From Blautia sp. (GTDB taxonomy: Bacteria > Bacillota > Clostridia > Lachnospirales > Lachnospiraceae): a stretch of 54,241 bases of DNA. The stretch lies in NCBI GenBank assembly GCA_022770365.1, contig JALEHU010000058.1, positions 1 through 54,241 of the forward strand, written 5' to 3'. The position numbers and the translations under genes were made by a program. A model generated the notes under the pieces. It was given only the letters and a program-made list of their open reading frames with translations, searched no databases and was not told where the DNA came from. This document shows, piece after piece, positions 1-54,241 of the stretch (positions are counted from its first letter, which is position 1; the number at the start of each line of letters is the position of its first letter).

Positions 1-264
<264 letters not shown>

Positions 265-271
265 CTTCTGA

Positions 272-301
272 ATTATAGCATACGAAAACCCTCCGTGTAA
301 A
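272..301 (-). promoter_or_regulatory. rpsB promoter (-35 TTTACA, 18 bp, extended -10 TGCTATAAT)
   Basis: On the minus strand TTTACA (301-296) is followed after 18 bp by TATAAT (277-272), preceded by TG one base upstream to give an extended -10. The -35 hexamer lies in the loop of the upstream terminator hairpin (284-311). Confidence 0.75.
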
Positions 302-311
302 GAGGGTTTTC
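284..311 (-). terminator. Terminator of the GntR/ABC/pseudouridine synthase operon
   Basis: A 10-bp perfect stem (284-293 with 302-311) and an 8-nt loop lie 48 bp past the pseudouridine synthase stop. On the minus strand the second arm ends in GGGTTTTC, giving a short U-run. The loop contains the rpsB -35 box. Confidence 0.7.
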
Positions 312-358
312 CAAAAAATTCTTCATTTTTCACGAATATTATTGCGAGATAATTCTGC

Positions 359-1156
359 TTATTTCTCATGTGCTTTAAGTGCTGCGATTTCTTCCTTTGT
401 CAAGAGGCGGCAGCAGCCTCTTTGCAGGTCTTTCGGAAGCTGCAGCGGACCCATGGATATTCTTCTGAGATAAAGGACTTTTTTGCCGACTGCTTCCATC
501 ATGCGCTTCACCTGGTGGAATTTTCCCTCACAAATGGTAAGATAAATCTCACTATAGGGAACCGCCTCATCCAATCTGACAGGCACATCCACCTGTTCCT
601 GCGGCGGGATATTTTTCTCTCCGGAAATATTTTCCACTGCACAGATGATTTCCATCCTTGCAGGCAGTGTCCGTTTCTCTTCTCCGATATCCACACCCTC
701 TTCCATGGCGCAGACATCTTCCTGCGTCACAATTCCGGATACAACAGCATAATACGTTTTCTCCACATGTTTTACGGGTGAAAGCAGCTCATGCGCCAGC
801 GCACCGTCATTGGTGATCAGAAGCAGCCCCTCAGTATCTTTATCCAGACGGCCGACCGGAAAAAGTCCTTTTCGTGAAGACGGTACATATTCCATAACTG
901 TTTTATCACGGGTATCTTCTGTCGCAGTGACACAGCCCGCCGGCTTATGAAGAATATAATATTCGAATTCCGGTGCCATACAGACAATATCCCCGGCGAG
1001 TACCACTTCATCCTGCGGCTGTACTTTCTGTTCAGGACGTTTTACAGTTACGCCGTTCACCTGTACCTGCCCCTTCTGCATGAATTTTTTCACTTCACTT
1101 CTTGTACCGGCTCCGGCATCTGCCAGAAATTTATCAAGTCTCACTGTTTTTGCCAT
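359..1156 (-). CDS. RsuA/RluB-family rRNA pseudouridine synthase
   Basis: This 265-residue enzyme isomerises a uridine in rRNA to pseudouridine. It starts with an S4 RNA-binding domain (about residues 4-50, RLDKFLADAG...) followed by the catalytic domain with the family motif GRLDKDTEGLL at 102-112, in which Asp105 is the catalytic residue, and the later LSPVKHVEKTY motif. Length is normal for the RsuA/RluB/RluE/RluF group. Motifs do not decide whether the target is 16S U516 (RsuA) or 23S (RluB), so no symbol is given. It overlaps the end of the upstream permease gene by 23 bp, so it is probably translationally coupled and the last gene of the GntR operon. It starts at ATG 1156. Confidence 0.9.
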   Translation of the reverse strand: MAKTVRLDKFLADAGAGTRSEVKKFMQKGQVQVNGVTVKRPEQKVQPQDEVVLAGDIVCMAPEFEYYILHKPAGCVTATEDTRDKTVMEYVPSSRKGLFPVGRLDKDTEGLLLITNDGALAHELLSPVKHVEKTYYAVVSGIVTQEDVCAMEEGVDIGEEKRTLPARMEIICAVENISGEKNIPPQEQVDVPVRLDEAVPYSEIYLTICEGKFHQVKRMMEAVGKKVLYLRRISMGPLQLPKDLQRGCCRLLTKEEIAALKAHEK

Positions 1157-3287
1157 CGTTCATCAGCCTCTCTTCCAGAATGAATTTCGGTGCCTTATCC
1201 CTGATCAGATAGCCTCCGTTATCATACTGCAGCTGTTCATCATCTGTGCTGAATGTCACATCCAGATTGGTAACGTAATCCAGCCAGCAGCACCGTAATA
1301 ACGATGGAACCAGAGCCTTTTTTATTTCAGCCAGTTCTGTTTCATCCGTATATTCCACAGAAACCTCATCGTTCTCATACTTGCTTCCACTCTTCCAGTA
1401 ATCCACAGCCACACCTTTGATATCAAGTTCCTCTATGGATAAAGGATACCCTGTTTCTTTCAGAATTGCAACTGTCTTTTTGAAAGTCGGCATCACCTTG
1501 ATATTGCCGTAATAAAAGTAATACGCGAATCCATCTGCTTCTGTTTTTTCATAGTATTCCGGCTTATGGGGAATGTTAAACTGAAAACTCAGCTCTGCAC
1601 ATGGCTCACCTATCATTTCTTCCGGCGTGGCGGCTGCAAGATCTTCCCTGACTGCTTCGAGAAGCTGTTCCTTCTTTTTCGGATCCTCCTGAAACAGACG
1701 GTAGTTCATGTTGTCATAAAAGCTGCCGTCAATATTTTCCAGATATTTATTCTCAATCTCCAGGAAAGAAAATCTGTTTTCTTTAAAATTTTCTCCTCCA
1801 TATAATCCTTTCAGCAATTGGGAAAATTCAACCGGGCTCACAGAATATCTTCTGTAAATCTCCTCGCCTGACCTGAGTGTATATTTAACAGGCATAGTAT
1901 ATCTCCAGCCTTCTTCATCCAGCATACTGTCTGCTGATGAGGAAAGCCCTTCCTGCGCTCTTCTGGAATTGGAGGAGACAATTTTCTCCAGCGCTGCATA
2001 CGTATCCTCGTTTATACCCTGATCATCCGTGATTGAAACAGCTTCATCCGTCCATGATGTATTTGTCTCATAGCTTCCGTCTTCATTTTTGTATATATAA
2101 CCTGCAGAATCATACATAGCACTGGTAAAATCAATATGTAATGATGCAATTTTCTCACGTTCCGGAAGATAGGAATCATAATGGGTAAGATCCGTCTTGT
2201 AGCAGACAGCACATACAGCCACAAGGATTCCGGCAAGCACCAGATGATGCTTCTTTGCCAGAAATTTGCGGAAATCTATCTGATATACAATCTCCACACA
2301 TCCATGTGCAATCAGCGTTCCCAGAATCAGGCCAAAGATCCACCAGATAAACCGTGAATCCCGTTCCGGAAGAAAATAAAAAATCAGTCCTACCCCAAGG
2401 CCGCAGGGAATCACTACCAGAAATTTCAGGATCACGCCGATCCAGTCATAGATCATTGGTTTTCCGGAGCTTTCCGAAGGGCGTCTGATATATGCCATAT
2501 AGGCCAGGATACCCAGTACTGCAGTTACCGCCAGCACAATTAGAAGCATATCCCCAAAATCATTTTCCCCATACTTTACAATAAATGCATTTCCAAACAA
2601 AACCGGCGATCCATATTCCTTCAGGAATTTTTCAAAACCACAGGCAGCATTGCTGTAAAAAGTCCCGTAAAACTCCATCCTGTAATAACCGATCAGATTC
2701 CCCAGCGTCACACTATAGAGAATAACACCTGCCAGACACAACCCGCCCATCAGTATATTTCCTGTCACGCAGATAACCAGTACCACAGTAAAGTAGAGCA
2801 TCAAATACAAAATCAGATGCATTGCCAGCATTTCCAGTGACAGTCCCATGATTTTCAGGCTGAAGCAGCCGCGCATGGCACCAATACAGATTGCGAGAAA
2901 TTCCATAACTGCGTAAGGGATCAGGTAATACAGAATTCCCATAAACGTACGGTGCCAGAATATTTTTAATCTTTTTACAGGAAGGCTGTGATAAAAGTCT
3001 GTTTTTCTGGAAGAATATAAATACCAGAAATGGCTGATTCCATTCAGAAGCGCTGCAATTGATGTTACCACAAAACCAGAGCTCATCAGTCCGTTTCTCC
3101 AGAGTTCTTCATATAATTTCCGGATCTGCTCCATGGTGACTGTCTCATAAGCAAACCAGTTGCCCAGCATCAAAAGCACCATCACCGGAAACGCAAGCAT
3201 GTATCCCAGTGTGAGCAGAACCGGTATCCATAACTGTCCCTTGGATGTTGTTTTCATGTAGTCAGACGAGTAAATTTTTGATTTCAT
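1134..3287 (-). CDS. ABC-2 type permease-like multispanning membrane protein (DUF6449-like)
   Basis: A 717-residue membrane protein and partner of the ATPase encoded just upstream. The N-terminal half has about nine hydrophobic segments (for example LWIPVLLTLGYMLAFPVMVL, ILYYLIPYAVMEFLAICIG, VVLVICVTGNILMGGLCLAG); the segment after about residue 390 is a large extracytoplasmic domain rich in Tyr, Asp and Glu. The start at 3287 (MKSKIYSSD) is preferred over one 20 codons upstream because GGAGG lies at 3298-3302, nine bases before it. The gene overlaps the ATPase gene by 26 bp. Family recall suggests the DUF6449 permeases that accompany YtrA-type regulators; the substrate is unknown. Confidence 0.75.
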   Translation of the reverse strand: MKSKIYSSDYMKTTSKGQLWIPVLLTLGYMLAFPVMVLLMLGNWFAYETVTMEQIRKLYEELWRNGLMSSGFVVTSIAALLNGISHFWYLYSSRKTDFYHSLPVKRLKIFWHRTFMGILYYLIPYAVMEFLAICIGAMRGCFSLKIMGLSLEMLAMHLILYLMLYFTVVLVICVTGNILMGGLCLAGVILYSVTLGNLIGYYRMEFYGTFYSNAACGFEKFLKEYGSPVLFGNAFIVKYGENDFGDMLLIVLAVTAVLGILAYMAYIRRPSESSGKPMIYDWIGVILKFLVVIPCGLGVGLIFYFLPERDSRFIWWIFGLILGTLIAHGCVEIVYQIDFRKFLAKKHHLVLAGILVAVCAVCYKTDLTHYDSYLPEREKIASLHIDFTSAMYDSAGYIYKNEDGSYETNTSWTDEAVSITDDQGINEDTYAALEKIVSSNSRRAQEGLSSSADSMLDEEGWRYTMPVKYTLRSGEEIYRRYSVSPVEFSQLLKGLYGGENFKENRFSFLEIENKYLENIDGSFYDNMNYRLFQEDPKKKEQLLEAVREDLAAATPEEMIGEPCAELSFQFNIPHKPEYYEKTEADGFAYYFYYGNIKVMPTFKKTVAILKETGYPLSIEELDIKGVAVDYWKSGSKYENDEVSVEYTDETELAEIKKALVPSLLRCCWLDYVTNLDVTFSTDDEQLQYDNGGYLIRDKAPKFILEERLMNDGKNSET

Positions 3288-4164
3288 ATCCTGCAACCTC
3301 CGTTTCACTGATAAATATTTCCTCCAGAGAAAGAGGAAGCACTTCACAAAACAGCGGATCCTTGGACTGGATCCGATTCATGATCTCCATTCTCGTTCCT
3401 CTTGCTGTAATCATAAGAAGGGAACCCTGATGCTGGATATTCAGCACTTCCAGCTCCTTCTCCAGTTCTTTTTCCTTTGTCTTGTCCGACAGAACGCACT
3501 GAACCTTGTGAATGTGGAATTTCATTTCCTCCAGATCTCTGGAAAGAAGAATTCCTCCCTGATGAAGCAGTCCCACATGGTCACAGATATCTTCCAGTTC
3601 CCGCAGATTATGAGAAGCAATCACAGGCGTAAATTCCCTGTTCATGATCTCCATCGCGAAAATGCTCTTCACAGCCTGCCGCATCACCGGGTCCAGACCG
3701 TCAAAGGTCTCATCACATAACAAATACTTTGTTCCGGCACTGATTCCCAGAATGACGAGAAGCTGTTTCTTCATTCCTTTGGAAAAGGTATTGATCTTTC
3801 TCCTGCGGTCCAGATGAAACTCATCCATCATCTTACAAAATCTGTTCATATCAAATTTTGAATAATAATTCCGGTAAAATCTGGCCATTTCATCGGGAGT
3901 GAAATTCGGCGGGAAATAACTGTCATCTGAGATATAAAACAGTTTTTCCTTTGCCTCTTCATTTTCATATACAGAAGTTCCGTCTATGGTAATATCACCC
4001 TCATCCGGTTTTATGATCCCGGCTGCCATCCTCAGAAGAGTACTTTTTCCTGCACCGTTGCTCCCGACCAGGCCAAATACTTCTCTCTCGCCGATATCCA
4101 GCGAAACACAGTTCACAGCCCTGATATCACCAAAGGTTTTGCTGCATTCTTTCACATCGATCAT
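3262..4164 (-). CDS. ABC transporter ATP-binding protein (YtrB-like)
   Basis: A 300-residue ATPase. Walker A is GSNGAGKST at residues 34-42, the signature loop is the variant TFSKGMKKQ, and Walker B is followed by the catalytic acidic residue (LLCDETFDGLD). A helical C-terminal extension of about 90 residues follows the nucleotide-binding domain, as in many type-2 exporters. It should energise the adjacent permease at the inner face of the membrane. The start codon overlaps the stop of the GntR gene (ATGA arrangement at 4161-4164), and the 3' end overlaps the permease gene, so the three are one translational unit under the GntR operator. Confidence 0.9.
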   Translation of the reverse strand: MIDVKECSKTFGDIRAVNCVSLDIGEREVFGLVGSNGAGKSTLLRMAAGIIKPDEGDITIDGTSVYENEEAKEKLFYISDDSYFPPNFTPDEMARFYRNYYSKFDMNRFCKMMDEFHLDRRRKINTFSKGMKKQLLVILGISAGTKYLLCDETFDGLDPVMRQAVKSIFAMEIMNREFTPVIASHNLRELEDICDHVGLLHQGGILLSRDLEEMKFHIHKVQCVLSDKTKEKELEKELEVLNIQHQGSLLMITARGTRMEIMNRIQSKDPLFCEVLPLSLEEIFISETEVAGYEIKNLLV

Positions 4165-4532
4165 TTTCTCCCCTCCTTACAAATGCTGCTTACGATATAC
4201 AGCAGCTCTTCCTCCTCCATACCCATATCAAGACCCTTATTTACTACCTCTTTCATTTCCTTGACAAATTCTTCTTTGTTCTTTTTTTTGATTTTTTCCG
4301 TATCTGCTACAAAATTACCCTTGCCCTTCACCGGATAGATCAGTCCTTCCTGCTCCAATACCATATAAGCCCGGTGAATGGTATTGGGATTGATGGAAAG
4401 ATCCATTGCCAGTTGTCTCACCGAAGGCATCCTGTCTCCCGGCTTTAGAATTCCCCGCAGGATCAGTGTACGAAACTTCTCTGTCACCTGCTCATACAGC
4501 GGCCTTCGATCCTGATAATCCAAAATAATCAT
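4161..4532 (-). CDS. GntR-family transcriptional regulator, YtrA subfamily
   Basis: A short (123-residue) regulator with an N-terminal winged helix-turn-helix: PLYEQVTEKFRTLILRG, PGDRMPSVRQLAMDLSINPN and the recognition helix NTIHRAYMVLEQEGL. The C-terminal part is a short helical tail rather than a ligand-binding domain, which is the hallmark of the YtrA subfamily that represses its own ABC transporter operon, often relieved by envelope stress or antimicrobial peptides. Start ATG 4532 has GGAG six bases upstream. It is the first gene of the operon with the ATPase, the permease and probably the pseudouridine synthase. Confidence 0.9.
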   Translation of the reverse strand: MIILDYQDRRPLYEQVTEKFRTLILRGILKPGDRMPSVRQLAMDLSINPNTIHRAYMVLEQEGLIYPVKGKGNFVADTEKIKKKNKEEFVKEMKEVVNKGLDMGMEEEELLYIVSSICKEGRK

Positions 4533-4546
4533 ATGACACTCCTTTT

Positions 4547-4619
4547 AGTGTATATAGTGTATATAGTGTATTAATTGTTTTAATACACTTATGTTACCAT
4601 ACTTCATTTTATTCTTCAA
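4547..4619 (-). promoter_or_regulatory. GntR operon promoter with operator repeats
   Basis: On the minus strand TTGAAG (4619-4614), 17 bp, then TAACAT (4596-4591) with an upstream TG gives a promoter. Around the expected transcription start is a 9-bp inverted repeat, AGTGTATTA (4565-4573) and TAATACACT (4581-4589), separated by 7 bp. The left arm is the last of three 9-bp tandem copies on the plus strand: AGTGTATAT (4547-4555), AGTGTATAT (4556-4564), AGTGTATTA (4565-4573). This is a convincing GntR autoregulatory site. Confidence 0.75.
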
Positions 4620-4721
4620 GATGCTCAATTATTAAAAATATCTAAACTGATGCCACTCGCTGGTAATTTCATCGGAAGTAAAAACATTTCCCATTATCTT
4701 CCAAGCACGATCCTGTAACAT

Positions 4722-4769
4722 AAAAATCCCTCTGCATCCGGATTGATTTGCTTCCGTCTGCAGAGGGAT
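4722..4769 (-). terminator. Terminator of csoR-copA
   Basis: ATCCCTCTGC (4726-4735) pairs with GCAGAGGGAT (4760-4769); the loop has a further weak stem. On the minus strand the hairpin is followed by TTTTTA. The 100 bp between it and the GntR promoter show nothing recognisable. Confidence 0.85.
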
Positions 4770-4785
4770 CTCGTTTCTGTTCTCT

Positions 4786-4983
4786 TTATTCAATTCCGAC
4801 TACTTCGTATCCGGCATCTATCACGGCTTTTTTCAGTGCCTGAACATCTGCATCCCCGGTAATATAGGCAGCCTTATCTTCCAGATTGACATCTGCAGTC
4901 ACTCCGTCGAAAGCCTCAAGCGCTTTCTTTACAGCAGCCTGGCAATGCGGGCACATCATTCCGTTGATCTTCATTGTAATCAT
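4786..4983 (-). CDS. Possible internally initiated CopZ-like copper chaperone (in-frame within copA)
   Basis: Inside copA, AGGAGGT (plus-strand 4991-4997) lies seven bases upstream of an in-frame ATG (4983-4981, codon 793). Initiation there would give a free 65-residue HMA protein with the metal motif MCPHC at residues 10-14, a normal size for CopZ. The upstream linker reads ENQEVTN, so the SD-like bases code for ordinary residues and are not forced by a conserved motif. Either this is a fused copZ whose old start site survives, or both forms are made. Confidence 0.5.
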   Translation of the reverse strand: MITMKINGMMCPHCQAAVKKALEAFDGVTADVNLEDKAAYITGDADVQALKKAVIDAGYEVVGIE

Positions 4984-7359
4984 GTTCGTTACCTCCTGAT
5001 TTTCTTTTTCTATCATATCATTGCTTTGAAGCACAGCTTCCTGAACAAAAGATTTCTCCGTCTCCCCGGACTCTCCGGATACTTCTGAAACCCGAAAACG
5101 TTTCAGACGAAGTGCATTCGTCACGACAAAAATACTGCTCATACTCATCGCAGCTGCGCCGATCATCGGATTCAGTTTCAGCCCGAAAGCATGGTAAAAT
5201 AAGCCTGCAGCCACAGGAATTCCCAGGCTGTTATAGAAAAATGCCCAGAACAGATTCTGCTTGATATTGCGGATTACCGCCTTGCTGAGCCTGATGGCAG
5301 TAACCGCATCCAGAAGATCATTCTTCATAAGTACAATATCCGCACTTTCAATTGCGACATCTGTTCCTGCGCCGATCGCCATACCCACATCTGCTCTTGC
5401 AAGTGCCGGTGCATCATTGATCCCGTCACCAACCATGGCAACTGTCTTTCCCTGTTCCTGAAGTCTGGCAATTTCCCGTTCTTTGTCCTGCGGCAGGACT
5501 TCTGCAATTACGGTATCAATATCAAGCTGTTTTCGGATGGCCTGTGCCGTGCGCTTATTATCACCGGTGAGCATGACCACTTCAATACCCTGTTCTTTCA
5601 GTTGACGTACAGCTTCCCTGCTTGTGGGCTTCACCACATCTGACACAGAGAGAATTCCAAGAATCCCCTGATCACTTCCGAAAAGCATTGGCGTCTTTCC
5701 TTCATCCGCAAGATCATTCAGCCGGCTGTCCAGAGACATAAGGGAGATTCCCTGTTCTTCCATCATACGCCTGTTTCCTGCATAATACCAGGTACCGTCT
5801 ATTTTCCCTTTGATACCCTGGCCTGGTATCGAAACAAAGTCTGTCACAGCCGCTGGTACGATTTTCTGTTTTCTGGTAAATTCCAGTATCGCTTCCGCCA
5901 GCGGATGTTCACTTTTTGCCTCCAGACCTGCAGCAATTTCAAGGAATTTTCTCTGGGAAAGTATGGTTTCCACATCTGTGACGACAGGCTTTCCTTCTGT
6001 AAGCGTACCTGTTTTATCAAGAACCACGCTCTGAATATGATGCGCTGTCTCCAGCGCCTCTCCGGATTTAATCAGAATGCCGTTTTCCGCACCTTTTCCC
6101 GTTCCAACCATGATGGCCACAGGTGTTGCAAGACCAAGTGCGCATGGACAGGAAATCACAAGTACACTGATTGCGCAGGAAAGCGCAAATTCAAAAGATG
6201 CCCCGGTGGCAAGCCAGGCAATGGCTGTTATCAATGCAATGGTAATTACAACAGGTACAAACACACCTGCAATTTTGTCCGCGGTTTTGGCAATGGGGGC
6301 CTTGCTGGAGCTGGCCTCCTCCACAAGACGGATGATCTGAGAAAAAGTTGTATCATCTCCCACTCTGGTTGCCTTAAACCTGATGAATCCGGTTTTATTC
6401 ATAGTTGCTGCAATCACCGTATCATTGACCTGTTTGTGTACCGGAATACTCTCTCCGGTAATCGCGGCTTCATCTATGCTTGTGTTTCCTTCAATGATAA
6501 AACCATCTACAGGAATGCTGCTGCCCGGGCGGACAATTACGATATCGCCTGCCTGAACCTGCCGGGCAGGTATTTCTATCTCCCTGCCGCTGCGCTCTAC
6601 AACCGCTGTCTTCGGAGAAAGATCCAGAAGCTTTGTGAGAGCTTCACTTGTCTTTCCTTTGGAACGTGCTTCCAGATATTTCCCCACTGTGATCAGCGCC
6701 AGGATCATTGCCGCTGATTCAAAATAGAGATCATGATAATATCGATGAACCAGTTCCATATCACCATGTCCAAGTCCATAACTCATGCGGTAAATCGCAA
6801 ATATACCATAAACCAAAGATGCACATGAGCCAATGGCGATAAGACTGTCCATATTCGGTGCCAGGTGAAACAATGTCTGAAAGCCTTTGCTGTAATACTT
6901 GCGATTTACATAGATAATCGGCAGGCACAAAAGAAACTGGGTAAATGCAAAGCTCACTGCATTCTCAACTCCATCCAGAAAAGAAGGAAGCGGCAGTCCT
7001 GCCATATGTCCCATGGAAACGTACATCAATGGAATCAGAAAAACAAAGGATATGATCAGGCGTATCCTCATGTTCTTCTGTTCCTTCTCTGCCGGATTCT
7101 CTGATGCTGCCGTGCGTACCGCCTGCTGTACATTTGCAGAAAAATTCCCCAGGCTGTGATCTGCACCATATCCAGCCTTCACAACCGCATCTATAATCTG
7201 TTTATCACTCAGTATCTGTTCATCATATTCCACCTGCATACTGTTCGTCAGAAGGTTGACACTGACATTACGCACACCATTCAGTTTTGATACACATTTC
7301 TCCACCCTGGAAGAACATGCGGAACAGGTCATTCCTGTGACATCATATTTTTCTTTCAT
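4786..7359 (-). CDS. copA: Copper-exporting P1B-type ATPase with N- and C-terminal metal-binding domains
   Basis: This 857-residue pump exports Cu(I) across the cytoplasmic membrane. An N-terminal HMA domain carries GMTCSACSS (Cys12, Cys15). The actuator motif TGES is at 301-304, the membrane copper site CPC at 404-406, the phosphorylated Asp in DKTGT at 448-452, the HP motif at 485-486 and the hinge motif MVGDGINDAPAL follows. After the last membrane helices and a short linker comes a second, C-terminal HMA domain with GMMCPHCQ. That domain resembles the chaperone CopZ, which is usually a separate protein, and it has its own internal ribosome binding site (separate entry). The gene follows csoR by 64 bp and is expected to be copper-induced through CsoR. 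Confidence 0.95.
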   Translation of the reverse strand: MKEKYDVTGMTCSACSSRVEKCVSKLNGVRNVSVNLLTNSMQVEYDEQILSDKQIIDAVVKAGYGADHSLGNFSANVQQAVRTAASENPAEKEQKNMRIRLIISFVFLIPLMYVSMGHMAGLPLPSFLDGVENAVSFAFTQFLLCLPIIYVNRKYYSKGFQTLFHLAPNMDSLIAIGSCASLVYGIFAIYRMSYGLGHGDMELVHRYYHDLYFESAAMILALITVGKYLEARSKGKTSEALTKLLDLSPKTAVVERSGREIEIPARQVQAGDIVIVRPGSSIPVDGFIIEGNTSIDEAAITGESIPVHKQVNDTVIAATMNKTGFIRFKATRVGDDTTFSQIIRLVEEASSSKAPIAKTADKIAGVFVPVVITIALITAIAWLATGASFEFALSCAISVLVISCPCALGLATPVAIMVGTGKGAENGILIKSGEALETAHHIQSVVLDKTGTLTEGKPVVTDVETILSQRKFLEIAAGLEAKSEHPLAEAILEFTRKQKIVPAAVTDFVSIPGQGIKGKIDGTWYYAGNRRMMEEQGISLMSLDSRLNDLADEGKTPMLFGSDQGILGILSVSDVVKPTSREAVRQLKEQGIEVVMLTGDNKRTAQAIRKQLDIDTVIAEVLPQDKEREIARLQEQGKTVAMVGDGINDAPALARADVGMAIGAGTDVAIESADIVLMKNDLLDAVTAIRLSKAVIRNIKQNLFWAFFYNSLGIPVAAGLFYHAFGLKLNPMIGAAAMSMSSIFVVTNALRLKRFRVSEVSGESGETEKSFVQEAVLQSNDMIEKENQEVTNMITMKINGMMCPHCQAAVKKALEAFDGVTADVNLEDKAAYITGDADVQALKKAVIDAGYEVVGIE

Positions 7360-7423
7360 TTTTATAAACTCCCGTAAATTCCTTTTTCAAATATCTCATA
7401 ATCAGGCAAACCGGCAGGTTCTT

Positions 7424-7687
7424 TCATTTCATAATTTTACCAAGCATGGAAATCAGCTCATCTATCTTCTCTTCTTTTTCCTGCTGTGTTTCTGCATGGG
7501 AAACACAGCATTTCAGATGGGCTGTTAGAATCTCCTTATTCACTTTGTTCAAAATTGCTTCCGTAGCCATAAGCTGCTGGGAAATATCAATGCAGTATCT
7601 GTCTTCTTCCACCATTCGAAGAATTCCATCGATCTGCCCTCTTGCTGTTTTTAATAATCTGGTGACTTTCTGCTGGTCTGCTTTCAT
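7424..7687 (-). CDS. csoR: Copper-sensing transcriptional repressor CsoR
   Basis: An 87-residue all-helical regulator of the CsoR/RcnR family. The Cu(I) ligands appear as Cys32, His57 and Cys61, exactly the Cys-x24-His-x3-Cys spacing of CsoR; Cys60 is an extra cysteine. Copper binding releases the protein from DNA and derepresses copA. It starts at ATG 7687 with AAAGGA upstream and precedes copA in the same operon. A palindromic G/C-tract operator typical of CsoR lies over the promoter start point. A sulfide- or formaldehyde-sensing paralogue is less likely given the full copper ligand set and the neighbour. Confidence 0.93.
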   Translation of the reverse strand: MKADQQKVTRLLKTARGQIDGILRMVEEDRYCIDISQQLMATEAILNKVNKEILTAHLKCCVSHAETQQEKEEKIDELISMLGKIMK

Positions 7688-7779
7688 ATCTTTCCTTTCA
7701 ACTGTTAGAATTCTATAGATTAAAATGTTCGATTCATTGCCTTTAGGACAAATGTATCAGAGTAACTCTTTCCATCTTC

Positions 7780-7833
7780 TATCACCCCACTGGGGTGTGG
7801 TATTATCATAACAAAAAGAAACTGCTTTGTCAA
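7780..7833 (-). promoter_or_regulatory. csoR-copA promoter and CsoR operator
   Basis: On the minus strand TTGACA (7833-7828), exactly 17 bp, then TATGAT (7810-7805) form a near-consensus promoter. Immediately downstream, at 7780-7802, lies ACCACACCCC-AGTGGGGTG, the C-tract/G-tract pseudo-palindrome expected of a CsoR operator, placed over the transcription start so that bound repressor blocks initiation. Confidence 0.85.
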
Positions 7834-7851
7834 GCATCCAAAGCAGTTTCC
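7819..7851 (-). terminator. Terminator of the CPBP protease gene
   Basis: GAAACTGCTTTG (7819-7830) pairs with CAAAGCAGTTTC (7840-7851), a 12-bp perfect stem with a 9-nt loop, followed on the minus strand by TTTTTG. The csoR -35 box TTGACA lies partly in the loop and partly in the stem. Confidence 0.8.
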
Positions 7852-7912
7852 AAAAATTGTAATCTGATTATGTTACTGTCCTTTCTGAGCAAAGAATAAT
7901 TCACTTTATTTA

Positions 7913-8707
7913 TCAGACACACCGGATATTTCTTTCTTTTCCTATTCTGCTGAAATATTTGGCTCCTGCAAGCAATGCAGCCAGCAGCAGGAAATCAATC
8001 ACTGTCAGCACACCTACTGCGGACGATTGAAGCAGCCATAGCCCAAACTCTGAATAAACCAATGACCAAATGTTGGCACCAATATGAAGAAGTACAGATG
8101 CATAAAGACTTCCCGTCATTTCCATAAAATATGCAAACAGACATCCAAGAAGGGACGCATACAAAAACTGAACAATGTTTCCGTGATAAATACCAAACAA
8201 CAGCCCGGAAAGCACAACAGCATACGGCATCTTCAGGTAATCACGCATCCGGGCGTAAACCATCCACCGGAATACCGTTTCTTCTGCGACCGGAGCTACA
8301 ATCCCCATCCAGTAGATCATCTCCATCAGGCTCTTACCCTCTGTAACCAGAGTCATCGTATCCTCATATGTGGAAGACTGCAGAAATACCTGAACGATCG
8401 ATACGAGCATATTGCCAAACTGTGCCATTGCAGCTCCCATAACGAGCAGAAGCAGATAATCTCTGATTCTTCCATGAGCAGCAGACGGTTTAACAAGTCC
8501 GCCTACAATTCTGCATAATCTGTCTTTTCTATAAAAATAGAGTAATGGCAGCATCGTCAGCAGACCTGCCACGCCCGTCAGAAGCATGGCACTTTTGTAA
8601 TAGGTATCCAGACCTTTCCCATGCTGCTGTATCAAAGCCAGAGCAATTCCCCCTACAATCTGACCTGTTACGAATGAAATCAGAACAGGATACAAAACCC
8701 TCCACAA
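7913..8707 (-). CDS. CPBP-family intramembrane metalloprotease
   Basis: A roughly 264-residue protein with about eight hydrophobic segments. The family signature is complete: motif 1 EETVFR (Glu142, Glu143, Arg147), motif 2 with His175 in FGIYHGN, and motif 3 with His208 and Asn212 (LLHIGAN). These residues form the metal site of CAAX-protease/bacteriocin-processing (Abi/CPBP) enzymes in the membrane. The 5' end is uncertain: the longest frame begins with TTG at 8707 without a clear ribosome binding site, while GGAGG lies just inside it. It follows the HAD gene by 32 bp and ends in its own terminator. The substrate is unknown. Confidence 0.85.
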   Translation of the reverse strand: MWRVLYPVLISFVTGQIVGGIALALIQQHGKGLDTYYKSAMLLTGVAGLLTMLPLLYFYRKDRLCRIVGGLVKPSAAHGRIRDYLLLLVMGAAMAQFGNMLVSIVQVFLQSSTYEDTMTLVTEGKSLMEMIYWMGIVAPVAEETVFRWMVYARMRDYLKMPYAVVLSGLLFGIYHGNIVQFLYASLLGCLFAYFMEMTGSLYASVLLHIGANIWSLVYSEFGLWLLQSSAVGVLTVIDFLLLAALLAGAKYFSRIGKERNIRCV

Positions 8708-8739
8708 CTGTGAAAAAAAGTTCTGTCTGCGCAGAGGGC

Positions 8740-9387
8740 TCAGTCGAAAAAACGAAGCAGTTCTTCTGCGGAATCAACAATTCTAAGTGGCTTCGCTGCT
8801 TCCAGTTCCTCCATTGTCCCGTATCCGTAAGAAACCGCCACGCACTGTACTCCTGCTTCTCTTGCACCAAATACATCGTGCTCTTTATCTCCGACCATCA
8901 GAACCTGATCACGATGTTCAGCAAGTCGGAGACGTTTCAGGGTTTCCTCGATGACCTGCACCTTCCGGGTTCTGCTCCCATTCATCTCACTTCCGACAAT
9001 GACATCAAAATATCCTGCCAGATCAAAATAATCCAGTACCTGATTCACGAAATTTTCCGGTTTGGAGGATGCAACGGCCAGGCGATATCCTTTTCTCCGA
9101 AGCACTTCAAGAAGTTCGCGGATACCCGGATACACATCGTTTTCAAAAATTCCGGTTACCGTATATCGTTCGCGATAAAAAGCAACCGCCCGTCTTGCTG
9201 TCTCTTCATCCACTTCCGTATATTTCATAAACTGTTCCAGCAGCGGCGGACCCACAAAGACTCTGAGCTTTTCCAGATCCGGCTCCGGTTTTCCGATTTT
9301 TTCCAGCGCATATTGAACAGATTTTGTGATTCCCTCTCCGGACTCCGTAAGAGTTCCGTCTAAATCAAACATGATTGCTTTATACAT
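8740..9387 (-). CDS. HAD-family hydrolase, phosphoglycolate phosphatase-like
   Basis: A 215-residue cytoplasmic phosphatase. Motif I is FDLDGTLT with the nucleophile Asp8 and acid/base Asp10; motif II includes VASSKP; the lysine-containing motif is in the SEMNGSRTRK region; motif IV is MVGDKEHDVFGA. A helical cap domain sits between motifs I and II (subclass I). Gph/PpaX-type proteins dephosphorylate phosphoglycolate or pyrophosphate, but the substrate cannot be read from sequence. GGAGG precedes ATG 9387. Probably co-transcribed with the CPBP gene. Confidence 0.88.
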   Translation of the reverse strand: MYKAIMFDLDGTLTESGEGITKSVQYALEKIGKPEPDLEKLRVFVGPPLLEQFMKYTEVDEETARRAVAFYRERYTVTGIFENDVYPGIRELLEVLRRKGYRLAVASSKPENFVNQVLDYFDLAGYFDVIVGSEMNGSRTRKVQVIEETLKRLRLAEHRDQVLMVGDKEHDVFGAREAGVQCVAVSYGYGTMEELEAAKPLRIVDSAEELLRFFD

Positions 9388-9439
9388 AATTCCTCCGGTA
9401 TTCTTATTTGATCTCTCATTGTATCTCGTTTATCCGCAT

Positions 9440-9445
9440 ATTATA
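9440..9445 (-). promoter_or_regulatory. Extended -10 (TGTTATAAT) upstream of the HAD gene
   Basis: Minus-strand TATAAT preceded by TG one base upstream lies 53 bp before the HAD start codon. No good -35 is seen at 16-18 bp, which is common for extended -10 promoters. Confidence 0.5.
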
Positions 9446-9540
9446 ACACGCTTTTTTCATTCAGTCTATGCCCAAATCCTTTGTGGAAGCATCTGTCTTC
9501 TCTTAGATGCTTTGCAGAAATATCTGATTTAATCCGGATG

Positions 9541-10524
9541 TCACGGTTCAAGCTTACGGCAGAACACCCGGATTTCAGTTCCTTCCTCATGCGCCGCGAT
9601 CAATTCCACACAGCTGTCCTTCTGTACTTCATTCACATCCAGTACAAGAGAGCTTCCCTCCCAATGCCATAAACTCTCTTCCTCATTGATCCTGACTGAT
9701 AAAACAGATACCGGGCTGTCTGACAGAATCAAAAAAAACGGGGACTTACCGGAGTCTGAAACGATTTCCTTATGATAATAAATTTCCAGTTCCTTTTGAG
9801 ATATTTCATCATCTGTTTTCTTTTGATAAAAGAATAATTCCGGAACCGGTGACGGCTCAGGATTTGGAGTCAATGTAACTGTTGGTACCGGTGACGGCGA
9901 TACTGTATCGCCTGATGCAGACTTTTCTTCGCTGATATCAGCGGTGCTGCCGGAAGACCATTTTGTTTCATGACTGCTGACCTGACTGCTTTGCTTTTTG
10001 TTTTTCTGTTCAGTATACTCACTGAATACAGCTTCATTCTTCCCTGAGTTCTGACCGGATACAGGTGCATTCTGCCCGGTACTTTGACTTGAGACTGGTA
10101 CGTTCTCACTGGAAGACGATGCATTCTGCCCGGTAGTCTGGCTGAAAACCGGTGCAGTCTGTACGCTATTCTCGCTGGAAGCTGGTGCAGTCTGTCCAGT
10201 GTTTTGACTGGAATCAGTCATATTCTGACCATCACTCCCACTGACTGCAGAGCTATTTTGCCCCGATCCTGTCGTATTCGAAGTATTACTGTCTGAGGAT
10301 GCTCCAACTCCGGATGATATTTCGTCATTTTCCTGAATAGAACCACTGTCTGACGAACTCCCGCTATTCTCCTCAAAACTTCCTGTACCTGGAAAATCAC
10401 TCTGTTCACCAACACCGATTTCAATATCAAAACCTCCCATTTCCATTCCTGCTGCCGGAAACACCCGGGAAAATAATATGAGTATTACAAATACCGCTAA
10501 TACCTTCTCAAGAACTTTTCTCAT
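9541..10524 (-). CDS. Secreted or anchored Ser/Gln/Asn-rich repeat protein of unknown function
   Basis: A 327-residue protein that I do not recognise. It has a hydrophobic N-terminus (LEKVLAVFVILILFSRVFPA) that is a signal peptide or anchor, a low-complexity region of about 170 residues built of imperfect 12-14-residue units around TGQNAPVS/SGQNS, a proline-rich linker (PSPVPTVTLTPNPEPSPVPE) and a C-terminal domain of about 95 residues (from FYQKKTDDEISQ) with predicted beta strands. GGAGG lies eight bases before ATG 10524. The start overlaps the kinase gene by 17 bp, so the two are coupled; it could be an extracytoplasmic partner or substrate of the kinase. Confidence 0.6.
   Translation of the reverse strand: MRKVLEKVLAVFVILILFSRVFPAAGMEMGGFDIEIGVGEQSDFPGTGSFEENSGSSSDSGSIQENDEISSGVGASSDSNTSNTTGSGQNSSAVSGSDGQNMTDSSQNTGQTAPASSENSVQTAPVFSQTTGQNASSSSENVPVSSQSTGQNAPVSGQNSGKNEAVFSEYTEQKNKKQSSQVSSHETKWSSGSTADISEEKSASGDTVSPSPVPTVTLTPNPEPSPVPELFFYQKKTDDEISQKELEIYYHKEIVSDSGKSPFFLILSDSPVSVLSVRINEEESLWHWEGSSLVLDVNEVQKDSCVELIAAHEEGTEIRVFCRKLEP
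10040..10270 (-). repeat. Degenerate tandem repeat coding for TGQNAPVS-type units
   Basis: The coding strand has repeated blocks that translate as TGQTAP, VQTAPVFSQ, TGQNASSSS, TGQNAPVSGQ and SGKNEAVFS. Units are about 36-42 bp and imperfect. Such a block may vary in copy number between strains. Confidence 0.6.
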
Positions 10525-11770
10525 TCCGTCTTTCCTCCCACTTCTTCAGTGTCTCAATTTCCATCGGCTCCATTGTACCTTTTCGCCACTGGCTTCGATA
10601 CCTTTCCCACAGGCGAATGCTTTCCTCCTGCAGTCCGTTTCTGCACAAAAACAGTCCATACTGCCCATATGCCTCTCCATAATCTTCGTCATACAGAATA
10701 AGCTGCTCATAATAAATTGCCGCATGCTCCTCTTCGCCCTGAATTTCGCCATTTAAAGCCAGCATAAGAAGCAGTTTCCGCTGGGATTCTGTTTCCGGAT
10801 AATCTTTTAAAAGTAACTGTAATTCTATCTCTGTCTCACTGCAGATTTTTTTCCTGTCCATAAAACTGTTATTCAAAAAAGCATCTGTGTAATATTTTCT
10901 TGTAACTTCCGTTAATCTCTTTTCCAGCAATGGTCTTTCTGACTGTTTCGAAAACCGGAAGATACCAATAAGAATCACACTGAGCATCATCATAAGAAGA
11001 AAAAGCCCTTTTCTCACAGATATATGGATATCTTTTCCCAGAGCAGTCTGAATTTCGTTTTGAACTGTTCTCATGTCAGGATATCGAAGCTTTTCATCTC
11101 TCCTGCAGCATTTCCGGAGCAAAAAACCGAATCGGAAATTTCCAAGAATATATCGTGTTTTGTTTTTACCACACAGTGCAGCCATAGTCTTCCCAAGCGC
11201 ATAGACATCGCTGGCTGCGGTCATTCTCCCTTCACGCTGTTCGGGTGCTGCATACCCCGGCGTACCAAGACAGATTCTCTGTTTCTCACGGTATCCAAAC
11301 ACCGCACTTCCCAGATCCACCAGATACAGTCTCCCGTTCTCTGTCAGCATCACATTCTCAGGCTTCAGATCACCATAATAAACAGCCGGTTTCTGTGTAT
11401 GAAAGTATATCATCACTTCTGTGATCTCCAGGCTGATTTTCATTATTTCTTCCAGTGAAAATATCCGTCCTTCATCCAGCCACTGCCTCAGGGATTTCCC
11501 TCGGATATATTCCATCACAAGATAGCAGAACTCTCCCTGTTCCGCATAATCGGTCATCTTCGGCAAAACCGGATGCTCCAGGAGCCTCATTAGTTTTGCT
11601 TCTTTTTTTCGTTCCATGGGCAGCTCTTTCACTGCCCATAATGTACCCAGATCCATATCCCGGGCAAGATATAAGCTTCCCTCACCGCCCTGTCCGATCT
11701 GCTCAATAATACAGTAGCGGCCCTTTAAAATAATACCAATCAGATCGATACCACTCACTCCATTTCTCAA
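10508..11770 (-). CDS. Membrane-anchored Ser/Thr protein kinase with C-terminal TPR-like tail
   Basis: A 420-residue protein. Residues about 18-245 are a Hanks-type kinase: glycine loop GQGGEGSLY (26-34), ATP-binding Lys48 in AVKEL, catalytic loop YGDLKPEN (132-139, Asp134; the usual HRD is YGD), DLG at 152-154 in place of DFG, and APE/D-V-Y motifs after it. One membrane helix follows (about 255-273, GLFLLMMMLSVILIGI). The outer segment of about 140 residues is helical with TPR-like spacing (AIYYEQLILYDEDYGEAYGQ). There are no PASTA repeats, so it is not the usual PrkC. The start is uncertain: the longest frame begins with TTG 11770 without a strong ribosome binding site. Confidence 0.85.
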   Translation of the reverse strand: MRNGVSGIDLIGIILKGRYCIIEQIGQGGEGSLYLARDMDLGTLWAVKELPMERKKEAKLMRLLEHPVLPKMTDYAEQGEFCYLVMEYIRGKSLRQWLDEGRIFSLEEIMKISLEITEVMIYFHTQKPAVYYGDLKPENVMLTENGRLYLVDLGSAVFGYREKQRICLGTPGYAAPEQREGRMTAASDVYALGKTMAALCGKNKTRYILGNFRFGFLLRKCCRRDEKLRYPDMRTVQNEIQTALGKDIHISVRKGLFLLMMMLSVILIGIFRFSKQSERPLLEKRLTEVTRKYYTDAFLNNSFMDRKKICSETEIELQLLLKDYPETESQRKLLLMLALNGEIQGEEEHAAIYYEQLILYDEDYGEAYGQYGLFLCRNGLQEESIRLWERYRSQWRKGTMEPMEIETLKKWEERRNEKSS

Positions 11771-11818
11771 AACGGAAATATCCGCTCACGCAGACATCAC
11801 TATCATTTATATCATGTT

Positions 11819-12005
11819 TTTTCATGCAAGCATGAAACACATGACCTTTTGACCCTTGTATCATTTATATACGGAAATTAATTTGTGAAAAGTGTAAGAC
11901 AAATCAGTAACAATAGATATTGCAATGAGAAAATATCTGCTGACAGGAAAAAAGCAGATATCAGAAATATGGTATAATTATAGCACATTCCGTTCCGGAT
12001 TTCCA
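11819..12005 (-). promoter_or_regulatory. Kinase operon promoter and hairpin-containing leader
   Basis: On the minus strand TGGAAA (12005-12000), 17 bp, then an extended -10 TGCTATAAT (ending at 11977) form a promoter. Just after the expected start comes a 9-bp stem (11933-11941 with 11953-11961) followed by TTTTC, which resembles a small terminator at the very start of the transcript. A second hairpin, TTTCATGC/GCATGAAA, lies near 11819-11838. About 200 nt of leader precede the kinase frame and hold no gene. Confidence 0.5.
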
Positions 12006-12033
12006 TGGTTATTTTGTAAACTTTTTAACAGCA

Positions 12034-12067
12034 AAGCCGGGGTCATGCTTTATTCTGACCCCGGCTT
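12034..12067 (-). terminator. Terminator after argS
   Basis: AAGCCGGGGTCA (12034-12045) pairs perfectly with TGACCCCGGCTT (12056-12067) over 12 bp with a 10-nt loop, 28 bp past the argS stop. The U-run is short. Confidence 0.8.
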
Positions 12068-12094
12068 TTCAGATTCATTTGAAGACGATATTTG

Positions 12095-13861
12095 TTACAT
12101 TCTGTCAGGAGCGGAAAAACCAAGAAGATCAATACTTGTTTCCAGCACCTCTCTGGTAAGCTTCAGAAGCTGGATAAAGGATTCCTTCTGAGCCTGGTTT
12201 GCCTCACTGAGAATCTTTGTCTCATGATAAAAGCTGTTAAACGCATTGGATACTTCGTAAATATAGGCACAGATCTTATGCGGCGCTTTTTCCTCAAATG
12301 CGCTCTCAACCGTAGCCCCAAAACCGGTAAGCTGAAGCATGAGGTTCTTCTCACTTTCATTCACAGCCGGAAGAATTCTGCCTGCATCCGCATCGCCGCC
12401 TTCTTCCACGAAACGGTTCAGAATGGATTTGATTCTGACAATGGTATAAAGAATATACGGACCTGTATTTCCTTCAAAAGAAGTAAAGCGGTCTACATCA
12501 AATATATAATCCTTGGTAGCCTGGTTGGACAGATCACCATATTTGATTGCAGAAAGTCCCACGATCTTTGCCGTCTCGTCTGCATCCTTATCCTTAACAC
12601 TCCGGTTTTCAACAATCTTGCGGTACATTTCCTCGTCGATATCGGCAATGAGATTCTCCAGACGCATAACACCGCCTTCTCTTGTCTTAAACGGTTTGCC
12701 ATCTTTGCCGTTCATGGTTCCAAATCCAAGGAAAGACAACTTTGTCTCATCTTTTACAAGACCGGTCTTGCGTGCGCAGCGGAATACCTGAATAAAATGA
12801 AGTTCCTGTCGTTTATCTACAACGTAGAGAATTTCATCCGGATCAAATAATTTCACACGCTCCACGATCGTAGCAAGGTCTGTCGTTGTATAAAGCGATG
12901 CCCCGTCTGATTTGAGAAGCATACACGGTGGAATTTCCTTGGTGTCGCTTTCCTCCTTAACATCCACCACGAGAGCACCCTGATCTTCATAGGCAAATCC
13001 CTGCTCTTTCATCTTCTCTACCATATCCGGAATGTATGGCTGGGCATCGGATTCTTTTTTCCACAGATCAAAAGATACATTCAGATTGTCATAATTTCTC
13101 TTTAAATCTGTTACAGAAACATTCATAATATGATTCCAGAGAGCCATATATCCCGGTTTGCCCTGCTGAAGAAGATGGGTAGCTTCCAGAGCTTCATTGC
13201 GGTATTCCTCGTCTGTTTTGGATTTCCCGCTGGCACATGGATAAATCTCCTCCAGTTCACTGATGGTAAAAGGCGCTTCTGACGGATATTCTCCGGTATA
13301 ACTGTCGTCAAAGTACACCAGTTCCGGCTGACGGTGCTTCAGTTCTGTAATGATCAGTCCCATCTGCAGTCCCCAGTCCCCCAGATGTACATCACCGATC
13401 ACTTTATGTCCTATATAACGGCCGGTTCTTTTTATACTCTCACCAATGATCGCAGAACGGAGATGGCCCACATGAAGCGGCTTGGCAACATTCGGTCCGC
13501 CGTAGTCGATCATAATTGTTTTCGGTGTTTCTGCCGGTGTAACGGAAAGTTTCTCATCCACAGCCATTTGCTCAAGATAATCCGCCAGAAATTCTTCTTT
13601 TACTTTCAGATTAATGAAACCCGGCTTTACTACTTCTGCCATGGAAAATACAGGGCTGTTTCCCAGATTTGCCACTACATCGTCAGCGATCATAAACGGG
13701 GCCTTTTTGTAGGCTTTGGCTCCTGCCATTGCTCCGTTGCACTGGAATTCACATAAATCGGGACGGTTGGAAACCGTAACTTTTCCATAGGATGGGTCAT
13801 ATCCTGCTTTTTCAAATGCGGCGGAAAGTTCATCCGCCATCTGTTCCATAAGTTTTTTCAT
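12095..13861 (-). CDS. argS: Arginine-tRNA ligase
   Basis: This 588-residue class I aminoacyl-tRNA synthetase charges tRNA-Arg in the cytoplasm. It has the N-terminal Add-1 domain, the HIGH motif as HVGH (130-133) in the ArgRS context GGPNVAKPLHVGHLRSAIIG, the catalytic-core continuation GDVHLGDWGLQMG, and the C-terminal DALR anticodon-binding domain with NTGPYILYT-type sequence before it. Length is normal. ATG 13861 has GAGGAG upstream. It lies 48 bp downstream of degV in the same orientation. Confidence 0.97.
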   Translation of the reverse strand: MKKLMEQMADELSAAFEKAGYDPSYGKVTVSNRPDLCEFQCNGAMAGAKAYKKAPFMIADDVVANLGNSPVFSMAEVVKPGFINLKVKEEFLADYLEQMAVDEKLSVTPAETPKTIMIDYGGPNVAKPLHVGHLRSAIIGESIKRTGRYIGHKVIGDVHLGDWGLQMGLIITELKHRQPELVYFDDSYTGEYPSEAPFTISELEEIYPCASGKSKTDEEYRNEALEATHLLQQGKPGYMALWNHIMNVSVTDLKRNYDNLNVSFDLWKKESDAQPYIPDMVEKMKEQGFAYEDQGALVVDVKEESDTKEIPPCMLLKSDGASLYTTTDLATIVERVKLFDPDEILYVVDKRQELHFIQVFRCARKTGLVKDETKLSFLGFGTMNGKDGKPFKTREGGVMRLENLIADIDEEMYRKIVENRSVKDKDADETAKIVGLSAIKYGDLSNQATKDYIFDVDRFTSFEGNTGPYILYTIVRIKSILNRFVEEGGDADAGRILPAVNESEKNLMLQLTGFGATVESAFEEKAPHKICAYIYEVSNAFNSFYHETKILSEANQAQKESFIQLLKLTREVLETSIDLLGFSAPDRM

Positions 13862-13909
13862 TACTATTGGCTCCTCACAATTGATTTCTTTTATTTTGAT
13901 TCCGGATCA

Positions 13910-14785
13910 TTACCTGATCGTCATTTTTTTTGCACAGGCGATGGCAAGGGCACCATCTCCGATGTGGCATGCCACGCTTAAGGAAAGAGGATCCATATGG
14001 ATCTCATCAAATTCAGGGAATGCTTCCTGAACTTCTTTTTTAAATTCCTCTGCTTCTTCGCTTGTTCCCGTATAGGCAATCTGAAGGCACATTTCTCCGG
14101 TCTTCACATATTCTGCAAAACGCTTTTCCATGTCTTCCTGCATGGCTTTGAGCATCACACGCTTCGCCTGCTTTTTACCCCGGACTTTGGAATAGGAATC
14201 CAGCTTTTCACCCTGGATCTGCAGAACCGGTTTCAGATTCAGCACTGTACCGATTGCTGCAGCAGCAGGAGTGATCCTGCCTCCGCGCTTCAGGTATTTC
14301 AAAGTCTCCAGAGTAATATAAATACTGGACTGGAATTTCTCATCTTCAAGAGCCTGCCTGACTTCAGATGCGTTCCTGCCTGCTTTAACAAGTTCCACAG
14401 CATCCAGTACAGACTGACGCTGTGTAACAGAAATTCTCTGATTATTCACTACCTGCACTCTACCGTCATAATCCCGTGCAAGAGCCATGGCTGTTTCACA
14501 GGATGCGCTTAATCCGCTGGACATGGGGATATGGACGATTTCATCGTATTCTTTAAGAAGGTTGTCCCATAAACCGCATACTTCTCCCGGATTTGGCTGA
14601 GAAGTAGAAATCGGCTCGTCCTGCGTCAGCCGCTTATAAAATTCTTCCTGTGAAAGAGTGATCCCTTCCAGGTACATTTTTTCATTGATGTAGAAGGGCA
14701 TCGGTACGACATAAATTCCAAGTTCTCTTCCCTGATCCTGTGTGATACCGCTGTTGCTGTCTGTCACAATAGCAATTTTTCCCAT
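13910..14785 (-). CDS. DegV-family fatty acid-binding protein
   Basis: A 291-residue protein of the DegV family, whose members bind a fatty acid and, as FakB, present it to the kinase FakA for phospholipid synthesis. Typical motifs are IVTDSNSGI near the start, the segment PISTSQPNPGE, the HIPMSSGLSAS motif contacting the carboxylate, and LKYLKRGGRI with the following loop. Cytoplasmic, no signal peptide. AAGGAG precedes ATG 14785. Which fatty acid it prefers cannot be told. Upstream there is a TTGACA box (14864-14859, minus strand) without a convincing -10. Confidence 0.93.
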   Translation of the reverse strand: MGKIAIVTDSNSGITQDQGRELGIYVVPMPFYINEKMYLEGITLSQEEFYKRLTQDEPISTSQPNPGEVCGLWDNLLKEYDEIVHIPMSSGLSASCETAMALARDYDGRVQVVNNQRISVTQRQSVLDAVELVKAGRNASEVRQALEDEKFQSSIYITLETLKYLKRGGRITPAAAAIGTVLNLKPVLQIQGEKLDSYSKVRGKKQAKRVMLKAMQEDMEKRFAEYVKTGEMCLQIAYTGTSEEAEEFKKEVQEAFPEFDEIHMDPLSLSVACHIGDGALAIACAKKMTIR

Positions 14786-14946
14786 ATTTTTTTCTCCTTG
14801 ATCCCTGATATTTCATTTTGTGTGAAATTATTAAACATCTGACACCCGATTTTGAAAATGTCAACAACAATCATTTATTCCGCGTTCCGTATCACGATAC
14901 TGACAACGCTCTTTTGTAGTGTAACATATTTTAAACGGTATCTCAA

Positions 14947-14975
14947 TTGAAAATGTGAATCTGCTGTGATATAAT
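14947..14975 (+). promoter_or_regulatory. Promoter of the LUD-domain gene
   Basis: TTGAAA (14947-14952), 17 bp, TATAAT (14970-14975). The start codon is 44 bp downstream. Near 14889-14900 a short dyad GTATC-AC-GATAC lies between this promoter and degV and may be an operator. Confidence 0.85.
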
Positions 14976-15019
14976 TTTACATATTAATTTTCAGAAAAAT
15001 CAAAAGGAGGATCCTACAT

Positions 15020-15655
15020 ATGTCTTTTAGATCCGAAAGTTTTCATCTGGCAGGTGAGACACTTCAGAAAGCATTTGCCAGACATGGAATGGAGGCATGC
15101 TACTGTGCCACCGCAGAAGAAGCAAGAGAAAAAGTGCTTTCCATGATTCCTGAGGGCGCTTCTGTAACCTGGGGTGGAAGTGAATCTATGGTAGAGGCCG
15201 GTGTCATCCAAGCTGTCAGTCAGGGAAATTTCGAAGTTATCGACCGCAAAACTGCCAAAAATCCGGAGGAAGCCCGCGCATTATACGGAAAGATGGTCTG
15301 TGCAGATTATTTTCTCACCAGTACCAATGCCTTTACAAAAGACGGTATGCTCGTGAATATTGATGGTGCCAGCAACCGTGTGGCATGTATCGCCCATGGA
15401 CCGGCTCACGTTATCGTTCTGGCAAGCATGGATAAAATGTGCGCGGATGTGGAAGACGCAGTCAAACGTATCCGCACCCTTGCTTCTCCGCCCAACGCTG
15501 TCCGTGTAGGCGCTCAGACTCCATGTGCCAAAACCGGTATCTGCGGTGACTGCTTAAGCACGGACTGCATCTGCTGCCAGATTCTCGTCACCAGATATTC
15601 CAGAGTTCCGGGAAGGATCAAAGTCGTACTCTGCGGAGAAAAACTTGGATTTTAA
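15020..15655 (+). CDS. LUD-domain protein (LutC-like, lactate utilisation family)
   Basis: A 211-residue protein with the LUD (DUF162) fold seen in LutC/LutB, including the WGGSES segment at 51-56 and the internal LTSTNAFTKDGMLVNIDG motif at about 99-116. Near the C-terminus is a cysteine cluster (Cys169, 175, 178, 183, 185, 186) that could bind a metal or Fe-S cluster. The gene stands alone; lutA and lutB are not adjacent, so lactate oxidation is not proven. AAAGGAGG lies nine bases before ATG 15020. It is convergent with the following minus-strand operon, 17 bp away. Confidence 0.85.
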   Translation: MSFRSESFHLAGETLQKAFARHGMEACYCATAEEAREKVLSMIPEGASVTWGGSESMVEAGVIQAVSQGNFEVIDRKTAKNPEEARALYGKMVCADYFLTSTNAFTKDGMLVNIDGASNRVACIAHGPAHVIVLASMDKMCADVEDAVKRIRTLASPPNAVRVGAQTPCAKTGICGDCLSTDCICCQILVTRYSRVPGRIKVVLCGEKLGF

Positions 15656-15672
15656 ACAGACGAAATGTGTCT

Positions 15673-16692
15673 TCATCCAATGGAAAAATTCATTTTCCGC
15701 ACATTCACCCACATAGCATAAAACATGCCGGCCAGTGCTGCGCAAAAAAATGCTGTTCCGGAACAGACTGCAGTTTCTGTCTCCAGCCCTGTCCATGAAA
15801 CAGAAAAAAACACCAGAAGTTTTTCGGTTTCTTCGCCGATCCTTTTAGACCAGAAAGAAAAATCCGACCATTTTCCCGGTATCCAGGCTGCCGGAATTCG
15901 AAAGCTCCTCGCGATCCAATATCCGGCAGTCAGAAAAAATACAGCACCGCACACCTTCCAGAGTTCTTTTCGTTTTCCGGCAGCCAGCTTCTTCTGTCGT
16001 TTTGTCAATATCAGAAGATCAGACCAGAACATGACAGGGATCAAAAAGACAGCCGTCTCTGCCAGAGTCTTCAAAGCCTGTCCATCTGATATTCTCCCGC
16101 CAAGGCCATATCTTAAGAGAAAATTTTCTGCAGTTTCCTCCTGCTTATCTCTGCCGCAGTCCACAAACAACCGGCTGTATTTCGTCTGCCTGTCATCTGA
16201 ACGGATCAGCACTACGCGCTGCATCCAGTTTACAACACCCCTTACAAAAAAACACCTTCCTAATATTTCCACTTCTCTTCCCATAACATCGGTGCTTCCG
16301 TATAATGCAAGCGCTGATTTCCGGTCAATGATACAACCATCTCTGTCTTCTTCAGAAAACCCCCGGATCCGTGGGTCCAAAAGCGAAGCATTTCCAAGAA
16401 CACTTCCCAAAAACACCTTCATGGTCCTCCCGCCAACAGGATCTTTTGCTGTTATCAATCCAAGGTTATGAAAAAAACACGCATTTCCTCCTTGTTCATT
16501 TTCTTCCTCTGTCTCCAGAATCTTCTGAATTCTGTTTTTTTCCGGCAGATCGTCGGACAGAACCACAGAAACTGCATTCTGTTCAGGGATGTTTCCGCAA
16601 AACCTCAATCCCGCAAAAAAGCAGAGTAACACCAGCACAGGGAAAGTGCATTCCAGGATGATAAAGCGCAGAATCGGATTCTTTTTCTTCAT
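15673..16692 (-). CDS. MacB/FtsX-like membrane protein (diverged exporter permease)
   Basis: A 339-residue protein with the layout of a type VII ABC exporter subunit: one N-terminal helix (FIILECTFPVLVLLCFFAG), an extracytoplasmic domain to about residue 205, then three helices near the C-terminus (AVFLIPVMFWSDLLIL, VCGAVFFLTAGYWIARSF, AFFCAALAGMFYAMWV). The external segment ALALYGSTDVMGREVEILG followed by FFVRGVV resembles the MacB periplasmic core. Overall similarity is weak, so this is a fold-level guess. The start 16692 is chosen for AAAGGGG eight bases upstream. It is the last gene of the permease/adaptor operon; no ATPase gene accompanies it. Confidence 0.5.
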   Translation of the reverse strand: MKKKNPILRFIILECTFPVLVLLCFFAGLRFCGNIPEQNAVSVVLSDDLPEKNRIQKILETEEENEQGGNACFFHNLGLITAKDPVGGRTMKVFLGSVLGNASLLDPRIRGFSEEDRDGCIIDRKSALALYGSTDVMGREVEILGRCFFVRGVVNWMQRVVLIRSDDRQTKYSRLFVDCGRDKQEETAENFLLRYGLGGRISDGQALKTLAETAVFLIPVMFWSDLLILTKRQKKLAAGKRKELWKVCGAVFFLTAGYWIARSFRIPAAWIPGKWSDFSFWSKRIGEETEKLLVFFSVSWTGLETETAVCSGTAFFCAALAGMFYAMWVNVRKMNFSIG

Positions 16693-16706
16693 AATTATGT
16701 CCCCTT

Positions 16707-18047
16707 TCACAACTCACCAAGTCTTACCCGGCTTCCGTCTTCAATTAAACGGTCTGTCTCAATGACTATCTGCTGATCACCTGAGAGAACACCATTTTCC
16801 AGTGCTGCCAGACTCTCATTTTTATCCTCCACTGTCACTTCTACTCTATGTACTACCTGTACATCTCCCAGGACAGAATTCTCTGTATCCAGAACAAATA
16901 CATATTCCCGTCCGCTTTCCCCATACAATGCACTTAACGGAACACATGATGCAAAGGGTCCTTCATCTTTACTGATGGTGAAATCCGCAGATTCTCCCAC
17001 AGACAATGTATTCTCCGGAATCAGAATCGTCAGGATTCTCCTGTCCGGATCCGTTTCATCCTCCCTTATGGATTCAATCTTCCCATTCTCAGTCTCTTTA
17101 CCGCTGCTTCCCCGGATCTGCGCAGCTGCACCAATCTCCGCATATTTAATATCGTCTTTTGAAACAGAAGCTGTCATCCGAAGCTCCCCTCCCAGTTCAT
17201 ATAGAATAACCGGGGCTTCTCCTGAAGTCAGACTTCCTGCTTCGGCAGTCATGGACTTGATCACTCCATCTGTCGGTGCTGTGATTTCCCCTCTCTGTTC
17301 CAGAAGAATCTGAAGTTCCTCAAGCTCCTCCTGTGTATCTTCTATCTGACGCTGTACATTCAACAGAGTTCCGTCGGTTGCTTTTGGAAGATTTGCGTCT
17401 TCCATACTCCTTAAAGCTTCACGCACAGCCTGATTTTTGCTCAGGATCGCCTGGTTCAGTGCTTCCTGTCTGGCACGTATCTCACTTTTCAGCGCCAGTT
17501 CTTCACTTCCGTTCTCTTCACCACTTGTAAACCCGAGAGAATCATAATACTCCGAAAGTCTCTGCTGCGCCTGATCCAGGGCAGTCTGTGCGTTATAAAT
17601 ATCTACATCTCCATTGCTGATTGCTGTATCATAATCTTCATTGGCATGTTTTTTCTCCAGATTTTTCTTTGTCTCATCTGCAGAAACCGCACTTTTCAAG
17701 TCATCTTCTTTCAGGTGCAGTTCTTCAAGCTCCCTTTCTTTTTCCTTTATACTGTCCATCAATGTCTGTTCAGACAGTTTCAAAATCGTCTCACCTTTTT
17801 TTACAGATTGACCGGTCTGAACCATTACCTGTTCCACACGCTGTCCTTCTTTTACAAAAACCGCCCGTTCTCTTGTACCTTCCACTTTTCCAGTCCCGCT
17901 GACACGATGGGTGATTACCTGATTCTGCATGGTTTTCACAGATACCTGCGCAGTATTCATGGAATCCGCCGCACGTGACAGCATCGTCAGCAGCACCATT
18001 GCTCCGAAAAAGAATCCCAGCCATTTCAATATCCTTTCGCGTTTCAT
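16707..18047 (-). CDS. HlyD/MacA-family membrane fusion (adaptor) protein
   Basis: A 446-residue protein with an N-terminal membrane helix (WLGFFFGAMVLLTMLSRA), a lipoyl-like half (VKEGQRVEQVMVQTGQSVKKGETIL), a long coiled-coil hairpin of about 170 residues (from LMDSIKEKERELEEL to EELEELQILLEQRG), the second lipoyl half (EITAPTDGVIKSMTAEAG) and beta-barrel and membrane-proximal domains. Start 18047 (MKRERILK) fits the AAAGGAGTAG site; upstream in-frame sequence overlaps malG-like coding DNA and is rejected. Gene spacing is 5 bp on one side and 14 bp on the other, so it is in one operon with importer-type permeases, which is an unusual partner. Confidence 0.85.
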   Translation of the reverse strand: MKRERILKWLGFFFGAMVLLTMLSRAADSMNTAQVSVKTMQNQVITHRVSGTGKVEGTRERAVFVKEGQRVEQVMVQTGQSVKKGETILKLSEQTLMDSIKEKERELEELHLKEDDLKSAVSADETKKNLEKKHANEDYDTAISNGDVDIYNAQTALDQAQQRLSEYYDSLGFTSGEENGSEELALKSEIRARQEALNQAILSKNQAVREALRSMEDANLPKATDGTLLNVQRQIEDTQEELEELQILLEQRGEITAPTDGVIKSMTAEAGSLTSGEAPVILYELGGELRMTASVSKDDIKYAEIGAAAQIRGSSGKETENGKIESIREDETDPDRRILTILIPENTLSVGESADFTISKDEGPFASCVPLSALYGESGREYVFVLDTENSVLGDVQVVHRVEVTVEDKNESLAALENGVLSGDQQIVIETDRLIEDGSRVRLGEL

Positions 18048-18052
18048 ATTCT

Positions 18053-18889
18053 CTACTCCTTTACTGCTGTGGAAATAATCCCCTGTTCCAGATAATCCTG
18101 TCCTGCCAGAAAAACCAATAGTGCAGGGCACAGCGCCACAACAGACGCTGCAAAAGCAATTCCTGCCTGTTCCATACCAACAGCAGGAAGAAAAAGGGAC
18201 AACGGCCACAATTCTTTTGATTTAAGAAAAGCCATCGGCTGCTCCAGAAGATTCCAGTATTCCAGAAAACCCAGCACAGTCGCGGAAATAATTCCCGGTG
18301 ACCCGAGAGGAAGCCCTATTTTCAGGAAAATCATAATTTCTCCGCCTCCGTCAAGCCTTGCAGATTCAATCAGTGCTTCCGGAATCCCGACAAAAAAACG
18401 ATACATGAGAAACACCGGAAATGTAGAAAATACCGCCGGGAGAATAATTCCTTCCAGTGTATCAATCTGTCCCCATCTGTCCAGCACCAGATAACTGCTC
18501 AGCATCATGACCTGAAAAGGCATCATCATCAGCGCAATATAAATCATAAAAAGCGTTTTGCGAAAGGGAAAATGAAATCTTGCAAATCCCCATGCTGCAG
18601 GGATTCCCACTATCATCTGCCCTGCAAGGACTCCTGCAGCGATTTTCACAGTATTCCACATCATGGCATAAAATCCAGGCGTGTCAATTAATAGTTCCAC
18701 ATACGATTTTAAAGTCGGATACTGAGGAAAGCATTTCCAGGAAGCATATCCGCTCCCGCCTTCCATAACCGGCAGCAGCAGTTCTTTCAGCTCTGTACTT
18801 CCCATCAGGGAACCTGTGATCATAAAAAATACCGGAAAAACACAGAGAAATGCCAAAAGCCATAAGAATACTGACATGATTTTTTTCAA
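18053..18889 (-). CDS. Carbohydrate-type ABC importer permease (MalG/UgpE-like)
   Basis: A 278-residue inner membrane protein with six hydrophobic segments. The cytoplasmic EAA loop that docks the ATPase reads EALIESARLDGGGEIMIFLK, followed by IGLPLGSPG. The start is TTG 18889, chosen because GGAGG (18898-18902), overlapping the stop of the upstream permease gene, lies eight bases before it. In Firmicutes such permeases often share a distant MsmX-type ATPase; none is encoded nearby. Together with the MalF-like protein it should form the translocation pore used by a solute-binding lipoprotein, most likely the one at 20638-22998. Confidence 0.88.
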   Translation of the reverse strand: MKKIMSVFLWLLAFLCVFPVFFMITGSLMGSTELKELLLPVMEGGSGYASWKCFPQYPTLKSYVELLIDTPGFYAMMWNTVKIAAGVLAGQMIVGIPAAWGFARFHFPFRKTLFMIYIALMMMPFQVMMLSSYLVLDRWGQIDTLEGIILPAVFSTFPVFLMYRFFVGIPEALIESARLDGGGEIMIFLKIGLPLGSPGIISATVLGFLEYWNLLEQPMAFLKSKELWPLSLFLPAVGMEQAGIAFAASVVALCPALLVFLAGQDYLEQGIISTAVKE

Positions 18890-18892
18890 GGT

Positions 18893-19738
18893 TTATTCCT
18901 CCTTCGTCCATGTATATCCCAGTACTGCAATCAATAGCATAATCACGATACCGGTCACCACCGCAGCAGCAGCCATTTTATCCAGTGCCAGATCACGATA
19001 CCAGTTATTAAACAGATGCTGCAGCAGATACATTTCTTTCTGGGGATAATCACCTGCCACAAGATATGCCTCACGGTATACTCTGAATCCATTCAGTATG
19101 GATAGAACAACGATCGTAAATAAAGACCCCATCAGATTCGGCAGTGTGATTTTCCAGAAACACATCCATTCCCCTGCTCCGTCCACTTTCGCCGCATCAT
19201 ACAGGGACAGTGGAATTCCCGCAATCCCCGCAGTCCACAGAATTACATCATAGCCCAGATTTCTCCATAGGTAGCTGATCACCAGAACACCAAAGGAAGC
19301 GCCGGTATTCATCCAGTCGATTTCCCGCACAGAAAGCAGAGAAAGAAAATGATTCAGCAGTCCCCGGCTGTGAAATAATACTTTCCACAACACTACAACA
19401 GAAGCTACCGGAATCGCCATTGGCAGAAGAAAAAGACTTTTTTTCAGTTGAAGATGACTTTTTTCTCTGGTAAGGAAAATGGCGGTCATAAGCGACAGCA
19501 GAATCAGAAAAGGAATGCAGACAGCAAAAAAGCGAAGTGTATTTTCTACGGCCAGCTGAAATGCCTGATTTTCAAAAATTGTCCTGTAATTTCTCATGCC
19601 TGTAAATTCTCCGCTAACCGCACCGAAAAAAGAACGGCGGATCACATCCAGATATGGAACCACCCAGAATATACACACCCCCACAAAACTTGGAAGGATG
19701 AACATCAGCCCTTTTACAGCTTCTCTGCGCTTTCTCAT
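18893..19738 (-). CDS. Carbohydrate-type ABC importer permease (MalF/UgpA-like)
   Basis: A 281-residue protein with six predicted helices, beginning with GLMFILPSFVGVCIFWVVPY as in UgpA/LacF-type subunits. The EAA loop reads PLSLYDAAKVDGAGEWMCFW followed by KITLPNLMGS. The start 19738 (MRKRREA) is taken because GGAGG lies five bases before it, inside the longer frame. First gene of the operon with the MalG-like permease, the adaptor and the MacB-like protein, under a promoter that carries the two-half-site operator at 19791-19808. Confidence 0.88.
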   Translation of the reverse strand: MRKRREAVKGLMFILPSFVGVCIFWVVPYLDVIRRSFFGAVSGEFTGMRNYRTIFENQAFQLAVENTLRFFAVCIPFLILLSLMTAIFLTREKSHLQLKKSLFLLPMAIPVASVVVLWKVLFHSRGLLNHFLSLLSVREIDWMNTGASFGVLVISYLWRNLGYDVILWTAGIAGIPLSLYDAAKVDGAGEWMCFWKITLPNLMGSLFTIVVLSILNGFRVYREAYLVAGDYPQKEMYLLQHLFNNWYRDLALDKMAAAAVVTGIVIMLLIAVLGYTWTKEE

Positions 19739-19775
19739 AATTTCCTCCATGAATTTCTGTTTCCTGATACAATGA

Positions 19776-19808
19776 AAAATAGCATAGAAATCTCTAAAAT
19801 CTCTCTAA
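19776..19808 (-). promoter_or_regulatory. Permease operon promoter with two-half-site operator
   Basis: On the minus strand TTAGAGA, 4 bp, TTAGAGA (plus-strand 19802-19808 and 19791-19797; half-sites start 11 bp apart, as for OmpR-type regulators), then 9 bp ending ATGC, then a -10 TATTTT (19781-19776) with the extended TG. The same layout occurs at three other promoters of this locus. Confidence 0.75.
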
Positions 19809-19840
19809 GCTTTGAATACGCCTCTATACTTTCCAGTATC

Positions 19841-19873
19841 TTAGAGGAATTTTAGATGTAGTTACCGTATCAT
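19841..19873 (+). promoter_or_regulatory. Response regulator promoter with the same operator layout
   Basis: TTAGAGG (19841-19847), 4 bp, TTAGATG (19852-19858), 9 bp, TATCAT (19868-19873). The half-sites are weaker matches than at the permease promoter but the spacing is identical. It faces the permease promoter, 33 bp away. An overlapping TATAAT lies at 19874-19879. Confidence 0.6.
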
Positions 19874-19969
19874 TATAATGATGGGGGATCATAAAATATT
19901 TTTCCCCTGGTATCATGATTATGATAAAATGAATTTTGTAAAACAGATAAAAGAAAGGGGATAATTTAC

Positions 19970-20635
19970 TTGAAGATTCTGCTGATTGAAGATGATATGG
20001 AATTATGTGATACACTAAAATACCGTTTGGAAAAAGAAGATTTTACCGTTGATGTCTGCCATGACGGGGAAGAAGGACTTTATTTTATGAAGGAAAGCCT
20101 CTATGATCTTATCATTCTTGACCGCATGCTGCCGTCTATGAACGGTGTTGCTGTACTGAAGGATGCAAGAAAGAGCCACGTATCCAGTCCGGTAATTTTT
20201 CTTACTGCGCTTGGTGAGCTGCAGGATAAAATAACCGGACTTGAATGCGGGGCTGATGATTATATGGTGAAACCCTTTGCATTTGAAGAATTGCTTGCAC
20301 GAATCCGTGCTCTCATGCGCCGTCCCGGCAAATGGGATGACTCTTCACTTCTGCATTTTGAAGATATCTCCTATGACCCGGAAAGCAAACGGCTTTTTAC
20401 GGGAAAGCAGGAATGTACTCTGTCCAGACGCGAAGGAGATCTTCTGGAGATTTTTCTCAGAAATTCCGGGCAGACTCTCACCAGATCTGTTTTGCTTGCC
20501 CGTGTATGGGGACCGGACAGCGATGTGGAAGAAGGGAACCTGGATAACTATATCCATTTTCTGCGCAGAAGATTAAAAACCGTCGGAAGCACTCTGACCA
20601 TAAAAACCATACGCGGAATCGGCTATCAGATCTGA
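19970..20635 (+). CDS. OmpR-family response regulator
   Basis: A 221-residue two-domain regulator. The receiver domain has the acidic pocket Asp8/Asp9, the phosphorylated Asp51 in LIILDRMLPS, Thr79 and Lys101. The C-terminal winged helix (about 125-221) ends with the recognition helix region NYIHFLRRRLKT and the wing IKTIRGIGYQI. The start is TTG 19970 with AAAGGGG upstream. It should bind the paired TTAGAGA half-sites found at four promoters nearby. Its kinase is encoded 2.6 kb downstream on the same strand, with an inverted lipoprotein gene in between whose stop is only 2 bp from this one. Confidence 0.95.
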   Translation: MKILLIEDDMELCDTLKYRLEKEDFTVDVCHDGEEGLYFMKESLYDLIILDRMLPSMNGVAVLKDARKSHVSSPVIFLTALGELQDKITGLECGADDYMVKPFAFEELLARIRALMRRPGKWDDSSLLHFEDISYDPESKRLFTGKQECTLSRREGDLLEIFLRNSGQTLTRSVLLARVWGPDSDVEEGNLDNYIHFLRRRLKTVGSTLTIKTIRGIGYQI

Positions 20636-20637
20636 AC

Positions 20638-22998
20638 TTATTCTGACAGATACAGATTTACTTCCTGCAGTATCGCATTCACTGCTTCCTCCAGGGAAAT
20701 TTCCCCTTTTATGTATCTGGCACCGGAATCTGTAACCGCAGTCAGGATAAACTCATTTACAGAAGATGGCTTGTCAAGTGTTTTTCCCAGTTCCTGGATC
20801 CTGCTGATCACTTCTCTGGACGGCTGGCAGACCTGACCTTCCAACATCTCGCCGGTCGCCTGATTGGAAGATGCCCATGTCCATAATACACTGCCCTCCT
20901 CCTCTTTCATCCAGTAGTCCATATTTTCATAAACGGCTTCATTGACCGGAAGCCCTTTTTCTGTGCCTATGACCTGTCCTTCCACACTGAACAGAAATTC
21001 TACAAATTTCTCTGCAGCCTCTTTCTGGTTTGCTTTTGAACAAATGCCGATTGTCTGCAATGGCAGAAAACGGTTTTCCACCTGTCCGTTCCATATTTTA
21101 TCTGTCAGTAAATCACTTTCTTTTTCAACAGAATCTATCATCGCCAGATCGGATGGTGAATATAATCCTCCCATTGCCAGCAGCTGAGCTTTATCCAGGA
21201 TTTCTCTGCAGCTTACACTGATTCCCAGCTGCGTTACTATCAGATCGTTAATATAATCGTTCTGATCGCCCGTGTTCCGGGATTCCATGATCTCTTCACT
21301 TGTAAGATAAATACGCCTGATTTCTGACAGATACCCGGATACTGCATTTTCATCCAGTGTCCCGTCCTCTTTCATCCATGCATCCGCACACACATCCGCC
21401 ATTTTTCTCAGAAGAATTTCCGGCGCAAAAACCATATAAGTAGGTAATGAATATGGATTATATTCTGTCTGATGTTCCTCGATCACATCCGCTAGAGTAG
21501 AAAGATCCGTAATTTTTTCGATGTCTTCTTTCCAGCCCATGATCATGGGGATTGCAAATTTCAGCGGCATGTAATATATTGTGCCATCATCATCGATATA
21601 GGGATCCATAATATTTTTCAGGATTCCATCTGATTCATTGATTTTTCCGATAATGCCGCTGATATCCTCCAGCATTCCTTTTTCAACATAAATATCAGCA
21701 GGTACTCCATCAAGAATCAGAATGTCCGGTCCTTTTCCTGCCATGATCTCCGTATTCAGTGTCTTCAGTGCGTCCGTGGAGGTTACTGCATCTTCTCCTG
21801 TCATTCCTGTCTCCAGTTCAAGGTAAATGTCCGGATATTTTTTCTGGAAAAGAGCGACAGCCTGGCGCATAAAACTGTTTTCTGTAAGAGAGTAAACTTT
21901 CAGTTCCGTATCAGGAACAGTCGGTGTATCTTTTGAGTATTCATAACGTAAAACCTTATCTGTACCATCACTATCATTTTTCACAGCCAGATAGAATCTT
22001 CCCTTATCATCCTGTTCCATATCCACCAGTCCTGTATCAGGGGAACTGATGGAATTCAGGCTTCCATCAATGATCTGTTCCACAACACTCCCGCCGAGCG
22101 CATAACGGTACATTCCATCACTGTCCACATAAAACAGACTGTCTTCCTCATCCCCCTGAAGAAACAGAACCGGAAAGACGCTGGTACTGGTAATTATCAG
22201 ATTCTCTTCGTCTGACATGATCTGCCTGCTCAAAGTTTCCGCGCCTTCCACGGGTTTTCCGGTGTCGACATCATAATAGTGAATACTATCGTCAAGGACG
22301 GCAGCAATGATGTGATCCGCAATGCCGAAATAATTCACAAAATTTCCTTCCTCATAAACCCGTATAACACGCTCATCTTCCGGATCAATCTCGGCAATTC
22401 CATTACCGGGAGTGTTAAGCAGAATTGTCCCGTTCTCTGTAAATTCACTGTTCGTAATATAAGCCTGTCCGCATACACTGTCCAGTTGTATTTCTCTTGC
22501 TTTTCCCTTTGCGTCGATATAATAGTAATGCAGTTTGCAGTCATTCGGATTTTCTTCGGAATACTCTGTTACCATCACAAAAATACTTCCGTCATAAGAT
22601 AACTGTGGAAATGAAACGGAAAACTGATCCGTATCCAGTTTTAACAGGTCTGTCAGGGAAACTGCTTCTCCCCAGGTGTCTCCTTCATCATGAGAATCCG
22701 CATACATTGGTTCGTAATCAGAATCCAGATAGCAGAGCCGCAAGGTTCCATCATCAAGAAATTTAAGAGCACTTACCATGCTGAAATTATCCGGCAGATT
22801 CAGATCCGATTCCAGATACCGTCCCATTCCTTTCTCCGTATCTTCATTTTGTGTATTTGCCGTCTCTGTTTCTTCTTCATAACTGTCACACGTATTTTTC
22901 TTCTCACCACAGGCTGTCACCAAGAAACTGCTGCCCGCAGCCAGGGTTAAAGCCGCTGTCAGAGCAATTCTTTTTTTCCATTTTCCATATAAGTTCAT
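20638..22998 (-). CDS. Lipoprotein joining a beta-propeller-like region to an extracellular solute-binding domain
   Basis: A 786-residue lipoprotein. The signal peptide ends at the lipobox VTAC with Cys30. Residues about 60-360 are rich in beta strands and carry one clear Asp-box, SHDEGDTW (102-109), as in sialidase-type propellers, plus repeated strand patterns such as SLFYVDSDGMYRYALGG. From about residue 364 (TELKVYSLTENSFMRQAVAL) a family-1 type solute-binding domain begins, with FQKKYPDIYLELE, an AGKGPDILILDG segment, and a GLPVNEAVY region near the end. It is likely the binding subunit of the MalFG-like permeases, and might also present a signal to the adjacent kinase. The double architecture is uncommon. 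Confidence 0.85.
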   Translation of the reverse strand: MNLYGKWKKRIALTAALTLAAGSSFLVTACGEKKNTCDSYEEETETANTQNEDTEKGMGRYLESDLNLPDNFSMVSALKFLDDGTLRLCYLDSDYEPMYADSHDEGDTWGEAVSLTDLLKLDTDQFSVSFPQLSYDGSIFVMVTEYSEENPNDCKLHYYYIDAKGKAREIQLDSVCGQAYITNSEFTENGTILLNTPGNGIAEIDPEDERVIRVYEEGNFVNYFGIADHIIAAVLDDSIHYYDVDTGKPVEGAETLSRQIMSDEENLIITSTSVFPVLFLQGDEEDSLFYVDSDGMYRYALGGSVVEQIIDGSLNSISSPDTGLVDMEQDDKGRFYLAVKNDSDGTDKVLRYEYSKDTPTVPDTELKVYSLTENSFMRQAVALFQKKYPDIYLELETGMTGEDAVTSTDALKTLNTEIMAGKGPDILILDGVPADIYVEKGMLEDISGIIGKINESDGILKNIMDPYIDDDGTIYYMPLKFAIPMIMGWKEDIEKITDLSTLADVIEEHQTEYNPYSLPTYMVFAPEILLRKMADVCADAWMKEDGTLDENAVSGYLSEIRRIYLTSEEIMESRNTGDQNDYINDLIVTQLGISVSCREILDKAQLLAMGGLYSPSDLAMIDSVEKESDLLTDKIWNGQVENRFLPLQTIGICSKANQKEAAEKFVEFLFSVEGQVIGTEKGLPVNEAVYENMDYWMKEEEGSVLWTWASSNQATGEMLEGQVCQPSREVISRIQELGKTLDKPSSVNEFILTAVTDSGARYIKGEISLEEAVNAILQEVNLYLSE

Positions 22999-23027
22999 TG
23001 AACAACCTCCATTTTTATTTTTTCAGC

Positions 23028-23081
23028 GGTTCGGCATTTTCACTGATAGACAAACAGTTCTGCTGTATTTCCTGCCGAACC
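23028..23081 (-). promoter_or_regulatory. Inverted repeat in the leader of the solute-binding lipoprotein gene
   Basis: GGTTCGGCA (23028-23036) and TGCCGAACC (23073-23081) can pair over 9 bp around a 36-nt loop in the transcript, between promoter and start codon. A regulatory or stabilising role is possible. Confidence 0.4.
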
Positions 23082-23097
23082 ATTCCTGATTTTCTTT

Positions 23098-23130
23098 ATG
23101 GTAACATCCTTGTCTCTAAAATTTCTCTAA
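23098..23130 (-). promoter_or_regulatory. Solute-binding lipoprotein promoter with two-half-site operator
   Basis: On the minus strand TTAGAGA, 4 bp, TTAGAGA (plus-strand 23124-23130 and 23113-23119), then 9 bp ending ATGT, then TACCAT (23103-23098). Half-site sequence, 11-bp period, 9-bp gap and extended TG match the permease promoter exactly. Confidence 0.75.
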
Positions 23131-23133
23131 CTC

Positions 23134-23166
23134 TTAGAGCTGTTTTACAGAATCCTGTGTTATGAT
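23134..23166 (+). promoter_or_regulatory. Histidine kinase promoter with the same operator layout
   Basis: TTAGAGC (23134-23140), 4 bp, TTACAGA (23145-23151), 9 bp ending GTGT, TATGAT (23161-23166). Divergent from the lipoprotein promoter, whose operator begins 3 bp away. Confidence 0.65.
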
Positions 23167-23177
23167 AAAGTATCAGA

Positions 23178-23201
23178 GGGGGCAAAATACCGTTTGCCCC
23201 C
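23178..23201 (+). promoter_or_regulatory. GC-rich hairpin in the kinase leader
   Basis: GGGGGCAAA (23178-23186) pairs with TTTGCCCCC (23193-23201), loop of 6 nt, directly after the expected transcription start. It has no U-run, so it is more likely a stabiliser of the 5' end than a terminator. Confidence 0.45.
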
Positions 23202-23247
23202 ATCATCATAACATCTGATTATTAGCAAACAGCAAAAGGAGAAAGAG

Positions 23248-24525
23248 ATGTTCCAAAAATTGCACAGACAAATGACCGTTTTTTCCACATTGATCACAGG
23301 TTCCATTCTCATTGCCATGACCCTTTCCTGTCTCTTCATTGCAGAATCCGGCACAAAAGAAAATAGTTTTGTCACCTTCCATAATAATTTCAGTTCCTGT
23401 CTCACTTATCTCGGCGGAGAAACAGTTCTTTCTCACCAGTGGATCCTTCAGGTAAGCAAAACCTATGGAATTGAAATGGAAGTAAAAGATAATGGAAATC
23501 CCCTGTTTTTCGATAAACTGAATCCAAGTCCCCGGCTTCAGGAAATGTTTCAAAAAGCTGCCGAAATTTCCAGAAATACGTATGCTCTGGATCTGGACAA
23601 CCTGAAAAGTGTTTCCGTCCTGACCAAAAGCACTGTATTTAAAATGGACAAATTCTACGCAGGCACCGCACTGGTTCCCCGGGAGGAAGGCGTCCTGAGT
23701 GTGATCATTCTTTATCCTCTGGAAGTTCTGAATCGTCAGCTTATGGAACAAAGGCTTGATTTTGGCTGTGCTGTACTCATTGCTGTTCTTGCCCTGGCAG
23801 TCTTCTCCTGGTTCTTTACCCGGAAAATGATTCTTCCGCTGGAAAAAGGACGTAAAGAACAGACCGAGTTTATCGCCGCTGCTTCTCACGAGCTCCGTTC
23901 TCCTCTTGCAGTCATCCAGTCCAGCATCTCTGCCATGGAAAAAGCCGCACCGGATGAAACTGCTCATTTTACTGAAATCATAAAAAAAGAAAGCAGCCGT
24001 ATGACGAGACTCATTAATGACATGCTGTGTCTTGCCAATGCAGACAATCACACCTGGAACCTCAGAAGTGCCCCATGTGAACTGGATACTCTCCTTCTGG
24101 AAACCTATGAAAAATATGAACCTCTTGCATATCAGAAATGCCTTCATCTTGACATTTCACTGCCGGATGAACCGGTTTCTCCCTGCATCTGCGATGCTGC
24201 AAGAATCACCCAGGTACTTGGCATTCTTCTGGACAATGCGATGAGCTACGTTCCTGATCAGGGTAAAATCTCACTTTCTCTTGGGCAGGATGACCATTCT
24301 TTTATACTTACTGTAAAAGACAATGGTCCCGGGATTCCGGATGATTCCAAAGAAGCTGTTTTTCGCAGATTTTACCGTGGGGATTCTTCCCGGAATGATA
24401 AACAGCATTTCGGACTTGGACTTTGCATCGCCCGGGAGATCGTACTGCTCCACAGAGGCACTGTCTGTATTGAAGATGCTCCGGGAGGCGGTACCGTGTT
24501 TACCGTCCGACTTCCCAGAACATGA
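23248..24525 (+). CDS. Sensor histidine kinase
   Basis: A 425-residue membrane kinase. Two helices (about 10-32 and 174-191) enclose an extracytoplasmic sensor of about 140 residues. The H-box ASHELRSPLAVIQSS has the phosphorylated His214; the N-box is LGILLDNAM, and the ATP lid motifs are VKDNGPGIPDD, FRRFYRGDSS and GLGLCIAREI. No HAMP domain is evident. AAAGGAG lies 6 bp before ATG 23248. It should phosphorylate the response regulator at 19970. Its promoter carries the same operator as its partner genes, so it is probably under feedback control. Confidence 0.93.
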   Translation: MFQKLHRQMTVFSTLITGSILIAMTLSCLFIAESGTKENSFVTFHNNFSSCLTYLGGETVLSHQWILQVSKTYGIEMEVKDNGNPLFFDKLNPSPRLQEMFQKAAEISRNTYALDLDNLKSVSVLTKSTVFKMDKFYAGTALVPREEGVLSVIILYPLEVLNRQLMEQRLDFGCAVLIAVLALAVFSWFFTRKMILPLEKGRKEQTEFIAAASHELRSPLAVIQSSISAMEKAAPDETAHFTEIIKKESSRMTRLINDMLCLANADNHTWNLRSAPCELDTLLLETYEKYEPLAYQKCLHLDISLPDEPVSPCICDAARITQVLGILLDNAMSYVPDQGKISLSLGQDDHSFILTVKDNGPGIPDDSKEAVFRRFYRGDSSRNDKQHFGLGLCIAREIVLLHRGTVCIEDAPGGGTVFTVRLPRT

Positions 24526-24550
24526 CACTAGATACATCCCGAAACGGAAA

Positions 24551-24586
24551 AAGAGGATTCTGCTTGCTTCCCGGCAAAATCCTCTT
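24551..24586. terminator. Bidirectional terminator between the kinase gene and the MacB-like operon
   Basis: AAGAGGATT (24551-24559) pairs with AATCCTCTT (24578-24586), with further pairing TGC/GCA inside. A-rich and T-rich flanks on both sides suit the convergent genes. Confidence 0.7.
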
Positions 24587-24685
24587 AAAATCTCAATAAT
24601 ATTCTCTGATATCCTTCTGTCTCCGAAAGTGCTAATCCTGACAGAAACCCGTCTATCTCCAAAATATCTGCTCTGATTATCTGTC

Positions 24686-25948
24686 TTACTCACTTCTCAG
24701 AGCATCGATCGGATTCAGATTTGCTGCTTTAACAGAAGGAAGCAGTCCAAAGATCACACCGATCAGCATGGAAAATACCACCGATCCGATAATTGCCGGA
24801 ACACTGATTGCAGTTGGCGATCCTGACAATCGCGAAACTACTTTGGAAAGGGCAATTCCGGACGCCACACCAATGATACCGCCGATGCTTGTCAGCACAG
24901 AAGCCTCTGTCAAAAACTGGAAAAGGATCGTTTTTTTTCTAGCTCCGATAGCCTTCTTCAGACCAATCTCTCTAGTTCGTTCGGTGACCGAAACCAGCAT
25001 AATATTCATTACGCCGATTCCACCCACAAGAAGGGAAATACTTGCAATCCAGATCAGCTGCTGATTGGTACTCTCACTGAGTTTCTGCAGATTCTTCACA
25101 CGTTCCATCACATCATCCGCCCTGTATTCAAAGGAAAAACTGCTGTCTGTATCTGAACCTGAAATATTCCGGTTCAGTATTTTGGCAACTGCATTGCCTG
25201 CTGTACTCATACTATCTGTGGAATCAGCACGGATAATCGCATCCTCCGGTTCATCAAACTTAAATACCATCGGCCAGCATCTTGAAGGAATCATCACTGT
25301 CCCCATCACTGTCTGATAGTACTCATAGAATTCCTGAATATTATCAATATTCGGAAGATAATCGTCACTCTGACGAACAACACCTACTACTGTAAACGGC
25401 TCTGAACCAATCTCAATGATTTTCCCTACAGCTTCTTCTCCGGGGAAAAGATTTTCTGCTGCATTTGAATCAATCAGAACAACTTTATGGAATTCATCAT
25501 AATCCTTCTGGACAAACTCCCTGCCTGACTGAATTTCATAACCGCAGGTATCAAGAAAATTCTGATCGATCCCGTATACTTTTCCTCCCTGAAAACTGCT
25601 ATTCTGATAATAAATATTGCTGGAATAGGAACGGCTGTAGAAAAATGTGGCATTTTCCACATTTTCCAGTTCCAGTACTTCCGCCTTCTGATCTGCTGTC
25701 AGAAGCGGCGGCGTCCCGCCCATTCCATAATCACTGTCATAAGTCGTATCACCATAGTACAGACTGATATTCACTGTATTATTTCCGGCTCCGATCAGAT
25801 CCTCTTTGATCTGTTCACTGGTTCCCTTGATCGTAGACACAATTGCAATAATAGATGCAATTCCAATGATAATACCAAGCATGGTCAGGAATGACCGCAT
25901 CTTATGAGACCAGATGCCCTGAAAAGATAATCGTATATTTTCTATCAT
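24686..25948 (-). CDS. MacB/FtsX-type ABC exporter permease
   Basis: A 420-residue permease with the type VII layout: N-terminal helix (SFLTMLGIIIGIASIIAIVS), a MacB core ectodomain (about 45-285, containing VVLIDSNAAENLFPGEEAVG and FTVVGVV), and three C-terminal helices in an FtsX domain with the segment VSVTERTREIGLKKAIGARK. It forms the exporter with the ATPase at 27972-28652. Start ATG 25948. Last gene of a four-gene operon, 14 bp after the adaptor gene. The substrate is unknown; macrolides, peptides and lipoproteins are all possible in this family. Confidence 0.93.
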   Translation of the reverse strand: MIENIRLSFQGIWSHKMRSFLTMLGIIIGIASIIAIVSTIKGTSEQIKEDLIGAGNNTVNISLYYGDTTYDSDYGMGGTPPLLTADQKAEVLELENVENATFFYSRSYSSNIYYQNSSFQGGKVYGIDQNFLDTCGYEIQSGREFVQKDYDEFHKVVLIDSNAAENLFPGEEAVGKIIEIGSEPFTVVGVVRQSDDYLPNIDNIQEFYEYYQTVMGTVMIPSRCWPMVFKFDEPEDAIIRADSTDSMSTAGNAVAKILNRNISGSDTDSSFSFEYRADDVMERVKNLQKLSESTNQQLIWIASISLLVGGIGVMNIMLVSVTERTREIGLKKAIGARKKTILFQFLTEASVLTSIGGIIGVASGIALSKVVSRLSGSPTAISVPAIIGSVVFSMLIGVIFGLLPSVKAANLNPIDALRSE

Positions 25949-25962
25949 GTAATCCCGCCTCC

Positions 25963-27975
25963 TTAGTATCCATACAAATCTTCCAGCGTGCCTTCTTTTG
26001 TCTTAACGCCTTCTTTAATGTCTTTGCCATACGGAAATGCAATTCTGTCATCCCGGGTAATTCCGCCCTTCACAAGTACGCTGTATCCGCCGTTGACATT
26101 TCCCCCTACGCTCAGGGCCTGCTTTTTTAGGACTCCATTTTCGTCTTTATAAACGTAACTTACTCCATTTTCAGAAAGTACGAACGCTTTATCCAATACA
26201 AGGCTGCCTTCACTGGAGGTCTGGCTCTTTAAAGTAACTGTCAGCCAGTCCTGATCGGAAAGCTTGATGCTTTTATCTGTTACAATCGCGCTATAGGTAT
26301 AATAGGATGCATTTGGATTGCCATCTCCGTAATAATAATATCCGTTCCCTGATGATACAGGATAATCAGACACATCCACAACTTCTGCTTCAAAGCTGCC
26401 ATTTTCATAACTCTGGCAGTTCAGTATGGTTCCTTCCTCCATCTCATCCAGCATCAATTCACTGACATTTCCCTTAACGTAATATCCATCTTTGCTTTTC
26501 ACGACAAGAAATGCTTTTTCTGAAGAATTACCGGTCAGAACATCACCCACATAAGAGACTGTTCCGTCAATCTTACTGTAGACCACCTGTTTCTGCACTT
26601 TCTTCTCCAGTTTTGAAATATTGATCTCACTTTCCTGGATATCAAGTTTCAGGCCGGCAATTTCATTCTGCTTCTGTTTGATTGCTTCGGCTCTTGTAAG
26701 AGTCGTGGTATTTTCATCTGTTCCGGAACTGTCTCCGGGATTCTCCGGTTCCGGATCATCCTGTGTATAGGTGCTGGCATCATCCACAGTAAGCTCCATC
26801 TCGGCCATAGCATCCACCGGAGTTTCCAAAAGACTTCCGTCAATCAGGTAATACCCGATGCAGGATTCTTTACGATCTTCAAAATTGGTAATCGTATTAC
26901 GGTTATGGAATTCGATCTGGTACCAGTATCCGTCTTCGTTTAAGACCTTAGTCCCATCTTCACTGAATCCTGCCATCTTATTCAGAAATTCTCCGGTGAG
27001 AGAAATTTTACCTGTCGCAAAGCTGCACAGGAATATATAAGGTTCCACTTCACTTCCGCGTCCTGTATAGGGAACAGAATCCCCGTCCAGCTTATCATAA
27101 AACACAGGATTACCATCATGGAACTGTGTATCCCCCTGTGTCGGATATGGATCGTAAATATCTACATCTTCATCAAAAACCGGTGCCGGTGTAGGCGTTG
27201 ATACCGGCGGATCTATTTCACCTGATATAAACCCGTCTCCATCTCCGGTTCCGGAACTGCTTCCCGAACTGAATTCACTATCCGAATTTCCACCGGATAC
27301 CGATGAACCTTCTGAGATATCCATTTCTTCAGAAAGCATAGAATCCGTATCAGAATCTGCGCCTTCAGAAAGCATTGTCCCATTATAGGAATCTTCAATT
27401 TCCGGTATATCCGAAAAAGCATCCCCTATCGCAGCAGCGAGCAGCAGCGGACTCATCGATGCTGCAAGATAAGAACCGGAAGTTCCCACGGCAGCCGATG
27501 CTTCGCTGTCTATATTATTTAAATCGCTGGTGACATTCTCAATGCTCTTTGGAACACTTTCATCTTCCTCTATAACAGGACCGCCATTCTGGAGACTTTT
27601 CAATCTGTTTACAGCCTTATTCAGATCCTGTTCCTGCTGCTGTTTCTGTAGTTTTGCAATATTCAGTTCCATTTCCACAAGAGTCATATCGAAGGTGATG
27701 AGCACATCACCCTTTTTAACGCTGTCGCCTTTCTGTACCGGAACATCCTTAATGATCATGTCGTTATCCACATTCACCTTCTGTGAAACGCTGGTAGTCA
27801 CAGTACCATCCAGATAGGTATCCTGGGAATAATAATCGCTCGCAAGGCTTCCTACATTATACACCATAACCTCTGTTTCATTGGACTTCCGTATATATAC
27901 AGCACCGGCAGAAGCGGCTCCCGCCATCAGAGCAGCCACCACCACACCGGCAATTATCTTTTTGACTCTGCTCAT
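25963..27975 (-). CDS. HlyD/MacA-type adaptor with a large domain inserted in the coiled-coil hairpin
   Basis: A 670-residue adaptor, far longer than the usual 350-450. After the N-terminal helix (IIAGVVVAALMAGAASAGAV) and the first lipoyl half (VPVQKGDSVKKGDVLITFD) comes the first coiled-coil helix (about 85-135). Instead of a tight turn there is an insert of roughly 280 residues: an acidic, Ser/Gly-rich stretch, a proline linker (PPVSTPTPAPVFDEDVD), and a folded-looking segment (SEVEPYIFLCSFATGKISLT and onward to CIGYYLIDGSLLE). The second helix (AIKQKQNEIAGLKLDIQESE) and second lipoyl half (VYSKIDGTVSYVGDVL) follow. The start overlaps the ATPase stop by 4 bp. Confidence 0.87.
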   Translation of the reverse strand: MSRVKKIIAGVVVAALMAGAASAGAVYIRKSNETEVMVYNVGSLASDYYSQDTYLDGTVTTSVSQKVNVDNDMIIKDVPVQKGDSVKKGDVLITFDMTLVEMELNIAKLQKQQQEQDLNKAVNRLKSLQNGGPVIEEDESVPKSIENVTSDLNNIDSEASAAVGTSGSYLAASMSPLLLAAAIGDAFSDIPEIEDSYNGTMLSEGADSDTDSMLSEEMDISEGSSVSGGNSDSEFSSGSSSGTGDGDGFISGEIDPPVSTPTPAPVFDEDVDIYDPYPTQGDTQFHDGNPVFYDKLDGDSVPYTGRGSEVEPYIFLCSFATGKISLTGEFLNKMAGFSEDGTKVLNEDGYWYQIEFHNRNTITNFEDRKESCIGYYLIDGSLLETPVDAMAEMELTVDDASTYTQDDPEPENPGDSSGTDENTTTLTRAEAIKQKQNEIAGLKLDIQESEINISKLEKKVQKQVVYSKIDGTVSYVGDVLTGNSSEKAFLVVKSKDGYYVKGNVSELMLDEMEEGTILNCQSYENGSFEAEVVDVSDYPVSSGNGYYYYGDGNPNASYYTYSAIVTDKSIKLSDQDWLTVTLKSQTSSEGSLVLDKAFVLSENGVSYVYKDENGVLKKQALSVGGNVNGGYSVLVKGGITRDDRIAFPYGKDIKEGVKTKEGTLEDLYGY

Positions 27976-28652
27976 GACATCACCTCTTTCTCACGCAGCT
28001 CTCCGTCACGTATCGTGACTACCCGCTTTGCATGAGCTGCGATCTCAGGATCATGAGTGATCATCAGCACTGACACGCCTTCTTCGTTCAATGTTCTGAA
28101 AAGCTCCATAACCTGCGCTCCTGACTTACTGTCCAGAGCTCCTGTAGGCTCATCTGCCAGAAGAAGCCTCGGGTTGTTTACAATTGCCCTGGCGATCGCT
28201 ACTCTCTGCATCTGGCCGCCCGAAAGCTGATTCGGCCGGAAATCAACCCTGTCGGAAAGTCCTACTCTTTCCAGGGCCTTCAGCGCTTTTGCACGACGTT
28301 CCTTTTTGGGAACCTTTGCATAATGAAGAGGCATCTCTACATTTGAAAGAGCCGTCTGTCTCGGCAGAAGGTGAAAGCTCTGAAATACAAACCCGATCTT
28401 GTGAAGCCGGATATCAGACATTTCATTTTCAGAGCAGGAACGGATATCCTGTCCATCCAGCAGGAAACTGCCTTCTGTTGCCTGATCAAGGCATCCGATA
28501 ATGTTCATCAATGTTGTCTTACCGGATCCGGAAGGTCCCATAATGGCAACATATTCTCCCTCTTCCATGGAAAAATCCACATTTTTTAATACCGGAACGG
28601 TCATCTTTCCCTGCTGGTAATTTTTGTAAATTCCCTTCAGTTCCAAAATCAT
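27972..28652 (-). CDS. ABC exporter ATPase (MacB/LolD type)
   Basis: A 226-residue ATPase. Walker A GPSGSGKTT at 39-47, signature LSGGQMQR at 143-150, Walker B LLLADEP at 164-170 and the H-loop MITHDPE. The D-loop context GALDSKSG and the length are typical of the LolD/MacB/FtsE group that powers mechanotransmission by type VII permeases. It lies between two adaptor genes with 4-bp overlaps at both ends. Confidence 0.95.
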   Translation of the reverse strand: MILELKGIYKNYQQGKMTVPVLKNVDFSMEEGEYVAIMGPSGSGKTTLMNIIGCLDQATEGSFLLDGQDIRSCSENEMSDIRLHKIGFVFQSFHLLPRQTALSNVEMPLHYAKVPKKERRAKALKALERVGLSDRVDFRPNQLSGGQMQRVAIARAIVNNPRLLLADEPTGALDSKSGAQVMELFRTLNEEGVSVLMITHDPEIAAHAKRVVTIRDGELREKEVMS

Positions 28653-30154
28653 TCCAAATCCTCCGCATCATCAAAGGTGACATCTTCTTCTATCATGTCA
28701 CCACCATACTCTTCAAAACCTTCATCTACGGGTTCAAGCTCTTCTTCAAAGAAATCCCCTTCCATCTCAGGCTCGATCATCTCGGCTCCTTCAAAGTCTC
28801 CTTCCATGATTTCACCATCGGCCGGCAGACTGTCCGGATCTTCGATCATCTCAATCCCTTCTGTATCTCCATAATCATCCATAGTATTTTCTTCCATAGT
28901 CAGCGGGTCATCCGTATTCATTAAGGCAGATTCACTGGTGGTAGTGCTCATTCCCTCTTCCAGGCTGTCAGACGGATATGCCAGATAATCTTTCAGCGTA
29001 ATACCATCCACGATTTCATATTCGCAAAGATCCTCATCATAGTTTCCAAGAATCACACTGCGTTTTTCCAGTCTGTCCTTATCATCGACAGCCCATACAT
29101 AAGGATCCGGGGTATCTGCGTCCACAATATAGAACTCGCTCAGCCAGAGTCCGTCTTTTTGGTCTTCCTGTCCGTTATCAAGCTCTATGTAAACATGCTG
29201 TCCAAGCATCAGGCCTTCCGAAGAATCCAGTTCCACATAAAATGGATAACTACTGGATGTCGTCTGGGAACTGCCGGTATCCATCATACCGTAATACATA
29301 CTATTGCTGTTGTCGGATACCGCATTTTCCCTGTCAACGGTTCCCATACTTCCCCTCCATGTCTGACTTTCATCCACACGGGAACGTACAATAATCGGTT
29401 CTCCTTCGATCAGGGACTGTGCTTCCAGTTCATTAACCTGGCCTTTTACCCGATAGGCACCGGTGCTCAATATCGTGATAAATGCATTGCTGCCAGAATC
29501 CGAATAAGAAGAAGTGTCCATAGAACCCTCATCGAGATAATCGCCTTCCTCAGTACTCATCTTCGATGTATCAATTTTCTGAATAACACCGGCAATTTCG
29601 CTTCGGACTTCTGTATTGCCGGTGGCATTCTGAAGCTTCTGGATCTCCGCCTCTTTGCTCTCCTGATCATATTCGTTTTTCTTCAGGTTCATTTTGCTTG
29701 TTTCAATCTCAATGGTATAGGATAACTGATTATCCTTACTTGCCTGCTTCTTTTCTTTTTCCAGAGTAGCGATCTGATCTGCAAGGCTGAGAGCTTCATT
29801 TTTCAGTCTGTCAAGATCAAGCTGCGCCTGTTTCAGGTCATCCTGAATGCTGCTCAGATCGTATTCGAACAGAAGCTGTCCTTTGCTCACTTCCTGTCCT
29901 GTCTTGACATTTACACTCTTGACAGTCCGGCCGCTATCAATCGCCACTTCCACAGTTTCCTGAGGTTCTACTACACCTGCATATCGGTTTGTAATTCCAA
30001 GCTCGCTCCCGGTAATCGAGCTGACCGATGATACATAAACAGCCGCTTCACCTGAGGAAGATGCCATACCGCCATGGAAATAATACCATCCAAAACCGCC
30101 GGCTGCACCGGCTGCCGCCAGAATCACCCCAACAGCCAAAAAACGTTTCTTCAT
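28649..30154 (-). CDS. HlyD/MacA-type adaptor with acidic C-terminal tail
   Basis: A 501-residue adaptor: N-terminal helix (FLAVGVILAAAGAAGGFGWY), first lipoyl half (VNVKTGQEVSKGQLLFEYD), coiled coil of about 80 residues, second lipoyl half (EVRSEIAGVIQKIDTSK) and barrel domains. The last 90 residues, from about DDPLTMEENTMDDYG, are strongly acidic and Met-rich with no hydrophobic anchor. Start 30154 (MKKRFLAV) is chosen because GGAGG lies five bases upstream. It is the first gene of the exporter operon; the presence of two different adaptors suggests a hetero-oligomeric collar or two alternative assemblies. Confidence 0.87.
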   Translation of the reverse strand: MKKRFLAVGVILAAAGAAGGFGWYYFHGGMASSSGEAAVYVSSVSSITGSELGITNRYAGVVEPQETVEVAIDSGRTVKSVNVKTGQEVSKGQLLFEYDLSSIQDDLKQAQLDLDRLKNEALSLADQIATLEKEKKQASKDNQLSYTIEIETSKMNLKKNEYDQESKEAEIQKLQNATGNTEVRSEIAGVIQKIDTSKMSTEEGDYLDEGSMDTSSYSDSGSNAFITILSTGAYRVKGQVNELEAQSLIEGEPIIVRSRVDESQTWRGSMGTVDRENAVSDNSNSMYYGMMDTGSSQTTSSSYPFYVELDSSEGLMLGQHVYIELDNGQEDQKDGLWLSEFYIVDADTPDPYVWAVDDKDRLEKRSVILGNYDEDLCEYEIVDGITLKDYLAYPSDSLEEGMSTTTSESALMNTDDPLTMEENTMDDYGDTEGIEMIEDPDSLPADGEIMEGDFEGAEMIEPEMEGDFFEEELEPVDEGFEEYGGDMIEEDVTFDDAEDLE

Positions 30155-30368
30155 AATTTCCTCCAATTCATTTCTTCATTTTTGAAACACGCTGCAATGA
30201 AGCAATTTCTTTATTGAAAACCATATTTTATTATGATTTATATCTGCGTTACATCATAACATATCATAGCAGATAACATGTAAAAAGAAAAGTCTTCTCA
30301 GGAATCTATTCATATTTCACAAAAAATTCACCGTTATTTTATGAAATCCATACATTTTTAAGGCTTTT

Positions 30369-30397
30369 TTGACTTTTTATACGATATCTGGTAAAAT
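30369..30397 (+). promoter_or_regulatory. Promoter of the duplicated-domain lipoprotein gene
   Basis: TTGACT (30369-30374), 17 bp, TAAAAT (30392-30397) with a TG one base upstream. On the other strand, near 30270, an extended -10 TGCTATGAT may serve the exporter operon. Confidence 0.75.
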
Positions 30398-30431
30398 AAA
30401 TGGAAATCACTAGGAAAGGAAAAAGACCCGT

Positions 30432-31565
30432 ATGAAGATAGTGAAACGTCTATTGCCTCTTCTGCTGTTTATCCTGGCCCTGACTGGTCTGGGCTGTTCC
30501 CACCTGGATAAAACAAACGTGGAAAAGGTAATTACAAGTGAACTGGATTTATTAAAAAATCTGGATTCTGAAACGGCACAAAAGTATATTTCCTACAAAG
30601 AACTATTTCCCGACGCCTCAGATGAAATAACTCTTTCTGATGAAATACAGGAAGTATTTTCTCTATTTTTCCGGAATTTCGATTACAAGATTCTGGATAT
30701 TGACGTCGACAAAGACAAAAAGACAGCAACTGCCTCAATCCGTCTTACCACCATAGACGCACATACCCTTGCCAGGGACTATGCCAAAGCCCAGCTGGAA
30801 GCGGAAATCCTGGCAGCCGCTGCTTCAGATTCCCATACCACAGAAGAAACCATTACTTCCCTCGAGGAGCGTTTTCTGATTTTGAACAGTCTCATGAAGG
30901 AAAACGAATATGGCACTGTAGAAAACAACTGCACAATGCAGCTGAAAAATACCGGTGATAAAGAAGAGATTTGGGAAATAAAACGGACTCATTCCCTGGA
31001 GAATGATTTAGTCGGCGGTCTTATGACTTATCTGTCCGACAGTGATACCCTCTCAGCCGAGGATACACTGACCATCTACCTGAATACCCTCAAGAATATG
31101 GATATCAATGAAATGAGCAACTATCTTGGCGTGGAAAGTATTGTAAATACTTCCGACCCGGCTAAAAGTGCGCTCGCAGCTTCCCTCGTGGAGCAGGTAC
31201 ATAAAATATTTAATTACGAAATCAAAGACTGTATTGTAGAAGGATACATTGCATCCGTTACGACAGAAATCACCACCTTTGACAGTGATGCCATTCTTGA
31301 CGCATATCAAAAAGAACTGGATGAATATCTGTCATCGCCTGATGCGGTCATTGACGGTTCTCAGAAACGTTATCAGAAATCCTATGATCTTCTTCTTGAT
31401 AACATCGAAAAAAACACCTCCGTCAGCACTGCCGAGGCAGTATTTCAGCTTGTTAATGACGGTGTTTCCTGGAAGCTTGAGAATGGCAATGAAGAACTTG
31501 GCGATGCCATTTTTGGTACTCTTATCACAACACCGGTAGAAGAAGATTCAGAATCTGAAGAATAA
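30432..31565 (+). CDS. Lipoprotein with two tandem related domains, function unknown
   Basis: A 377-residue lipoprotein: signal peptide LLPLLLFILALTGLGC with Cys22 as the probable lipidated residue. The mature part contains two related halves (about 30-205 and 210-365): FRNFDYKILDIDVDKDKKTA in the first matches FNYEIKDCIVEGYIASVTTE in the second, and each continues into a T-x-D-x2-x-L-x2-A/Y-helix and ends with a W-containing strand and a helix (ENDLVGGLMTYL and EELGDAIFGTLI). The pattern resembles DUF5105/DUF4878-type lipoproteins but I do not assign it. Own promoter, divergent from the exporter operon. Confidence 0.75.
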   Translation: MKIVKRLLPLLLFILALTGLGCSHLDKTNVEKVITSELDLLKNLDSETAQKYISYKELFPDASDEITLSDEIQEVFSLFFRNFDYKILDIDVDKDKKTATASIRLTTIDAHTLARDYAKAQLEAEILAAAASDSHTTEETITSLEERFLILNSLMKENEYGTVENNCTMQLKNTGDKEEIWEIKRTHSLENDLVGGLMTYLSDSDTLSAEDTLTIYLNTLKNMDINEMSNYLGVESIVNTSDPAKSALAASLVEQVHKIFNYEIKDCIVEGYIASVTTEITTFDSDAILDAYQKELDEYLSSPDAVIDGSQKRYQKSYDLLLDNIEKNTSVSTAEAVFQLVNDGVSWKLENGNEELGDAIFGTLITTPVEEDSESEE

Positions 31566-31569
31566 AAGT

Positions 31570-31614
31570 CCGGGGTAATGGACTGCACTTACAAATCGCA
31601 GACCATTACCCCGG
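31570..31614. terminator. Bidirectional terminator between the lipoprotein gene and aspS
   Basis: CCGGGGTAATGG (31570-31581) pairs perfectly with CCATTACCCCGG (31603-31614) over 12 bp with a 21-nt loop. T-rich sequence follows on the plus strand and TTTTAT on the minus strand. Confidence 0.9.
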
Positions 31615-31643
31615 TTCTTTATTACGGTTCTTAATTCCTTTTT

Positions 31644-33452
31644 TTATTCCTGTTCACTTTCAGCAGTTTCTTCCCCATCTACTGCAAGACTTAACTCTTT
31701 TAACTGATCTTCACTGACACGGCTCGGAGACTGTGTCATCAGACAGGAAGCATCCTTAACCTTCGGGAACGCAATAACATCACGGATCGTATCAGCCTTT
31801 GCCATGAGCATTACAAGACGGTCCAGTCCGTATGCCAGTCCTGCATGAGGCGGAACTCCGTATTTGAACGCATTCAGAAGGAATCCGAACTGCTCGTAGG
31901 CAGCTTCTTTGGTGAAGCCAAGAGCTTCAAACATTTTCTCCTGAATATGATTCTGATGGATTCTGACACTGCCGCCGCCAATCTCATTTCCATTCAGAAC
32001 GATATCATATGCTTTTGCACGCACCTTGCCGGGATCTGTATCAAGAAGCGGAAGATCCTCTTCCATCAGCATGGTAAATGGATGGTGCATTGCCGTAAAA
32101 CGGTTCTCTTCTTCATTCCACTCAAGAAGCGGGAATTCTGTCACCCATACAAACCGGTATTCATTCTTGTCCAGCAGATCCATCTGTTTTGCAAGTTCCA
32201 GACGCAGAGCACCAAGCACATCATAAACCAGCTTATTCTTGTCTGCTGCGAAAAGAAGCAGATCGCCGGGCTTTCCTTCCATAGCCTGTACCAGTGCGTC
32301 CATCTCCTCTTCCTTCATGAATCTGGAAAATGAGGATTTTCTTGTGCCGTCCTCACTAATTGCAATATATGCAAGACCTTTGGCACCATAACCCTTTGCA
32401 AATTCCACAAGCTTATCAATTTTTTTGCGCGGCATTGCACCCTGTCCCTCAGCATTGATGCCGCGGACGCTTCCGCCGTTTTCAAGGGCATTTTTGAACA
32501 CAACAAATTCGCAGTCTTTTACAACTTTACTGACATCGTGGAGTTCCATTCCGAAACGCATATCCGGTTTGTCGGAACCGAAACGGTCCATTGCCTCCTG
32601 CCAGGTGATTCTCTGAATCGGAAGCTGCACATCCACATCCAGTACTTCTTTGAACAGGAATGCCAGATATCGTTCATTGACATCGATCACATCATCCACA
32701 TCCACGAAGGAAAGTTCCATATCGATCTGCGTAAATTCCGGCTGACGATCAGCACGCAGGTCCTCATCACGGAAGCAGCGTGCAATCTGAATGTAACGGT
32801 CGTAACCGGAACACATCAGAAGCTGTTTATAAAGCTGAGGTGACTGGGGCAGTCCATAGAAACAGCCGGGATGTACACGGGAAGGAACAAGGTAATCTCT
32901 GGCACCTTCCGGTGTGCTCTTGCCCAACATCGGTGTTTCAATCTCCAGGAATCCCTCCTGAGCAAAGAACTGTCTTGTAAGCATTGCCACACGGCTTTTC
33001 AGCATAATATTTCTCTGAAGATCCGGTCTTCTCAGATCAAGATAACGGTATTTCAGACGGATCTCATCTTTTGTTTTGCTGTTCTCTTCAATCGGGAACG
33101 GCGGAACTTCTGATTCCGCAAGAACACGAAGGGATTTTACCCGAAGCTCGATCTCGCCTGTCGCCAGATTTGTATTAACCGCACCGCCGCGCTTTTCAAC
33201 TGTACCGACAACTGCGATGACAAATTCGCTTCTCAGCCTGCCTGCTTTTTCGAAACCTTCCTCATCAATACTTCCATTTTCGAAAATAAGCTGCATGATA
33301 CCGGAACGGTCACGCAGATCCACAAATACAATACCGCCTTTATCGCGTGCTTTCTGTACCCATCCCATCAGGGTAACTTCGCTGCCGATCATCTCTTTTG
33401 TCACTTCTGCACACCGGCAGGTTCTGTGCAGTCCTTTCATACTCTCAGCCAT
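31644..33452 (-). CDS. aspS: Aspartate-tRNA ligase
   Basis: A 602-residue class IIb synthetase. It has the N-terminal OB-fold anticodon domain (VTLMGWVQKARDKGGIVFVD), motif 1, motif 2 with the FRDEDLRADRQPEFTQID segment, the bacterial GAD insertion domain, and motif 3 in HAGLAYGLDRLVMLM. Start 33452 (MAESMKGL) is chosen because GGAG lies seven bases upstream; a start seven codons earlier lacks a site. Last gene of the long housekeeping operon, 105 bp after hisS, which is the normal clostridial order. Whether it is discriminating or also charges tRNA-Asn cannot be told here. Confidence 0.97.
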   Translation of the reverse strand: MAESMKGLHRTCRCAEVTKEMIGSEVTLMGWVQKARDKGGIVFVDLRDRSGIMQLIFENGSIDEEGFEKAGRLRSEFVIAVVGTVEKRGGAVNTNLATGEIELRVKSLRVLAESEVPPFPIEENSKTKDEIRLKYRYLDLRRPDLQRNIMLKSRVAMLTRQFFAQEGFLEIETPMLGKSTPEGARDYLVPSRVHPGCFYGLPQSPQLYKQLLMCSGYDRYIQIARCFRDEDLRADRQPEFTQIDMELSFVDVDDVIDVNERYLAFLFKEVLDVDVQLPIQRITWQEAMDRFGSDKPDMRFGMELHDVSKVVKDCEFVVFKNALENGGSVRGINAEGQGAMPRKKIDKLVEFAKGYGAKGLAYIAISEDGTRKSSFSRFMKEEEMDALVQAMEGKPGDLLLFAADKNKLVYDVLGALRLELAKQMDLLDKNEYRFVWVTEFPLLEWNEEENRFTAMHHPFTMLMEEDLPLLDTDPGKVRAKAYDIVLNGNEIGGGSVRIHQNHIQEKMFEALGFTKEAAYEQFGFLLNAFKYGVPPHAGLAYGLDRLVMLMAKADTIRDVIAFPKVKDASCLMTQSPSRVSEDQLKELSLAVDGEETAESEQE

Positions 33453-33528
33453 GATTGCTCTCCTCTTTTCCATATGATTATCTGTCCAGCATTTCCCGGG
33501 GACAATCCCTTCTGAACAAATACAATTG

Positions 33529-33579
33529 CTAAATTCTGTTTCGGTAAAACTGTAATGCTAAATTCTGTCTCTATAAAAC
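33529..33579 (-). repeat. Tandem duplication of the 3' end of hisS
   Basis: The 22 bp at 33558-33579 (last codons and stop of hisS) recur with three mismatches at 33529-33550, offset by 29 bp. The second copy would encode FYRNRI-stop like the real FYRDRI-stop. Confidence 0.7.
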
Positions 33580-34814
33580 TCAACAAATTCCGTATATCCT
33601 TCAGACATCATCTGATCTTTCTGGAATTTCTTATTCTTCTTCATAATTGAAATGTTTACCTGAGTACCGTTTTTGCGCTCTTCTTCTGCCTGTTTCAGAA
33701 TTGTCAGAAGCTTGTCTAAAGGCATATTCTTTTCAATGAGATATGCTTTCTTTCCATTGGCTGTCGGAACCTCATATCCGCGCTCAAGAAGCAGCATGAC
33801 AATACGCTCAAAGCCAATCGAGAATCCGCAGGCACTGGTGTTGTTGCCGGTAAATTTGCCGATCATCTCATCATAGCGACCGCCGCCTCCTACAGAACCG
33901 CCGAATTCATCCATTGCAATTTCAAAAATCGGACCTGTATAGTAGGACATGCCGCGTACAAGTGTCGGATCGAAGGACATCCTGAAATCTGCAGTCTTTA
34001 CGGCATCTACTGTGGATATAATCGTCTCAAGGTCTTCCGCCACTTTTGGATCAAGCACATCTTTCAGCTTTTCTTTGCAGTAACGGACACCTTCCACATC
34101 AGATGTGATTTCCTTAAACATTCCAAGATAAGTATCAATGCTTTCTTTGGAAAAACCTTCTTCCTCCAGTTCTTTCGCAACACCCTCCAGACCGATTTTA
34201 TCCATCTTGTCCAGAATAATGAATACTGTATCAAAGCTTTCTTCCGGAAAACCGCTGTACTGTGCCATGGCCTTCAGGATCTTCCGGTCATTGATCCGGA
34301 TGGTAAAATTATGGAAATCCAGTTTTCCAAGAAGAGTCGTTGTCGCAAGTACAAGCTCGATCTCAGCAAGGTAGGTGGGCTCTCCAAGAATATCAATATC
34401 ACACTGCATGAACTGACGAAAACGTCCTCTCTGGGGGCGGTCAGCCCTCCATACATTTCCCATCTGCAGCGCCTTGAACGGAGCAGGAAGCTCATTTGCA
34501 TTATTGGAATAATATCTGGAAAGCGGAACAGTCAGATCATAACGAAGGCCTGAATCTACCAGATCCGCTTCTCCCTTTGCTTCGTCCAGCTTCAGCTTCT
34601 CACCGCGCTTGAGAATTTTGAAAATCAGCTTTTCATTCTCACCACCCTGTTTGCTGCAGAGATTCTCAATGTGTTCAACACAGGGAGTCTCTATTGCGCA
34701 AAATCCGAATGTCTTATATGTTTCCCGGATCATATTCATCACATAATTTCGGATCTCCATTTCCTTCGGTAAAATATCTTTCATACCGGTAACCGGTTTC
34801 TTTTTCAATGCCAT
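33558..34814 (-). CDS. hisS: Histidine-tRNA ligase
   Basis: A 418-residue class IIa synthetase that charges tRNA-His. Motif 1 region IETPCVEHIENL, motif 2 with WRADRPQRGRFRQFMQCDID, histidine motif A LVRGMSYYTGPIFE, and motif 3 in CGFSIGFERIVMLLLERG; a short anticodon-binding domain follows. GGAGG precedes ATG 34814. Only 20 bp separate it from the HD-GYP gene, so no T-box fits directly upstream. Confidence 0.97.
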   Translation of the reverse strand: MALKKKPVTGMKDILPKEMEIRNYVMNMIRETYKTFGFCAIETPCVEHIENLCSKQGGENEKLIFKILKRGEKLKLDEAKGEADLVDSGLRYDLTVPLSRYYSNNANELPAPFKALQMGNVWRADRPQRGRFRQFMQCDIDILGEPTYLAEIELVLATTTLLGKLDFHNFTIRINDRKILKAMAQYSGFPEESFDTVFIILDKMDKIGLEGVAKELEEEGFSKESIDTYLGMFKEITSDVEGVRYCKEKLKDVLDPKVAEDLETIISTVDAVKTADFRMSFDPTLVRGMSYYTGPIFEIAMDEFGGSVGGGGRYDEMIGKFTGNNTSACGFSIGFERIVMLLLERGYEVPTANGKKAYLIEKNMPLDKLLTILKQAEEERKNGTQVNISIMKKNKKFQKDQMMSEGYTEFVEFYRDRI

Positions 34815-34834
34815 GTTGTCCTCCTAGTATATCA

Positions 34835-35398
34835 TTAAGTATTGTGTATTACTTTTTGAAAAGCAATGAAAACATCCATATCAAAATTCTTGACTTCGTC
34901 TATCATCAATTCCATGACGGTTGCCCTGTCAAAAGCTTTTCTGTAAGGACGATCTGAGCTTAACGCTGAAAAAACGTCGCACACTCTCAGAATTCTCGCC
35001 CCGATGGGTATTTCCTCCCCGGCTTTGTTGGAGGGATAACCGCTTCCGTCATAATTTTCGTGATGATAAAGAATACTTTCAAGAATAAAATCCGAATAAC
35101 CCTGATCCTTGAGTTCTTCATATCCCAGTGTCGGATGCATCCGGACAAATTTCAGTTCTTCTATCACCAGGGGATTACTCTCCTGCCCGTTGATATAACA
35201 TGTCAGCTTCAGTTTGCCGATGTCATGAAGCATACCGGCAATCGCCAGTTCATAACATAAGTGCTCTTCCAGCCCGAGCTGTGTTGCAACAGCATAGGCA
35301 AGATTGCTGACAGCCATACCATGATTCAATTCTGTTGTCAGATCAAATTCCAGAATCCTCTCCGGGGTATTGGAGGCCCTTTTGTATGCCGCGTCCAA
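34835..35398 (-). CDS. HD-GYP domain phosphohydrolase
   Basis: A 187-residue, single-domain protein. Metal-binding motifs are visible: His in ELNHGMAV, HD in GMLHDIGKL, the paired His in LYHHENYDGSGYP (GYP motif intact as SGYP) and the late D-V-F/S-D-RPYR segment. HD-GYP proteins often hydrolyse cyclic di-GMP; here there is no receiver or membrane domain. The start is TTG 35398 because GGAGG lies eight bases before it; the GTG three codons earlier overlaps the SD. It sits inside the housekeeping operon between hemZ and hisS. Confidence 0.85.
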   Translation of the reverse strand: MDAAYKRASNTPERILEFDLTTELNHGMAVSNLAYAVATQLGLEEHLCYELAIAGMLHDIGKLKLTCYINGQESNPLVIEELKFVRMHPTLGYEELKDQGYSDFILESILYHHENYDGSGYPSNKAGEEIPIGARILRVCDVFSALSSDRPYRKAFDRATVMELMIDEVKNFDMDVFIAFQKVIHNT

Positions 35399-35417
35399 AG
35401 AGTACACCTCCTGTCAC

Positions 35418-36959
35418 TCACAGCCAGGTTTCAATACCTGTCCGTTTTCTTTCAATCATTTCATCAATACGGGTAATGTAGCTGGATACATCCTTTACGT
35501 TCTCCACCCGTTCGATGCGTTTTCCATGGTCAAAAACCAGCTTCGAAGAACCACCGGCTCCAAGAGCAATGATCGGCTGTTTTTCTTCCATAATCAGTAT
35601 ATTGTAAATTCCGGCTTTGTCAACTGCTGCATAGCCTACATTTTCAAAATTTCCCTTCATGTTCTTCTGCCTGTACAGATAATAAGGACCCATTCCCATT
35701 TCGTATGCAGTTTTCATAGTCAGATCCATAATTTCCTGATTATTCTCAAATGTCATTTCCTGATACCGGTCTTTGAACATATTCAGACGTGCTGCCCGCT
35801 TCACTGCCAGGGAATGAACGGTCAGGCTGTCCGGTCCAAGATTCCTGACTTCCTCCAGTGTCTTGCGAACCATGGAAATATCTTCTCCCGGAAGTCCTGC
35901 AATGAGATCCATATTAATATTATCGTAACCGCATTCTCTCGCCATATGGAATGCCTCTTTTGTCTGTTCCACCGTATGGCGGCGGCCGATGATATCCAGA
36001 GTAGCCTGGTTCATAGTCTGGGGATTGACTGAGATACGGCTCACAGGAAATTCCTTCATAGCCAGAAGTTTTTCTTTTGTGATACTGTCCGGCCGTCCTG
36101 CTTCTACCGTAAATTCTTCAAGACTGTCAAACCCGAATGCATTTCCCAGCGCATCCAGAAGCCTTGCAAGCTGCTGCGGTTCCAGGGTCGTCGGCGTTCC
36201 GCCTCCGATATAAACAGTATCCAGCTTACGTCCCTTCATCATTCCTGAAACAGCCCGGATTTCTTTGCACAGAGCATCCAGATAATCATCTACCTTTGAT
36301 TTCCATACTTTCAGCGGATAAGAACTGAAAGAACAATAAAGGCAGATACTTGGACAGAAAGGAATTCCCACATATAAACTGTATCCGTTTTCATAATCAA
36401 TATTCTTCAGTATCTCCCGCTCGCGATTTGCAATGGTAATCGCAAGAGCTGCTTTCTGCGGGCTGACAAGATACTTTTCCCGCATCTCTTTGGCGATTTC
36501 CGTATTCTTCATTCCGGATTCAATCATACCCATGGCAAGTTTCGCAGGACGGATACCGGTCAGATTTCCCCATGGAAGTGTCTTCCCGGTCATTTTTACC
36601 AGTACTCTGTACAGCACATATTTAATACTGTCCTTATTTTTTTTGCGAAGCTCTATAGCCTCCCGGGAACGCTTCGCCCCGGGTATTTCTTCAGATGTAC
36701 CGCCGCTCTGGCAAGAAATAAGGGCATCCCCTGTCTGCCCTTCAATCATCTCTGCATGATCAACACCTTTGTGTTCTTCATTTTCATAACGAATTTCGTA
36801 ACCGTCTCCGGTGCGTTCCACCCGGAACACAGTTCCATAAATCTTCTCTTCCTCTTCATAAGAAATATGGAACTCTGCTCCCGGATAAAAAGCTTTGATC
36901 AGTTCATAAATATCATGTTCAAATTCTCTGTCCAAAAACAGAATCTGGATTTTACACAA
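35418..36959 (-). CDS. hemZ: Coproporphyrinogen III oxidase-like radical SAM protein HemZ
   Basis: A 513-residue radical SAM protein. The Fe-S motif is FCPSICLYC with Cys202, Cys206 and Cys209, followed by the SAM-binding GGGTPT motif and RISVNPQTMN in the HemN family core. The N-terminal extension of about 190 residues (with GNLTGIRPAK) is typical of clostridial HemZ. In family members the reaction is oxidative decarboxylation of coproporphyrinogen or a related haem step; actual activity in anaerobes is unclear. The start TTG 36959 lies within the end of the MBL gene (8-bp overlap), with GAGGT upstream. Confidence 0.88.
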   Translation of the reverse strand: MCKIQILFLDREFEHDIYELIKAFYPGAEFHISYEEEEKIYGTVFRVERTGDGYEIRYENEEHKGVDHAEMIEGQTGDALISCQSGGTSEEIPGAKRSREAIELRKKNKDSIKYVLYRVLVKMTGKTLPWGNLTGIRPAKLAMGMIESGMKNTEIAKEMREKYLVSPQKAALAITIANREREILKNIDYENGYSLYVGIPFCPSICLYCSFSSYPLKVWKSKVDDYLDALCKEIRAVSGMMKGRKLDTVYIGGGTPTTLEPQQLARLLDALGNAFGFDSLEEFTVEAGRPDSITKEKLLAMKEFPVSRISVNPQTMNQATLDIIGRRHTVEQTKEAFHMARECGYDNINMDLIAGLPGEDISMVRKTLEEVRNLGPDSLTVHSLAVKRAARLNMFKDRYQEMTFENNQEIMDLTMKTAYEMGMGPYYLYRQKNMKGNFENVGYAAVDKAGIYNILIMEEKQPIIALGAGGSSKLVFDHGKRIERVENVKDVSSYITRIDEMIERKRTGIETWL

Positions 36960-37581
36960 ATGGATTATACCTCTTTTCGTAACCTATCGTGGTAGACGCA
37001 TCATGTCCCGGATAAACTTCTGTTTCTTCCGGCAGGGAATCTACCAGCTTGTGGAGACTTCTGACAATCTGTGCGGTACTGCCTCCCGGGAAATCCGTTC
37101 TTCCTACAGATCCGTAAAACAGGGTATCTCCGCTGAAAAGAACCCCTTCCTCCTTCAGATAATAACAGCAGCTTCCGGGAGTATGCCCCGGTGTGAGCAG
37201 CATCTGTATGGAAAATCCTGCCGCTTCAAATACCTGAAGATCGTCAAGCAATTCATCCGGCTTTATGGAACATCCTGCCCCGTAATGCCCCGACATATTC
37301 ATAGACGGTTCCTTCAGCATCTGCTGCTCAGCGCGGCTTGCATATACAGGAATCTTATACTGATTTCTCACTTCTTCCACAGCCAGGATATGGTCAAAAT
37401 GTCCATGTGTCAGAAGAATCCCGGCAGGTTTTCCTCCGATCTCCGAAATCTTGCGGAAAATCTTATCCGCACAAGCTGCAGGATCCACAATCAGTACTTC
37501 TCCTGTTTCTTTGTTCTTTAAAAAATAACAGTTCGTAAATACATTTCCAAGAATACATTTGTGCAGTTCTAGTTTTGCCAT
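36952..37581 (-). CDS. Metallo-beta-lactamase fold hydrolase (glyoxalase II-like)
   Basis: A 209-residue protein with the zinc motif THGHFDH (58-64), the downstream His in TPGHTPGS, Asp in FSGDTLF and the final His in YPGHDAST. This complete ligand set predicts two metals. Short members of this group in clostridia sit with relA and hemZ; substrates are unproven, thioester hydrolysis being the usual guess. Twelve base pairs separate it from relA. Confidence 0.9.
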   Translation of the reverse strand: MAKLELHKCILGNVFTNCYFLKNKETGEVLIVDPAACADKIFRKISEIGGKPAGILLTHGHFDHILAVEEVRNQYKIPVYASRAEQQMLKEPSMNMSGHYGAGCSIKPDELLDDLQVFEAAGFSIQMLLTPGHTPGSCCYYLKEEGVLFSGDTLFYGSVGRTDFPGGSTAQIVRSLHKLVDSLPEETEVYPGHDASTTIGYEKRYNPFV

Positions 37582-37593
37582 AAATACTCCTTT

Positions 37594-39924
37594 TCAGCCT
37601 GTGGTACGCTCTACGTCAAGAACGCTCTCCACCTGGCGGATTTTTTCGATGAGGGTGTTCAGTTCTTCCTTGCTCTTCACTTCAAAACTCATGGAAATAG
37701 TTGCCTTTTCCTGTTTGTTCGTACGGCTGTTTACACTGCGCACATCAATCTTACGCTCTGTAAAAATCTTGGACAGATCTACCAGGAGTCCTGTACGATT
37801 GTTGGCAAATACATGAATTTCTGCCATATACTTCTCCGCGGTCTTCGTATCCGGCTGCTGCCACTCTGCCTCGATGAGACGTGTTCTGTCTATCTCCGGC
37901 ATATTCAGGACATTCACACAATCTGTACGATGGATGGTAATTCCCCTACCTCTTGTAACAAAGCCGACAATTTCATCTCCGGGAATCGGGCTGCAGCATT
38001 TGGAAAAACGCACTGCAACATCATGGATTCCCTTAACCACAATACCGCTCTTGCTCTTGGCAATGTGAAGCTTCTCCTGATTCTCATTGGCAGCTTCCAG
38101 AACCTGCTCGTCTGTGAGATTCTTCTTGTTTTCTTTTTCGCAGGCTTCCATCAGTTTATTGAAAACCTGACCTTCTTTGAGGCCGCCATGGCCGATCGCC
38201 GCCAGTACAGACTCCCAGTCACGGAAGCCATATTTGCGCATGACTGCTTCCAGATACTGGGTTTTGGTGTAAGTGCTGATCTTATAACCTTTGGTTTTGG
38301 CATACTGTGCCAGCATGTCCTTGCCCTTCAGGATATTATCTTCCTTCAGTTCCTTCTTAAACCACTGGTTGATCTTATTCTTGGCCTGTGTGCTCTTGAC
38401 AAGCTTCAGCCAGTCACGGCTTGGTCCCTGAGAATTCTGGGAAGTAATGATCTCAATTCTGTCACCGTTATTAATCTGATATTCAATGGGAACCAGTTTT
38501 CCGTTCACTCTGGCTCCTACCATCTTATTGCCAACCGCACTGTGCACACTGTAGGCAAAATCAATCGGAGTAGAACCATTAGGAAGTGTCTTGACATCTC
38601 CCTCAGGTGTAAAGCAGTAAACACTGTCTGCAAAAAGATCCAGGTCATTTTTCAGAAGGCTCATAAATTCTTTATTGTCAGACATGTCCCTCTGCCATTC
38701 CAGAATCTGACGCAGCCAGTTTAATTTTTCTTCTTCACTCTTGCCCACCGGAACTTTGCCGTCTGATGATTCTTTGTATTTCCAGTGAGCAGCAATACCA
38801 TACTCTGCCGTCTTATGCATCTCAAAGGTACGGATCTGAATCTCGAACGGCTGGCCGTTGGGTCCGATCAGTGTCGTGTGAAGCGACTGATACATATTGG
38901 GTTTGGGCATGGCAATGTAATCCTTGAATCTGCCGGGGATCGGTTTGTACATCTCATGAATGACACCCAGAGCGGCATAACAGTCTTTCACTGTGTCCAC
39001 AAGAATACGCACCGCAAAAAGGTCGTAGATCTGGTCAATCGTCTTATCCTGATTCACCATCTTCTTGTAAATACTGAAAAAATGCTTCACACGGCCATCC
39101 ACCTGGGCTTTGATCCCGGCATCCTCCATGTGCTTCTTGACCTGCTGTACGATTCCATTTACAAACTCTTCACGAACGCTCTTGCGCAGTGCCACTTTCT
39201 CAACGAGGTCATAATATACATCAGGTTTCAGATATTTCAAAGACAGATCATCCAGTTCCACCTTGATTTTGGAAATACCAAGCCGCTGAGCGATCGGTGC
39301 ATAAATGTCCATGGTCTCTCTGGCTTTTTCCTGCTGTTTTTCGGGACGCATGTACTGAAGAGTACGCATATTATGAAGACGGTCAGCAAGCTTAATCAGA
39401 ATGACACGGATATCCTTGGCCATTGCAAGGAACATTTTTCTTAAATTCTCCGCCTGCAGCTCCACCTTGTCCGCTGAATAGGAAAGCTGTCCCAGCTTGG
39501 TAACGCCATCAACAAGAAGGGCAACTTCCGGACCGAATTCCTTTTCCACTTCTTCGTAAGTCATCCAGGTATCTTCTACCGCATCGTGAAGAAGCCCTGC
39601 CACAATTGTCTCTTTGTCAAGTTCCAGATCTGCCAGAATGATCGCCACACAGAGCGGATGGATAATATACGGCTCTCCGGACTTACGTTTCTGATCTTTG
39701 TGCGCCTCTCTGGCAACTTCATATGCTTTCTGTATCATGGAAATATCCGTGGACGGATGATACTTTTTTACGCTGGCAATCAGTTCATTATACAGAATGT
39801 CAGGACTTGTGAAATCATTCATGGATTTTACTGCCGCATCTGCTTTTCTGACGGATTCCAGCTTTTCTTTTTCGACCTCCAGAGAGGCCGGCTCCTGCAC
39901 TGCCTTTTGTTTTTTTTCTGCCAT
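37594..39924 (-). CDS. relA: Bifunctional (p)ppGpp synthetase/hydrolase
   Basis: A 776-residue Rel protein controlling the stringent response. The HD hydrolase domain has HPLCVAIILADLELDKETIV, GLLHDAVEDT and KLADRLHNMRTL; the synthetase domain has the DQIYDLFAVRILVDT, YKPIPGRFKDYIA and NMYQSLHTT segments; TGS follows (VYCFTPEGDVKTLPNGSTPI), then the helical region, a zinc-finger-like RIS with RFSKCCSPIPGDEI, and a C-terminal ACT domain. Both active sites appear intact. In Firmicutes the gene is named rel or relA. It is 62 bp downstream of apt. Confidence 0.97.
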   Translation of the reverse strand: MAEKKQKAVQEPASLEVEKEKLESVRKADAAVKSMNDFTSPDILYNELIASVKKYHPSTDISMIQKAYEVAREAHKDQKRKSGEPYIIHPLCVAIILADLELDKETIVAGLLHDAVEDTWMTYEEVEKEFGPEVALLVDGVTKLGQLSYSADKVELQAENLRKMFLAMAKDIRVILIKLADRLHNMRTLQYMRPEKQQEKARETMDIYAPIAQRLGISKIKVELDDLSLKYLKPDVYYDLVEKVALRKSVREEFVNGIVQQVKKHMEDAGIKAQVDGRVKHFFSIYKKMVNQDKTIDQIYDLFAVRILVDTVKDCYAALGVIHEMYKPIPGRFKDYIAMPKPNMYQSLHTTLIGPNGQPFEIQIRTFEMHKTAEYGIAAHWKYKESSDGKVPVGKSEEEKLNWLRQILEWQRDMSDNKEFMSLLKNDLDLFADSVYCFTPEGDVKTLPNGSTPIDFAYSVHSAVGNKMVGARVNGKLVPIEYQINNGDRIEIITSQNSQGPSRDWLKLVKSTQAKNKINQWFKKELKEDNILKGKDMLAQYAKTKGYKISTYTKTQYLEAVMRKYGFRDWESVLAAIGHGGLKEGQVFNKLMEACEKENKKNLTDEQVLEAANENQEKLHIAKSKSGIVVKGIHDVAVRFSKCCSPIPGDEIVGFVTRGRGITIHRTDCVNVLNMPEIDRTRLIEAEWQQPDTKTAEKYMAEIHVFANNRTGLLVDLSKIFTERKIDVRSVNSRTNKQEKATISMSFEVKSKEELNTLIEKIRQVESVLDVERTTG

Positions 39925-39986
39925 ACTCGGTTCCCCTCAATCCAATCTCTTATGCTGCAATACATAAAAACACTTCTTTGCCAGTA

Positions 39987-40511
39987 CTATTTACCATCGT
40001 AACAGATTACAGATGATACATCATAACCTGCCAGCTTCTCCCGACCCTTCAGTCCGGCCAGCTCCATCAGAAATACAATTTTCACCACTTCGCCGCCTAG
40101 CTCTTCCACCATCTTAGCTGCAGCTTCTATCGTACCGCCGGTAGCGATCAGGTCATCAATAATGGCTACTTTCTGTCCGGGCTTGATGGAATCCTTATGC
40201 ATCTCTATCGTTGCTGTGCCATATTCCAGATCATACTCTCTGGAAATAGTATCGCAGGGAAGTTTCCCCTTCTTGCGAACTAAAACAAATGGCTTATGCA
40301 GATTATAGGCAATTGGCATTCCGAAAATGAATCCTCTCGATTCCGCACCGACAATAACATCTACATCCACATCTTTCAAACAGTCCTGCATGGAGTCGAT
40401 TGCCAGTTTCAAACCATCGGCATCCTGTAAAATACTTGTAACATCACGGAAAATAATGCCCGGTTCCGGAAAATCCGGTATGCTTCTAACATATTCCTCA
40501 ATTTTTTTCAT
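39987..40511 (-). CDS. apt: Adenine phosphoribosyltransferase
   Basis: A 174-residue type I phosphoribosyltransferase that makes AMP from adenine and PRPP. It has the APRT N-terminus (VRSIPDFPEPGIIFRDVT), the flexible loop (RKKGKLPCDTISREYDLEYG) and the PRPP motif VAIIDDLIATGGT. It follows a strong promoter at 40634-40662 and leads into relA, the order seen in many Firmicutes. Confidence 0.97.
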   Translation of the reverse strand: MKKIEEYVRSIPDFPEPGIIFRDVTSILQDADGLKLAIDSMQDCLKDVDVDVIVGAESRGFIFGMPIAYNLHKPFVLVRKKGKLPCDTISREYDLEYGTATIEMHKDSIKPGQKVAIIDDLIATGGTIEAAAKMVEELGGEVVKIVFLMELAGLKGREKLAGYDVSSVICYDGK

Positions 40512-40633
40512 TTTTATCTTCCACTCCTTACACTGTTTTTCAGAATATTTTAAACTCTGCTATGTGATAAAATATCTGCACCTGTTCAGTACTTTTAACA
40601 TGATTACTTACTGGTCAGTTACAAATAATCTAT

Positions 40634-40662
40634 ATTATAGCACCTTTTTTTTTCAGAATCAA
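40634..40662 (-). promoter_or_regulatory. apt-relA promoter
   Basis: On the minus strand TTGATT (40662-40657), 17 bp containing a 9-A tract, then TATAAT (40639-40634) with extended TG. The leader to apt is about 115 nt. The -35 box begins at the end of the recJ terminator U-run. Confidence 0.85.
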
Positions 40663-40684
40663 TGAAAACCCGACATACATCGGG
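40663..40684 (-). terminator. Terminator after recJ
   Basis: CCCGA (40669-40673) pairs with TCGGG (40680-40684); extra C/G pairing extends it. On the minus strand it is followed by TTTTCA. Short stem, so termination may be partial. Confidence 0.65.
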
Positions 40685-40702
40685 GAATTGCATCAGGATC
40701 AG

Positions 40703-42415
40703 CTAACAATAATTGCGGATGACCGCCTGCAGCGTCTCACGCCCCTGATAGGAATTGATTTCCGGATAATAGGTCACTGAAATTGTATCATTACTTTCAC
40801 AAAATTTTTTAAATTCTTCTGCTTCGCCAAAATATACTGCATCTGTCACACATCCCTGCGCATCCATCAGCTGCATTTTTGCCACATTATGATTCTTTCC
40901 CAAAATACGAAGACCTAAAACACGAAGGCCTTTCTGGGCAAACAGGGGCTTTGTATTGCCTTTCCCAAACGGTTCCAGCAGGGAAAGCTGCTCCACCAGT
41001 TCTTTTCCTGCATATCCAAGAGGCATGGGAACATCTATCACAACTTTGGGAACAAGCTCTTCCTCTGTCAGTGTACAGTTCTGATTCAGACGCCGGCGAA
41101 ACTCATTGACATTCTCCTCTTTCAGAGAAAGTCCGGCAGCCATGGGATGTCCGCCGAATCTCTCAAGAAGATCTGCACATTTCACAAGCTCATCGTACAT
41201 GGAATAGGCTTCAATGGAGCGTCCGCTGCCCTTCACCCCTGTCTCTCCTCTTGTCAGGATGAATGCAGGTTTATGATATCGCTCGCGGATTCTTCCGGCT
41301 ATGATCCCTGCAAGACTTTCGTGACAGTCCGGCAAAAACAGGACAAGCACCCTGTCTTTTCCGACCGGTGTTTCTTCTACCAGCTTTACTGCCTCATCTT
41401 TGCCCTGTTCCGTCAGCGACTTACGGCTCTGATTGAGCGCAGTCAAATCTCCTGCAAGACGAGCTGCAGTACCTGCATCTTCTGATAAAAAAAGAGCGAG
41501 AGAACGCGATGCCGTATCAAGCCGTCCGCTTGCATTAATGCATGGTCCCAGCACAAATCCCACATGATAAGAGGATATTACGGCATCTTCCAGACCATTT
41601 GCCTGAATCAGCGCTCTCAGTCCATAATTGGATGTTTCCGACAGACGTTTCAGTCCTTCCTTTACGATAATACGGTTTTCCCCCTGAAGATCCATAACGT
41701 CGCCGACTGTGGCAATTGCAGCAAACTCAAGGAAATCCCAGATTTCTTCCCGGGGAATTCCCGCTCTTTCATATAAAGCCCATACCAGTTTCCATGCTAC
41801 CACGGCACCGCAGATGTTTTTGAATGGATATGCACATTCCTGCTGTTTCGGATTGACCACCGCATCAGCAGTAGGTATTTTGAAAATACGCCTGTTTTCA
41901 ACATCTTCATAGGGAACTTCGTGATGATCTGTAACCACTGTTGTAATTCCCAGCTCGCGGGCGGAAGCTATTTCATCTGATGCAGCAATTCCATTGTCAC
42001 AGGTCACAATCGTATCAACTCCATCTTCCTTTGCCCGGAGGATCAGTTCCTGATGCATACCATAGCCGTCTGTGATCCTGTCCGGTATATAAGTATCCGC
42101 ATTTCCTCCAAGCCGGCGGATTCCTTTCAGAAGAATATATGTGGATGTAACGCCATCAATATCGTAATCTCCAATGATCCGTATTTTTCTCTGACGGTTT
42201 ATTTTATCCATCAGAATTTCCACAGCCTTTTCCATATCTTTCAAAAGCCATGGGGACGGCAGCTCATCCAGTCCGCCATAGAGATATGTGCGGATGTTTT
42301 CCATTCCTGTCACATCACGGTTTCTGATCAGTCTGGCGATCACGGGATCGATCCCGAAAGTTTCGCTGATTTCCTGAAAATTGGCACGTTTGGCTGTTAC
42401 AACCCATTTTTCCAT
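40703..42415 (-). CDS. recJ: Single-stranded-DNA-specific 5'-3' exonuclease RecJ
   Basis: A 570-residue DHH-family nuclease for recombination and mismatch repair. Motif I is GDYDIDG (82-88), motif III is TDHHE, followed by VNPKQ and the DHHA1 domain with GGHPMAAG; an OB-fold-like C-terminal domain ends the protein. Length is normal for clostridial RecJ. It follows secDF after a terminator. Confidence 0.96.
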   Translation of the reverse strand: MEKWVVTAKRANFQEISETFGIDPVIARLIRNRDVTGMENIRTYLYGGLDELPSPWLLKDMEKAVEILMDKINRQRKIRIIGDYDIDGVTSTYILLKGIRRLGGNADTYIPDRITDGYGMHQELILRAKEDGVDTIVTCDNGIAASDEIASARELGITTVVTDHHEVPYEDVENRRIFKIPTADAVVNPKQQECAYPFKNICGAVVAWKLVWALYERAGIPREEIWDFLEFAAIATVGDVMDLQGENRIIVKEGLKRLSETSNYGLRALIQANGLEDAVISSYHVGFVLGPCINASGRLDTASRSLALFLSEDAGTAARLAGDLTALNQSRKSLTEQGKDEAVKLVEETPVGKDRVLVLFLPDCHESLAGIIAGRIRERYHKPAFILTRGETGVKGSGRSIEAYSMYDELVKCADLLERFGGHPMAAGLSLKEENVNEFRRRLNQNCTLTEEELVPKVVIDVPMPLGYAGKELVEQLSLLEPFGKGNTKPLFAQKGLRVLGLRILGKNHNVAKMQLMDAQGCVTDAVYFGEAEEFKKFCESNDTISVTYYPEINSYQGRETLQAVIRNYC

Positions 42416-42449
42416 AGTTATTTTTTCCTCTCACTTATCAAACCAAAAC

Positions 42450-42482
42450 ATCCCGGGGCAGGTCTTTTTCCTGTCCCGGGAT
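42450..42482 (-). terminator. Terminator between secDF and recJ
   Basis: ATCCCGGGGCAGG (42450-42462) pairs with CCTGTCCCGGGAT (42470-42482) with one wobble, loop of 7 nt; TGTTTTGG follows on the minus strand. Confidence 0.75.
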
Positions 42483-42494
42483 ACGTTTTCTTTT

Positions 42495-44912
42495 TTATTT
42501 ATTTTCTTCAGAATTTTTTGCAGCTGCTTCCTGGGCTGCAAGTCGTTCCGCTACTCTTTTGCGGTTTTTCTTCTTCGGCTGAGCCGGATCTTTTTTGGCC
42601 TGTCCGGAACCTGCTGTTTTCTTTTCAGCCGGAACTTTTCCTTCTTTTGCAGAAGTTTTCGCTGCAGATACTGCAGCTACAGCCGGCTGTACGCCGCCCT
42701 GGAATTTTTTCTTAAATACCAGCCACAGAGCACCGGTGATGCATACAGAAGAATATGCACCGCAGATAATACCAACCATCAGAGGTGCTGCGAATTCACG
42801 GATGGAAGAAACACCCATAATGAAAAGGATCGCAACCATGATGAAAGTTGTGACAGAAGTATAAATACTTCTTGTCAGAGTTTCTGTGATACTGGTGTTT
42901 ACAATTTCTTCAAGGTTATCCAGACGGCTGCTTCCGTGAAGATTCTCACGAATACGGTCGAAAATAACGATGGTAGCGTTAATCGAATAACCTACAATTG
43001 TCAGCATACATGCGATAAATGTATTACCGACCGATACACGCGCAATTGCATAGAAGGTAAGAACGATCAGCACATCATGAAGAAGTGCAAGTACCGCACT
43101 GCCTGCAAAGCGGATATCCTTAAAACGGAACCAGATGTAAAGAAGCATGAATATTGTTGCAACGATTACTGCAATCACTGCATCCTGACGCATCTCAGAA
43201 CTTACAGTAGCAGAAATGCTTTCTGCAGAAATCAGGCTCTCATCAACACCAAATTCATCCACCAGCGCCTGATTCAGTGATTCACGTTCAGCAAGAGCCA
43301 GCGCACGGGTTTTGATAATAACCTGATTCGTTCCAACAACTTTTGTCGTCTGAACATTCTTATCTCCGGTCACTTCTTCAACAACAGGAGTCACCTCAGA
43401 ATCAATCTGTTTGATATCCATCTCTTCGTTGAAAGTTACATTTGTGGATGTACCGCCGGAAAATTCCAGGCTGTAATTCAGCGCTTTGCCTTCCGTCTGG
43501 CTGTGGATCAGCATAAATACAGGTCCAAGAATGATCAGTACAAGAGAAAGAGTAAAGAACACTTTGCGTTTTCCAACAAAATCAATTGCTTTTCTTTCTT
43601 TTGCACGGCCATAATATTTTTCATCCCGAACGCCCACCGCATAAAAAGCATTTACGATCAGTCTGGAAACAACAAGTGCCGTAAACATGGAAATCACGAT
43701 ACCCATAGCAAGAGTATATGCAAATCCCTTAACAGAACCGGATCCCAGCCACATCAGCACAAATGATGCAATTAATGTAGTGATATTTCCGTCAAAAATC
43801 GCAGAAAATGCTTTTTTGAAACCGCTCCGGATCGCATTGTGTACAGACAATCCGGCTGTAATTTCCTCGCGGATTCGTGCATAAATAATAACATTCGCAT
43901 CCACTGCCATACCAATACCCAGAATAATACCTGCAATACCCGGAAGCGTAAGGGTAATGTCGAAGGCATTCAGGGAAATCAGCATCAGTGCTGTATAAAG
44001 AACAAGTGCAACAGCTGCAACAAGTCCCGGGATACGATATGCAAAGATCATAAACAGGATTACCAGAACAAGGCCGATTGCAGCAGCCTTTACACTGGTG
44101 GCAATTGCTTCTTCACCAAGCTGTGCCGCAACTACGCTGGAACGAAGTTCTTCGAGTTCCAGGCTGAGGGAACCGATACGGATATAGGAAGCAAGGTTCT
44201 GCGCCTCTTCCACATCGGACATACCGGTAATCTGCGCTTTGCCTCCGGTAATTGCTTCATTAACGTTCGGAGCACTTAATACTCTGTTATCATAAACAAT
44301 CGCAATCTGTTTTCCAACGTTTGCTTCTGTTGCTTCAGCAAATTTATCTTTACCTTCATCGGTAAGTACCAGGCTGACGATGTATTCTTTTGTGCTGTTC
44401 TGGTCATTCTGATATGCACCGCCTGTTGCATCTGCCACATCTGTACCTTCCAGTACAACAGAACCGGCTTCACGGATTTCATCCAGGCTTCTGGTAAGGA
44501 CATATTCTGTACCGCTATACTCGAAGTTTGTATTTCCGTCCTCATCTGTCTGCTCAATAAAGCAGAGTGAACCGGGTTTTCCAAGTTCTTCAAGAATTGC
44601 ATTGGCATCTGTTACGCCCGGAATCTCCACATTGATACGGTTGGAGCCTTCCTGATATACCTGAGCTTCAGTGCTGTACTGTTCCACACGTTTCTGCAGC
44701 TTATAGACTGTATCAGACATATCCTCGCTGCTTGGGTTGCTTTCTTTGGTCTGGTAAGTAATGCTGACACCGCCGGACAGGTCAAGACCTGTATTAATAT
44801 TCTTAGCTGAACCTGTGCCGGTAGGTCCGAAACCTACAGCTGCTGTGTAGCACAGAAGTACAGTAAGAACGGCAGTCAGAAGCAGTACTACGACCCCTCT
44901 GTTTTTCTTCAT
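42495..44912 (-). CDS. secDF: Protein translocase subunit SecDF (fused SecD and SecF)
   Basis: An 805-residue fusion of SecD and SecF, which use the proton gradient to complete export through SecYEG. The SecD half has the first helix, the conserved GLDLSGGVSITYQ motif, the P1 ectodomain with INVEIPGVTDANA, and five helices with GMAVDANVIIYARIREE. The SecF half has the ALNYSLEFSGGTSTNVTF motif, an ectodomain, and the helix block with NATIVIFDRIREN. The C-terminal tail is Lys/Ala-rich. It is 25 bp downstream of scfB, the expected order. Confidence 0.97.
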   Translation of the reverse strand: MKKNRGVVVLLLTAVLTVLLCYTAAVGFGPTGTGSAKNINTGLDLSGGVSITYQTKESNPSSEDMSDTVYKLQKRVEQYSTEAQVYQEGSNRINVEIPGVTDANAILEELGKPGSLCFIEQTDEDGNTNFEYSGTEYVLTRSLDEIREAGSVVLEGTDVADATGGAYQNDQNSTKEYIVSLVLTDEGKDKFAEATEANVGKQIAIVYDNRVLSAPNVNEAITGGKAQITGMSDVEEAQNLASYIRIGSLSLELEELRSSVVAAQLGEEAIATSVKAAAIGLVLVILFMIFAYRIPGLVAAVALVLYTALMLISLNAFDITLTLPGIAGIILGIGMAVDANVIIYARIREEITAGLSVHNAIRSGFKKAFSAIFDGNITTLIASFVLMWLGSGSVKGFAYTLAMGIVISMFTALVVSRLIVNAFYAVGVRDEKYYGRAKERKAIDFVGKRKVFFTLSLVLIILGPVFMLIHSQTEGKALNYSLEFSGGTSTNVTFNEEMDIKQIDSEVTPVVEEVTGDKNVQTTKVVGTNQVIIKTRALALAERESLNQALVDEFGVDESLISAESISATVSSEMRQDAVIAVIVATIFMLLYIWFRFKDIRFAGSAVLALLHDVLIVLTFYAIARVSVGNTFIACMLTIVGYSINATIVIFDRIRENLHGSSRLDNLEEIVNTSITETLTRSIYTSVTTFIMVAILFIMGVSSIREFAAPLMVGIICGAYSSVCITGALWLVFKKKFQGGVQPAVAAVSAAKTSAKEGKVPAEKKTAGSGQAKKDPAQPKKKNRKRVAERLAAQEAAAKNSEENK

Positions 44913-44937
44913 TGTTTTTCCCTTTCTAGCTTATTAC

Positions 44938-46302
44938 TTATTCCGCTAATGCGGCTTTTATCATGATAGCGCACTCCACACGCTTCCTCTGGAGTTCGCA
45001 TCCGATTTCATAATTCCCCTTAACATCTCCCTGGAAATGATAAGCATTGGCAACACATCCTCCGCTGCAGTAAAATCTTGCAAAGCAATCTCTGCAGGAT
45101 TCTTTTGTATAAACATTGCATCCTGCAAATTCTTCTCTGACCTGGGGGCGGATGATTCCCTCATCCACATTTCCCATCAGATACTTCTCTTCTCCCACAA
45201 ACTGGTGACAGGGATACAAATCTCCCCACGGAGTCACCGCAAGATATTCCGTACCGGAACCACAGCCGGACAAACGCTTGTAAACACATGGACCTCCGGT
45301 CAGATCGATCATGAAATGGAAGAAATTAAATCCTTTTCCTTCTTTTTCTCTTTTGATCATCTCTTTTGCCAGAGTATCGTATTCCTCCAGGATCTGAGGA
45401 ATATCTTCCTCACAGATCGCATAATCTTCTTCCTCAGGAGCCACCACCGGTTCCACAGAGATCTGTTTAAATCCAAGGTCCGCAAGATGCAGAACATCTT
45501 TGGAAAAATCCAGATTATGATGAGTAAATGTACCTCTCACATAATATTTGTCCTGATTCCTGGACTCTGCAAATTTCAGGAATTTGGGCATGATCAGATC
45601 ATAGCTGCCTGCGCCCTTGCGGAAAGGCCTCATATAGTCGTGAACTTCCTTCCGTCCATCCACGCTTAACACTACATTTCCCATTTCTTTATTGCAGAAT
45701 TCCATGATCTCATCATTGAGAAGCACTCCATTTGTAGTCAGTGTAAAACGGAATTTCTTATTGTGGAGCTTTTCCTGCTCTCTTCCGTATTTCACCAGAT
45801 CTTTTACTACCTCCCAGTTCATCAGCGGTTCACCGCCGAAGAAATCCACTTCCAGATTGCGTCTGCTACCGGAATTGGCGATTAGGAAATCCAGAGCCTT
45901 CCTGCCTACTTCATAGGACATAAGTGCTCTTCTTCCATGATACTCCCCTTCTTCCGCAAAGCAGTAACGGCATGCAAGATTACAGTCATGAGCAATATGA
46001 AGGCAAAGAGCCTTTACAACTGTCTGACGGTTCATGCTGAATTCTTCAATGGCATTTTCATAAATATCTTTTGTAAAAAGCATTCCCTCTTCCTGAAGCT
46101 TACGGCATTCTTCTACAGATGTCCTGACTGCTTCAGCCGGGAACTTGTCACCAAGCTTATCCACAATGGCTTCCTGTGATTCTTCTGTCTCAAAGTAAGG
46201 CAGGACTTCATAGGTAACATCATCTACAACATGAATGCAGCCACTGTTAATATCCAGAACAATGTTATACCCATTGTTCTGATATCTGTGAATCAGACTC
46301 AT
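44938..46302 (-). CDS. scfB: SCIFF (ranthipeptide) radical SAM maturase
   Basis: A 454-residue radical SAM/SPASM enzyme. The core cluster motif is CNLACRYC (Cys107, Cys111, Cys114), preceded by an N-terminal RiPP-recognition-like domain (residues 1-90, GYNIVLDINSGCIHVVDD). The SPASM region has many cysteines: GGPCVYKRLSGCGSG, DLYPCHQF, and ESCRDCFARFYCSGGC. It installs thioether cross-links between Cys residues and other residues of the SCIFF peptide encoded just upstream at 46434-46574. The symbol follows ranthipeptide literature naming as I recall it. An attenuating hairpin lies between peptide and enzyme genes. Confidence 0.95.
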   Translation of the reverse strand: MSLIHRYQNNGYNIVLDINSGCIHVVDDVTYEVLPYFETEESQEAIVDKLGDKFPAEAVRTSVEECRKLQEEGMLFTKDIYENAIEEFSMNRQTVVKALCLHIAHDCNLACRYCFAEEGEYHGRRALMSYEVGRKALDFLIANSGSRRNLEVDFFGGEPLMNWEVVKDLVKYGREQEKLHNKKFRFTLTTNGVLLNDEIMEFCNKEMGNVVLSVDGRKEVHDYMRPFRKGAGSYDLIMPKFLKFAESRNQDKYYVRGTFTHHNLDFSKDVLHLADLGFKQISVEPVVAPEEEDYAICEEDIPQILEEYDTLAKEMIKREKEGKGFNFFHFMIDLTGGPCVYKRLSGCGSGTEYLAVTPWGDLYPCHQFVGEEKYLMGNVDEGIIRPQVREEFAGCNVYTKESCRDCFARFYCSGGCVANAYHFQGDVKGNYEIGCELQRKRVECAIMIKAALAE

Positions 46303-46383
46303 TTTTCAGTATCCTTTCCTGACTTTTATAAATCGTGAAGACTGCCTGAGCAGACATTCACTTCGTATGCAAAACATAAGAAT

Positions 46384-46411
46384 AAGCAGCGGATTAAAAA
46401 ACCCGCTGCTT
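46384..46411 (-). terminator. Attenuating hairpin between SCIFF peptide and maturase genes
   Basis: AAGCAGCGG (46384-46392) pairs with CCGCTGCTT (46403-46411), loop of 10 nt. The minus-strand continuation is TATTCTTATGTTTT, an imperfect U-run. It probably lowers expression of the enzyme relative to its peptide. Confidence 0.6.
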
Positions 46412-46433
46412 ACCATTTCGCACAGAGCGGCTC

Positions 46434-46574
46434 TTATTTGTGCTCGCAGCTCTGGTTTCCTACTGTACAGGAAGTCTTGCAAGCAGACTGGCAAGAAGTC
46501 TGACATTCGCCACATCCGCCTTTTTTTACTGTGTTCTGAAGATTCTTTGTATTTAATGTTTTAATATGTTCCAT
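46434..46574 (-). CDS. scfA: SCIFF precursor peptide (six cysteines, ranthipeptide)
   Basis: A 46-residue ORF: MEHIKTLNTKNLQNT leader, then KKGGCGECQTSCQSACKTSC and a short tail with SCEHK. Cysteines are at 21, 24, 28, 32, 36 and 43, the six-cysteines pattern of SCIFF peptides, the most conserved ribosomal natural product of Clostridia. AAGGAGG lies eight bases before ATG 46574. It has its own promoter and lies directly before its maturase and secDF. The biological role of SCIFF is not established; conservation suggests a housekeeping or signalling role. Confidence 0.97.
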   Translation of the reverse strand: MEHIKTLNTKNLQNTVKKGGCGECQTSCQSACKTSCTVGNQSCEHK

Positions 46575-46610
46575 CGAGGTATCCTCCTTATGTATTATAT
46601 GTCTCCGCAT

Positions 46611-46639
46611 AGTATAGCATAAAACTTTTTGTTTTTAAA
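46611..46639 (-). promoter_or_regulatory. Promoter of the SCIFF peptide gene
   Basis: On the minus strand TTTAAA (46639-46634), 17 bp, TATACT (46616-46611) with extended TG (TGCTATACT). The leader is about 30 nt. Confidence 0.65.
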
Positions 46640-46665
46640 GTCTTTTTTTCATTATCTCTCATCGG

Positions 46666-47016
46666 TTACGACAGCATTCCTCCAAGTGCTCCTCCGCCCA
46701 GGCACATCAGAAAAGTAGTAACTGCATGCCGGAATGTCATATCCCATTTTCCCTGCACTGCAAAAGAGACGATGAGCAAAAGAAGAAAATAACATAATCC
46801 TACAATCACACCCCAGAGATATTTGTCTTTGCGCACGATCTTTCCGGCAAGAAAGCCGCCTGTCAGGCAGGCGATCACATAAACGGCAAGGATTCCAATC
46901 GCAACCGGTGCCTCTCCCAGATCAAATTTGAACAGCAGAAATGCCAGCAGCAATAGAAATACACCCGTCAGTGCATAAGCAAACAGCAGAGATTTCAGAA
47001 CAGCCTTCACTTTCAT
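46666..47016 (-). CDS. TIGR04086-like small membrane protein
   Basis: A 116-residue protein with four hydrophobic segments (LLFAYALTGVFLLLLAFLLF, AIGILAVYVIACLTGGFLAG, GVIVGLCYFLLLLIVSFAV, FLMCLGGGALGGML). Position before the SCIFF peptide gene, size and topology match the TIGR04086 family, which I recall as located near yajC and SCIFF genes in Clostridia. Function is unknown. Start ATG 47016 has GGGAGGG eight bases upstream, but that site is inside the hairpin of the preceding terminator. Confidence 0.8.
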   Translation of the reverse strand: MKVKAVLKSLLFAYALTGVFLLLLAFLLFKFDLGEAPVAIGILAVYVIACLTGGFLAGKIVRKDKYLWGVIVGLCYFLLLLIVSFAVQGKWDMTFRHAVTTFLMCLGGGALGGMLS

Positions 47017-47052
47017 AAAAACAGCCCTCCCATTGAAATATATGGAAGGGCT
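47017..47052 (-). terminator. Terminator of the surface protein gene, overlapping the next ribosome binding site
   Basis: AGCCCTCCCAT (47023-47033) pairs with ATGGAAGGGCT (47042-47052) with one mismatch, loop of 8 nt, followed on the minus strand by TGTTTTT and then the ATG of the TIGR04086-like gene. The SD GGGAGGG (47025-47031) is within the 3' arm. Confidence 0.7.
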
Positions 47053-47056
47053 GATG

Positions 47057-47098
47057 TTTTTATGTCTTTATGAATTATTTTTATGTCTTTATGAATTA
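47057..47098. repeat. Perfect 21-bp tandem duplication
   Basis: Two identical 21-bp copies (47057-47077 and 47078-47098), AT-rich, beginning TTTTTATGTC, between the surface protein stop and its terminator. Confidence 0.9.
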
Positions 47099-47135
47099 TT
47101 ATTCTTCCTTCATTAAGATCATTTTTTTCTTAAGA

Positions 47136-48941
47136 TTATTTTTTCTTTCTTCTGATAAACAGTATGACCACAATGATAATCACAGCGGCTATCACAAGAA
47201 TCACAAACGGAAGAATCTGTGTATTATCTCCGGTCTGTACCGCCTGGCTGGAAGTCGTCCGGCCGGATGATGCATTGTTTTCAGACTGGCTTGTCTGTGC
47301 GCTTCCGGATGTTCCGTCGCTTATAGCAGAATTTCCGCTGTTATTCGAAGAACCGGAACTGTCTGATGTGGAGGATGCTGTATTACCGGAACTGCTTCCT
47401 GCATTTCCTGTACTGCTGCCCGCACTTCCGCTGCCATTCGCTGTACCGCCTGAACTGTTTCCTGAACTGCCTCCCGGAACAGACGGTGCTTTTGTCGGAA
47501 CTGCTGTCGGTGTAGGGGTTGTATAATTATTTTCCACACCTTCTTCTCCCACAATAGTCTTGCTTCCGGCTATTCCGAACGGACTGAAGGAATGAGTACT
47601 GAAAATCATTGTAGTTCCGTTCACACTTGGAATGATCGTTTCTGTCGCTCCATTGTCCAGCAGATGCTCAATTGTATAATCATATCCTTCTTTTACCGGA
47701 ATGGTAACACTGATGTATTCTCCGTCAGGGATTTCATATTCTGTGTCATTCTTCAGATCCCAGAGTTCAAATTCATAGGATCTGAAAATTGTCGCTTCAG
47801 ACTCGTTGGTAAATTCATAGTTCTCTCCGCTGGTAGCACGGAACTGTACATACCATGGAAGATTGATGCCGGAAACGGAAATACCGTCACAACTGTGGTT
47901 CTCCAGCGAACGCTGTTCCATTTCTTCTTCTGTCAGATTCTCTTCTGCTGTTACCGGTCTTTCATCGACAATTTCCTCGTCAATACGGTCAAAAATATTA
48001 TCCGGAATTTCTTCATCTTTTTTATTATCTGTGTTGGTATCTGTCTTATTATCTGTGTTTTTTTCATCTTCCGTTTGTCCGGCATTCTGGTTCTCTTTGT
48101 CATTTACAGTTTCCTGATTTTTCAGGGAACCATTCTCTTCCTGAGAACTGCTATCTTCAGCAGAATCCTGTTTATCTTCTTTTGAAGGATCCGGTTCTTC
48201 AGATATGGTTTCGGAAGTTTCATCTGTTACTTCTGTATCCTCCTTGGACGAATCTTCTGGAATATTTTCCGCTGTGGTATCTGCAGTATCTTTGGTATTC
48301 GTGGTATCTTTGATATCCGTATTATCATTATCTTTGTCCGTCTGTTCTCCGGCATTATCATCTGCAGACATCCCTGTCTGTGTACCTGAGGAACTGTCAC
48401 CGGTGTTGTGATTTGTTTCTCCATCAGCAATCTGCCCGGACTCATTTGTATCTGCTTCTTCAGATGCTATTTCCTCTTCATTTGTTATTTGCTCCTCATA
48501 TTCCTCTTCCGAGCCGGTTACATCCGAGCTCTCATCATATTCTTCTTCATCTGCCTCAATGCTGCTCACAACTACTGTCACATACCCGGTAATTTTATCA
48601 GATTCTCCATCCCAGCTGACAATTCTGGACAGATCAAAAGATTCGGCCGGACGAAAAATAACTTCAAAAGCTTCAGAACGCTTTGTGGGTATCTGACTGT
48701 CATCAGCCCAGGAAAGTTTTCCGTACTCACACTTCGGTAAAGAAATATCGGAAAGCGGAACCGGTGTTTCTATCGTAATATTATCAGGAAATATGGAACT
48801 TGTTTCGATTGCAGTACTGCGGTTCTGTGCAACGACAGACACCACCTGTCCGCTTAACAACGCTGCCGACAACACTGCTGCAGCCACCAACTGAACATTT
48901 CTTCTGTTTGTTTTTTTCATTTTCTTCTTCATCTTCGTCAT
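47136..48941 (-). CDS. Cell-surface protein with acidic/Thr-rich region and sortase-like C-terminal anchor
   Basis: A 601-residue exported protein: signal peptide (NVQLVAAAVLSAALLSGQVV, cut near SVVAQ), an N-terminal beta-rich domain with PLSDISLPKCEYGKLSWADD, a roughly 190-residue low-complexity segment rich in Asp, Glu, Thr and Asn, a second folded segment (about 360-460, SCDGISVSGINLPWYVQFRA), a Gly/Ser repeat stretch, and the C-terminus AVQTGDNTQ, a hydrophobic helix and RRKKK. That end resembles a cell wall sorting signal with QTGD in place of LPxTG. I do not recognise the protein. It has a strong promoter at 49092-49120 and probably a role in the envelope. Confidence 0.75.
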   Translation of the reverse strand: MTKMKKKMKKTNRRNVQLVAAAVLSAALLSGQVVSVVAQNRSTAIETSSIFPDNITIETPVPLSDISLPKCEYGKLSWADDSQIPTKRSEAFEVIFRPAESFDLSRIVSWDGESDKITGYVTVVVSSIEADEEEYDESSDVTGSEEEYEEQITNEEEIASEEADTNESGQIADGETNHNTGDSSSGTQTGMSADDNAGEQTDKDNDNTDIKDTTNTKDTADTTAENIPEDSSKEDTEVTDETSETISEEPDPSKEDKQDSAEDSSSQEENGSLKNQETVNDKENQNAGQTEDEKNTDNKTDTNTDNKKDEEIPDNIFDRIDEEIVDERPVTAEENLTEEEMEQRSLENHSCDGISVSGINLPWYVQFRATSGENYEFTNESEATIFRSYEFELWDLKNDTEYEIPDGEYISVTIPVKEGYDYTIEHLLDNGATETIIPSVNGTTMIFSTHSFSPFGIAGSKTIVGEEGVENNYTTPTPTAVPTKAPSVPGGSSGNSSGGTANGSGSAGSSTGNAGSSSGNTASSTSDSSGSSNNSGNSAISDGTSGSAQTSQSENNASSGRTTSSQAVQTGDNTQILPFVILVIAAVIIIVVILFIRRKKK

Positions 48942-49091
48942 TTTACACCTCTGCGCAACTCACTCTGCATCAACACTCACCTGCAGCTGTCCCTTTTTAT
49001 CAGAAATCATCTGTAGAACAGCACTCATATTTCTATATTGCCAAGGACAGCCAAAGCAAACAGCCATCCCAATTTTAAATCTCACTTTAAC

Positions 49092-49120
49092 AGTATATCA
49101 AAGTTTTAATCTTTTGTAAA
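49092..49120 (-). promoter_or_regulatory. Promoter of the surface protein gene
   Basis: On the minus strand TTTACA (49120-49115), 17 bp, TATACT (49097-49092). The leader is about 145 nt. The intergenic stretch 48942-49290 (349 bp) otherwise holds only AT-rich DNA and the divergent promoter below. Confidence 0.8.
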
Positions 49121-49213
49121 TATTTTGTAATAATTATTTTCATTTTATGACAAAAAGTATCATAACATACTATTCACGATTTGGACAGCCCCTAAATTAT
49201 CTTTTTTTGGTTA

Positions 49214-49242
49214 TTGCAAATATCCTTGTTTTACTGTATATT
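49214..49242 (+). promoter_or_regulatory. Promoter of the CorC/CNNM-like gene
   Basis: TTGCAA (49214-49219), 17 bp, TATATT (49237-49242), 48 bp before the start codon. Confidence 0.65.
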
Positions 49243-49290
49243 TGACTTTATATATTTTTATTTTCATTATAAAAAGGAGTGAATGAAATT

Positions 49291-50580
49291 TTGGACTCAA
49301 GTGTTCCTATACAAGCGCTTCTGGTTCTGATTCTGGTACTGCTCTCCGCATTTTTTTCTTCTGCAGAGACAGCCATGACCACAGTCAACAGGATACGTGT
49401 CCAGTCCCTGGTCGAACAGGGCAACAAACGGGCAGTTATACTGGATAAAGTCATCTCCGACTCCAGTAAAATGCTCAGTACTATTTTAATTGGAAACAAT
49501 ATTGTAAATATGGCTGCATCTTCTTTGATGACAACTCTTACCATCAAGGTTCTTGGAAATGTATATGTAGGACTTGCAACCGGTTTTCTGACATTGCTGA
49601 TCCTGATTTTTGGAGAGATCACACCGAAAACCCTCGCCTCTATTCATTCGGAGAAGCTTTCTTTATCCTACGCTCGTGTTATATATTTTCTGATGATTAT
49701 TTTAACACCTGTCGTTTATATCATCGGCAAACTTTCCAATGGTGTGATGTTTCTCCTGAGGGTGGATCCTGACGCAAAGCATAACACGATGACCGAGCAC
49801 GAGCTGAGAACCCTTGTAAACGTCAGTCAGGAAGACGGTGTCATCGAAAGTGAAGAAAAGCAGATGATCTACAATGTATTCGATTTTGGTGATTCCACAG
49901 CAAAAGATGTCATGATTCCCAGGATTGATATGACATTTATCAATATCTCTTCCACTTTTGAAGAACTGATTGATATTTTCAGAGAAGACATGCATACACG
50001 CTTTCCGGTTTATGAAGATAATACAGACAATGTCATTGGTATTATCAATATCAAAGATCTTCTGCTTTATCCCAAAGATAAACCTTTTTCTATCAGAGAG
50101 ATCCTGCGCGAGCCATATTTTACCTATGAATATAAGTCAACTGCAGACCTGATGCTTGAAATGCGCAAAGCTTCCGTAAATCTTGCCATTGTTCTGGATG
50201 AGTACGGTGCTACTGCCGGACTGGTGACACTGGAAGACCTTCTGGAAGAAATCGTCGGTGAAATCCGGGACGAGTACGATGAAGACGAGGAAGAACCAAT
50301 TAAGGAAATACAGCCCGGTATTGAATACACCGCCCTCGGCTCAGCCAAACTGGATGATATCAATGATGTTCTCCAGATCAATCTTACTTCTGAAGATTAC
50401 GATTCTATTGGCGGGTATATTATTGAACAGTTAGACTGCCTGCCCGGTCACGGACAGTCCGTAACAACAGACAGCGGCATCCGTCTGGTCGTGGATGATA
50501 TTGATAAAAACCGAATTGAACTAGTACACATCTGGCTTCCTGAAAAAGAACAGGCAGCACAGGAAGACGAACATAGATAG
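49291..50580 (+). CDS. CorC/CNNM-type (hemolysin family) membrane transporter
   Basis: A 429-residue protein: DUF21/CNNM membrane domain with about four helices (LLVLILVLLSAFFSSAETAM, and GLATGFLTLLILIFGEITPK with the conserved E-I-T-P-K motif), a CBS pair (about 195-320, with ARDVMIPRIDM-like TAKDVMIPRIDM), an acidic linker (EDEEEPIKE) and a C-terminal CorC_HlyC domain. Related proteins export Mg2+ or Co2+ and a few act in lipid or redox defence. The start is TTG 49291 because AAGGAG at 49274-49279 fits it; the in-frame GTG at 49279 overlaps that site. Ends in a perfect terminator. Confidence 0.93.
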   Translation: MDSSVPIQALLVLILVLLSAFFSSAETAMTTVNRIRVQSLVEQGNKRAVILDKVISDSSKMLSTILIGNNIVNMAASSLMTTLTIKVLGNVYVGLATGFLTLLILIFGEITPKTLASIHSEKLSLSYARVIYFLMIILTPVVYIIGKLSNGVMFLLRVDPDAKHNTMTEHELRTLVNVSQEDGVIESEEKQMIYNVFDFGDSTAKDVMIPRIDMTFINISSTFEELIDIFREDMHTRFPVYEDNTDNVIGIINIKDLLLYPKDKPFSIREILREPYFTYEYKSTADLMLEMRKASVNLAIVLDEYGATAGLVTLEDLLEEIVGEIRDEYDEDEEEPIKEIQPGIEYTALGSAKLDDINDVLQINLTSEDYDSIGGYIIEQLDCLPGHGQSVTTDSGIRLVVDDIDKNRIELVHIWLPEKEQAAQEDEHR

Positions 50581-50589
50581 GAAGCACAA

Positions 50590-50618
50590 AACAGCCGGTA
50601 TACCGGCTGTTTTTTTTG
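50590..50618 (+). terminator. Terminator of the CorC-like gene
   Basis: A 22-nt perfect palindrome (50590-50611) of AACAGCCGG and CCGGCTGTT around TATA, followed by a run of eight T. The 70 bp to the next gene hold nothing evident. Confidence 0.95.
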
Positions 50619-50688
50619 TAAAAAATCATTTCTGCGACACTGTCACAGTTTTATGAATGAAAAATATTTTACCACTATTGCCATTCAG

Positions 50689-51321
50689 CTACAGCATCAG
50701 CGGAAATTGAGTAATGATTCTGGATATCTCACCGGTGACTGCATTTCTTCCCTCCAGAGTTTCCTTCCAGTTGCTGCGGCTGATTCCATCCGGGAATGAC
50801 GGACAGACATAAAAACGCGCTTCCGGAAATGATAACTGATAATACATCAGCGAACGTCTTGCATGGTAGCTTTTACAGCAAAGAATGGCTGTTTTTACAG
50901 TAAGTCCGGCTGCATCTGTCACTTTTCTGGATAATTTCGCATTTTCATAGGTAAACGTAGACTGATCCTCTTTGAGAATCGCATGTTCCGGCACCCCGTT
51001 TTTCATAAGAACATCTTTGAGGAACTCAAATTCTGTATGATATTCCCCGCTGTATTTATCCTGCTGTGCAAGAACTCCCGAAAACTCCCCTGTTACAATA
51101 CTGTACCGTCCGCTCGGAAGAACATACGGCGCATATCCTTCTCTGTATAACAAAGCCGCATGCTCTGCCATCTGAGGATATCCATTACCTGGTACAAAAA
51201 TAATGTCTGCCTTTTCCGGTTTGTCCTCTGCAAAAACAAATTCCTCCGCGTGATCCAGAAAAAGCTCATATGGATTCCCTGTATCAGCTAAAGTTTTTAT
51301 GTTAGTATTTTTATCATTCAT
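50689..51321 (-). CDS. YdcF-family protein (DUF218)
   Basis: A 210-residue soluble protein with the YdcF/DUF218 core: IIFVPGNGYPQMAEHAALLY, the SGRYS segment, a tyrosine-rich STFTYENAKLSRKV motif and the later CCKSYHARRSLMYY and ARFYVCPS segments. Start 51321 (MNDKNTN) is preferred because AGAGGA precedes it; the longer frame extends across the promoter and terminator. YdcF proteins bind nucleotide cofactors; the reaction is unknown. Confidence 0.85.
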   Translation of the reverse strand: MNDKNTNIKTLADTGNPYELFLDHAEEFVFAEDKPEKADIIFVPGNGYPQMAEHAALLYREGYAPYVLPSGRYSIVTGEFSGVLAQQDKYSGEYHTEFEFLKDVLMKNGVPEHAILKEDQSTFTYENAKLSRKVTDAAGLTVKTAILCCKSYHARRSLMYYQLSFPEARFYVCPSFPDGISRSNWKETLEGRNAVTGEISRIITQFPLML

Positions 51322-51363
51322 CGTATAATATCCTCTTCTGAATTTGATTTTTATATCCCACAC

Positions 51364-51418
51364 ATCATAGCACAAGTATAAAAAAAAGACCAGATATATC
51401 ATAAATAATCTGGTCTTT
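51364..51418 (-). terminator. Terminator of the amidase gene with an embedded promoter for the YdcF-like gene
   Basis: AAAGACCAGAT (51385-51395) pairs with ATCTGGTCTTT (51408-51418), followed on the minus strand by a long U-run. An extended -10, TGCTATGAT (hexamer 51369-51364), lies directly after it, 17 bp from the weak -35 TGGTCT in the stem. Confidence 0.8.
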
Positions 51419-51478
51419 ACAGAAATGCATCTGTTATTAACCCTGTTCCTATCAGTACAGTTCACGCTGCCGGGGATT

Positions 51479-52246
51479 CTATTTTGTCACAATGAGAGTA
51501 CTGTATCCGTCATCCCGCAAACGCTGTTCCATATTTACAGCATTTCCCAGCTGAAGGAATGCACCTACCTGTACTTTATACAACCCATCCTGGTAAATCA
51601 GAAATGCCGGGTATCCTTTGTCCGTAAGTTGGTACAGCATGCGGTCTGCATTTTCTTTATTCCGGAAAATTCCTGTCTGTACCCGGTAATAAGTGGGACC
51701 TTCGATCTCATTTTCCTCCAGAGTTCCCAATATTGCATTTGCAATTCCCTCAGCGATTTCATCAAATTTTTCATCAAAAAGCTGATTGTCTATATCGGAA
51801 TTTATAAATCCTATCTCCAATAAAAGTGCAGGCATTTTTGTCCTTCGCAGCACTACAAGCCCCGGCCGCTCTTCTATCCCGATTTCCCGAAATCCCACTT
51901 CTCCCATGGCGCCAAGGATGTTTTCAGCCATCTCAAATTTGATACCTCTTTTGTCATACAGCAGAATTTCCACACCATCATATTGATTTGCTCTCGGGCT
52001 GCTGTTTCTGTGAAAAGAGATAAAAAAATTCGCCCCTGACTGATTTGCAAGCATTGCTTTCTCAAAAGGCGTCTGATAAACATCGGTTGTTCGGGTGTAA
52101 ACCACATCAATTCCATTTTCTGACAAAATCTTACCAACAGCGAGCATCAGCCGCAGATTGTCATCCTTTTCCTGGCGCCCTTCATATACAGCTCCGGGAT
52201 CAGCACCCCCGTGTCCGGCGTCCAGCATAATCTTATATTCCGGCAC
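51479..52246 (-). CDS. N-acetylmuramoyl-L-alanine amidase (Amidase_3) with SPOR domain
   Basis: A 255-residue peptidoglycan amidase. The zinc ligands are in DAGHGGADPG (His12), the early Glu near YEGRQEKDD, His in FFISFHRNSS and the catalytic Glu in LLLEIGFINS. A C-terminal SPOR domain (about 188-255, YYRVQTGIFRNKENADRMLY and YKVQVGAFL) should bind denuded glycan strands. No signal peptide is visible, as in B. subtilis CwlC, an amidase that acts on the mother cell wall; a sporulation role here is inference. Start is GTG 52246, eight bases after AAGGAG. Upstream DNA has a TATAAT at about 52276. Confidence 0.9.
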   Translation of the reverse strand: MPEYKIMLDAGHGGADPGAVYEGRQEKDDNLRLMLAVGKILSENGIDVVYTRTTDVYQTPFEKAMLANQSGANFFISFHRNSSPRANQYDGVEILLYDKRGIKFEMAENILGAMGEVGFREIGIEERPGLVVLRRTKMPALLLEIGFINSDIDNQLFDEKFDEIAEGIANAILGTLEENEIEGPTYYRVQTGIFRNKENADRMLYQLTDKGYPAFLIYQDGLYKVQVGAFLQLGNAVNMEQRLRDDGYSTLIVTK

Positions 52247-52343
52247 GATCAAAACTCCTTATGAAAGATGATTCCTGTTTATTATATGCATCTGCAAAAC
52301 AGGTTGACATTCCTGCAAACGCATTCCGCTTATGAGAAGTATA

Positions 52344-53270
52344 TCATTCCCATGTAAACTTACCACTTTCCCTGTTATAGTGATAAATATAGTAACTGAG
52401 AAAATCTTCTTCAGGTGTCGCCTCCTGCACAGTTTCTTTTAAAACATTCCTCAATTCTTCCACATCCACCGCTCTGTCATTATGGATCATCACTTCATGA
52501 ATGCTGGTAAAAACCATATAATATCCGCTGCCCATAAGATTTCCAATCCGCTCCGCCACGCCGGGCAAAAAGACTGCAACAGCTCCATTAGTCCGTTCAG
52601 TCGTACTCAGACAATTACCTCTTGCATCTTTGTTGAGTGTAAAATTGGACAGTATATTCATAAAGTTTTCTCCATTATAGTCCGGTTCAAAGATCAGACG
52701 CTCCCATCGAAAGATTCTGGGCGGGCTGATATAATATGTATTCAGAAGAGCTTTTCCAAAAACCTCTTCACTGTCCATATTCCATCTCTCCAACATATCA
52801 CAGCGAATTTTAAAGCTGGAAACAATGCCGTCAAAATTCCCCATCCGAATATAAAGCACAAGAGCGATGTCACCGATTTTACGATAAATCGCATGCTTCA
52901 GATCATCTTTATTCTTATCAAAATTCAGTAAACGAATAAACAAATCTGATTTAATTTTTTCATAATCATCCAGATCATGCACTTTTTCCAAAATTCCGGA
53001 ATCACTCATCCGGTTCAGTTCTGTCATTGTACGGCCTGCAATCTCTTCAATCGGTTCTCCATCAAGATAATTCTCATATAACTCTCTGGCATACAGTCCG
53101 CATATTTCCCGGCTGTTCTCACTGATTCCGCACTCCACAAAGATTCTGTCCCCGTTGGTTTGAGGATAATCATCTTTCCTCTTAAAGTAAACTCTGCTCT
53201 CATCATATCCTGTGCCAATAATCAGAGCACGTCTCAATTTCTCCACAAAAGCTTCATACTCTTTTTCCAT
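52344..53270 (-). CDS. DUF5688-like protein of unknown function
   Basis: A 308-residue soluble protein resembling DUF5688 proteins of Lachnospiraceae: an N-terminal helical block, RIFVECGISENSREICGLYA, a middle domain with IARKIGDIALVLYIR-like RKIGDIALVLYIRMGN, and a C-terminal YYMVFTSIHEVMIHNDRAVD segment. Members often occur in multiple copies per genome. No function is known. AAAGGA precedes ATG 53270; a promoter is at 53458-53487. Confidence 0.75.
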   Translation of the reverse strand: MEKEYEAFVEKLRRALIIGTGYDESRVYFKRKDDYPQTNGDRIFVECGISENSREICGLYARELYENYLDGEPIEEIAGRTMTELNRMSDSGILEKVHDLDDYEKIKSDLFIRLLNFDKNKDDLKHAIYRKIGDIALVLYIRMGNFDGIVSSFKIRCDMLERWNMDSEEVFGKALLNTYYISPPRIFRWERLIFEPDYNGENFMNILSNFTLNKDARGNCLSTTERTNGAVAVFLPGVAERIGNLMGSGYYMVFTSIHEVMIHNDRAVDVEELRNVLKETVQEATPEEDFLSYYIYHYNRESGKFTWE

Positions 53271-53457
53271 ATTTAGTTCCTTTCATTACTGCTGTGAAAA
53301 TTTGCAGGCGAACGCCTGAGATACTGAAAAAGATACCGGATGCTGCTCAAACTGAAAGCAGCTTCCATCATGATGCACGGAAAGAATGCATTTCCGCATA
53401 AATTCCTGCGTTGACTTAATCGGGATTGTTCATCCCCTGTTGAGTTGCTGTATCATC

Positions 53458-53487
53458 AGTATAGAGCATATCTGAATATTTTGTAAA
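53458..53487 (-). promoter_or_regulatory. Promoter of the DUF5688-like gene
   Basis: On the minus strand TTTACA (53487-53482), 18 bp, TATACT (53463-53458). The leader is about 180 nt and contains the dyads GGGAT/ATCCC (near 53421-53435) and CAGGCG/CGCCTG (near 53305-53319). Confidence 0.7.
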
Positions 53488-53537
53488 GAAAAAGAGTTCG
53501 ACAAGATGTGACAGATTCCGACAGAAAGGATTCCCCA

Positions 53538-53918
53538 ATGATTATTGTTCTTGGAACCGCTTTTCTGCTGCTGGCCGTTGAAGACTGGCTGGACGGAACG
53601 GTTGCTGTATCAGGCCTGCTGGCTGTAATGAGTATGGCTATGGTTTTGGCTATGCGAAGTGTTCCGGAAGTAACTGTCCGTCTTCAGGAAAAATTCGGAA
53701 AACTGTGGCTTGGCACTGAACTGAACAACAAAGAACGCTTATACTGCACAATTGCCTATCTGCCAAAAGCAACCGTCCAAGCAGCAATAGGATCTGTTTC
53801 CCTTGCACTTGGACTTCCCTGCGGAAAAATTGTTCTTTCAGTGGCGGTAATGTCTATTCTGATTACAGCACCACTTGGAGCAATCGGGATGGATCAGAAT
53901 TATAAAAACTGTTGGTAA
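53538..53918 (+). pseudogene. Remnant of a CPA1/NhaP-type cation:proton antiporter
   Basis: The frame of 126 codons encodes the end of a sodium/proton antiporter: RLYCTIAYLPKATVQAAIGS, ALGLPCGKIVLSVAVMSILI and APLGAIGMD are characteristic of the last membrane segments of NhaP-like proteins of about 400 residues. The first two-thirds are absent, and the junction KLWLGTEL/NNKERLYC looks like an internal deletion, since a full protein would have further membrane helices there. AAAGGA lies before ATG 53538, so a short product could still be made, but it should not transport. No upstream remnant is seen on this strand. Confidence 0.65.
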
Positions 53919-53941
53919 AAAAAAGTAATAAAAATTCCAAC

Positions 53942-53974
53942 GAGACCTGCAGTTATTGAAAATCTGCAGGTCTC
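53942..53974. terminator. Hairpin after the antiporter remnant
   Basis: GAGACCTGCAG (53942-53952) pairs with CTGCAGGTCTC (53964-53974) over 11 bp with an 11-nt loop. There is no clean U-run; it may be an old terminator. Confidence 0.55.
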
Positions 53975-54009
53975 TGACTCTAAACGAAAATATGTGCTTA
54001 CACAGAAAT

Positions 54010-54089
54010 CACCATATATAATAGTCTATTGCCTATACACCATATAATATTCTATTGATTATACACCATATATAATATGCTATTACATA
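54010..54089. repeat. Three AT-rich degenerate tandem repeats of 26-28 bp
   Basis: Units at 54010-54037, 54038-54063 and 54064-54089 each begin CACCATAT and contain TAATA and CTATT. There are no genes in 53919-54241; the rest is AT-rich with an inverted repeat at its end. Confidence 0.8.
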
Positions 54090-54185
54090 GCTCTATGTAC
54101 CGGTAATTGTCAAGATAGTTGTCAGTAAAATATTGATTTTTATTGGTTACATTTCATCAGGGCTGCTGAATTCTACTCCGGGTTA

Positions 54186-54239
54186 CAATCATCTGTCAAT
54201 GACAAGGCAAGTTGCTGCGCAATCATTGACAGATGATTG
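54186..54239. repeat. 17-bp perfect inverted repeat with 20-nt loop at the right edge
   Basis: CAATCATCTGTCAATGA (54186-54202) and TCATTGACAGATGATTG (54223-54239) pair perfectly. The loop can form a small TTGC/GCAA stem. The window ends 2 bp later, so it may be part of a mobile element end or a larger structure beyond the edge. Confidence 0.85.
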
Positions 54240-54241
54240 CA

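What the first reader, a model, noticed from the sequence alone, without database searches (positions are those of the whole stretch)
19776..23166. Four promoters with one identical operator geometry
At four promoters the sequence is a half-site, 4 bp, half-site, 9 bp, then a -10 box. Permease operon and lipoprotein gene have perfect TTAGAGA pairs; the response regulator has TTAGAGG/TTAGATG and the kinase has TTAGAGC/TTACAGA. Half-site starts are 11 bp apart in all four, and three of the four have TG before the -10. They form two back-to-back divergent pairs. Paired half-sites replacing the -35 are typical for OmpR-type activators. This predicts that the regulator controls its own gene, its kinase and both transport units.
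Basis: partly seen in the sequence, partly recalled or inferred. Interest (0 to 1): 0.85.

Follow-up and report, generated by a model that had tools for sequence, protein, structure and literature searches.

The report
Conserved promoter code of one two-component regulator
Four promoters in this gut bacterium carry the same paired docking sequence, most likely for one signal-activated regulator; the pattern is kept in dozens of relatives wherever the same genes start a unit, and the regulator's own promoter is the weak link. The layout is a textbook kind, but no description of this regulator, its code and its target genes was found.

Summary
All four promoters have two TTAGAG-type half-sites 11 bp apart, 9 bp before a -10 box; three have TG before the -10, none has a -35. 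In 80 homologous loci plus the window (Lachnospiraceae and some relatives) the motif precedes 158 of 187 genes that start a unit and 2 of 83 that do not. Sites follow rearrangements: the kinase has one when it leads a unit (18 of 21), none when co-transcribed (0 of 54). Permease operons away from the regulator keep perfect sites (L118, L120). A position-blind scan of 249 other family genomes gave 41 sites, 31 before the same kinds of genes. The recognition helix differs from the 14 other readable ones in this genome. Best reading: a PhoB/PhoP-type class II activator with a dedicated local regulon. Correction: autoregulation is the weakest claim. The regulator's own site scores 14.8 bits against 31-34, lacks TG, and is gone in the sister group L001, L002, L004. 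New: transport promoters carry stronger sites (46 of 72 perfect) than regulator/kinase promoters (11 of 86). Binding itself is untested.

The parts
19776..19808 (-). Operator-promoter of the permease operon: TTAGAGA-N4-TTAGAGA-N9-TATTTT with TG before the -10
   Evidence: 34.1 bits with a matrix that excludes the window; conserved in L001-L004
19841..19873 (+). Degenerate operator-promoter of the response regulator gene: TTAGAGG-N4-TTAGATG-N9-TATCAT, no TG; TATAAT at 19874-19879
   Evidence: 14.8 bits; absent in L001, L002, L004
23098..23130 (-). Operator-promoter of the lipoprotein gene: TTAGAGA-N4-TTAGAGA-N9-TACCAT with TG
   Evidence: 31.2 bits
23134..23166 (+). Operator-promoter of the kinase gene: TTAGAGC-N4-TTACAGA-N9-TATGAT with TG; abuts the lipoprotein operator (3 bp between them)
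   Evidence: 32.5 bits
19970..20635 (+). Response regulator, OmpR/PhoB type (receiver + winged helix), TTG start; recognition helix EEGNLDNYIHFLRRRLK
   Evidence: Pfam PF00072 and PF00486; alignment A3
23248..24525 (+). Membrane histidine kinase (HisKA + HATPase_c)
   Evidence: membrane location judged from the sequence
20638..22998 (-). Lipoprotein: N-terminal all-beta, sialidase-like (Asp-box) propeller part and C-terminal sugar-type solute-binding domain
   Evidence: Pfam SBP_bac_8/SBP_bac_1; profile matches to sialidases and solute-binding proteins in the PDB; model with beta strands to about residue 372 and a mixed domain after it, pLDDT 84.9 (no fold search run)
18893..19750 (-). ABC permease of MalF/UgpA type, first gene of the permease operon
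   Evidence: PF00528; NCBIfam matches below cut-off
18053..18889 (-). ABC permease of MalG/UgpE type
   Evidence: PF00528; NCBIfam matches below cut-off
16707..18047 (-). HlyD/MacA-like adaptor protein
   Evidence: PF13437; RND_mfp below cut-off
15673..16659 (-). Membrane protein with the MacB/YknZ/LolE permease fold, no Pfam match
   Evidence: pLDDT 87.5; Foldseek best 5xu1_M, E 2.1e-8

Best explanation
The four sites are class II operators for the response regulator encoded at 19970-20635. The kinase at 23248-24525 senses an unknown envelope or extracellular signal and phosphorylates the regulator; a head-to-tail dimer binds the two TTAGAGA repeats on one DNA face in place of the -35 element and recruits RNA polymerase to an extended -10 (TGnTAnnnT). 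It thereby switches on the permease operon, the lipoprotein and its kinase, and perhaps weakly its own gene. Shown here: sequence, geometry, conservation, dependence on operon structure, retention at unlinked copies, the distinctive recognition helix. Inferred: binding, phosphorylation dependence, activation rather than repression, and the signal. In the searched assembly the regulon is the local cluster only. Site strength is graded over the family: transport units strongest, regulator and kinase weaker.
For: (1) 158 of 187 unit-leading genes have the motif against 2 of 83 non-leading ones (Fisher 3e-41, loci not independent); kinase 18/21 when leading, 0/54 when not; MalF-type permease 24/27 against 1/27. 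(2) Both non-leading exceptions (L017 lipoprotein gene, L060 permease gene) have the site between the two genes, so they are probably internal promoters. (3) Geometry: exact TTAGAG pairs lie 11 bp apart in 58 of 187 lead regions, next offset 22 in 4; TGnTAnnnT lies 24 (101 cases) or 13 (59 cases) bp from a half-site start; 0 pairs in 107,204 bases of coding control. (4) 18 loci, the window included, have four separate units: 13 have four sites, 4 have three, 1 has two. (5) Permease operons about 90 kb from the regulator (L118) or on another contig, well inside it (L120), and a lipoprotein gene apart from the cluster (L117) have perfect sites. (6) Position-blind scan of 250 family genomes, own included: 44 sites (3 own) against 8 for the reversed control; of the 41 others 15 precede a regulator (3 of them 43-44% cousins), 14 the lipoprotein, 2 the permease, 10 something else. 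(7) The helix GN(L/V/I)D(N/S)YI(H/S/Y)FLR(R/K)RL is kept in 18 aligned regulators down to 44% identity; of the other 16 PF00486 places in this genome, 14 could be read at the helix and all 14 differ (one gave no helix, one no alignment); in the 15 that could be scored the best site within 300 bp upstream has 4.2 bits. (8) The PhoB box is two 11-bp repeats of 7 conserved + 4 variable bases (PMC2648988 passage); the Salmonella PhoP box is hexamer-N5-hexamer, about 12 nt before the -10 in class II promoters (PMC3335776 passages).
Against: No binding or expression data exist here. 29 of 187 leading genes lack a site at <=2 mismatches, 4 of them with under 100 bp of upstream sequence. The regulator's own site is degenerate in the window and absent in L001, L002, L004 and L008 (L005 has only 129 bp upstream). 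Related motifs occur before D,D-carboxypeptidase genes in genomes where no close regulator was found, so the motif is not read by this regulator alone in every genome. A regulator 43-44% identical has the same kind of site. Raw genome counts do not exceed the reversed-pattern control. The TA and T of the -10 were used to break ties when sites were chosen (TG was not). Activation is inferred from position only.
Confidence: 0.87

Rival explanations
1. The sites are read by a different OmpR-type regulator of the genome, and the local regulator binds something else.
For: Motif-like sites occur before D,D-carboxypeptidase genes in genomes where no close relative of this regulator was found (G001, G005, G016; also G007, whose assembly carries operators of the cluster and may lack the regulator by a gap), so other proteins can read a related sequence. 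Another locus of this genome with a different regulator (L204) reaches 12.4 bits somewhere in the stretch.
Against: The motif travels with this regulator's cluster in the homologous loci and with its unlinked genes, and the recognition helix is co-conserved and unlike the others read in this genome.
Confidence: 0.06
2. The regulator acts as a repressor from these sites, blocking the -35/-10 region until the signal comes.
For: A dimer on the -35 region could also exclude polymerase (inference).
Against: No -35 hexamer is present at any of the four; the extended -10 and fixed 9-bp phase are what a class II activator needs (PMC3335776 passages); where the operator is lost at the regulator gene (L002, L004) the -10 reads TGnTATAAT, as expected for a switch to constitutive use.
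Confidence: 0.06
3. The regulator's own site in the window is a fossil: the regulator gene is expressed constitutively, for example from TATAAT at 19874-19879, and only the other three promoters are controlled. This is compatible with the main explanation for those three.
For: 14.8 bits against 31-34, no TG, absent in the sister group L001/L002/L004; shuffled windows come close to its score (best of 40: 14.9).
Against: The distal half-site is intact and the 11-bp and 9-bp spacings are kept; no shuffled upstream region reached 10 bits.
Confidence: 0.5
4. Chance or shared ancestry of intergenic DNA without function.
For: Loci are related by descent; raw genome counts do not exceed the reversed control.
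Against: Flanks are near background while half-sites are fixed, and sites appear or vanish with operon structure and follow unlinked genes.
Confidence: 0.01

Closest known systems
E. coli PhoB and the pho box
   Same: Two direct repeats of 11 bp, each 7 conserved + 4 less conserved bases (PMC2648988 passage); box replaces the -35 (PMC3413638 passages); PhoB is the top NCBIfam match but below its cut-off (194.3 of 296.2 bits).
   Different: Repeat TTAGAGA instead of CTGTCAT; different recognition helix (PhoB's is recalled); no phosphate genes seen; mostly an extended -10 (TG in 24/24 permease, 18/18 kinase, 35/48 lipoprotein, 49/68 regulator sites).
Salmonella PhoP box, architecture I (class II)
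   Same: Hexamer-N5-hexamer direct repeat about one helical turn before the -10, overlapping the -35 (PMC3335776 passages).
   Different: Hexamer (T/G)GTTTA there; PhoP uses five architectures, while here the one geometry dominates the sites found.
C. difficile RR_1586 and CmrR
   Same: OmpR-family regulators of an anaerobic Firmicute with sites defined by experiment (PMC6222199, PMC12548384, passages).
   Different: CmrR uses an inverted repeat ACAAT-N8-ATTGT; the letters of the RR_1586 motif were not in the passages seen.
Regulator-kinase pair beside ABC exporter genes (L128 and kin; E. faecium plasmid NZ_CP040873, L219)
   Same: 43-44% identical regulator with a related recognition helix (L128) and TTAGAG-N5-TTACAG with an extended -10 before the regulator (L128; L142, L143, L150; L219).
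   Different: Neighbours are FtsX-like and MutE/EpiE-like ABC genes (below cut-off; annotation), not the MalF/MalG/HlyD/lipoprotein set.

Membership tests
OmpR/PhoB family response regulators | Receiver domain plus Trans_reg_C winged helix | tested here: met
   PF00072 2.1e-26 and PF00486 1e-18
OmpR/PhoB family response regulators | Phosphorylation residues (D8/D9, D51, T79, K101) | tested here: met
   Invariant in 18 aligned regulators; the role of each position is recalled
OmpR/PhoB family response regulators | Direct-repeat operator with 10-11 bp register | tested here: met
   (as sequence; binding not tested)
Class II activation (box replaces -35) | Box overlaps the -35, one turn before the -10, no -35 hexamer | tested here: met
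   compared with PMC3335776 passages
Class II activation (box replaces -35) | Contact with sigma and real activation of transcription | not testable with these tools
   needs in vitro transcription
PhoB proper | NCBIfam PhoB cut-off and pho-box consensus | tested here: not met
   194.3 of 296.2 bits; TTAGAGA instead of CTGTCAT
Autoregulated two-component system | Operator before the regulator gene | tested here: inconclusive
   Degenerate site in the window, absent in the sister group, present in 68 of 81 regulators

The most novel reading that the evidence does not exclude
A clade of gut-bacterial regulators with the helix GN(L/V/I)D(N/S)YI(H/S/Y)FLR(R/K)RL shares one operator code, TTAGAGA-N4-TTAGAGA-N6-TGnTAnnnT, and uses it for an envelope-guarding module of unusual make-up: a propeller-plus-solute-binding lipoprotein, MalF/MalG-type permeases with no ATPase in the operon, and MacA/MacB-like parts. 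Site strength is graded by gene role, and in this sub-clade the regulator's own feedback is being lost while its outputs stay fixed. Cousins of the code may reach lantibiotic-type exporters and peptidoglycan carboxypeptidases.
Probability: 0.3. Interest if true: 0.6.

Novelty: new member of a known kind. Interest (0 to 1): 0.45.

Why it matters
It gives a readable operator code, with the likely protein that reads it and a set of targets, for a regulator family found across Lachnospiraceae and some relatives, where few such pairs are known to me. The code can be scanned in any genome to find targets, and the natural rearrangements (kinase inside or outside the regulator's operon, unlinked permease operons, lost feedback site) make the wiring directly testable. 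It also gives a handle on a transport cluster whose function is unknown.

Tried and rejected
Rejected: C65:693 in the same genome (one mismatch) is inside a reading frame with no -10 at the right distance. The MacB-type operon at 30166-24686 next to the kinase has no site at its start (30166(-) scores -3.9). The relaxed pattern TTASAN6TTASA is not specific (31 hits against 48 for the reversed control). Reversed upstream regions were a bad null (21 of 183 reach 10 bits) because TTAGAGATT is nearly mirror-symmetric; I replaced it by dinucleotide shuffles. A first automatic classification by longest ORFs (145 of 191 leading, 9 of 159 non-leading) was too crude and was replaced by homology-based starts. 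No Rfam family reaches its gathering score in 15000-31000.

Unlinked copies: I first took L119 (G020:C136) as an unlinked permease operon. Its site lies at base 54 of the contig, and the regulator of the same genome lies at base 130 of another contig, so a contig break is as likely; I no longer count it.

Carboxypeptidase lead, not assigned to this regulator: several out-of-locus sites precede peptidoglycan genes (S11 carboxypeptidases L122 and L130, VanY L126, YkuD L127). Among 29 scored upstream regions of L130-type carboxypeptidase relatives (30 fetched, one too short) 11 reach 15 bits, but not the one of this genome (L187, -10.8), and 4 of the 11 are in genomes where no close regulator was found.

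Literature: searches (and 48, 54 on PhoB) brought no paper that I recognised as naming this motif or cluster. I saw listings only for most (20 of 64, 20 of 170, 11 of 11, 12 of 16, 12 of 144) and passages of PMC2648988, PMC3335776, PMC3413638, PMC12548384, PMC6222199. So 'undescribed' means not found in these searches. A plasmid search with the regulator gave only matches under 60% identity among the 5000 records kept.

Corrections to my own notes: the first checkpoint note says the reversed-control hits have 3 mismatches only; no call shows that, and one search lists 5 control hits with <=2 for this genome.
Full report
WHAT IS THERE. The window is contig C120 of a 2,995,866-base assembly, 85% complete; its nearest relatives by the regulator are Blautia and other Lachnospiraceae assemblies. 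Between 15.6 and 24.5 kb lie a response regulator and a kinase on the + strand, and a lipoprotein gene and a four-gene permease operon on the - strand. This makes two divergent intergenic regions. Each of the four units starts with the same element: a 7-base half-site, 4 bp, a second half-site, 9 bp, a -10 box. The coordinates and the details of the finding are correct, including TG before three of the four -10 boxes. No -35 hexamer is present at any of them.

IS IT MORE THAN CHANCE. Loose pattern counts say little: at three mismatches the window has 6 hits against 5.5 expected, and in the whole genome the tool's reversed-pattern control gives more hits than the motif (48 to 31; 24 to 7; 465 to 59; 121 to 35). 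What stands out is rank. The only two perfect TTAGAG-N5-TTAGAG pairs of the assembly are here, as are two of three one-mismatch pairs; the third is inside a reading frame. A matrix built from relatives without the window puts the four sites first, at 34.1, 32.5, 31.2 and 14.8 bits, next best 4.4. Of 1830 shuffles of 183 upstream regions none reached 10 bits; the best of 40 shuffled windows reached 14.9 with the full matrix, where the regulator's site has 17.5.

CONSERVATION. 80 loci encoding a relative of the regulator (the best 80 of 306 found) and the window were compared. 270 regulator, kinase, lipoprotein and MalF-type permease genes were scored; 160 have a pair with at most two mismatches within about 400 bp upstream. 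The logo is TTTAGAGA-WWnT-TTAGAGA-WT-n4-TG-n-TATAAT, with flanks near background. TG was not used to choose the sites (126 of 158 have it); TA and T of the -10 were used only to break ties. Exact half-sites lie 11 bp apart in 58 of 187 lead regions and in at most 4 for any other spacing; the extended -10 lies at 24 and 13 bp from half-site starts in 101 and 59 cases; 107,204 bases of coding control hold no pair. In some relatives four half-sites follow each other at 11-bp steps (L037, L055, L060). In the window and L001-L004 half-site bases are 97-100% identical at the permease and lipoprotein promoters and 87% at the kinase, against 46-51% for the rest.

NATURAL EXPERIMENTS. The site follows the transcription unit, not the gene. 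When the kinase leads its own unit it has a site in 18 of 21 loci; when it sits behind the regulator, in 0 of 54. The MalF-type permease has one in 24 of 27 when leading and 1 of 27 when behind another gene of the set. Of 18 loci with four separate units, the window included, 13 have four sites, 4 have three and 1 has two. In genomes where the permease operon lies about 90 kb away (L118) or well inside another contig (L120), or where a lipoprotein gene lies apart (L117), the gene still has a perfect site; L119 looked similar but sits at a contig end and is not counted. A scan of 250 genomes of the family (own included) that did not use the regulator's position gave 44 sites, 3 of them the window's own, against 8 for the control; of the 41 others 15 precede a regulator, 14 the lipoprotein gene, 2 the permease gene, and 10 something else. 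Two of these ten (L132, L148) are small-lipoprotein genes beside a regulator of this family.

WHICH PROTEIN READS IT. The regulator is of OmpR/PhoB type with intact phosphorylation residues. Its recognition helix, EEGNLDNYIHFLRRRLK, is almost unchanged in regulators down to 44-51% identity that also carry the site. A search for PF00486 in the genome gave 17 places; of the 16 other than this one, 14 could be read at the helix and all 14 differ, and in the 15 that could be scored the best site within 300 bp upstream has 4.2 bits. This is association, not proof of binding.

The regulator's own site is the poorest: 14.8 bits, no TG, a second half-site TTAGATG. In L001, L002 and L004, which form the sister group of the window in a four-protein tree, the site is gone while the other three are kept, and in L002 and L004 the -10 reads TGnTATAAT. 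L008 also lacks it. Since 68 of 81 regulators have the site, it is most likely ancestral and being lost in this sub-clade. The kinase's site remains. Over all loci transport promoters are closer to consensus than regulator and kinase promoters: 46 of 72 against 11 of 86 perfect (loci share descent, so its p-value is only a guide).

MECHANISM. The layout is that of a class II activator of the PhoB/PhoP type: the pho box is two 11-bp repeats of 7 + 4 bases (PMC2648988, passage), and the Salmonella PhoP box is hexamer-N5-hexamer about 12 nt before the -10, overlapping the -35 (PMC3335776, passages). So a phosphorylated dimer should bind in place of the -35 and recruit polymerase to an extended -10. 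Binding, activation and the signal are inferred.

WHAT IT CONTROLS. The lipoprotein joins a sialidase-like, all-beta part to a sugar-type solute-binding domain. The permease operon has two MalF/MalG-type permeases, a HlyD/MacA-like adaptor and a protein without Pfam match that folds like MacB, YknZ and LolE permeases. No ATPase gene was seen in this operon. It is thus a mixture of importer-like and exporter-like parts, whose function is unknown; a role in sensing or removing an envelope-active compound is my guess, fed by cousins of the regulator that sit beside lantibiotic-type ABC genes and carry the same kind of site.

VERDICT. A real, well conserved regulatory code of a known kind. The regulator, operator and target set are a new example as far as the searches show.

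Noticed in passing
23178-23201: Perfect hairpin GGGGGCAAA-N6-TTTGCCCCC in the kinase leader (z -3.56), absent in L001-L004; the assembly has one other copy of this kind of stem, at C60:30161. No T-run follows; function unknown.
   Followed up: partly
L122, L126, L127, L130, L163, L165, L171: TTAGAG/TTACAG-type composite sites precede peptidoglycan genes (S11 and VanY carboxypeptidases, YkuD) in several genomes, also where no close regulator was found; 11 of 29 scored upstream regions of L130-type relatives reach 15 bits.
   Followed up: partly
15673-16659: 328-aa protein without Pfam match has the MacB/YknZ permease fold but sits behind MalF/MalG-type permeases.
   Followed up: yes
L128, L142, L143, L150, L162, L219: A 43-44% identical regulator with a near-identical promoter site in several genomes, and a copy with the same site on an E. 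faecium plasmid beside transposases: possibly a mobile module with ABC exporters.
   Followed up: partly
L144, L160: Strong sites before small, probably secreted proteins that look alike (DUF4367 weakly in L144, nothing in L160) without the known gene set nearby.
   Followed up: no
L037, L046, L055, L057, L060: Arrays of four half-sites, some with mismatches, at exact 11-bp steps before the lipoprotein or permease gene.
   Followed up: no
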